Assembly: GCA_001830425.1 (NCBI GenBank)
Contig: MIAA01000002.1
Span: 1 to 32,288, forward strand
DNA from: Rhodospirillales bacterium RIFCSPLOWO2_02_FULL_58_16
GTDB taxonomy: Bacteria > Pseudomonadota > Alphaproteobacteria > Rhodospirillales > 2-02-FULL-58-16
Direction of reading: 5' to 3'
DNA length: 32,288 nucleotides
Shown here: positions 1-32,288 of the stretch, piece after piece
Numbering within the stretch: the first letter of the stretch is position 1
Layout: each line of letters opens with the position of its first letter
Made by a program: the position numbers and the translations under genes
Notes under the pieces: generated by a model
Databases searched by the model: none
What the model saw: only the letters and a program-made list of their open reading frames with translations
Told to the model about the DNA's origin: nothing

Positions 1-32
1 CATTAAATATGAACAGGGCTTTGGCGGCATGA

Positions 33-788
33 TCAGCAACCGGAATACACCTTAACTTCGCCGCCGAACTGTCCAAACAAGTAGGACCACCTCATTCTCA
101 TTCTCATAACCAATTCTTCAAAACAATCGAGAAATAATGGATCGCAAACATCATCAACGTGGTTAGAGTTCCAAAGGCCGGACTTTAGAATTTTATCCCT
201 ATTACAATGGCGACCAAGCCACCCGCGAGATGGCGAATCAAGCGGTGGCCTGTTGTAGTTGCTAAGCAAGGCGATTGCGTTTCTTTCAATGTAACCGCGC
301 AGACTGTTGACGCCCGGTTCATCTTCAATCGCCAGCCAGATAAACGACATTCTTCCTATTGCTTGGCTTACTTCACTTTCAAGCGGGTTCTCTTCGGCGC
401 GGGTTTCAGCAGGGGCCGAATTGCCCACCCCCCATGTTGGAAAGTCGTATTTTCTTTTTTTTATCAGCGAAGCCCCCACAATTGACCGGAAAATTGACCC
501 GCGATGATTCCCTCTCCCGCTATTAGACCCCTTGTGTTGCAATAATCGTGTCCAGAGTTTTGTGTTTGATCCGGTTTTAAGGGCATGCGTACCCACGCGC
601 ACAATACGGGGTCCGGACCCTGTGTCGGTCCGTATTTCTTTCGGCTCCCTAAAAAAATATACACCCCTATGCGGCCAATTGAGATGCCCGGAGCATTTGG
701 CGAGAACCCGTTCTCCCCCGCACTTTTTTTCAAGCGCCGTGAGAATGGAATAAAACTTTCTTAAAAGTTCAGTACGTTCAAATGTCAT
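33..788 (-). CDS. GIY-YIG-like nuclease family protein
   Basis: A 251-residue protein with the landmarks of a GIY-YIG nuclease fold. A GVY tripeptide (about residues 42-44) is followed by VRVGTH (63-68), which matches the second strand (YIG) of the family. Then come Arg81, His85, a Glu in YIERN (about 168) and an Asn (about 177). In the family these positions form the tyrosine, arginine, glutamate and asparagine set that cleaves DNA. There is no signal peptide or membrane segment, so it is probably cytoplasmic. The ATG follows directly on the stop of a 25-codon ORF (789-866). A small four-Cys protein lies further upstream on the same strand, so the three are probably one operon. Base composition is visibly AT-richer than in the metabolic genes, suggesting an accessory origin. 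The substrate is unknown; restriction or mobile-element functions are possible. Confidence 0.6.
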   Translation of the reverse strand: MTFERTELLRKFYSILTALEKKCGGERVLAKCSGHLNWPHRGVYFFREPKEIRTDTGSGPRIVRVGTHALKTGSNTKLWTRLLQHKGSNSGRGNHRGSIFRSIVGASLIKKRKYDFPTWGVGNSAPAETRAEENPLESEVSQAIGRMSFIWLAIEDEPGVNSLRGYIERNAIALLSNYNRPPLDSPSRGWLGRHCNRDKILKSGLWNSNHVDDVCDPLFLDCFEELVMRMRMRWSYLFGQFGGEVKVYSGC

Positions 789-866
789 TCAAAAGCGCTC
801 AAGAATCTGCCCCACAGATTCTCCCCAACCCACGCCATTTACCAACGCGGCTGATTTATCCATCAT
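789..866 (-). CDS. Possible 25-residue leader peptide ahead of the GIY-YIG gene
   Basis: A 25-codon ORF with two tandem ATG codons (866 and 863), preceded by a strong Shine-Dalgarno sequence (AAAGGAG). It ends in TGA immediately followed by the ATG of the GIY-YIG gene. The exact TGA-ATG junction and the good ribosome site suggest translational coupling, with the ORF acting as a leader. A perfect 8-bp hairpin (802-822) lies inside it. The peptide (starts MMDKSAALVN, ends ILERF) resembles nothing I recognise. It may be only a translated leader. Confidence 0.35.
   Translation of the reverse strand: MMDKSAALVNGVGWGESVGQILERF
802..822 (-). promoter_or_regulatory. Hairpin just upstream of the GIY-YIG start
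   Basis: Perfect inverted repeat AGAATCTG / CAGATTCT with a 5-nt loop. It ends 13 nt before the GIY-YIG ATG and lies within the leader ORF. Ribosomes translating the leader would melt it, so it could limit independent initiation at the nuclease gene. That role is an inference from position only. Confidence 0.3.
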
Positions 867-874
867 CCGCTCCT

Positions 875-1159
875 TTATTTATTGCATAAGCCACATCTGC
901 TTGAGAATGGAGGATGTTTCTTGAGATAGCTTTCAAGATCGTTGATGGATAAGGAACACAACTTCATATACCCTCTCTCCGTGAACCCACCTGGATTACG
1001 ATCCATGCCCGGGTATTTCCTGATTGATGGACACATTGCCCGGTGAAGCACCAAATAAGTTGGGTCAAAATTCTTCCTCAGGTTAACAACAAATCCCCCA
1101 GGATGCTCAATCACCCAAGTCAAATACGAAGCGTCATCATCTCTAAATAAAATAGCCAT
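875..1159 (-). CDS. Small four-cysteine protein of unknown function
   Basis: A 94-residue protein. Visible features are an acidic N-terminal segment (RDDDASYLTWV), a central YLVLHRAMC segment, a YMKLC segment and a C-terminal CGLC. The four cysteines (43, 68, 89, 92), with His39 close to the first, could bind zinc or another metal. The pattern HRA-x-C, then Y-x-K-x-C, then CGLC recurs in short unnamed bacterial proteins that I recognise only as a family without an assigned role. It is first in a probable operon with the leader ORF and the GIY-YIG nuclease: its stop at 875 is 8 nt from the leader ATG. The ATG follows a GGAGGGG stretch about 10 nt upstream. Confidence 0.55.
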   Translation of the reverse strand: MAILFRDDDASYLTWVIEHPGGFVVNLRKNFDPTYLVLHRAMCPSIRKYPGMDRNPGGFTERGYMKLCSLSINDLESYLKKHPPFSSRCGLCNK

Positions 1160-1230
1160 GCTGCCACATCCCCTCCGTCAGTAATTGCTCACCTTAGTAA
1201 ATTCACGCTGACACAAAGACAACATTTCCG

Positions 1231-1614
1231 TCAAGCACGGCGCGGATGGCGGTCAGGGGAAGGGCAGTCATCATCCTCGTCGCCAGGCTCGATATGACGG
1301 GACATGTCCATGGCGTCATGAAGGATGCGCAAGACACGAATACGCCCCGCCGTGGAGGCGTCAAATACGATGAAATGTCGGCCACGCTTGCTCTTTCGAG
1401 CGATATGCAGGGTCTTGACGCCTTGAGGAAGCTCAGGGTGATTTCCGGCGCCGATGATGGCGGGGCCATCTCGAAGCGCTCGCAAGGCATCAAGGATCAT
1501 GCCGCGATAGAGGCGCGCCTGACCGATGCCGAAATGCTCGGCAGTCCGGAGAAAAATACCGTCGAAATCCCGCTGGGCCGCCTCCGACAGCCGGACTTTC
1601 CAATTCAGGGACAT
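1231..1614 (-). CDS. parE: ParE/RelE-family toxin
   Basis: A 127-residue toxin of the ParE/RelE superfamily, second gene of a type II toxin-antitoxin pair. The N-terminus VRLSEAAQRDFDGIFLRTAEHFG has the typical helical hairpin, followed by RALRDGP, then LHIARKSKRGRHFIVFD and RIRVLRILHDAMDM, which fit the core strands and the final 'ILH' strand of ParE. Family members poison gyrase (ParE) or cleave mRNA on the ribosome (RelE); the sequence fits ParE better. The tail after DMSRHI is longer than usual, Asp/Pro/Arg-rich and probably disordered. It starts 3 nt after the antitoxin stop, as expected for co-translated parDE. Confidence 0.88.
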   Translation of the reverse strand: MSLNWKVRLSEAAQRDFDGIFLRTAEHFGIGQARLYRGMILDALRALRDGPAIIGAGNHPELPQGVKTLHIARKSKRGRHFIVFDASTAGRIRVLRILHDAMDMSRHIEPGDEDDDCPSPDRHPRRA

Positions 1615-1617
1615 GGG

Positions 1618-1905
1618 TCAGGTCTTACGAGACTCGAACGCGGCATCGCTTCCGGCAATCAGATGCCGTTTCATCGCCTCGAAGCTGTCGAAGTCCCGGT
1701 AGCGTCCGGCCTCGATATCGTCGATGCCGACCTGGACGGCGGCGCGCAGAGCCTCCAGGCGCGCTTGTTCATCGGCGTCGCGGGTTTCGATCATTCGCAA
1801 GCCCTCGCGCAGCACCTCGCTGGCGTTCTGATAACGACCGGACGTAACCAGTCGTTCGATGAGATCGGCCTGATGATCCGTGAGCACAACATTGCGGGTC
1901 GGCAT
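1618..1905 (-). CDS. parD: ParD-family ribbon-helix-helix antitoxin
   Basis: A 95-residue antitoxin. The N-terminal region (RNVVLTDHQADLIERLVTSG, then YQNASEVLREGLRMIE) is a classic ParD/CopG ribbon-helix-helix that dimerises and binds the operator. The C-terminal half (about 45-95), with its FDSFEAMKRHL stretch, is the part that usually wraps the toxin. The ATG has a good ribosome site (AAGGAG, 9 nt upstream). A perfect 15-bp inverted repeat about 30 nt upstream is the likely autoregulatory operator. Gene order, antitoxin then toxin, is canonical. Confidence 0.9.
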   Translation of the reverse strand: MPTRNVVLTDHQADLIERLVTSGRYQNASEVLREGLRMIETRDADEQARLEALRAAVQVGIDDIEAGRYRDFDSFEAMKRHLIAGSDAAFESRKT

Positions 1906-1933
1906 GATTCAGTCTCCTTGGCAATATACCGAA

Positions 1934-1948
1934 TGGCATATTATGCCA
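1934..1948 (-). promoter_or_regulatory. Probable ParD operator overlapping the parDE promoter
   Basis: TGGCATATTATGCCA is a perfect inverted repeat (7-bp arms, 1-nt centre) located 29-43 nt upstream of the parD ATG. It overlaps sequences that could act as a promoter on the minus strand (TTGGCA, and TATATT 15 nt further on). ParD proteins bind palindromes at their own promoter, so this is the expected autoregulatory site. Confidence 0.55.
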
Positions 1949-2018
1949 ATGCCGCCGTGAGCGCAACCGGGTAACCGGCGCGGCTTGCCAAGGGCAAAGG
2001 GCGGTGTAAGATAATTTC

Positions 2019-2690
2019 GTGCTCAGCATCATCATCCCCGCCTTGAATGCCGCCGGACGCCTTGAAGGCGTACTGAAAACCTTGTTCGCCTCCGCCGCCG
2101 ATAAAGAAGTGATCGTCGCCGACGGCGGCTCTGCCGACGCCACCCGCGAAATCGCCGAACGCTTGGGAGCGCGGGTGATCAAATGCGCGCGGGGCCGAGG
2201 AGCGCAGATGGCTTGCGGAGCCGCCGCCGCCAAGGGCGACCGGTTGTTGTTCATCCACGCCGACACCGTTCCCGGCGCGGGCTGGGACGAGGCCGTCGCC
2301 CGCTACGTCGCCGATCCCGGCAACCTGCGCCGCGCCGCCGTTTTCCGCCTGCGCCTGGATGACGCATCCCCCGCCGCCCGCCGGCTGGAAAGGCTGGTCG
2401 CTTGGCGCAGCCGCGTCCTCGGCCTACCCTATGGCGACCAGGGTTTGTTGATCTCCCGCGTTTTTTACGACGAGTTGGGAGGCTTCAGGGCGATAGCGCT
2501 GATGGAAGACGTGGACATAGTTTGCCGCATCGGCAAGTCGCGCCTGGATATACTCGACGTTGTCGTCGTCACCTCCGCCGAGCGCTATCGCACGGGAGGC
2601 TACCTGCTCCGCCCCTTACGCAATATGCTGTGCCTGGGCCTATACTTCCTCGGCCTGCCGCCCCGTCTGATCGCAAAGATATACGAATGA
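2019..2690 (+). CDS. TIGR04283-type family 2 glycosyltransferase-like protein
   Basis: A 223-residue GT-A fold transferase. LSIIIPALNAAG at the N-terminus, then EVIVADGGSADATREIA and LLFIHADTVP (DxD-type metal and nucleotide-sugar site), then YGDQGLLISR and GGFRAIALMEDVD, match the TIGR04283 family ('rSAM/selenodomain-associated transferase 2', also annotated in arsenosugar biosynthesis). It starts at GTG; the frame is closed by a stop at 2007, so no longer start is possible. The ribosome site is weak. Its stop overlaps the ATG of the next gene (ATGA), so the two are coupled. The radical SAM partner (ArsS type) usually found with this pair is not in the window, so the acceptor is uncertain. 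Confidence 0.85.
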   Translation: MLSIIIPALNAAGRLEGVLKTLFASAADKEVIVADGGSADATREIAERLGARVIKCARGRGAQMACGAAAAKGDRLLFIHADTVPGAGWDEAVARYVADPGNLRRAAVFRLRLDDASPAARRLERLVAWRSRVLGLPYGDQGLLISRVFYDELGGFRAIALMEDVDIVCRIGKSRLDILDVVVVTSAERYRTGGYLLRPLRNMLCLGLYFLGLPPRLIAKIYE

Positions 2691-3289
2691 CCAATCATCT
2701 GATCATATTCTGCAAGGCGCCGCACCTGGGGACGGTGAAGAGTCGACTGGCCCGCGACATCGGCGCAATCGCCGCCGCCGCCTTCTATCGGCGCAACCTG
2801 AAAGACACGTTTAACCGCCTGCGCTCCGACAAACGGTGGACATGTCGGCCGGCGATAACTCCCGACCGGGCGGCAAGAGAAAATGGGCCGTGGCCGAGGG
2901 GAATCCCCTGTTTCCCCCAGGGCGAAGGCGACCTCGGCCGCCGCATGGACCGGGCTATGCGCCGACCGCCGCCGGGACCTGTGGTGCTGATCGGCGCCGA
3001 TACGCCGGGAATTACTCCCGCCCATATCGCGGCAGCCTTCAAAGCGTTGGGAAATCATGACGCGGTCTTCGGCCCCGCCGCCGACGGCGGCTTCTGGCTG
3101 GTCGGCATGAAGCGCAGCCCCGCCATGCCCTACCTGTATGCGAATGTGCGTTGGTCAACCGAACACGCCCTCGCCGACACCATTAAGAACCTGCCCTCCG
3201 GCTTCACCCACGCCTTGGTCGATACCCTTCACGATGTCGATGACGGAGCGGATTATGCGCGGTGGCGGAATCTGCGAAATCTTGCTTAG
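2687..3289 (+). CDS. TIGR04282-type transferase (CofC-like nucleotidyl/glycosyltransferase)
   Basis: A 200-residue protein from the ATG that overlaps the preceding stop by four bases. A longer frame continues upstream, but the family N-terminus is visible here (HLIIFCKAPHLGTVKSRLA). VVLIGADTPGITPAHI and VFGPAADGGFWLVGM supply the acidic metal site and glycine motif of the TIGR04282/DUF2064 family ('rSAM/selenodomain-associated transferase 1'), related to CofC and MobA. It pairs with the TIGR04283 gene as in many genomes. The 3' end overlaps the convergent XRE regulator gene by four bases. Confidence 0.85.
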   Translation: MTNHLIIFCKAPHLGTVKSRLARDIGAIAAAAFYRRNLKDTFNRLRSDKRWTCRPAITPDRAARENGPWPRGIPCFPQGEGDLGRRMDRAMRRPPPGPVVLIGADTPGITPAHIAAAFKALGNHDAVFGPAADGGFWLVGMKRSPAMPYLYANVRWSTEHALADTIKNLPSGFTHALVDTLHDVDDGADYARWRNLRNLA

Positions 3290-3636
3290 ACTACCCACCC
3301 GTCCACTTGATGTTCTACAAGAGTGTCTAGAATCTTCATGGCAATAATCAAATTTTCCCCTTCCAGAACATTGCTTGCGGCGCGTAGCCGCGCCCGTATT
3401 TCATTGCTCTCTTTCCCGCCTTGTTCATCACCTTCGGCATTAAAGCCGAGCAGTTTGTCGGGCGTCGTCTCCAGGACTTTGCAGAGCTTAACGAGTGTCC
3501 TTAAGTTGGGCTCATTCCTGCCGGTTACATAATGGCCATAGCGCCTCTCGCTTAGCCCCGCACGACGAGCGACCTCGGCGTCAGCCAGATTAAGCTGCCT
3601 AGTCCTTTCCTTGAGCTTCTTCCCAAAATTTTGCAT
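3286..3636 (-). CDS. XRE-family helix-turn-helix regulator
   Basis: A 116-residue DNA-binding protein. Residues about 5-65 form a Cro/C1-type HTH: FGKKLKERTRQLNLADAEVARRAGLSERRYGHYVTGRNEPNLRTLVKLCKVLETTPDKLLG. The C-terminal half is short and helical with no recognised sensor domain. The ATG at 3636 is the first start in frame. The nearest good Shine-Dalgarno (AAGGAG) is 17 nt upstream, farther than usual. It diverges from the exported-protein operon at 3754, with a perfect 18-bp palindrome between them, so it probably regulates itself and that operon. Confidence 0.85.
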   Translation of the reverse strand: MQNFGKKLKERTRQLNLADAEVARRAGLSERRYGHYVTGRNEPNLRTLVKLCKVLETTPDKLLGFNAEGDEQGGKESNEIRARLRAASNVLEGENLIIAMKILDTLVEHQVDGWVV

Positions 3637-3683
3637 ACGAACATTTTGTTCATCTCCTTGACTATCGTGTCCATGTACGTTAC

Positions 3684-3701
3684 ATAGTGTATATACACTA
3701 T
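3684..3701. promoter_or_regulatory. 18-bp perfect palindrome, probable XRE operator
   Basis: ATAGTGTATATACACTAT is self-complementary over all 18 bases. It sits in the divergent intergenic region, 48 nt from the XRE start and 52 nt from the first exported-protein gene. Its AT-rich centre overlaps possible -10 elements on both strands. XRE regulators bind such dyads, so this is probably the operator for both transcripts. Confidence 0.55.
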
Positions 3702-3753
3702 AAAAAGTTCTTAATCTGCAAAACTTTTCATTATCACAAGGGGGTACGTAAGG

Positions 3754-4092
3754 ATGGGAGAAGTCATAGCAAGGTCGTTGATTTTTGTGGCTTTATTGCT
3801 TTTGTCTTCTTTGATTGTGGCAGAAGCTTTTGCGGGCGATACGCAGGTTGACGGCTATTCCCGTAAAGACGGAACCTACGTCCAACCGCATTTTCGGAGC
3901 GCTCCAGACAGCAATCCGTCTAACAACTGGTCAACCAAAGGAAATATGAATCCATATACTGGCCAAAGTGGGACCAAAAATTCCGATTCGTCTAGTGGTT
4001 ATGGCTCCAGCAGCAGGGGTGGATACGGTAGCGGAGAGGTGTCAGGACGGGGAGCGAGGACCAGTAACCCCTACAACCTGCTTGGTCAATAA
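3754..4092 (+). CDS. Small exported protein with the RKDGTYVQPH motif
   Basis: A 112-residue protein with a cleavable-looking signal peptide (IARSLIFVALLLLSSLIVAEAFA, cut near residue 28). The mature part begins with VDGYSRKDGTYVQPHFRS and later NWSTKGNMNPYTGQSGT, a conserved block in many small secreted bacterial proteins of unknown role. It ends in a low-complexity Ser/Gly-rich tail. It probably acts in the periplasm or outside the cell. A GGGGG run about 10 nt upstream may serve as ribosome site. Its stop is directly followed by the ATG of the next exported protein, so it heads a three-gene operon. Confidence 0.75.
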   Translation: MGEVIARSLIFVALLLLSSLIVAEAFAGDTQVDGYSRKDGTYVQPHFRSAPDSNPSNNWSTKGNMNPYTGQSGTKNSDSSSGYGSSSRGGYGSGEVSGRGARTSNPYNLLGQ

Positions 4093-4365
4093 ATGAAAAA
4101 GCTAATTATATTTGCAGTCGCCATCACGTTCGTGATGGGCGCGGCCATGGCTGCCGAACATCCTATTGACCAAAAACATCCCATCATTTTTGATCAATCC
4201 ACTCCTGATAAGGCCACCGAATGCGACCGGATGAAAGCATCCGGAGCCACAGAAGAACAACTGGCGGGCCAGGGCTGCTGCTCGTGGCACGGCGGCGTTT
4301 GCGGTTGTGCTGGAACGCGCGCGGTTTGCTGCGATGGCTCGTATAGTCCAAGCTGTGGCTGCTGA
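4093..4365 (+). CDS. Small exported cysteine-rich protein
   Basis: A 90-residue protein with a signal peptide (KKLIIFAVAITFVMGAAMAA, cut near residue 21). The mature C-terminus is very cysteine-rich (GCCSWHGGVCGC, then AVCCDGSYSPSCGC), which suggests several disulfides or metal binding. Short secreted proteins with this C-terminal block are widespread and uncharacterised. The start codon directly follows the preceding TAA, indicating coupling. A 15-bp stem-loop follows the stop and leads into the nuclease gene. Confidence 0.75.
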   Translation: MKKLIIFAVAITFVMGAAMAAEHPIDQKHPIIFDQSTPDKATECDRMKASGATEEQLAGQGCCSWHGGVCGCAGTRAVCCDGSYSPSCGC

Positions 4366-4374
4366 AAGCAAAAC

Positions 4375-4409
4375 CCCTAAGGGTGTGATTGCCGATCACG
4401 CCTTTAGGG
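4375..4409 (+). promoter_or_regulatory. Stem-loop covering the ribosome site of the nuclease gene
   Basis: Two 15-nt arms (4375-4389 and 4395-4409) pair at 13 positions, and the two mismatches are G-T wobbles. The loop is TGCCG. The 3' arm ends in AGGG, five bases before the nuclease ATG (4415), so folding would hide the only plausible Shine-Dalgarno. No T-run follows, which argues against a simple intrinsic terminator. It may regulate translation or stabilise the upstream mRNA. Confidence 0.5.
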
Positions 4410-4414
4410 TGACC

Positions 4415-4867
4415 ATGCGGATTATTACCCTATTCGCCATCCTCCTGGCAACGTCCTTTTCATCTCAAGCCGAGTGCTACGATTGGCCGATGCGGATCGT
4501 TCGCGGCCAGTTGGCTTACGACGCTGATACCATCTATATCGTGATGCCTGGACTGCCGCCAGAGGTTGAACAAATGTCCGTGCGCGTCAACGGCGTTGAC
4601 GCCCCGGAGATAAAGGGGAAATGCGACGATGAAAAATACCAGGCTAAAAAAGGCCGAGCCTTTGTTCAGGACCTCCTTGCGGGCGCTGGTCAGGTGCGTT
4701 TCTGCAATCCTAAATGGGGAAAGTACGCAGGTCGAGTTTTGGCGGATGTTAAAATAGACGGCGCTGACTTGGCGGAAATACTGATCAAGAGGGGCTTTGG
4801 ACGGGCTTATCATGGGGAAAGGCGCGAGGGGTGGTGCCTAGGAAAGCAGGGAGCAAGGCACAACTAA
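4415..4867 (+). CDS. Secreted thermonuclease (SNase-like)
   Basis: A 150-residue protein starting at MRIITLFAILLATSFSSQA, a clear signal peptide. The mature part is an SNase domain: YDADTIYIV, then VRVNGVDAPEIKG (Arg and Glu of the catalytic set), YQAKKGRAFVQDLL, then GKYAGRVLADVKIDG (second catalytic Arg) and LIKRGFGRAYHG. These match the Asp, Arg35, Glu43 and Arg87 positions of staphylococcal nuclease. It should be a Ca-dependent phosphodiesterase degrading DNA or RNA outside the cytoplasm. A longer frame begins upstream but lacks a better start. It is third in an operon with two small exported proteins. Confidence 0.85.
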   Translation: MRIITLFAILLATSFSSQAECYDWPMRIVRGQLAYDADTIYIVMPGLPPEVEQMSVRVNGVDAPEIKGKCDDEKYQAKKGRAFVQDLLAGAGQVRFCNPKWGKYAGRVLADVKIDGADLAEILIKRGFGRAYHGERREGWCLGKQGARHN

Positions 4868-4914
4868 CATCAACGGCAGCGACCCGTCCGGCCCTCGGCG
4901 GCATTATCCATCCA

Positions 4915-4983
4915 AATTCCGGTGACATGATACTTAATTCCAAAAATTAAGTTGTTCCCGGAATTGGGGCTGTCCCCGGAATT
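4915..4983. repeat. REP-like nested palindrome
   Basis: An outer inverted repeat (4915-4927 with 4971-4983, 12 of 13 matching, AATTCCGG-type) encloses a perfect inner inverted repeat, ACTTAATT / AATTAAGT (4932-4952). CCCGGAATTG occurs twice, at 4957-4966 and 4975-4984, 18 nt apart. Such short structured intergenic units resemble REP/BIME elements mobilised by tyrosine (RAYT) transposases. No transposase is adjacent. It lies between the convergent ends of the nuclease gene and the zinc-ribbon gene. Confidence 0.5.
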
Positions 4984-4998
4984 GCGTCGATCTCTTGT

Positions 4999-5619
4999 TC
5001 AGCAGGTGGCGACGGCGGCAAGGGTTTGAAGCTCCGTCAGGTGCTTGGGTTTCTTCGGGCGGACAATGTCTTTGTCAATTTGCAGGACGAGTCCTCGGAT
5101 GACATCGGTCCGGTTGAGGGACGAGGCCTTCATAATCTCCTCGAACTCACTATTCAAACGGGGCGTAAACTTGAACGACAGGCGCTTTTTCGGCATGGCG
5201 CCGCCGGTGCTTTTGGGCGTATGCGGCAGCCTGCCGAAAATGACCGCCATTTTTTCAGCGAAATCCGGGTTCACAGCGTATCTGTGAATGTAAAAGGCCA
5301 ACAGCCGCTTTCGGAACTCAGCAGTTGCTTTCGCATCAATCTTAAACGCCGCCAGATCAAGCAATTCAATGTAAGACGCGGGAAGATTGACCTCGATTGA
5401 TTTCGTCGCCGTCTCGCGGGCGGCCTTGATCGCAGGGGTGGACTGCGAGGGAACGGCAACCACGGAGTCACACTTGTCGCATACGGAAACAAGGATGCCC
5501 TTCACCTTGCCGGGACTATCGCTGAAGGGGACATCGCGATAGGCAAAGGTCGTGGGTGCGATCTCCTTGCAGGACTCGCATATCGCCTTTCCTTTGTCGC
5601 CGGCTTTAAAAAGTTTCAT
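4999..5619 (-). CDS. Zinc-ribbon plus ribbon-helix-helix protein, putative antitoxin
   Basis: A 206-residue protein from the ATG at 5619, chosen because GAGG lies 8 nt upstream; a GTG at 5643 is also open. The N-terminus holds two CxxC pairs (Cys14/17 and 47/50), a zinc ribbon like that of MqsA/YgiT antitoxins. A middle helical part (about 75-130) is unrecognised. The C-terminal region (KKRLSFKFTPRLNSEFEEIM, then SSLNRTDVIRGLVLQI) reads as a ribbon-helix-helix DNA-binding unit. It lies 10 nt downstream of a small toxin-like gene, so it is plausibly a zinc-binding antitoxin and autoregulator in toxin-first order. A stand-alone regulator is the alternative. Confidence 0.5.
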   Translation of the reverse strand: MKLFKAGDKGKAICESCKEIAPTTFAYRDVPFSDSPGKVKGILVSVCDKCDSVVAVPSQSTPAIKAARETATKSIEVNLPASYIELLDLAAFKIDAKATAEFRKRLLAFYIHRYAVNPDFAEKMAVIFGRLPHTPKSTGGAMPKKRLSFKFTPRLNSEFEEIMKASSLNRTDVIRGLVLQIDKDIVRPKKPKHLTELQTLAAVATC

Positions 5620-5629
5620 TTCCCTTGCC

Positions 5630-5950
5630 TCATTTGTGCACACTTAAGAAAAACAGGTCCGTCCCAACGAAATAGAACTTAATGTACCAGCCGTCTCGTT
5701 TAAGAACGTGCACCGTCACTGCGGCGATAGTGTGGTGTGAATTTTCCGTATGATGGCGTCCATTGCATCTTTCGATAATGTTGATGACCTCTTCGGTAGT
5801 CACATCACCGGCATGTAAAAGGTTCTTCTCGTCGATCTGATTGCGAACTTCATGCTGAAAAACACCCATTTCCAGTGCTTCGAGAGCGTGCCTTTTAGCC
5901 TCTTTAAAGCCTATCTTGTCCTTTAGTGTATACGAAGATTGTCGTATCAT
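5630..5950 (-). CDS. Putative toxin (RelE/MqsR-like), partner of the zinc-ribbon protein
   Basis: A 106-residue basic protein from the ATG at 5950; a TTG lies one codon upstream. An N-terminal helix (FKEAKRHALEALEMGVF) and HEVRNQIDEKN precede a helix (TTEEVINIIERCNGRHH) and C-terminal strands (AAVTVHVLKRDGWYIKFYFV, ending LFFLSVHK). The layout of helices then a basic beta sheet resembles small RNase toxins of the RelE/MqsR fold, but no family signature is certain. It begins 24 nt after the cysNC stop with no visible promoter, so readthrough or an internal promoter is needed. It is AT-richer than cysNC. Confidence 0.4.
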   Translation of the reverse strand: MIRQSSYTLKDKIGFKEAKRHALEALEMGVFQHEVRNQIDEKNLLHAGDVTTEEVINIIERCNGRHHTENSHHTIAAVTVHVLKRDGWYIKFYFVGTDLFFLSVHK

Positions 5951-5974
5951 CAAGCACCCGATTGCGCCCTGTGA

Positions 5975-7882
5975 CTAAACACAAGTCCGATGGTGGCGGG
6001 AGACGACATCGAGTAAAGTGAAATTCTTCTGAACATAGTTGAGCAGCATGGACAGGCTTTCCTCGATGCTTTGTTTGCCGGTGTCGAGGACCAGGGCGGT
6101 GTCCTCCGGCTCCTCGTAGGGAGCGGAAATGCCGGTAAAATCGGCGATCTGGCCGGCGCGGGCCTTCTTGTACAAGCCCTTGGGGTCGCGTTTCTCGCAG
6201 ATATCCAGGTCGGCCTTGACGTAAACCTCGTGGAAGGCGTCGGGGCGCATGGCGCGGGCGATCTGGCGGTCGGCGCGATAGGGTGAGATGAAGGCGGTGA
6301 TGGCGATGAAACCGGCGTCGGCGAACAGGGAAGCCACGGCGCCGACGCGACGTATGTTCTCGGCGCGGTCCTCATGACTGAACCCCAGGTCCGAGTTGAG
6401 GCCGCTGCGAATGTTGTCGCCGTCCAGCACATAGGCGTTGTAGCCCTTGCGGTTAAGATGGCGTTCCAGTTCCATGGCCAGAGTGCTTTTGCCGGAGCCG
6501 GACAGGCCGGTCAGCCACAGGATGCCGCTGGAATGACCGTTGCCGATCCAGCGCTCCTCAGGCTCCATGCGGTGCTCGACGGAGAAGATGTTGGTTGACT
6601 TGACGTCCCTGGCCTGACTCAGGGATTTGGCCTCGGTGATGATGCCGCCTCCGGCCAGATTATAGCCGTCGGCCAGCACGAAGCGCCCGGCTCGCGGATT
6701 GTCCTTAAACATATCCACCGCCATCAGTCCCCGCGAATGAAGCACCACCTCGGCGACGCCGTTCTTGGCGACGCTTGCGCCCTCGACGGAGGTCAGGGTG
6801 TCGGCGTCGATGATGCGCTCCACCGCCTTGACGCCGACATTATACTCGGAGGCGTTCAGCTTCATGGTGTAGCGGTTGCCGGCTTCCAGCGGTTTGCCGC
6901 CCAGCCAGAATAGGCGGGCCTTGAACTCGTTGGCCTCGACCGGGATGCGCTCGACGTGGCTGGCGACCTGACCGCGCTCGACGAAAATCTGCTCGCTGAG
7001 GGTGATGCCGACCGACTTGCCGGCGACGGCGGCGACGGCGGCGACGGGCGTGCTCCAATCCTCCAGAGAGGCGACGCGCACCGTCTTGCCCGAAGGCGAA
7101 AAGCGGATAACGTCGCCGACGCGCAAAGCGCCGCTCTCGATGCGCCCGGCGATAATGCGCCGCTTGTCGAACTTATAGACATCCTGCACAGGCAGGCGCA
7201 GGGGCAGGTCGGTCGGCTCCACCGGATCGGGGAAGGCGTCAAGAGCCGCCATCACCGAAGGCCCCCGATACCACCCGGTGAGTTCGCTCGACTCCATGAT
7301 GTTGACGCCCTCGCGCCCCGAAACGGGGATCACCGCCGAGGCATTGATGTCGAGCTTGCCGAGATAATCGCCGAGTTCGGCCCTGATTTCGTCGAAACGG
7401 GCCTGATGATAGCCGACAAGGTCCATCTTGTTGATTACCGCCACCACATTGCGGATGCCGAGAAGATGCAACAGCAAACCATGCTGGCGGGTCTGCTGGC
7501 GAACGCCTTCCTCGGCGTCAATGACAAGCACGGCGGCGTCGCTGCCGGCGGCGCCGGTAACCATGTTGCGGATGAATTCCCGGTGGCCGGGAGCGTCGAT
7601 AATGACGTAGTCCCGCGCCTTGGAACTGAACCAGATGCGCGACGTGTCGATGGTGATTCCCTGGTCGCGCTCGGCTTGCAGGGCGTCAAGAAGGAAGGCC
7701 CACTCGAAAGGCATTCCGCGCTTGGCGCAAACGTCCTTGATGGCCTCCATCTTGCCCTCGGGCAACGAGTTGGTGTCATGAAGAAGCCGCCCGACCAGGG
7801 TTGACTTGCCGTGATCGACATGGCCGACGATGACGATCTTGAGAGGCTGCCGTCCCGCCTTCTTTTTGCCCGCCTTCGCCAT
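5975..7882 (-). CDS. cysNC: Bifunctional sulfate adenylyltransferase large subunit / APS kinase
   Basis: A 635-residue fusion. Residues about 15-430 are CysN, an EF-Tu-like GTPase: GHVDHGKSTL (P-loop), DAPGHREFI and NKMDLV, then two beta-barrel domains. GTP hydrolysis drives APS synthesis by CysD. From about residue 450 comes CysC: GLSGSGKSTLAMELE (Walker A), DGDNIRSGLNSDLGF and FISPYRADR, with the phosphorylated Ser present; it makes PAPS from APS and ATP. Both halves look intact and full length. The ATG shares one base with the cysD stop (TAATG). It is last in the operon sir-cysH-cysD-cysNC. Confidence 0.96.
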   Translation of the reverse strand: MAKAGKKKAGRQPLKIVIVGHVDHGKSTLVGRLLHDTNSLPEGKMEAIKDVCAKRGMPFEWAFLLDALQAERDQGITIDTSRIWFSSKARDYVIIDAPGHREFIRNMVTGAAGSDAAVLVIDAEEGVRQQTRQHGLLLHLLGIRNVVAVINKMDLVGYHQARFDEIRAELGDYLGKLDINASAVIPVSGREGVNIMESSELTGWYRGPSVMAALDAFPDPVEPTDLPLRLPVQDVYKFDKRRIIAGRIESGALRVGDVIRFSPSGKTVRVASLEDWSTPVAAVAAVAGKSVGITLSEQIFVERGQVASHVERIPVEANEFKARLFWLGGKPLEAGNRYTMKLNASEYNVGVKAVERIIDADTLTSVEGASVAKNGVAEVVLHSRGLMAVDMFKDNPRAGRFVLADGYNLAGGGIITEAKSLSQARDVKSTNIFSVEHRMEPEERWIGNGHSSGILWLTGLSGSGKSTLAMELERHLNRKGYNAYVLDGDNIRSGLNSDLGFSHEDRAENIRRVGAVASLFADAGFIAITAFISPYRADRQIARAMRPDAFHEVYVKADLDICEKRDPKGLYKKARAGQIADFTGISAPYEEPEDTALVLDTGKQSIEESLSMLLNYVQKNFTLLDVVSRHHRTCV

Positions 7883-8691
7883 TACATGTACCCCTCTACG
7901 CGGAGACGCTCGAAGGCGTCCTCTGATTCCTTGTCCTGGGCGCGACCGGATCTCTCGGAGACTTTGGTGTTCTCCAGCTCCTTGATGATCTCATCGACGG
8001 TGGAGGCGGTGCTGGCCATCGGGGCGGTGCACGGCGCACACCCCAGCGAACGATATCGTTGCCCGTTTTTAGCAAAGTAAAGATCAACCAGGGGAATGCC
8101 CTCGCGCCGGATATAGCGCCAGATGTCGATCTCGGTCCAGGGGAGAAGCGGGTGAATGCGCAGGTGAGCGCCCGGCGGCACGTCGGCGTTGAACTGCTCC
8201 CAGAACTCCGGCGGCTGGTCGCGGACATCCCACTGGGAAAGGATGCCGCGAGGGCTGAATATCCGCTCCTTGGCGCGGGTGCCTTCCTCGTCGCGGCGGA
8301 TGCCGGCGAAGACTCCGGTGAAGCCGTGCTCGGCGATGACCGCCTTGAGGCCTTCCGTCTTGAGCGCCGAGCAGCAGACGACCTTGCCCCGGTCCGGCCC
8401 CATGCCGGCGGCAATAGCCTGATGATTTGAATCAACGATCAGGTTGAGATTCCACTCCTTGGCGTAGCGGTCGCGGAATTCGATCATCTCAGGGATTTTC
8501 TTTTTGGTATCGACGTGAATCAGCGGAAAAGGCACATGGCCGAAAAACGCTTTCCGCGCCAGCCACAGCATGGCGTTGCTGTCCTTGCCGATGGACCATA
8601 GCATGGCGAGGCGCTCGACCTTGTTGAAGGCCTCGCGGAAGATATAGATGCTCTGGCTCTCCAGGGCGTCGAGGTTATCCATGGCGCTCAT
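7882..8691 (-). CDS. cysD: Sulfate adenylyltransferase subunit 2
   Basis: A 269-residue ATP-sulfurylase small subunit of the PP-loop family. The ATP-binding region is WSIGKDSNAMLWLARKAF. Family landmarks are PLIHVDT, FAGIRRDEEGTRAKERIFSPRG, WDVRDQPPEFW and YRSLGCAPCTAPM. With CysN it forms APS and pyrophosphate from sulfate and ATP in the cytoplasm. Length is slightly shorter than enteric CysD. The ATG has AGGA 5 nt upstream. The stop overlaps the cysNC start by one base, giving tight coupling of the heterodimer subunits. Confidence 0.96.
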   Translation of the reverse strand: MSAMDNLDALESQSIYIFREAFNKVERLAMLWSIGKDSNAMLWLARKAFFGHVPFPLIHVDTKKKIPEMIEFRDRYAKEWNLNLIVDSNHQAIAAGMGPDRGKVVCCSALKTEGLKAVIAEHGFTGVFAGIRRDEEGTRAKERIFSPRGILSQWDVRDQPPEFWEQFNADVPPGAHLRIHPLLPWTEIDIWRYIRREGIPLVDLYFAKNGQRYRSLGCAPCTAPMASTASTVDEIIKELENTKVSERSGRAQDKESEDAFERLRVEGYM

Positions 8692-8707
8692 AGGGTTCCT
8701 GTAGCGT

Positions 8708-9439
8708 TCATATCCCCTGTCCGAACCAGGGAGCGTTGTGAATGCCGCATTCGGTTTTTTCCATGTCCGCCCACCGTCCGGCCCTGACCTCCTCGCCCGA
8801 TCCGGTCAAGCGGGTGCATGGCGAACAGCCGACGGAGGTATAACCGGCGGCGGCCAGCGGATGGACGGGGAGGCTACGCTTTTCGTATGCCTCAGCGATG
8901 CGGCCCCGCGACCATCCGGCCAGGGGATTGATTTTGATTCGGTTGTTATTGAACTCAACAATGCGAAGGTCAGCCCTTTCCCCGCCGTGAAAGCGCTTGC
9001 GGCCGGTGATCCAGGCATCGAAGCCGTGAAGGGCCTTCTCCAACGGCAGCACCTTGCGCAGATAGCAGCAGGTTTCGGTATCAGTGCGGTTGAGGGCGCC
9101 GTCGGCGTCATAGTTTTCGATGTCCGCCGGGTCCGGCCTCACCGTTCGCATATCGGTGAGTTTGAACCTCTTGGTAAGGGTGTCCCGATAAGCCAGGGTC
9201 TCCTCGAACAGCATGCCGGTATCGAGGAAAATAACCGGCGTCGAGGGATCGACCTCGGCCACCATATCAAGCAGGACAGCCGCCTCGATGCCGAACGATG
9301 AGGTTACGGCGATTCGCCCCGGGAATTCTTCCTTGATCATGACGCGCAGCAAATCAACCCCGCCGAAGTCGCCGTAGCGCTCGACAAGCCGCTGCTCCAA
9401 TTCAGCGCCGTGGGGCCGTTCCTGCAATGGAGCGTCCAT
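8708..9439 (-). CDS. cysH: Adenylyl-sulfate (APS) reductase, CysH family
   Basis: A 243-residue thioredoxin-dependent reductase. TSSFGIEAAVLLDMV and VIFLDTG are PP-loop features. The cysteine pairs CC (124/125) and CxxC (205/208) bind a [4Fe-4S] cluster; this marks the APS-reducing group, since cluster-free enteric CysH reduces PAPS. The catalytic Cys is in TECGIH (231). It reduces APS to sulfite and AMP. The ATG overlaps the sulfite reductase stop by one base. Cysteine set and length are typical, so substrate preference for APS is likely, though the operon also encodes an APS kinase. Confidence 0.94.
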   Translation of the reverse strand: MDAPLQERPHGAELEQRLVERYGDFGGVDLLRVMIKEEFPGRIAVTSSFGIEAAVLLDMVAEVDPSTPVIFLDTGMLFEETLAYRDTLTKRFKLTDMRTVRPDPADIENYDADGALNRTDTETCCYLRKVLPLEKALHGFDAWITGRKRFHGGERADLRIVEFNNNRIKINPLAGWSRGRIAEAYEKRSLPVHPLAAAGYTSVGCSPCTRLTGSGEEVRAGRWADMEKTECGIHNAPWFGQGI

Positions 9440-11535
9440 CAAATATTGGCTCCCATCGCCGACGAAGGGGCCAAAGAGGCTTCGATAATGATATCGGCGG
9501 CGGCGGCCCAGTCGTCCAGCGCACGGACGAACGCCTCCATGTCGCCGCCTCCGGCGGCCGCAACCTTGGCCTTAAGCGCCGTTTCCAGCGCGGCCATCAA
9601 CGCCTTTTCCCCGCTGAATTGGCTTCTGACTTCCAGAATCAGGCGGGAATCGTCGAAGTCTTCCGTATCAACGCCGAGAACGCTGAGGAGCCGTTGTCCG
9701 GTGGCGAACAGGCTGCGCCGTCCGGCCTCCACGGCTTCTTCCCGATCACCGATGGCAAGGGAGCGCTGAAGGTCTATGCGCCCCACCAGAGACAGGTCGG
9801 ACAGATATTCCCCGACGACCGCTGCGGCGGCGCATTCGCCGACGGCGCTGATCGGCGGAAAGAACGGCTTGTCGGACCCCACGTCGAGCCATAATAACGG
9901 ATCGCTTACATCGTAGCCGCCCTCGGTCACCGGCGCTAAAAGCTTTTCGATGCCCGCCGCGCCGATGCGTTTCGCCCAACGGCGAACGCTTTCTTCCTTG
10001 TTTCGGGTTTCGGCATAGGCGGAAAGCAGGATTTTCAGCGCTTCCTTTATAAGACGCGCCGGCACAGCCGGGCCTTCCATGGCGATGGCGCCGGGAGTAT
10101 CAACCTCTCCCCCCAGGTGAAATTGGTAGTGAGGGGCATTCTTGCCGCCGATCTTCTTGGCCACTCCGTGCAGGCCGATGTCGCCGATATGATGCTGGCC
10201 GCATGAATTGTGGCACCCGGAAATGCGAATGCGCGTCTCGGGGAAACCGGCGAAAGCAGCGCCGGCGGCCAGCAACTCTTCGGCCAAGGCATGGGAATTG
10301 TTGATGCCGATCGGGCATGTGCTGACGCCGGGGCAGGCAACAATATCGCCGAGGCCATGAGGCCGCTCGCCCATATCAAGGCCGAGGGCGCGGACGCCCT
10401 TCATAAACCTGTCGGCATTTTGCCGGGGAATGCCTACGGCGATGATATTCTGCTCACGGGTAAGACGGAACTCGGAAGCGCCGGTCTGCTCCGCGATATC
10501 GGCCAAGGCTTCGAGCCGATCCGATGACAACATGCCGAGCGGCGGACGAATGACGACGGCAACTTTCCCGTCGTGTTGCTCAATCCGGCCGCGCTGCGGC
10601 GGCGGAAATCGGTCATCGGCGGGCGTGCGCCACGCAAGCGCCGGCCATGGCCGCTGAGGCATGCGCCGGGCATGTTCAAATTCATCCAGAAACAGCTTGA
10701 CGAATTCTTCCTCGCCGAATCTTTTTACCAGAAACTTGAGGCGCGAGGCCATCTTGCGGCTACGATTGGAATAGCGGTGGTGCAGGTGAGCCACGGCTTC
10801 CTGAACGGCGGACAATTCCTCCTCCGCGACGAACTCCAGAAGTTCGACGGCGGAACGGGGAACGGAGCCGAGGCCGCCGCCGGCCACCACGCGGAACCCC
10901 GGACGGCCGTCCTTAACGGTGGCGATAAGCCCCAGGTCGTCGATGGAAGTCGCTCCGCAATCCAGTTCGCAGCCCGATATGGAAATCTTTACCTTGCGCG
11001 GCATGTGCTGAACCAGCGGATGGCGCAGCCAGGTAACGGCCAGCCGTTGAGCGACGGCGCCGGCATCGACGCGCTCACGGGGGCAGATGCCGGCCAAGGG
11101 GCAGGCGGTGACATTGCGAAAGGTATTTCCCGACGCCTCACGCGAAGTCAGGCCGGCGCCGTAAAGCTCCTTGAAAAGCTTCGGCAGGGAATCCAGGGCG
11201 ACGAAATAGAACTGCAACCCCTGGCGCGTGGTGATATGAACGTCGGCGCCGCAATGCTCGCGGTTGGCCTTGGCCACGGCGCGCAGCCATTCGACGCGCA
11301 GGCGTCCGCCCGGCGCCTTGACGCGCGCCATGTGCATGCCGTCCTGCTTCTGAGCGTAGATGCCGAAACGCAGACGGAAAGTAACCCACCGATCGGAATT
11401 CCACTTGTGAGTCCGGAAGTTGTTGATCCCGGCGAGAAATTCCTCGTAATCCTCCATGCGCGCCAGCGGCTCGGCTTCGCATTGCGCCATTGACGGGCGT
11501 GCGGCGCGGGCGGTATGCGCGAGGGTCTCCAGCAT
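9439..11535 (-). CDS. cysI: Siroheme nitrite/sulfite reductase with C-terminal extension
   Basis: A 698-residue siroheme and [4Fe-4S] reductase, probably of sulfite given the operon. The first half has NFRTHKWNSDRW, THITTRQG-type, ACPLAGICPRE and ISGCELDCGA segments. The second half has the cluster ligands ACPGVSTCPIGI and SGCHNSCGQHHIGDIGLHG. From about residue 515 a mostly helical region of about 180 residues follows (FFPPISAVGECAAAAVVGEYLSDLSLVG and beyond) that ordinary hemoprotein subunits of about 550 residues lack. No flavoprotein (CysJ) lies nearby, so ferredoxin or another donor is likely. The ATG has AAAGGA 5 nt upstream. It is first in the sulfate operon. Confidence 0.9.
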   Translation of the reverse strand: MLETLAHTARAARPSMAQCEAEPLARMEDYEEFLAGINNFRTHKWNSDRWVTFRLRFGIYAQKQDGMHMARVKAPGGRLRVEWLRAVAKANREHCGADVHITTRQGLQFYFVALDSLPKLFKELYGAGLTSREASGNTFRNVTACPLAGICPRERVDAGAVAQRLAVTWLRHPLVQHMPRKVKISISGCELDCGATSIDDLGLIATVKDGRPGFRVVAGGGLGSVPRSAVELLEFVAEEELSAVQEAVAHLHHRYSNRSRKMASRLKFLVKRFGEEEFVKLFLDEFEHARRMPQRPWPALAWRTPADDRFPPPQRGRIEQHDGKVAVVIRPPLGMLSSDRLEALADIAEQTGASEFRLTREQNIIAVGIPRQNADRFMKGVRALGLDMGERPHGLGDIVACPGVSTCPIGINNSHALAEELLAAGAAFAGFPETRIRISGCHNSCGQHHIGDIGLHGVAKKIGGKNAPHYQFHLGGEVDTPGAIAMEGPAVPARLIKEALKILLSAYAETRNKEESVRRWAKRIGAAGIEKLLAPVTEGGYDVSDPLLWLDVGSDKPFFPPISAVGECAAAAVVGEYLSDLSLVGRIDLQRSLAIGDREEAVEAGRRSLFATGQRLLSVLGVDTEDFDDSRLILEVRSQFSGEKALMAALETALKAKVAAAGGGDMEAFVRALDDWAAAADIIIEASLAPSSAMGANI

Positions 11536-11560
11536 GGCAATCCTTTACAAGAAATTTATG

Positions 11561-11571
11561 TTGTTTAACAA
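11561..11571. promoter_or_regulatory. Short palindrome in the cysI/prk intergenic region
   Basis: TTGTTTAACAA is a perfect inverted repeat with a 1-nt centre, lying between the cysI promoter and its start codon. It could be an operator for a sulfur-responsive regulator of the LysR type, but nothing in the window names that regulator. Confidence 0.25.
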
Positions 11572-11580
11572 ATCAACCCA

Positions 11581-11609
11581 TTTTTATCATGTAGAATGCA
11601 AGGCGTCAA
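11581..11609 (-). promoter_or_regulatory. Predicted sigma70 promoter of the sulfate operon
   Basis: On the minus strand TTGACG (-35, 11604-11609) and TAAAAA (-10, 11581-11586) are separated by exactly 17 bases, and lie 46-74 nt upstream of the cysI ATG. Five of six -35 bases and four of six -10 bases match the consensus. Confidence 0.45.
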
Positions 11610-11680
11610 TAATTTGTTTGCCTTAGCGCAGATCATGATGTGGTCTAATATAGCGTCACGGATTTAGAGAAGGAATCGAG

Positions 11681-12562
11681 TTGTCGGTCAAGCATCCAAT
11701 TATCGCCGTTGTCAGGTCATCGGGCGTCGGCACCACCCAGGTCAGGAACGCTTTCGATCACGTCTTCCGGCGGGAGAACGTCAGCTTCGCCGAGGTCAGC
11801 GGCGAGAGCTTCCACCGCTATGACCGCGCCGCCATGAAGCAGGCGATGGCGGACGCCGCCGCCAAGGGACACCGCAACTTCAGCCACTTCGGCCCCGAGG
11901 CCAATCTGTTCAAGGAACTTGAAACCCTGTTCAGAAACTACGGCGAGACCGGCGCCGGCAAGCGCCGCCATTATCTGCACAGCGCGGAAGACGCGGAAAA
12001 TTATCCCGGCCAAGGACTGAAAGCCGGCGAACTTACCCCATGGGAAGATATCCCGAAAGGCAGCGACCTGCTCCTGTACGAAGGGCTGCACGGCTGCGTG
12101 GTGACGGACGAAGTAAATGTCGCATGTCTGGTTGACTTAAAGATCGGCGTGGCGCCTGTGATCAATCTGGAATGGATTCAGAAGATTCACCGCGACACCA
12201 GTCAACGCGGTTACTCGGAAGAAGCGGTGATAGACGCCATCCTCAGGCGCATGCACGACTACGTCCACTACATCATCCCCCAGTTCGCCCATACCGACGT
12301 CAACATCCAGATGACGCCGGTGGTCGATACCTCGGACCCGGCGATCTCCCGCGACGTCCCCGCCCTGGACGAGTGCGTCGCCGTTATCCGTTTCAGCAAA
12401 CCGGACAAGTGGGATGTCGATTTCCCTTACCTTCTCGACAAGATCAATAATTCCTGGATGTCGCGCCGCAATTCCATTGTTGTCCCCGGCAGCAAGCTGG
12501 GGATGGCGATGGAACTGATCCTGCCCCCCATCGTGCGCTCCCTGCTCAAGGGAAGGAAATAA
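11681..12562 (+). CDS. prk: Phosphoribulokinase family protein with altered active-site residues
   Basis: A 293-residue class I phosphoribulokinase, full length. SFHRYDR, HFGPEANLFKELE, LLLYEGLHGCVV, VDLKIGVAPVINLEWIQKIHRD and SIVVPGSKLGMAMELI are diagnostic. The family makes ribulose 1,5-bisphosphate from ribulose 5-phosphate. Two key positions differ: the P-loop reads VVRSSGVGTT, with Arg12 where Gly is usual, and Glu42 (SGESFHR) replaces the catalytic-base Asp of GDxFHR. Activity may be altered or lost. The start is TTG with AAGGA 6 nt upstream. It diverges from the sulfate operon; no RuBisCO or other Calvin-cycle gene is in the window. Its stop is 2 nt from that of sdhB. Confidence 0.9.
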   Translation: MSVKHPIIAVVRSSGVGTTQVRNAFDHVFRRENVSFAEVSGESFHRYDRAAMKQAMADAAAKGHRNFSHFGPEANLFKELETLFRNYGETGAGKRRHYLHSAEDAENYPGQGLKAGELTPWEDIPKGSDLLLYEGLHGCVVTDEVNVACLVDLKIGVAPVINLEWIQKIHRDTSQRGYSEEAVIDAILRRMHDYVHYIIPQFAHTDVNIQMTPVVDTSDPAISRDVPALDECVAVIRFSKPDKWDVDFPYLLDKINNSWMSRRNSIVVPGSKLGMAMELILPPIVRSLLKGRK

Positions 12563-12575
12563 CGCTATTTCCTTC
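12552..12575. other. Hairpin spanning the convergent prk and sdhB stop codons
   Basis: GAAGGAAATA / TATTTCCTTC is a perfect 10-bp stem with an ACGC loop. Both genes end in codons for Arg-Lys then stop, which builds the palindrome. No T-run follows on either strand, so a terminator role is doubtful, though it might stabilise both 3' ends. Confidence 0.4.
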
Positions 12576-13347
12576 GCATCATCCGCTTTTTCAGTTCGGC
12601 GATGGCGAGAGCCGGGTTCAGGTTCTTGGGGCAGGTGGCGGTGCAGTTCATGATGGTGTGGCAGCGGTAAAGCCTGAACGGGTCTTCGATATTGTCCAGA
12701 CGCTCGCCGGCGAATTCGTCGCGGCTGTCAATGATCCAGCGGTAGGCCTGGAGCAGGGCCGACGGCCCCAGGTAGCCGCGCTCTCCGTTCCACCAATAGC
12801 TCGGGCAACTGGTCGAACAGCAAAAGCACAGCACGCATTCCCACAGGCCGTCCAGTTCATCGCGCTCTTCCGGACTCTGCAACCGCTCGTGGTCGGGAGG
12901 TTCGGGCGACACCGTCCGAATCCACGGCGTGATCGAGGCGTACTGGGCGTAAGGCGTGGACAGGTCGCAGACCAGATCCTTGATCACCGGCAGATGGGGC
13001 AGCGGATAGATGTTGACCTCGCCCTTGATGTCGTTGATGGCCTTGATGCAGGCCAGGGTGTTGAGGCCGTCGATGTTGAAGGCGCACGAACCGCACACCC
13101 CCTCGCGGCAGGAGCGGCGAAAAACAAGCGTGGAATCAATTTCGTTCTTGATCTTGAGCAGGGCGTCCAGGACCATCGGCCCGCAGCCGTCCAGATCAAT
13201 GTCAAAGGAATCCAGGCGAGGATTGCCGCCGCCGTCGGGGTCATAGCGGTAAATATTGAATCGTCTGACCCGTCCAGCCCCTTCCGGGGCGGGATGGGTC
13301 TTGCCTTTGACGACTTTGGAGCCGGCGGGAAGATTGAACTGAACCAT
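12565..13347 (-). CDS. sdhB: Succinate dehydrogenase iron-sulfur subunit
   Basis: A 260-residue SdhB carrying three clusters: [2Fe-2S] ([10 protein letters not shown] and a later Cys in LACIK), [4Fe-4S] ([17 protein letters not shown]) and [3Fe-4S] ([18 protein letters not shown]). It passes electrons from the SdhA flavin to quinone at SdhC/D on the inner face of the membrane. The N-terminal extension before FNIYRYDPD is slightly long, as in alphaproteobacteria and mitochondria. It is last in sdhCDAB, 11 nt after sdhA. Confidence 0.97.
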
Positions 13348-13358
13348 TGCCGCCGCCC

Positions 13359-15149
13359 CTAGTAAACCCGAGCCTTAGGCTCGATGTAATTAATTTCATT
13401 GGTCAGGGTATAGGTATGCACCGCACGGTAGCCGAGAGTGACGGCGCCGTCTTTGCCGATCCACGCCAGAGTGTGTTTCATCCAGTTCTCATCGTCACGA
13501 AGGGGGTAGTCCTCGTGGGCGTGAGCGCCGCGACTCTCATGACGCGCCTCGCCCGAATGCAGGGTGGCGCGGGCGCAGACCATCAGGTTCTCCAGTTCCA
13601 GCGCTTCGGCCAGGTCAGAGTTCCAGATCATCGAGCGATCAGTGACCTGGAGGTCGGAAAGCTTGGCGCTTGCCTCGTCGATCAAACGGCAGCCCTTGGC
13701 AAGAACATCGGAGGTTCTGAACACGGCGGCGTTGTTCTGCATAATGCGCTGCATTTCAAGCCTGAGTTCGCTGACGCTCACCGTTCCCGATGCGTGGCGC
13801 AGACGATCCAGGCGACCGAGCGCCGCCTCGGCTGAATCCTTGGGCAACGGGCTATGTTGCTTCCCGGCCTTGATCATATTGCCGGCGCGATGCGCGGCGG
13901 CGCGGCCGAAAACGACAATATCAAGCAGCGAGTTGGTGCCGAGCCGGTTGGCGCCGTGCACCGAAACGCAGGCGGCCTCGCCGATGGCCATCAGGCCGGC
14001 GCAGATGGCGTCGGGACGCTTTTCGGAGGGGCGCAATACCTCGCCGAAGATATTGGTGGGAATGCCCCCCATATTGTAGTGAACGGTAGGGAGAACCGGA
14101 ATCGGTTCGCGGGTGACATCGACGCCGGCGAAAATCCTCGCCGACTCGCTGATGCCGGGTAGCCGCTTGGCGAGAATGTCCGCCCCCAGGTGTTCCAGGT
14201 GCAGAAAGATATGGTCCTTGTCGTCGCCGACGCCGCGTCCTTCGCGAATCTCGATGGTCATGGCGCGGCTGACCACGTCGCGTGAGGCCAGGTCTTTGGC
14301 GTTGGGGGCGTAACGCTCCATGAAACGCTCCCCCGCCGAGTTGGTGAGATAGCCGCCCTCGCCGCGTGCGCCCTCGGTGATCAGACAGCCCGAGCCGTAA
14401 ATGCCGGTGGGATGGAACTGCACAAACTCCATGTCCTGCAAGGGCAACCCCGTACGCGCCACCATGGCGTTGCCGTCTCCGGTGCAGGTATGGGCCGAGG
14501 TGCATGAAAAGTACGAACGCCCGTAGCCGCCGGTGGCGAGCACCGTAATATGAGCGCGGAAACGATGGATGGCGCCGTCTTCCAGGTTCCAGGCAATCAC
14601 CCCCCGGCATGAGCCGTCCTCGTCCATGATCAGGTCGATGACGACGTACTCGATGAAAAACTCGGTGTCGTGCTTCAGGCATTGCTGATAGAGGGTGTGG
14701 AGGATGGCGTGGCCGGTGCGGTCGGCGGCGGCGCAGGCGCGCTCGACCGGAGCCTCGCCGAAGTTACGCATATGGCCGCCGAAGGGGCGCTGATAAATCT
14801 TGCCCTGGTCGGAGCGCGAAAACGGCACCCCGTAGTGCTCAAGCTCAAGAACCGCCGGCACGGCGTTGCGGCACAGATACTCGATGGCGTCCTGGTCGCC
14901 GAGCCAGTCGGAGCCTTTAACCGTGTCGTACATATGCCACTTCCAATTGTCCTCGGACATCGACCCCAGCGAAGCGGCGACTCCGCCCTGGGCGGCAACC
15001 GTGTGGCTGCGCGTCGGGAACACTTTGGAAATACAGGCGGTTTTCAACTTCGCGGCGGTCATGCCCAACGCCGCCCTCAGCCCGGCGCCGCCGGCGCCGA
15101 TAACAATAACGTCATATGTGTGATCGGTAATGGCGTAGGCTTTAGACAT
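13359..15149 (-). CDS. sdhA: Succinate dehydrogenase flavoprotein subunit
   Basis: A 596-residue SdhA, standard length. [16 protein letters not shown] is the FAD dinucleotide fold. [10 protein letters not shown] carries the His (49) that binds FAD covalently. [25 protein letters not shown] and [13 protein letters not shown] carry active-site residues, and [19 protein letters not shown] closes the FAD domain. It oxidises succinate to fumarate in the TCA cycle and complex II. It starts 6 nt after the sdhD stop, so it is co-translated with the membrane subunits. Confidence 0.98.
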
Positions 15150-15155
15150 ACGGCG

Positions 15156-15536
15156 TCAACTCCCCAGGCCGATCTTGAGGATTACGCCGACGGCAAAGAC
15201 GCCGAGCGCCAAAGCGCCGAACTTGACGGCGATCAGGCCGGCGATCTCTATCGTCTTGTTGTGTACATAGTCCTCAATAACCACGGACAGGGCAAGCGCC
15301 CCATGCCACAGGGAAACGATAAGAAGAAGCATGGTCATCGCCATGTTTCCGGGCATCGCCATCCATGCCCTGAAGGTGGCGTAGTCGGCGCCGACGCCCG
15401 ACACCATGAAGGCGACGAACCACACGGCCAACGGGACCAGCGCCAAAGCCGTCAGCCGCTCGGTATACCAGCCTTCGGTTCCGGCCCTGGCTGAGCCATG
15501 CCCACGGACACGTCCCAACGCGCTTCGCATTTTCAT
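15156..15536 (-). CDS. sdhD: Succinate dehydrogenase membrane anchor subunit
   Basis: A 126-residue anchor with three hydrophobic segments (about 28-50, 66-88, 98-122). The N-terminal Arg/Gly-rich part followed by WYTERLTALALVPLAVWFV, and HGALALSVVIEDYVHN carrying the heme-ligand-type His and the quinone-site D-Y pair, are typical of alphaproteobacterial SdhD. With SdhC it holds heme b and the quinone site. It lies 13 nt after sdhC and 6 nt before sdhA. Confidence 0.93.
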   Translation of the reverse strand: MKMRSALGRVRGHGSARAGTEGWYTERLTALALVPLAVWFVAFMVSGVGADYATFRAWMAMPGNMAMTMLLLIVSLWHGALALSVVIEDYVHNKTIEIAGLIAVKFGALALGVFAVGVILKIGLGS

Positions 15537-15549
15537 CCCGTCGTCTCCC

Positions 15550-15939
15550 CTACATGCCGATGCCGATGGCCCATGACAGCGCGGTCAGCGCCACCGTCCC
15601 CGCCAGCACCATCTTTCCGGTCGCCGTCACCCGCCGGGGAGCAAAGCCCCAGCCGATATCCCAAAACAAATGGCGGATGCCGTTGCACAGGTGATAGAAC
15701 AAACATGCCGACCATCCGAACAGGCACAAATAACCGAACCATGAGCCGAACACGGCCTGAGCGCGGGCGAAACTTTCGGGACCGTACGCCGCCGCCGCCA
15801 GCCAATAGATCAACGCCACCACGCCGAACGCCAAGGCGACGCCGGTGATGCGGTGAAAAATGGATATGGCCATGTGCAGCTTGAACGCATAGACCTGCAA
15901 ATGCGGAGACATCGGTCGATTTTCGCGCGGCATAGGCAT
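15550..15939 (-). CDS. sdhC: Succinate dehydrogenase cytochrome b556 subunit
   Basis: A 129-residue membrane subunit. RPMSPHLQVY and SIFHRITGVAL are the SdhC signature, and FYHLCNGIRHLFWDIG carries the heme-b ligand His. Three transmembrane helices (about 28-50, 64-88, 105-127). It forms the quinone site with SdhD. The start ATG has AAAGGG 4 nt upstream; a second ATG two codons in is possible. It is first in sdhCDAB, 54 nt downstream of tRNA-Thr on the same strand. Confidence 0.95.
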   Translation of the reverse strand: MPMPRENRPMSPHLQVYAFKLHMAISIFHRITGVALAFGVVALIYWLAAAAYGPESFARAQAVFGSWFGYLCLFGWSACLFYHLCNGIRHLFWDIGWGFAPRRVTATGKMVLAGTVALTALSWAIGIGM

Positions 15940-15993
15940 TGAGCCCTTTCTGAATAACTCGACGGCCTAGGGCCAGAACTGTGGCAAGGTGAA

Positions 15994-16068
15994 TGGTGCC
16001 GCCGCACAGAATTGAACTGTGGACCTCGCCCTTACCAAGGGCGCGCTCTGCCCCTGAGCTACGGCGGC
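15994..16068 (-). tRNA. tRNA-Thr (anticodon GGT)
   Basis: A complete 75-nt cloverleaf. The acceptor stem GCCGCCG/CGGCGGC is perfect, the D stem GCTC/GAGC, the anticodon stem CGCCC/GGGCG with loop TTGGTAA (anticodon GGT, reading ACC/ACT threonine codons), and the T stem CACAG/CTGTG with TTCAATT loop. The 3' CCA is encoded. It lies upstream of sdhC in the same orientation, with no T-rich terminator between, so part of the sdh message may start as a tRNA precursor. Confidence 0.96.
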
Positions 16069-16154
16069 GTCTCATGATCAAGACTCGCGCACCATGCCAT
16101 AGGGCAATATCCGAGGCAAGCGTCCCTTGACGATCCATTGTCCGAAAGCGCACC

Positions 16155-16313
16155 ATGACTTCAATGATAACCAAACCGGCAAAGCGGCAGCTACGTCCGT
16201 CAACAGGCGGAGCCGAGGAAAAAATCGAGGAACGGCGCAAACGCCGGGCGGCGGCCCTGCGGCTGAATCTCGCCAAACGAAAACAACAAACCGCCTCCCG
16301 CGCCAAGGGATAA
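16155..16313 (+). CDS. Small basic protein, Arg/Lys-rich
   Basis: A 52-residue ORF (starts MTSMITKPAKRQ) with a central run of charged and alanine residues (EEKIEERRKRRAAALRLNLA, then KRKQQ) predicted to be one long helix. Short proteins of this look are common in alphaproteobacteria and carry no assigned function. Its stop is 2 nt before the methyltransferase ATG, so the two are probably co-translated. No strong ribosome site is visible. A second ATG at 16164 would give a protein three residues shorter. Composition alone supports it, so it is moderately sure. Confidence 0.55.
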   Translation: MTSMITKPAKRQLRPSTGGAEEKIEERRKRRAAALRLNLAKRKQQTASRAKG

Positions 16314-16315
16314 AT

Positions 16316-17038
16316 ATGAAAAATTTTTACTCTTATCAATGGCCGAAAACCGTCACGCCTTTAACCGATGAGCAGAAGGCGATCAGTGACGATTTCATCA
16401 AGTACTGTCAGGAAGTCTTTCATCGTCAGTGGAGCATGCTTAATCAATTCGGAAGCATGTACCTTACGCGCAATATGCGCATCGCCGACGGCATGCGGAC
16501 TTTGGAGGTGGGAGCGGGAAACGGAGGCCATCTGCAATATGAGGACCTGACCCGGCAGGAATACTGGGTTAACGACAGACGCTCCAGCCAAGTCGATCTC
16601 ATCAAGTCGCGATTCCCCGATGTGAAGATCATTCAATCCGACTGCCAGGAAGGATTTGCCGTTCCGGACGGCTATTTCGATCGCATCATAGCCAATAACG
16701 TCCTGGAGCACCTCACCGATCTGCCGAAAGCGGTTCAACAATTTGAGCGCTTGCTGAACGGCAATGGACAGCTTGGAGTCATTCTTCCCTGCGACCCGGG
16801 CTTCGTACATCGCGTCGGTAAATATTTCACCACGGAGCGCGCATTCAAAAAACGCTACAAGCAACCCTATTCATGGTTCATCGAGAGCGAACACATCAAT
16901 GCGCCGGAGGAAGTCCTGCATGTGCTCTTAAAGCGCTTTAAAATCGTTCACCGTCGGCATTTCCCTTTTATCGCGCCGATCAAGCACATCAATTTGATGT
17001 TCGGCATGGTCCTTGAGAAGAAAAAGTCGGCGGAATAG
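16316..17038 (+). CDS. Class I SAM-dependent methyltransferase
   Basis: A 240-residue protein starting at MKNFYSYQWPK; the frame is open further upstream, but AAGGGA 5 nt before this ATG fixes the start. TLEVGAGNGGHL is motif I for SAM binding, followed by IIQSDCQEGFAVPDGYFDRIIANNVLEHL (motifs II-III of the Methyltransf_11 type) and GVILPCDPGF. The C-terminal part (YSWFIESEHINAPEEVLHVL) probably sets the acceptor. It faces the glycan locus and is often such a neighbour, so a sugar or lipid acceptor is plausible but unproven. A bidirectional terminator covers its stop. Confidence 0.85.
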   Translation: MKNFYSYQWPKTVTPLTDEQKAISDDFIKYCQEVFHRQWSMLNQFGSMYLTRNMRIADGMRTLEVGAGNGGHLQYEDLTRQEYWVNDRRSSQVDLIKSRFPDVKIIQSDCQEGFAVPDGYFDRIIANNVLEHLTDLPKAVQQFERLLNGNGQLGVILPCDPGFVHRVGKYFTTERAFKKRYKQPYSWFIESEHINAPEEVLHVLLKRFKIVHRRHFPFIAPIKHINLMFGMVLEKKKSAE

Positions 17039-17053
17039 CCGCCGGCTATTTTT
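17021..17053. terminator. Bidirectional intrinsic terminator
   Basis: A 9-bp GC-rich stem (17025-17033 with 17039-17047, one G-T wobble, loop AATAG) is flanked by an A-run on the left and a T-run on the right, so it works on both strands. It contains the stop codon of the methyltransferase and touches that of the SGNH gene, ending both converging transcripts. Confidence 0.8.
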
Positions 17054-18038
17054 CCAGATAGGGCGCGAGGGCTTTCGCCACGGCTTGATGCCCGTCGGCT
17101 TTCAAATGAAGATCAAGATCGAAATAGAAATTTTCCGGAAAAGACGTCTCCATCTCGATGACGCTCACCAAAGGCTCCCCCCCAACCTTTTGCTGTACGG
17201 CTCTTAAAAAACCCGAACGGGCGCGTCCCCGGCCATTCAGCTCGAAAATCAAGATGCGGGCCTGGGGGGCCATGGCGCGGATTTGCTCCAATAAAGGAAG
17301 GAAATATCCGCTCTCCTCCTCGGCGGGCATTGATTGTTCCCAGCTTTCCGGTTTGTGCTTCAAGTTTTTCAAAGTGTAATAGGTGTGCTTGAAAGGGAAA
17401 TAACGTCTGTTCCGGGAATGTTTACTGCTTAAGCGCTCATAGTCATTTTGCGATTTGATGGTTATGCCTTTGCTTTTAACCGCCTCTTTGTTTTCGGCGG
17501 CATCGTTCTCGCAATACTGTATTATTATGGTGCGCAGATGAGACAGGTCCAGACGCCGGAGCATGCGCTTCTCGCGTTCCGTGCCGAATGATGCGATACC
17601 GGCATTGAGTATTTTTTTATTTGTAACGGTTTGCAGAACCGAAGAGAACGTCTCGTTCTGTTCGACGCCCCAGCCCATGGCGAAAGAATCCCCGAGTACA
17701 ATAACTTCCGGCTTTTCCAGATCATCCTCGCTGTCGCGCAGTCCCGCAGAATTAATACTGTAGGAGGTGCTGAATTCACGGTTTGAAAAACGGCATTTTG
17801 CCCCTTTTTTTAGGGTGTAGAATGTTTCGGAATCATATTGTGCGCATTCCGGCATCATGGTGACTGAATAATGAACACGGCTCAAATACAAATAATCAAA
17901 ATGATTCTTTACATTTTCCGGAAGCGCTCTGGTGAGTTTAGGAAAAATTATAAAAACACTGAAGGATAATTCCAGTAATGCCAGTGACAATGCCAGCGAT
18001 AGCAAGTATGGCGGAAAAAGTTTTACTTTGCTCGACAT
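17046..18038 (-). CDS. Membrane-anchored SGNH/GDSL hydrolase, left module
   Basis: A 330-residue protein with an N-terminal transmembrane anchor (LLSLALSLALLELSFSVFIIF, about 11-31) and a periplasmic SGNH domain. Block I is VIVLGDSFAMGWGVEQNETF (catalytic Ser), block II the Gly in NAGIASFG, block III IIQYCENDAAEN (Asn), and block V DLHLKADGHQAVA (catalytic Asp and His). SGNH enzymes of this layout cleave or transfer acyl groups, often O-acetyl on polysaccharides. It is last in the nine-gene left operon, 3 nt after the GT-C gene. A paralogue closes the right operon (29523-30581). Confidence 0.8.
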   Translation of the reverse strand: MSSKVKLFPPYLLSLALSLALLELSFSVFIIFPKLTRALPENVKNHFDYLYLSRVHYSVTMMPECAQYDSETFYTLKKGAKCRFSNREFSTSYSINSAGLRDSEDDLEKPEVIVLGDSFAMGWGVEQNETFSSVLQTVTNKKILNAGIASFGTEREKRMLRRLDLSHLRTIIIQYCENDAAENKEAVKSKGITIKSQNDYERLSSKHSRNRRYFPFKHTYYTLKNLKHKPESWEQSMPAEEESGYFLPLLEQIRAMAPQARILIFELNGRGRARSGFLRAVQQKVGGEPLVSVIEMETSFPENFYFDLDLHLKADGHQAVAKALAPYLEK

Positions 18039-18041
18039 TTA

Positions 18042-19550
18042 TTAATTTTTCTTGCAGGACCAAAGATCATAGTAACTTAGAGCATCCGTCTTTTCATAGC
18101 GTTCCGTGAAAACATCTGCGGCCCGCCCGAACAGCCCGTGGACGCCGTAATAGCTTTGAAGCCTGAAAGGGGCTTCTCCCTTGGGAATCAGCCAATTGCG
18201 CGTTTTACACGCCTCCAACTCGGCGACGAACCTGTCAGTGTAATCAAAACCGGCGGCGTTGTACTCCATGACGTCCTTCGCGCTCACCGTGATCGGATTC
18301 CCGGCGAAAAGCAGGATCGGCTTGAAGTAGCTGAACCTGTAATTCTCAAGCGATTCGCCGTAACCGATCTCGATAGCTTCATCCTTGAATTTTTCCGCCG
18401 CTTCATGGATTTCCTTGGCCGTTTTCTCCTGCGCAATCCTGTCTATGTTCCTTATCAGACGCCGTTGCACGGGAAGCGAAATCACCAAAAATAAAATCGG
18501 AATCAGAGCTAAAATTCCCATTTGCAGACGTGGCGCATCATCAAATTTTTTGGCGAACCGCAGCATGGAGTCAATAGTAATCGCCAGCAACGGCAGAAAA
18601 TGGTGGGGGCCGGTGCCGGGAATGGAAGCCGGGTAAATCGAAATGGCGACGGTGACAACAAGAGCTGCGAAGTAAAGCGCATCCTTACCGTCCACAAAAT
18701 TCTTGCCTCGCGCCACAAGCCCGGCCAACAACAACACAGGTGAAAGGAAATACAGGGAGAACCTGAAAGACGTAGCAAGCATATTCGAATCAATGCCTCC
18801 CTTGGCGGCGAGAGCGCCGAAAAATTTATGGAGATATATGGTCAGAGAAATGCCCGGATGAATAAAAGGCAACAGGAACACGATGATGGATATAAGGCCG
18901 ATAATTACCATCTTGTAAACTTCCCTCCATCCGCATAAATCGAGGACGATGGGAATAAAGTAGATGAAGGAATGAATCTTGAGGTTTGTCGCCAATCCGA
19001 TGCACAACCCCACCACCACATAGGGGGTCCAACGCCCCCACCGCTCGATCGGCAAATCCTTAGCGAAAACAGCCAGCGTAACAAAAAACACGATGAACGG
19101 ATCAGAGCGGTTCCAAAAACTATACGGAGCGTAAATCATCAAAACTGCGATAAACATCAACACGCCGGCATATGCCTTGAAGGCTCCGAAACGCCCCCTG
19201 GCATAGAAATAAAAAAATAAAATGCTTCCCGCTGCGGCGATGGAGCCGGCCAGCTTGCTTAGAGGGATCGAGCCGCCGGCAATCTTAAAGACAACGGAAT
19301 GGAATATATAAAGCAATGGTCCGTAGCCGCCGACTTTCGGCCATTCGTGCGTATCCTGAAAAAGAGCATGCCCTTTCATGAAGCGCCAGGCGGATATGGC
19401 GATGCTTGGCTCAATATGATCAACATAGCCTTCCAGATTCCCATAAAGAAAAAGCACATAAACAAAATAAGCCGCGCACAAGGCGGCTGAAACGGCGAGA
19501 ATCAGGACGAACGGCCCGGACTCAAAAGTTCTTTGGCGGTTGCTGTACAA
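18042..19550 (-). CDS. Polytopic GT-C-type glycosyltransferase, left module
   Basis: A 502-residue membrane protein with about ten to twelve hydrophobic segments. The first periplasmic loop has YVDHIEPSIAISAW, an acidic motif as in ArnT/PMT-like (GT39, RgtA/B/C/D-like) enzymes that use polyprenyl-phosphate sugars. A soluble C-terminal part (about 370-502) follows. The frame begins at a TTG (19550) overlapping the FkbM gene by 29 bases, with a weak GAGAG ribosome site; the first ATG lies inside conserved sequence, so the TTG is likely. The donor and acceptor are unknown. Confidence 0.7.
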   Translation of the reverse strand: MYSNRQRTFESGPFVLILAVSAALCAAYFVYVLFLYGNLEGYVDHIEPSIAISAWRFMKGHALFQDTHEWPKVGGYGPLLYIFHSVVFKIAGGSIPLSKLAGSIAAAGSILFFYFYARGRFGAFKAYAGVLMFIAVLMIYAPYSFWNRSDPFIVFFVTLAVFAKDLPIERWGRWTPYVVVGLCIGLATNLKIHSFIYFIPIVLDLCGWREVYKMVIIGLISIIVFLLPFIHPGISLTIYLHKFFGALAAKGGIDSNMLATSFRFSLYFLSPVLLLAGLVARGKNFVDGKDALYFAALVVTVAISIYPASIPGTGPHHFLPLLAITIDSMLRFAKKFDDAPRLQMGILALIPILFLVISLPVQRRLIRNIDRIAQEKTAKEIHEAAEKFKDEAIEIGYGESLENYRFSYFKPILLFAGNPITVSAKDVMEYNAAGFDYTDRFVAELEACKTRNWLIPKGEAPFRLQSYYGVHGLFGRAADVFTERYEKTDALSYYDLWSCKKN

Positions 19551-20331
19551 AAGTATCTCTCTTTATGGTCTCGATGCTCTCTACCGATTCGTGAACGTAA
19601 AATGTGTCCTCCACCGAATTTCGGACGAAGCGGTAGCCGTTTCCGAACAGGACAGCATTAAGTTCCGCCGACGGTCTTTCGATGGTAAGCGCCAGAAATG
19701 TGTATTTATCGAACGGGAAGTTTCTAAGAATTCTGGTTTCCGCCCCTTCCACGTCGATGGTGAAGTAATCAATGATGGACGGTGCGCCGAGTTGGTCAAG
19801 AATCTTTTCCAGAGTCGTTGTTTTCACCATATTGATGCGTCCGGCCTCGCGGGATTTCTCAATTCTGCCCGAACGTTGGTTCGGATTGTTGTCGGTATCC
19901 TCATGGATAATGCCGCCCATTTGGCCGGAGAACATGAACTCCACATCTGATTCCTCGGCATCAACCACCTTCTGTACGCATGTGCATGTTCGTTTGAATT
20001 TTTCCGTTAACTGCTTGAATAGAAGAGGGTTAGGCTCAATGCAGATACCTCGCCATCCATAAATTTTTTCAAGAATATAGGTATTGCTTTCACTGAAGCC
20101 GTCGGCGGCGCCGAGATCGAGGAAAAAACCATCCCGTTTGCCTCGGAAGACCTCATCAATCACCCATCGGTCCTGGCCGCCGAAGGACAGGCTTTGCGGC
20201 TTGTATCCAAGGTGAACCACGAGCACGTAAAGGAACGCATTTTTCAGGTCAAGCAGCGCGGCATAGCATAGACGTGCAGGCAATCGTAGTCCGGGGAAGC
20301 GGTTGATCAGGTTTTTTAGGGCGCGGATCAT
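19522..20331 (-). CDS. FkbM-family methyltransferase
   Basis: A 269-residue SAM methyltransferase. FFLDLGAADGFSESNTYILE is the SAM motif, then GICIEPNPLLFKQL, and DYFTIDVEGAETRILRNF is the FkbM family signature. These enzymes O-methylate hydroxyls, here most likely a sugar in a surface glycan. The ATG at 20331 is preferred; a TTG two codons upstream is also open and sits too close to the AAGG. It starts 7 nt after the GT2 stop, and its 3' end overlaps the GT-C gene. The right module has no FkbM gene, so it is an addition to the left one. Confidence 0.87.
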   Translation of the reverse strand: MIRALKNLINRFPGLRLPARLCYAALLDLKNAFLYVLVVHLGYKPQSLSFGGQDRWVIDEVFRGKRDGFFLDLGAADGFSESNTYILEKIYGWRGICIEPNPLLFKQLTEKFKRTCTCVQKVVDAEESDVEFMFSGQMGGIIHEDTDNNPNQRSGRIEKSREAGRINMVKTTTLEKILDQLGAPSIIDYFTIDVEGAETRILRNFPFDKYTFLALTIERPSAELNAVLFGNGYRFVRNSVEDTFYVHESVESIETIKRDTFVQQPPKNF

Positions 20332-20338
20332 CGGCAAA

Positions 20339-21379
20339 TTACCTTATCGACCGGGGCGGCGACCAAATGACCCTTCCTCTGCCCAGCAGAGAGCGCAGAA
20401 CTCCGTATGACGCCCCCGCCGTGATGACGGCGCAGAACCAAAAATTCAATATTATCCCCATCGGCAGAAAAAAAGGTTTCTTGCGGATGATGAAAAGAAA
20501 AAAACCAAGATACCAATAAAGGTAGAGGCAAAAAGAAATGAACGATGGAATAATGAACAATGAATGCAGGAACAAAGCGGCGGCAAGAAAAATCAGGAAC
20601 AAGGGGCTGCTGACTGTGGACATGCCCGAAGGGGCGCTGCCGAGCGCGTTTGATTCGAATTTCTTGCGTTTTAAGAACATTTCCATCCACAAGGAAACCC
20701 GATGGAAATAGAGCCGAGTCATTTTACCGATGCCGTCGAAGTGGTGGCGCACTTGTAAATCCGGGTCCAGTTTATGGACGAAAGAAGCAGCGATGCGTTG
20801 CCCCATTTCTTCGTTCTCGTAATCCATTCCCCAGCCCAGGCTATCGTTATAGCCGCCGATTTTCTCATATACTTCCTTGCGAATTCCGGCGGCGGCCCCA
20901 TTGAAAATCTCATTGTCGAACATGCCGTGGCGCGCGCAGGTAAAGTAATTCAGCAGCGCCTTATAAAGAGGGGTGGCGCCGCTATTCAAGGGAGACTCAT
21001 TGTAAATCCCCGACAAGGCGTCGGCGCCGGTCTCCTCCATATGCTTGATGAATGTATCCAGTGTTTCCGGCAGCATCGCCGTATCGCTGTCAACGAAGAA
21101 AAGATATTCGCCGTCCGCCCGCTCCGCGCCCCGGTTCCGGGCTTGAGACGGGCCGCCGTTCTTTTCCAAGGGGAGCAATTTAACGACAGAGGGATGACGC
21201 GCCGTCATGTCTTTAATGACGTCGCGCGACTCGTCCGTCGAACAATCATCGACGACGATAATCTCCAGGGGCTTATAGCCGGTGGTTATTACGCTTTCAA
21301 CGCAGGCGGCGATTGTCGCGCCGGCGTTGTACATGGGGATAATGACGCTGATTTTTTTCTTTTCCATGCAAGAGATCAT
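20339..21379 (-). CDS. Family 2 glycosyltransferase with membrane tail, left module
   Basis: A 346-residue protein from the ATG at 21379, which overlaps the radical SAM stop (ATGA); a second ATG at 21367 is an alternative. The GT-A domain shows ISVIIPMYNAGATIAACVES, EIIVVDDCSTDESRD, ARNRGAERADGEYLFFVDSD (DxD-type) and DYENEEMGQRI (catalytic acidic motif). After about residue 255 it has two or three hydrophobic segments. It transfers a sugar from a nucleotide donor to a lipid- or glycan-linked acceptor at the inner membrane. The radical SAM-GT2 pair recurs in the right operon. Confidence 0.88.
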   Translation of the reverse strand: MISCMEKKKISVIIPMYNAGATIAACVESVITTGYKPLEIIVVDDCSTDESRDVIKDMTARHPSVVKLLPLEKNGGPSQARNRGAERADGEYLFFVDSDTAMLPETLDTFIKHMEETGADALSGIYNESPLNSGATPLYKALLNYFTCARHGMFDNEIFNGAAAGIRKEVYEKIGGYNDSLGWGMDYENEEMGQRIAASFVHKLDPDLQVRHHFDGIGKMTRLYFHRVSLWMEMFLKRKKFESNALGSAPSGMSTVSSPLFLIFLAAALFLHSLFIIPSFISFCLYLYWYLGFFLFIIRKKPFFLPMGIILNFWFCAVITAGASYGVLRSLLGRGRVIWSPPRSIR

Positions 21380-22458
21380 TTGCCGATATTGCGTAGCGTA
21401 GAAAGAAGAACATTGGGATACAGGCTTGGATGCCACGCCACATTGGCGGCCAGCGCACATTCAAACGTGCATTTGCATTTTGATTCTTTGATCCACTTCA
21501 ACAGTTCCTGATTTTTCGGTTCAGCGAGAATATCGTGCAGCCGGAAATCACGGTCTCTCAGATTGCCCATGGTTTTGCCGAGTATCTCACAAGGCTGCAC
21601 ATCCCCCGTTTCACTTATAACCACAAGTTTCCGTCCTGCAAGGCAAGGAGTTACGAATTCATCATTGAATTCCGTGCGCATCATGATGTCGCGGGTGACT
21701 TCGGCTATTCCCCTGACGGCGGGAAACAGCAGGCCTTTTTTCTTTTTCTTTTCCAGGCCTTCGATAAAAGCGTTCACTTCGCGGTAGCGTTGATGCGAGA
21801 CCCGCTTCAATTCCGGATCCTTGATCGCTCCCCGGGCGTATGTCACCGAAATGTTGTCAAAGCGGAATTCCTCCGATAAGTGCTTGATCGTCGAAATCAT
21901 GGTCTCTTCGGAATTGGCTGAGAAGACGGAGTTGCATTCAAGCGCGAAGTTATCAAAGCGCTCCCTGAACGGGCTGATCTCCGCGTAGCTTTCCTGAATC
22001 TTCTTGTAGGAACCCGGCATGGAGCGCAATTCATCATGATCCTCCCCGATCCCTTCTATAGAGAAGGCGATGCGAAAAAAGGTGTCCGGATAAAGGGGAA
22101 GAATTTCTTCCAGATACGCGACCGCGCGGTCGGTCAACGAGGCGTTGGTTGGAACCGTCACCCGCATGGCGCGGGTGTGGTCCAAGATAATTTTCGTAAT
22201 TTCAGCAAGCTCTTTCCTTAGAAAAGGCTCGCCGCCGGTCAGGGACAATTGCAGGAGCGGACCGATATTGGGAGCCAAACGGCGGATTTCCTCAACAGTC
22301 AATTCATCCGGCTTTCGGCCCTTCTCGATCTCATCGAAATAAAAACAAAAATCGCAACGAAAATTACACCGGTTGGTCACATAGAAAATCAGATAGCCGA
22401 TGCGGCTTGGGAGAAGAAAACTCTCCAGCCTTTTAAGCTTGGTTTTAAGAGTGCTCAT
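21376..22458 (-). CDS. Radical SAM protein with SPASM-like C-terminus, left module
   Basis: A 360-residue radical SAM enzyme. The [4Fe-4S] motif is CNFRCDFC (Cys31, 35, 38), followed by LTGGEPFLRKEL. The C-terminal part has a Cys in TPCLAGRK, PCEILG, and CKCTFEC, spaced like SPASM auxiliary-cluster ligands. It belongs with peptide- or sugar-modifying enzymes found in glycan loci; the substrate cannot be told. It lies 9 nt downstream of GT4 and overlaps the GT2 gene. No ribosome site is obvious. A paralogue (25754-26806) with the same cysteine plan opens the right operon. Confidence 0.85.
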   Translation of the reverse strand: MSTLKTKLKRLESFLLPSRIGYLIFYVTNRCNFRCDFCFYFDEIEKGRKPDELTVEEIRRLAPNIGPLLQLSLTGGEPFLRKELAEITKIILDHTRAMRVTVPTNASLTDRAVAYLEEILPLYPDTFFRIAFSIEGIGEDHDELRSMPGSYKKIQESYAEISPFRERFDNFALECNSVFSANSEETMISTIKHLSEEFRFDNISVTYARGAIKDPELKRVSHQRYREVNAFIEGLEKKKKKGLLFPAVRGIAEVTRDIMMRTEFNDEFVTPCLAGRKLVVISETGDVQPCEILGKTMGNLRDRDFRLHDILAEPKNQELLKWIKESKCKCTFECALAANVAWHPSLYPNVLLSTLRNIGK

Positions 22459-22467
22459 TTAAAAAAT

Positions 22468-23610
22468 TTAACGCCAACCGATATGCATTTCTTTATAGAC
22501 AGCCTGATACTTCTCAAAAACCCTGGGCCATGTGAATTTTTCTTTAAACAATCCGATTGATTCCTCCGACATCCTTTTTCTTTCATCGGCGTTTTTAAAA
22601 AAATTAATTCTGTCGATTAACTCACCCAGGTTGTCCGGCTCTATCAGAAAACCGTTTTTTTCATTCTCAATGATCTCGGCGACTCCTCCGGCCCGGGCGC
22701 CGATAACCGGCAACCCGCACGCCATGGCCTCGACGAAAACATTTCCAAAAGATTCTCCGATGGAAGGCAAGACAAATACATCAGACTTTAACAACTCATC
22801 CGACACTTGAGCCTTATTCAACATGCCGAGGAATTGAACTCTGCCGCTACACGTCTTTTCAACGAGGTTCTCCAAAGATTTCCTTTCAGGCCCATCGCCT
22901 ACTATCACCAACTCCACATCGTCGCAACCGCCCACGGCGCTGATGACCAAATTAAATCGCTTCCATCCCACCAACCGTCCGACACTGATAAGACGTAAGG
23001 TTTGTTTGTCCCGGTCAATGACGGCCCGAGCATCCGCCGGGAGATCATCAGCGGCGTTCCATATGACTTTTATATTCGCGGGGCCGAGTTCTTTCTCGGT
23101 TGCCGTCTTCGCCGCGCGACTCATGGCGACGACGGCGGCGGCGTTCCTGACAATGGATTTATTAAAGGGGGCAAGCAGAAAATGAAGTAACTGGTACTGT
23201 CCGGAATTGAACTTCGGAACATCCCCGCCGAAAAGCGAGATCACATAAGGGACATCGCCATGATGCAGGAAAGACAACAGGCCGGACGGTACGGAAGCCC
23301 AATAGTGAACAAGGTCATAATTATTTTTCTTCAGCAGCTTTCTGAGTTTGCACGCCCCAAGCATGACGAACATAAGCATGCCGATAATGCCCGTATCCGC
23401 CCTGGATTTACGCCAAGTCGGAACCGTATGAAATTTAACGTTTTCAACGCTATCCGGAGATAATCCTGAGTGAATATCGGCGGCGGTCAAAACTTCCAGC
23501 TCAAGCAGATCGTTTTCACTGAGATAACTCAGGACATTGCGCGCCACCTGCTCGCCTCCGCCGCCGAACGGGGGAAGCGCGTAGGAAACAAACAGAACTT
23601 TTTTTCGCAT
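22468..23610 (-). CDS. Family 4 glycosyltransferase
   Basis: A 380-residue GT-B transferase from the ATG at 23610; TAGG lies 6 nt before it, and a TTG two codons upstream would crowd the site. The N-terminal Rossmann domain has VLFVSYALPPFGGGGEQVARNVL. The donor domain has LRLISVGRLVGWKRFNLV, ELVIVGDGPERKSLE and ESFGNVFVEAMACGLPVIGA with AEII, the EX7E-type motif of retaining GT4 enzymes. It adds a sugar from a nucleotide donor in the cytoplasm. It is upstream of the radical SAM gene and has no counterpart in the right operon. Confidence 0.92.
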   Translation of the reverse strand: MRKKVLFVSYALPPFGGGGEQVARNVLSYLSENDLLELEVLTAADIHSGLSPDSVENVKFHTVPTWRKSRADTGIIGMLMFVMLGACKLRKLLKKNNYDLVHYWASVPSGLLSFLHHGDVPYVISLFGGDVPKFNSGQYQLLHFLLAPFNKSIVRNAAAVVAMSRAAKTATEKELGPANIKVIWNAADDLPADARAVIDRDKQTLRLISVGRLVGWKRFNLVISAVGGCDDVELVIVGDGPERKSLENLVEKTCSGRVQFLGMLNKAQVSDELLKSDVFVLPSIGESFGNVFVEAMACGLPVIGARAGGVAEIIENEKNGFLIEPDNLGELIDRINFFKNADERKRMSEESIGLFKEKFTWPRVFEKYQAVYKEMHIGWR

Positions 23611-23668
23611 GAACAACCTATTGAGACATTACATCCGGCGATCCGCCCGCAAACCGAAGATGATGTTT

Positions 23669-24409
23669 CTAACCGATCCGCCACTTCAGGGTAACAATGG
23701 TTTTTATGACCCGGTAGATGTTTTTCAGCCTGAAAGCGGAACTGTGAGGGTTGGCGTCATTGAGCTTGACGCCGACTGTTTTGTAATCGGCGCCGCCCTT
23801 GAGCAATTTGATGACGGCTTCGGCCTGATAGGCGAAGCCGTCAGTCTCGATAGCAATCCGGCGCAGCAAATCGGTCCTGTGCAATACCAGCCCGTTATAG
23901 TAGGGAACATCAAGGTTAAACAGAAAGTTCATCAGCCGGGTAAAGGCGCGTGAAATGATTTGGCGTTTCACGCCCCGAACGCCCGGATTGGTGATAAAGG
24001 GGATAATCATATCCGCCTCGCCGGCGAGCCTGATGATCGGAGCCACTCCATCCGACGGATGATTATTGTCGCCGGGCACCATGATCACATATTTGCCGGT
24101 CGCATGACGGACTCCCGTTTTGTAGGCGCCGCCGAAACCGAGGTTCTTAAGGTTGGTGATATGTTTTATGTACGGTTTTTCAGCGGCTAATCGCGCCATG
24201 ATCTTGCCGCTGTCATCGCTGCCGGCGTCATCGACCAGAATAATTTCATAATCATTGACGCCGCATTCCAGCGCGGTACGATCGATCTCCTTGACGGCGC
24301 CTTCAAGGTGCGGCGCTTCGTTGTAACAAGGCACGACGAAGCTGATAAAAGGAGTATTCTTGTCGTGGTTATCGTGATCTCTGGTCATCGGTCGGGGCGC
24401 TTTTGTCAT
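23669..24409 (-). CDS. Family 2 glycosyltransferase, dolichyl-P-mannose-synthase-like
   Basis: A 246-residue GT2 with no C-terminal membrane domain. FISFVVPCYNEAPHLEGAV, YEIILVDDAGSDDSGKIMA, NLGFGGAYKTGVRHATGKYV and MVPGDNNHPSDG (metal site, with GDN in place of the usual DAD) are family features. Enzymes of this group charge a polyprenyl phosphate with a sugar. That would fit as donor supply for the GT-C protein of the operon. It lies between the winged-helix membrane genes and GT4, all on one strand. Confidence 0.87.
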   Translation of the reverse strand: MTKAPRPMTRDHDNHDKNTPFISFVVPCYNEAPHLEGAVKEIDRTALECGVNDYEIILVDDAGSDDSGKIMARLAAEKPYIKHITNLKNLGFGGAYKTGVRHATGKYVIMVPGDNNHPSDGVAPIIRLAGEADMIIPFITNPGVRGVKRQIISRAFTRLMNFLFNLDVPYYNGLVLHRTDLLRRIAIETDGFAYQAEAVIKLLKGGADYKTVGVKLNDANPHSSAFRLKNIYRVIKTIVTLKWRIG

Positions 24410-24462
24410 ATGAGATTTAAATCGGTTGCCGATGGTTATGGGGCCGCGACGCTATAAAGTCA

Positions 24463-24984
24463 TTAAGTTTGAAGCCGATTCACAAAGATCAGCCGCTTGA
24501 ACAGCGCGATAATAACGGCCATTACTCGGACTGTTTGGTTGCCGATATAAAGCCGTCCGTTTTGCTCAAAAATCTGACCGGTGTCCGATAGGCGTTTGAT
24601 ACGTCTGTCGATCATCTCCCGAGCGTTATAAAGAAAGTGGATTTCCTCGCGATCAAGGCCGTCGGGAAATCGGTTCATTTCGATCAGGATGCGGACGCGC
24701 CTGGCGGTCTCTCCCATGTTTACAAAGTGAAAATAGGTATAGGCCAAGGCTAGATAGGCCAGCAGATCGGCTATGCCGTTGCCGAAATCATTCCATGAGG
24801 GATCATCGAGCGGAAAAACCATGCCCTGGAGCGCAGAAAAGACCAAAAAGCCGCCCAGAAAGCCGATGCCGAGAGTCAACGGCGCGCCGAGCGCCGGGGC
24901 CAGACGGTAAGCAAAAATATGCCCGACTATCAGAAAGACGACACAGATTACAGGAACAAGGGCGGTAAACAGATCGGCGGTCAT
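24463..24984 (-). CDS. Membrane protein with winged-helix-like tail, second of a pair
   Basis: A 173-residue protein with four hydrophobic segments in the first 90 residues (LVPVICVVFLIVGHIF, then two more, and a helix ending YTYFHFV). The soluble tail (RRVRILIEMN, LDREEIHFLYNAREMIDRRIKRLSDTGQIFEQNGRLYIG) reads as a winged helix: a recognition-type helix, then a strand hairpin. A last amphipathic helix (VMAVIIALFKRLIFV) may return to the membrane. It resembles its upstream neighbour over the whole length. Its role is unknown. It sits 6 nt downstream of that neighbour and 53 nt before the GT2 gene. Confidence 0.6.
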   Translation of the reverse strand: MTADLFTALVPVICVVFLIVGHIFAYRLAPALGAPLTLGIGFLGGFLVFSALQGMVFPLDDPSWNDFGNGIADLLAYLALAYTYFHFVNMGETARRVRILIEMNRFPDGLDREEIHFLYNAREMIDRRIKRLSDTGQIFEQNGRLYIGNQTVRVMAVIIALFKRLIFVNRLQT

Positions 24985-24990
24985 AGGGTC

Positions 24991-25503
24991 TCATCCTCCC
25001 TTTTTCGCGGCGCCCAGCATTCCCCGGAATACCGTAAAGACACGGGCGATGAAACGACCCTTGGCGGTCAGCCGGTAAAAACCCCGGTCAAAAATAACCG
25101 CCCGCTCGCCGACCAGATCGTTCACTCGCGGCCACAGCAGGTTATCATCGTCAAGCCGCTCATAAAGCCGCTCGACGGGAAGGCCGTCCGAGCCGGCATC
25201 GGCGATCATGTCCACTATCGTCAGGGATGGGCTTTTTACTTCAATCGCCGGATAGGTCATGATGTAGCCGCACATCAGGGCCACATAAAAAACGAGCACA
25301 TGGATATATTCCATAACGCCGCCCGGCATAATATCCGCGCCCGCCTTTGCGGCAAGCAAACCGAGCGCCGTCAGGACAACAAAGGTTCCAACGAAAGTTC
25401 GTATCAGCGCCACCCCGGAATTCCTCGGGGGTGAAATCCGCCAGATCAAAACATGCGCCAGAAAGGCGACGGAAACGGAGGCAAGTCCCCAGATCAGAAC
25501 CAC
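24991..25503 (-). CDS. Membrane protein with winged-helix-like tail, first of a pair
   Basis: A 170-residue protein starting at GTG with AGGGG 6 nt upstream. Three hydrophobic segments (about 2-20, 37-55, 68-86) precede a tail (SLTIVDMIADAGSDGLPVERLYERLDDDNLLWPRVNDLVGERAVIFDRGFYRLTAKG) that fits a winged helix, followed by a hydrophobic RFIARVFTVFRGMLG. The plan, tail position and lengths match the neighbouring gene, so they are probably a tandem duplication or two subunits. It opens the left operon, so a membrane-bound regulator of the glycan genes is possible, but the tail could equally bind protein. No known family name is recalled. Confidence 0.6.
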   Translation of the reverse strand: MVLIWGLASVSVAFLAHVLIWRISPPRNSGVALIRTFVGTFVVLTALGLLAAKAGADIMPGGVMEYIHVLVFYVALMCGYIMTYPAIEVKSPSLTIVDMIADAGSDGLPVERLYERLDDDNLLWPRVNDLVGERAVIFDRGFYRLTAKGRFIARVFTVFRGMLGAAKKGG

Positions 25504-25753
25504 GGAAATCCCCTGATATACAATGACCGACTCATATTAGCAGTCCCAATTCATCGCGGATAGCGCCGCCGACACAAAAGGAAAAAGTTGACCTTGAATG
25601 GTTCTCCGATAACCTGATAACATCTCGAATAGATCGCAGAAGCGGAAAAATCAGCGCAATTCCGTAGTTTTGCACACGGCTGAATGGTGGTTGGGTTGCC
25701 TTCGATTTGAAGGTTGCCTGGGAAGTCTTCGGTTAAAAAGTATCCAGCCCGCA
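25504..25753. promoter_or_regulatory. Divergent promoter region of the two glycan operons
   Basis: A 250-nt gene-free stretch between the left (25503, minus) and right (25754, plus) operons, AT-richer than its flanks. A possible plus-strand promoter reads TTGAAT, 16 nt, GATAAC (25600-25627), weak. GGTTGCCT occurs twice (25694-25701 and 25712-25719) around a CCTTC/GAAGG stem (25699-25713). No operator palindrome long enough to be convincing was seen. A single regulator could control both operons from here, but that is an inference from the layout. Confidence 0.35.
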
Positions 25754-26806
25754 ATGGCGATTCAAAAAACTCAACCCGGCGCTCATTTCAAGCTCCTTGG
25801 CGAGGCGCTTCGATCCCGGATAGCGCCCAGGATCAAGCACGCCATATTGCATGTCACCAACTCATGCAACATGCGATGCCAGCACTGCTTCGTCAACTTC
25901 CAGAAGAAGCCTAATGACCTGACTCTGGATGAGATCAGGGGCGTCTCCGAGGCAGTCAACGACCTGATATGGTTGGATATCGGCGGCGGCGAGCCTTCTT
26001 TGCGCAAAGACCTGGCGGATGTCATCGGCCTGTTCCGATTCGAGGAGATATCGATCCCCACCAACGGCTGGTTTGCCGACCGCATAGTTTCCGTAGCCGA
26101 GGCCGTCAGCGGGCGTAATCCGGGGCGGCTGGTTGTCACCGTTTCTCTCGACGGCTTCAAGGAAACCCACGACGAGATGCGCCAGAAGGGCAGTTTCGAA
26201 CGTGCAATCGAGACCATCAGGCAACTGGGCCGACTTGCCGATGCGCGGGTCAAGATCAATACCGTGGTCTGCGAGCGCACCGTCGATGATCTGCCTGATT
26301 TCATGAAGTTCGTCCGCGACGAGTTGAACGTTGACTACCAGGGGCTTCTTTTGCTGCGCGGCAATCCCATAAACCCGTTGTATCGGCTGCCCTCCGTGGA
26401 GCGCCTGCGCCAGCTGGGCCGCGAGGTGCGACCCATACAGGACAGCTATAACTTCGGGCGCAAGGGACTGGGCGGCGTCGTTACCCGCAATTACCAGTCC
26501 TTCAAATGGAATATTCAGTTGGAGACTATCGAGAAGAAGACCCAGATCATCCCTTGTCTCGGCGGGCAGGCGCATGTGGTCGTTTATGACAACGGCGCCG
26601 TGGCCCCGTGCGAGATATTGCCGGCGGTGGGCAACGTGCGCGAACAGCCGATCACCGACATCCTGGCCGGCGTCGCCTGGGCCGAGGCCGTTGCCTCTAT
26701 AAAGCGCAAAGAATGCAGTTGCACCCATGACTGCAATCTGCTGGACAGCATCCTGTTCAACCCCTTGACCTATCCAGGGCTGCTCGGACTGAACGTATGG
26801 AAATAG
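25754..26806 (+). CDS. Radical SAM protein with SPASM-like C-terminus, right module
   Basis: A 350-residue protein from the ATG at 25754; an open frame extends upstream to 25670 but has no conserved residues. The cluster motif is CNMRCQHC (Cys38, 42, 45), then IGGGEPSLRKDL, and VTVSLDGFKETHDEMRQKG. The C-terminal cysteines (PCLGG, PCEILP, CSCTHDC) follow the same plan as the left paralogue, including the closing CxCxxxC. It ends in a short hydrophobic helix. Its stop overlaps the GT2 start by 10 bases, so the two proteins are made together. No clear ribosome site is visible. Confidence 0.85.
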   Translation: MAIQKTQPGAHFKLLGEALRSRIAPRIKHAILHVTNSCNMRCQHCFVNFQKKPNDLTLDEIRGVSEAVNDLIWLDIGGGEPSLRKDLADVIGLFRFEEISIPTNGWFADRIVSVAEAVSGRNPGRLVVTVSLDGFKETHDEMRQKGSFERAIETIRQLGRLADARVKINTVVCERTVDDLPDFMKFVRDELNVDYQGLLLLRGNPINPLYRLPSVERLRQLGREVRPIQDSYNFGRKGLGGVVTRNYQSFKWNIQLETIEKKTQIIPCLGGQAHVVVYDNGAVAPCEILPAVGNVREQPITDILAGVAWAEAVASIKRKECSCTHDCNLLDSILFNPLTYPGLLGLNVWK

Positions 26807-27726
26807 AAATCTCGGTAATCATTCCGTTCTACAATTCAGGCGAGACCTTGAGAGAGTGCATAGAAGGGGTGATGGCCCAGGATCATCCCGGCTTCGAGGT
26901 CGTCCTCATCGACGACGCCTCCACCGAGAACTGCTCAAGACATATCCCCGATGACCCCAGGGTCCGCGTCATCCGCAACAAAACCAACCTGGGTCCCGGC
27001 GGCTCCCGGAATGCCGGCTTCAAGGAGGCGAAAGGGAAGTTGATAGTCCTCATCGACAGCGACGCCGCCGTCGATGACCCCGGTTGGCTGTCCAAACACG
27101 CCGCCGCCCATGAAGGACAGACCGGAATGATCGTCGGCGGCGGCATAGAAGGTTGCGGAAAGGGCTTGGTGTCCATGGCCGACAAGTTCTGCCACTGGCA
27201 CACCAACATTCCCAATGCCGAGCCGTTTACCGTCAGGAAGGACACCCGCCGGCCCCTGGCTCAGGTGTCGCGCCATCTGGTCACCAACAACATGAGTTTC
27301 CTGCGGGCCACTCAACGAGAGTTGGGAGACTTCGACCCGGATTTCCGCACCGGCGAGGACGTGGACTTCTGTATGCGTGCTCTGGACATGGGCATGAGTT
27401 TGCGTCTGGAACCTTCGATCCTGGTTCGGCATTACGACCGGGAGAACCTCAAAGACTACTTCCGCTGCTTCTATATGGTCGGCAAGGACCGCATTCCCCT
27501 GAGGAGGAAACACAAATCGGGCCTGGAATGGCTGCTGCCCAAGAACGCCTTATCCACCGTTCTCTACGCGCCGGCGCTGTCTTTCGTTCTGCCTCTCACT
27601 ATAATTATGTCGTGGTGGAAGTACGACAAGACGGTGGTGTTGAGCTATCCGCTTCTGGTGGTCGCCTGCTTCGCCATGACCTGCGGGATATTTGCATTCT
27701 TTCGCGAGGAGGAAGCCGGATGTTGA
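26797..27726 (+). CDS. Family 2 glycosyltransferase with membrane tail, right module
   Basis: A 309-residue GT2: ISVIIPFYNSGETLRECIEG, EVVLIDDASTENCSRH, GPGGSRNAGFKEAKGKLIVLIDSDA (DxD-type) and FDPDFRTGEDVDFCMRALDMG (acceptor and catalytic acid motif). Two C-terminal hydrophobic segments (about 247-268 and 278-300) anchor it. It overlaps the radical SAM gene by 10 bases. It matches the left-module GT2 in architecture but is shorter. It is followed by a 106-nt gap before the polytopic gene. Confidence 0.88.
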   Translation: MEIEISVIIPFYNSGETLRECIEGVMAQDHPGFEVVLIDDASTENCSRHIPDDPRVRVIRNKTNLGPGGSRNAGFKEAKGKLIVLIDSDAAVDDPGWLSKHAAAHEGQTGMIVGGGIEGCGKGLVSMADKFCHWHTNIPNAEPFTVRKDTRRPLAQVSRHLVTNNMSFLRATQRELGDFDPDFRTGEDVDFCMRALDMGMSLRLEPSILVRHYDRENLKDYFRCFYMVGKDRIPLRRKHKSGLEWLLPKNALSTVLYAPALSFVLPLTIIMSWWKYDKTVVLSYPLLVVACFAMTCGIFAFFREEEAGC

Positions 27727-27832
27727 GTCGCATGTTGAAACCGTGCGGCTGATGCCTTATAGAAAGGCGCTTCCGCAAGGCTTGAGTAAACATGATGTTG
27801 ATTAATCCCACCGGTATTTCGGAAAAGCCGAG

Positions 27833-29530
27833 ATGAACAAGCCTCACGCCGTTTCCGCCCGGCAAGGGGATATGGATAATCACGCCGGCAACGGCTTATA
27901 TCTGACCATTTATGTCCTGCTCTACTTTCTGGCGTTTGCGCCCATGGCGTTGATCCAAGGTCCTTTGTGGGACGATTGGGTGTGGCGTTTGAGCAATGCA
28001 ACAAGCGCCAAGATGTGGCTTGATCTCGGTCGCCCTTATCACGGTCCTGTTTTTGACGCCTTGCAAGCCATGGGAGAATCATTTTCGGCCACCAGAATCG
28101 CCGTTTTCGTTATTTATTTTATTTCGGGGCTGCTGTTGTTCAGGGCGGCGACGGTTGCCGAGTTGGCAAGTCCAAGGAATGTTTTTTGGATCGTCCTGCT
28201 GACCATCTTGGCGCCGGTGAACATGGCTAGGGTAATTGAGGTTAATCTGCCTTATCCGTTAAGTTTCTTTTTTTATTGCCTGAGCTTTTATTTTCTGGCG
28301 GGGCATTTCGCCGCCGGCAGGATCATTGCGCGCCTTTTATCCTTATTTTTCTTGTTTCTTTCGTTCGCCACCCCATCCTTCCTGGTGTTGGCGGTTGTTC
28401 CGGCTTTATTCATTTACTACAACGCCGTCGGCCATATTCCGAAATGGGGAAGCCTTAAGACGGACGGGATGAAAATATTGAGATGCGTCGTCCGGTATTT
28501 CGATTTTCATGCGGCGCCCGTAGTTTTTTTTATTATGAAATCAGCCTTTTTCGAGCCGTCCGGTATATTCAAAAATTACAACGTCATAACTTTTAAGGGC
28601 TTGTTATGGGGAACCGTAGAGGCGGCGCAAACTGCAATCTACAACCTGTACATGCTTTTCTCCCCCGCATTCAAGGAGCTGTTGACTCCCTTGGATTCAA
28701 ACAATGTGCTGACCGAAATCATGGCGGTTTTATTGCTGGCTTTGCTGGCGCAGGCGGCGTTGCCGCGCCTAGCGGGCAAGCGCCGATTCTTCGCGGCGGA
28801 AGATAATTCTTGCCCAAGCCTTGGCGTACTTTTTTTTGGGCTGGGCTTGGCGTTTGCGCTGCTGATGCTTGCCATCTACCCGTATGTAGTGGTTAAGAAA
28901 TTTCCCCACCCCATCGGCATAGCCTCGCGTCATCAAACATCCTTGCATTTGTTCATCGGCGCGTTTGTCTTTTTTGCTGTTATGATCTTGGCTAGGCCAA
29001 GGATTGTTTATGGCGTTCTGGCTCTGGTCGCCGGCTTGTTCACGGCCACCAACTGCATTAACTATGTATCTTATCTTAAACACAGTCATGTGCAGAGCGC
29101 GATCATCGAAGAAATACGCAAGACACCGGAAATACGCGCTCATACGACGTTCGTCTTTGATGAAAGCAGGCGTCCCAACATGGCTTCCGGCGATTCGTCG
29201 CGTTTTCCCGAACTTACCCATTTCATGGCGAAGGCTTTTGGCGAACACACCCGTCTGGGAGCGCCATATCTTGACAATGTTTTAGACTGGCGCAAGAAAA
29301 CGGAGAAATATGCAAGCACCTTCGCTGCATACAATCCGAATTATGCCTATGACGATTATCGGCCTGACGGGAGAATCTTCATCGTCCGCGTCGAACCGGG
29401 AAACAAGCGCCTGAACATGATGAGCGCCTTGACCATGGCCTATAATCAAAGATTCAACAAGGAATCCTACGCGCAAGGGCTTCAGGGGCTGGTCCGTCTG
29501 GTGGTAAATGAAATAATCACCGATGACTGA
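27833..29530 (+). CDS. Polytopic membrane protein, GT-C-like, right module
   Basis: A 565-residue protein with about ten hydrophobic segments. An early loop has GPLWDDWVWRLSNATS, an acidic D-D-W motif like that in the first periplasmic loop of GT-C enzymes. The C-terminal 100 residues are soluble and of unknown type. It occupies the same operon place as the left-module GT-C protein, but sequence similarity is faint by eye. The ATG overlaps the stop of a 14-codon upstream ORF (27792-27836, ATGA), possibly a leader. It is AT-richer than the radical SAM and GT2 genes before it, which suggests a different history. Confidence 0.5.
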   Translation: MNKPHAVSARQGDMDNHAGNGLYLTIYVLLYFLAFAPMALIQGPLWDDWVWRLSNATSAKMWLDLGRPYHGPVFDALQAMGESFSATRIAVFVIYFISGLLLFRAATVAELASPRNVFWIVLLTILAPVNMARVIEVNLPYPLSFFFYCLSFYFLAGHFAAGRIIARLLSLFFLFLSFATPSFLVLAVVPALFIYYNAVGHIPKWGSLKTDGMKILRCVVRYFDFHAAPVVFFIMKSAFFEPSGIFKNYNVITFKGLLWGTVEAAQTAIYNLYMLFSPAFKELLTPLDSNNVLTEIMAVLLLALLAQAALPRLAGKRRFFAAEDNSCPSLGVLFFGLGLAFALLMLAIYPYVVVKKFPHPIGIASRHQTSLHLFIGAFVFFAVMILARPRIVYGVLALVAGLFTATNCINYVSYLKHSHVQSAIIEEIRKTPEIRAHTTFVFDESRRPNMASGDSSRFPELTHFMAKAFGEHTRLGAPYLDNVLDWRKKTEKYASTFAAYNPNYAYDDYRPDGRIFIVRVEPGNKRLNMMSALTMAYNQRFNKESYAQGLQGLVRLVVNEIITDD

Positions 29531-30581
29531 GAAGCCGTCGTTGCCGAGCCGCCTGCTTACTCTGGCGGCGGCCATCGTCCTTGCCGCCTTGGCCCTTGAG
29601 GGAATATGCAGGGTTTTTATGCCCCACTGGCAAGACTATGACAGCGGGCGGTTCATGCGCTCCGTCATCGTCCCGAATTTCGGAGAGGTCAGTACGGGGA
29701 TGCCGGAATTCGATGACTATTTCGCCCAGAAAGACGGTGATTTCCGCGTCCGCGTTTCGATCAACGGCTTCGGTCTGCGCAATCTGCAAGCGGTGGAGTT
29801 TGCTGACGAACGTATTTGGGCGGTCGGGGATTCCGTGACCTTCGGCTGGGGCGTAGAAGCCGATGAAATGTATTCATCGATAATCGCCCGCCTCGCCGCT
29901 AAACCGACATACAATATCGCCTCGCCGGGAACCGACGTCTGCGGCTACCAGGCGCTTATCGCCAGGATGCCTGAAACATTCCGGCCCAAGGCGGTGATTA
30001 TCGGTCTGGTTCTTGAGAACGATGTCGGCCATTACGAAGGATGTCAAAAGCGGGCGGAACTGACGGCGGCGGCGAAGACCACCCCCGAAGCCGGAAAGGC
30101 CGGCCTTCTCGGCGCCAAGAAATGGCTGACCCGATATTCGGCCCTTTACAACGTCCTCGCCGTCTCAATCAAGCGACTCGATGCAATCAGGGATTTTATG
30201 ACAAAAATCGGCATTATCAGCAAGTCGCACGACTCTAAACGATCCTTCGATGAAGGAGAAATTGAAATCATGACCGATAAGACGGCAGCCGAGTTCGTTC
30301 GCCTCCGCTCCATTCTGCCCGAGGCAACCCCTCTCGCCGTTCTGATCGTCCCAGGCCGCCTGGAGATTCGCGACGACCACCCGTCATTTCGCAAAATGCG
30401 CCTGATGATCAGCGCCAAACTGGATGCCGTCGGCATCAAGGTGATCGATCCCTTCGAGGAATTCAAAAAGGCCGGGCTTGCCGCCACTCACTTCGCCCAT
30501 GACGGACACTGGAACGCGCCGGGCCATGAAATCGCCGGGCGAGCCGCCGCCGATTGGATCAAGAGCATCAACATTGATTAA
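29523..30581 (+). CDS. Membrane-anchored SGNH/GDSL hydrolase, right module
   Basis: A 352-residue protein, N-terminal anchor LLTLAAAIVLAALALEGICRVF (about 12-33), then an SGNH domain: IWAVGDSVTFGWGVEADEMY (catalytic Ser), a Gly in NIASPGTDV, IGLVLENDVGHYEG (Asn) and HFAHDGHWNAPGHEIAG (catalytic Asp-x-His). The GWGVE extension after the GDS block is shared with the left paralogue at 17046, which supports duplication. It probably removes or transfers an acyl group on a periplasmic glycan. It overlaps the upstream membrane gene by 8 bases, and its stop overlaps the convergent gluconokinase stop by four. Confidence 0.8.
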   Translation: MTEKPSLPSRLLTLAAAIVLAALALEGICRVFMPHWQDYDSGRFMRSVIVPNFGEVSTGMPEFDDYFAQKDGDFRVRVSINGFGLRNLQAVEFADERIWAVGDSVTFGWGVEADEMYSSIIARLAAKPTYNIASPGTDVCGYQALIARMPETFRPKAVIIGLVLENDVGHYEGCQKRAELTAAAKTTPEAGKAGLLGAKKWLTRYSALYNVLAVSIKRLDAIRDFMTKIGIISKSHDSKRSFDEGEIEIMTDKTAAEFVRLRSILPEATPLAVLIVPGRLEIRDDHPSFRKMRLMISAKLDAVGIKVIDPFEEFKKAGLAATHFAHDGHWNAPGHEIAGRAAADWIKSINID

Positions 30582-31063
30582 ATTCCCAATCCGGCGCGGA
30601 TAGCGGCGACGATGGAGGAAGGAGCGCCGCCGACATCCACGGCAACGGCGTCTTTCGGCTCTTCCAGAACGGCGAACTGACTTTCAAGAAGCGCCGTCGG
30701 CATAAAATGTCCGCCGCGTTTATATAGGCGGTCGCGGATAAGCTTTTCATCGCCCCTGAGGTAGACCAGCCGCACATCCTTTTTTCCGGCCATCAACATG
30801 TCGCGGTAGCTTTGCTTGAGCGCCGAGCATGCCAGCACCATATCCCGTCCTTCCCCAATCCATTGGTCCACGGCGGCGGCGATAGAGGCAAGCCACGGCT
30901 TCCTGTCTTCATCGTCCAGGGGGATGCCGCTTTTCATCTTGTCGATGTTGGCGGGCGGGTGAAAATCATCACCCTCGCGGTAATCGGCGCCCAGCGCCCG
31001 CGCCAGCAGGGTCCCCACCGTGGTCTTCCCCGCTCCGCATACGCCCATAATGATGATAATCAT
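30578..31063 (-). CDS. gntK: Gluconokinase
   Basis: A 161-residue kinase from the ATG at 31063; the same frame stays open to 31423 through the inserted element but that part is not gluconokinase. IIIIMGVCGAGKTTVGTLLA is the Walker A region. FHPPANIDKMKSGIPLDDEDRKPWL and VLACSALKQSYRDML are GntK signatures, with GGHFMPTALLESQFAVLEEP in the lid region. It phosphorylates gluconate to 6-phosphogluconate, feeding the Entner-Doudoroff or pentose phosphate routes. GGGG lies 4 nt upstream. It was probably coupled to the lactonase before a MITE separated them. Confidence 0.93.
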   Translation of the reverse strand: MIIIIMGVCGAGKTTVGTLLARALGADYREGDDFHPPANIDKMKSGIPLDDEDRKPWLASIAAAVDQWIGEGRDMVLACSALKQSYRDMLMAGKKDVRLVYLRGDEKLIRDRLYKRGGHFMPTALLESQFAVLEEPKDAVAVDVGGAPSSIVAAIRAGLGI

Positions 31064-31076
31064 TTTACCCCGCGAA

Positions 31077-31352
31077 CCTGGAGTACTATCCGGCCAAATT
31101 GAACCGCCTGCGCCGGAGGGATTTTCCGGCGCGGGCAGGAAAAGGGCGCAGCGCGTAGCGTACACTACGGGCAAGCCCTTTGACAAACCCGCGCCGAAAA
31201 AGACCCCGGCCCTTCGGGTTGCGCCTTGGCGGACGCCCGCTTCGTTGCGCCGCTCAACCGATGCTTTTGCATCGCTTTTCACGTCGCGCCTGACGGATCG
31301 CCTCGCCAATGCGCAACGCAGATGATTCAATTTGGCCGGATAGTGCTCTAGG
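31077..31352. mobile_element. MITE-like element inserted between gluconolactonase and gluconokinase
   Basis: A 276-bp unit with 27-bp terminal inverted repeats (31077-31103 and 31326-31352, 25 of 27 matching; core ACTATCCGGCCAAATTGAA, 19 bases identical). No transposase is encoded, so it is a non-autonomous element. Internal hairpins occur (CGCCGGA/TCCGGCG near 31110-31130). Excising it restores a normal lactonase ending (Arg-Phe-Ala-Gly-stop) one base before the gluconokinase ATG. No clean target-site duplication is seen. A reading frame through it stays open in the gluconokinase phase. Confidence 0.75.
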
Positions 31353-32237
31353 CTCAGGCAGGCCCTTGATCCCGGCGCCGGGGTCGATCTCGAACAGCCC
31401 CCCCGAAAGAGGCGACTCGGCAAGTTGCCGGTCGGTCAGGCCGATGGAGGCCGATGTTACATAAAGCCTGTCCAGGCCCTCGCCGCCGAACATGCAACTG
31501 GTCGGGCGCGGCACGGGCATCCTGATGATTCGCTCAACCGCGCCTGAGGGGTCATAACGGGTAACGCGCCAACCGTCCCAGTGGGCGCTCCACACATAGC
31601 CCAGGGCGTCAACGGTCATGCCGTCGGGAACCCCGGCGTCTCCGGGGATTTCGGCGAACACCCGCTGATTAACGGCCTCTCCCGATTCAATATCATAATC
31701 GAAGGCGAAAATAAGCCTGTTCTCCGAGTCGGTAAAATACATGGTCTTGTCATCCGGACTCCACCCCAGGCCGTTGGCGACGACGATCCCGCCGAGCATT
31801 TTCTTTATTTTCATGTCCGAAGACAGCCGGTAAAGAGACCCCGTCGCCCGCTTTGCCCCGTCATCCATGGAGCCTACCCATAATCGTCCCCGGCGGTCAC
31901 ACTTGCCGTCGTTGAAGCGGTTGCCGGGAAGATGGGATTCGGGATCAACGATCATTTCCCGCAGTCCGGACTCCGGATTGAAAAAGGAAATGCCGGAACG
32001 AAAGGCGGCGATCATCCCTCCCCCCTCGCGCAAGACGATGCAGCCGATCTCGTCCGGGGTCTTTATCGTTTCGCGAACGCCGTCGCCGGGACGGTAGCGG
32101 TGAATAGCGCGGCCCTTGATGTCGATCCAGTAAAGGACACTGTTCAACGGACACCACAACGGCCCCTCGCCTAACAGAGCGCCTGCTTCCCATACGCAAC
32201 GTGGGGTGTCCGTCCCGGCGGATGGAGCGGTCGGCAT
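31254..32237 (-). CDS. SMP-30/gluconolactonase family protein, C-terminus altered by an insertion
   Basis: A 327-residue six-bladed beta-propeller. EAGALLGEGPLWCPL (metal Glu), NRFNDGKCDRRGRLWVGSM (metal Asn), VANGLGWSPD and GVPDGMTVDALGYVWSAHWDGW (metal Asp) are family features. It should hydrolyse a sugar lactone such as glucono-1,5-lactone, upstream of gluconokinase. The ATG at 32237 has AAAGG 5 nt upstream; a GTG two codons earlier is less likely. The last 30 or so residues (from ALSGQIESS) are encoded inside the MITE and replace the native end after GLPEP. Catalytic residues are unaffected, so the enzyme may work. Confidence 0.88.
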   Translation of the reverse strand: MPTAPSAGTDTPRCVWEAGALLGEGPLWCPLNSVLYWIDIKGRAIHRYRPGDGVRETIKTPDEIGCIVLREGGGMIAAFRSGISFFNPESGLREMIVDPESHLPGNRFNDGKCDRRGRLWVGSMDDGAKRATGSLYRLSSDMKIKKMLGGIVVANGLGWSPDDKTMYFTDSENRLIFAFDYDIESGEAVNQRVFAEIPGDAGVPDGMTVDALGYVWSAHWDGWRVTRYDPSGAVERIIRMPVPRPTSCMFGGEGLDRLYVTSASIGLTDRQLAESPLSGGLFEIDPGAGIKGLPEPRALSGQIESSALRIGEAIRQARREKRCKSIG

Positions 32238-32288
32238 GATCACCTTTTTTTGTGCAGAAGATCGAAGATGACGCTTGAGTTCTTTTCG

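Follow-up and report, generated by a model that had tools for sequence, protein, structure and literature searches.

The two divergent operons of the window (the whole 32,288-nucleotide stretch analysed, from Rhodospirillales bacterium RIFCSPLOWO2_02_FULL_58_16) each contain a gene for a radical SAM/SPASM protein (rSAM) that overlaps a gene for a membrane-anchored GT2 glycosyltransferase, and it is this pair that recurs in other genomes. On balance we favour the reading that each arm encodes one glycosyltransferase-coupled radical SAM system, altering sugars by radical chemistry in membrane-linked glycan assembly. The combination of rSAM and GT2 is a recurrent system that is apparently unnamed and undescribed; a search of open-licence papers on rSAM together with GT2, FkbM, SGNH or surface polysaccharides returned no description of the pair. 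Gene calls and profile searches resolve the arms, the left on the minus strand and the right on the plus strand, as follows.

17046..18038, minus: SGNH/GDSL hydrolase with an N-terminal membrane segment (PF13472, 35.2 bits)
18042..19550, minus: polytopic GT-C-like glycosyltransferase, 502 aa, 7 TM (PF13231 PMT_2, 25.5 bits against a cut-off of 26.1)
19522..20337, minus: FkbM-family methyltransferase (PF05050, E 1.3e-11; TIGR01444 above cut-off)
20339..21379, minus: left-arm GT2 partner, 346 aa, three C-terminal TM segments (PF00535, E 1.6e-36)
21376..22458, minus: left-arm radical SAM/SPASM (twitch-like) protein, 360 aa (PF04055, E 1.6e-17; SPASM, 2.7e-5)
22468..23616, minus: GT4 glycosyltransferase (PF00534, E 2.6e-36)
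23669..24409, minus: soluble GT2, nearest the ArnC/dolichol-P-mannose-synthase type (polyprenyl-phosphate sugar synthase; PF00535, E 5e-21)
24463..24984, minus: small protein with 3 TM segments, perhaps ending in a winged-helix-like part (gene call; no Pfam match)
24991..25503, minus: small protein with 3 TM segments that opens the left operon (gene call; no Pfam match above cut-off)
25504..25753, no strand: divergent intergenic region common to both arms, 250 nt (between gene calls)
25754..26806, plus: right-arm radical SAM/SPASM protein, 350 aa (PF04055, E 7e-14; SPASM, 7e-6)
26797..27726, plus: right-arm GT2 partner, 309 aa, two C-terminal TM segments (PF00535, E 3.6e-30)
27833..29530, plus: polytopic membrane protein of 565 aa with about 9 TM (topology and a DDWVWR motif following TM1 are its sole GT-C-like traits)
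29523..30581, plus: probable SGNH/GDSL hydrolase with an N-terminal membrane segment (PF13472, 31.0 bits against a cut-off of 32.9)

The rSAM and GT2 genes overlap by 4 nt in the left arm and by 10 nt in the right. The length of the intergenic region assumes that the right rSAM starts at 25754, to which its called start was moved from 25670; with this start the 250-nt region described in the sequence-only reading stands. That reading had missed the two small 3-TM genes to its left. No sigma-70 consensus promoter was found in this region, and the 24463–24984 protein is weakly similar to its 24991–25503 neighbour (E 0.001). Both operons had been said to run rSAM, GT2, GT-C-like protein, SGNH hydrolase away from the shared region. 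This order holds for the right arm, with the 9-TM polytopic protein in third place, but not for the left, where the two 3-TM proteins, a GT2 and a GT4 precede the rSAM and make it fifth in its operon, and where the FkbM gene lies between the GT2 and GT-C-like genes; the left order is therefore not rSAM-first. The FkbM, GT4 and additional GT2 genes attributed to the left arm are all present as profile matches.

Both window rSAMs belong to the radical SAM superfamily (PF04055 with CX3CX2C) and carry a SPASM/twitch region (PF13186 above cut-off), and both GT2 partners score above the Pfam cut-off for PF00535. The cysteine plan already noticed in both rSAMs characterises a wider family: CX3CX2C (C31, C35, C38) and a short SPASM/twitch pattern, CX12GX4CE…CXCX3C, are invariant across 42 homologues, the invariant auxiliary-region positions being C272-X12-G285-X4-C290 ... 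C328-X-C330-X3-C334. Members of the family, mostly MAG sequences, are spread over at least 15 phyla, archaea included. Among the best 25 NCBIfam families for each, the window rSAMs lie far below the cut-offs; likewise, none of the 42 members reaches a cut-off among the best 25 (of 46) families, the best E value being 2.2e-29 (AhbD, cut-off 500 bits).

Related loci were selected by the rSAM alone, with a genome scan that used a 3-sequence alignment, and adjacency was scored as the same strand and less than 300 nt. A GT2 was adjacent or fused to 42 of 52 signature-bearing rSAMs, against 100 of 852 background genes (12%) in the same loci (odds ratio 32, Fisher p 2.5e-27, a p value that is overstated because loci within one clade are not independent). 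The other 10 lack an adjacent GT2, and in one locus (L090) the rSAM stands alone. Seven natural fusions were found, all in the order GT2-TM-rSAM, one of them in the window genome. The two partners are co-inherited: the tree of one mirrors that of the other (Mantel r 0.49, reached by 0 of 2000 permutations), and in 36 of 53 cases the partner of the nearest rSAM is among the three nearest GT2s. Pairs of the right-arm type also occur as bare two-gene cassettes amid housekeeping genes (L115, L116, L095), and the rSAM and GT2 pair is an autonomous unit. In a sister subclade (Parabacteroides and one spirochaete MAG) the rSAM pairs instead with a GT1/GT28-like enzyme, so the tie is to glycosyl transfer and not to a single GT family. 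In Parabacteroides distasonis the rSAM WP_009275239.1 has WP_005862038.1 as its GT partner. A search for phage carriage of the GT2-rSAM fusion gave no match.

Around the pairs lie glycan genes for GT2, PMT_2, Asn synthase and epimerases, and GT2s are common in the rSAM loci studied. It could be argued that rSAM and GT2 have no functional tie and merely co-reside in glycan islands rich in both, as B12-rSAM genes are likewise common in such loci (12 of 53 paired and 10 of 35 unpaired). The background pairing rate, the repeated fusion, the mirrored trees and the isolation of two-gene cassettes outside glycan islands all speak against this, and we regard it as very improbable. Gluconate metabolism was considered as a partner and rejected. 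A gluconokinase adjoins the pair in L116, a gluconolactonase and gluconokinase adjoin the right arm, and 6-phosphogluconate genes lie near L090; since the relative G004 keeps the gluconolactonase-kinase operon without the arms, these genes are a chance neighbourhood.

The two arms are not copies of one another. The sequence-only reading had taken them for a duplicated four-gene module, which would require that rSAM, GT2, GT-C and SGNH were duplicated in place and then diverged, and had pointed to the shared order and to the motifs common to the rSAMs and to the SGNH proteins. The rSAMs are 30% identical over 344 aa, similarity between the GT2s is confined to the 94-aa GT-A core, the SGNH proteins share 33% over 96 aa and the polytopic proteins have no detectable similarity (E 0.23); among the paired genes, only the rSAMs are similar beyond the generic superfamily level. 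A sister clade of the left and right rSAMs was rejected in a tree test (p-AU 1.1e-6). The window genome holds a third copy on another contig, C52, with GT2 and rSAM fused, which the left rSAM matches better (E 2e-50) than it does the right rSAM (E 2e-40); a clade of the left and C52 rSAMs was rejected likewise. The left rSAM groups with those of L025, L118, L026 and L093, and the right with those of L095, L087, L116, L117 and L090 (support 99), while each window GT2 groups with GT2s from the loci of its own rSAM's relatives and hence in a different clade. In each arm both proteins are closer to proteins from other phyla. Moreover, the order rSAM-GT2-polytopic-SGNH was absent from all of the roughly 90 related loci examined, and the left SGNH resembles a G465 protein (36% over 277 aa) more closely than it does the right SGNH. 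In-place duplication is already refuted for the rSAM and the GT2, and for the module as a whole it is hardly credible. As part of our favoured explanation, the two rSAM-GT2 copies belong to different subfamilies and entered the genome separately.

Both SGNH proteins contain the GDS..(M/F)GWGVE block reported before. The left one exceeds the PF13472 cut-off of 32.9 bits, has the Ser, Gly, Asn and His blocks and is weakly LA_2490-like by NCBIfam profiles; in the right one GDS, GT, END and DGHxxxxGH can be read from the sequence. An SGNH gene is adjacent in only one of about 50 related loci (L043), and the G465 homologue of the left SGNH, its best readable relative, is surrounded by unrelated genes; the hydrolase was accordingly rejected as a core member. 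The left polytopic protein is Agl23-like by TIGR03663 (E 1e-5). The right one has no match in Pfam or NCBIfam and no homologue among 372 genomes of the class, and its single-sequence structure model (pLDDT 41) is too poor to use. The window genes likely belong to glycan-building loci, so that of the surface-glycan system proposed from the sequence the glycan setting and the recurrent, apparently undescribed rSAM and GT2 part survive, and the duplicated four-gene unit does not.

The AF2 model of the left rSAM has a pLDDT of 93.7. Fold matches, among those listed, are led by SkfB (Z 23.0) followed by BlsE (22.1), and include DesII (19.4) and BtrN (16.2), with 12–17% sequence identity in the alignments to the sugar and cyclitol enzymes BtrN, BlsE and DesII; BtrN, which acts on an aminocyclitol, also matches the twitch part by sequence. 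The fold cannot settle the substrate, because the peptide-modifying SPASM enzymes SkfB, SuiB, anSME and PqqE are also among the best fold and profile matches.

This resemblance is one reason to consider a RiPP-like system, in which the rSAM would modify a small peptide that the GT2 glycosylates, as do MftC and MftF in mycofactocin. There, too, an rSAM/SPASM gene travels with a gene for a membrane GT2, a precedent that is established (PMC3023750), and MftF is the best NCBIfam match of the right GT2 (E 1.6e-35). That match reaches only 123 bits against a cut-off of 280, and no tested member attains the MftC or MftF cut-offs. No conserved small ORF, MftA-like or other, was found beside nine rSAM-GT2 pairs, and the operons of the left and C52 rSAMs leave no room for such a gene. 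Unlike the mycofactocin genes, window-type rSAM and GT2 are often fused, and they occur in glycan loci or alone. SkfB, SuiB and anSME similarly act on peptides or proteins, whereas the GT-coupled rSAMs have no nearby precursor and have five SPASM-region cysteines (CX12GX4C..CXCX3C). We therefore consider a peptide substrate unlikely. A lipid substrate seems only slightly less doubtful: the rSAM might modify a polyprenyl or other anchor that the GT2 then glycosylates, in the manner of HpnH, which acts on a lipid by adenosylation. The GT2 is anchored in the membrane and the fusion places the rSAM there; against this, the HpnH model scores 38.6 bits with a cut-off of 225, and the auxiliary-cluster domain would point to redox-type chemistry.

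We return to radical modification of a sugar. In the proposed mechanism the GT2, held in the membrane by its C-terminal helices, would hand a sugar to a membrane-bound acceptor at the cytosolic face, and the twitch-like rSAM/SPASM protein, kept beside it, would employ a 5'-deoxyadenosyl radical, along with one auxiliary Fe-S cluster, to remove a hydrogen from a sugar, be it donor, acceptor or product; that sugar may thereby be oxidised, epimerised, deoxygenated or decarboxylated. No member of the GT-coupled branch has a known reaction; by inference, these enzymes probably modify a nucleotide- or lipid-linked sugar by radical chemistry at the cytosolic face of the membrane. The sugar and cyclitol enzymes BtrN, BlsE, DesII and SpeY serve antibiotic pathways, DesII acting on a TDP-sugar, and are not known to pair with a membrane GT2; BtrN, BlsE and DesII have a close fold, and BtrN also the twitch-type auxiliary region. 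BlsE is a cytosylglucuronate decarboxylase (PMC3715490). The additional enzymes of the arms (the 23669 polyprenyl-phosphate-sugar synthase-like GT2, the GT4, FkbM, the GT-C-like membrane enzymes and the extracytoplasmic SGNH proteins) would lengthen the glycan, then methylate it and acylate or deacylate it. ArnC and DPMS are among the best solved relatives of the 23669 GT2, and its presence with a PMT_2-like GT-C protein resembles ArnC-ArnT and DPMS-GT-C logic, except that the GT-C match is just below the Pfam cut-off. A plasmid of Brachyspira hyodysenteriae has glycosyltransferase genes next to rSAM genes in what is probably an LOS locus (PMC4267127); a search with the left rSAM at 1e-15 gave no match to this plasmid and so does not place its genes in the GT-coupled family.

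The rSAM-GT2 pair is a simple two-gene unit that can be tested either as an isolated cassette or in its fused, single-protein form; the family signature could let annotation pipelines name many genes that are now just "radical SAM protein". Modification of surface-glycan sugars is usually viewed as NDP-sugar enzymology. We tentatively suggest that an unnamed, phylum-spanning rSAM family, hard-wired to glycosyltransferases (GT2, or GT1-like in one subclade), may edit sugars by radical chemistry while membrane-linked glycans are being assembled, giving many uncultured bacteria and archaea surface-glycan sugars that no NDP-sugar pathway gene predicts. If so, part of glycan diversity would be made by radical chemistry as the glycan is assembled.

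The 13.5-kb stretch at 17046-30581 of the window consists of two divergent operons, a left and a right arm, separated by 250 nt.

Gene content of the two arms and of two related loci (rSAM, radical SAM protein)
Right arm, + strand, in gene order: rSAM/SPASM protein (better start 25754), GT2, 9-TM protein, SGNH hydrolase
24991-25503, - strand: small 3-TM protein, first in the left operon
24463-24984, - strand: small 3-TM protein, in tandem with the preceding one
Left arm, - strand, in gene order: the two 3-TM proteins, GT2, GT4, rSAM/SPASM protein, then four further genes
Left arm, - strand, the four further genes: GT2 with C-terminal TM segments, FkbM methyltransferase, PMT_2-like GT-C protein, SGNH hydrolase
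Source genome, contig C52, 164864-166945 (L010:12865-14946): third rSAM copy, a natural GT2-TM-rSAM fusion of 693 aa
Parabacteroides distasonis, L136:5938-8415: rSAM WP_009275239.1, which bears the family signature, next to the GT1/GT28-like glycosyltransferase WP_005862038.1

The 9-TM protein had no match in any database searched. The 3-TM proteins, which the sequence-only reading had passed over, gave no family match, and the 24463-24984 protein has no second copy in the source genome; their C-termini are possibly winged-helix-like. A gluconokinase and an SMP-30 gluconolactonase (30578-31063 and 31254-32243) converge on the right arm, and a B12-binding radical SAM gene lies just beyond the window (L012:996-2444; C2:32995-34443). 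Elsewhere in the window are a sulphate assimilation cluster (5975-11535: a GTPase-APS kinase fusion, two PAPS-reductase-domain proteins and sulphite reductase) and, apart from the arms and close to the contig's left end, an extra GT2-domain gene (2019-2690).

The arms had been read as duplicates of one four-gene module (radical SAM, GT2, polytopic protein, SGNH hydrolase), but by gene-by-gene similarity and by the rSAM and GT2 trees they are not duplicates. The two rSAMs are 30% identical, the GT2s have only the GT-A core in common, the polytopic proteins show no detectable similarity and the SGNH proteins are 33% identical over 96 residues. Within the source genome, the C52 rSAM is more similar to the left protein than the right one is. 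In quick LG+G4 trees the left rSAM groups with L025, L118, L026 and L093 (support 100), the right with L095, L087/L115, L116, L117 and L090 (99) and C52 with L120 (100); these groupings recur in the GT2 tree, and forcing the left and right rSAMs to group together costs 138 log units (p-AU 1.1e-6). The G+C content is 48-52% in the left arm, as against about 60% farther to its left, in the sulphate and succinate-dehydrogenase genes. Occurrence is sporadic, with any family member in 7/100 relatives. The class I methyltransferase flanking the left arm (16316-17038) has an 89% identical counterpart in the relative G004 without an adjoining arm, the next gene there being B12-rSAM-like; G004 keeps the gluconate operon and lacks the arms. 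From the trees, G+C and sporadic occurrence, we conclude that the two arms were most likely acquired separately.

The conserved unit is two genes, rSAM and GT2, rather than four. The 80 loci of a genome-wide scan were those closest to the left rSAM, each matching either of two sequence patterns; additional loci came from further searches. GT2 and rSAM matches were obtained with profiles seeded with the window proteins, and genes beyond the window were called with a purpose-written codon-usage script. Carriers are mostly MAGs, and the literature consulted comprised open-licence papers. Of the rSAMs bearing the family signature (a C-terminal SPASM/twitch cysteine pattern), 42/52 are fused to a GT2 or have one as a same-strand neighbour, compared with 100/852 of the remaining genes at these loci (p 2.5e-27) and 8/33 relatives without the signature (p 3e-7), the cells of both tests being partly dependent owing to trees and clades. 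The GT2 may lie upstream or downstream of the rSAM, and all seven fusions have the order GT2-TM-rSAM. The rSAM and GT2 tree distances are correlated (r 0.49; maximum among 2000 permutations <= 0.28), and paired loci occur in 15 named phyla plus Diapherotrites, Patescibacteria and UBP9. In L115, L116 and L095 the pair sits amid housekeeping genes, and in L117 one FkbM gene accompanies it; neither SGNH nor GT-C genes were tied to the pair at the other loci examined. In a sister subclade, a GT1/GT28-like enzyme replaces GT2 (P. distasonis and the spirochaete locus L101); the P. distasonis pair lies downstream of fumarate reductase genes. B12-binding radical SAM proteins lie near 12/53 paired and 10/35 unpaired family loci, and a gluconokinase follows the pair in L116 as well.

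Two non-sister pairs at one locus are not unique to the window. L093, from the UBP9 genome UBA6111 (L093:2632-12078), holds two divergent ones 4.3 kb apart, one of left-arm type, and selection may therefore favour loci that accumulate different pairs, although two cases prove little. Divergent from the C52 fusion gene lie an FkbM gene and one that encodes a polytopic protein of 502 aa.

Both SGNH enzymes have an N-terminal membrane segment and intact catalytic blocks, and would act outside the cytoplasm. Since the nearest solved structures to the soluble left GT2 (23669) are ArnC and DPMS, the GT-C protein of the left arm may be supplied with a lipid-linked donor made by the arm itself.

Among the matches listed, the rSAM approached none of the NCBIfam cut-offs. 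Invariant in 42 diverse members are C31, C35, C38, GGE, N105, S133, C272, G285, C290, E291, C328, C330 and C334, the cysteines corresponding, judged by their pattern, to a normal radical-SAM cluster and a shortened five-cysteine SPASM/twitch set. The AF2 model, of very good quality (pLDDT 93.7, pTM 0.91), is closest in fold to SkfB (Z 23.0, 273 aligned, 3.2 A) and, nearly tied, to BlsE (Z 22.1, 289 aligned, 3.3 A), then to SuiB, viperins, anSME, DesII and BtrN; the sequence match to BtrN is confined to the twitch part. With such neighbours, the modelled fold allows a peptide, nucleotide or sugar substrate. No precursor peptide was found beside nine pairs; this, the constant glycosyltransferase partner and the glycan neighbourhoods lead us to favour a sugar.
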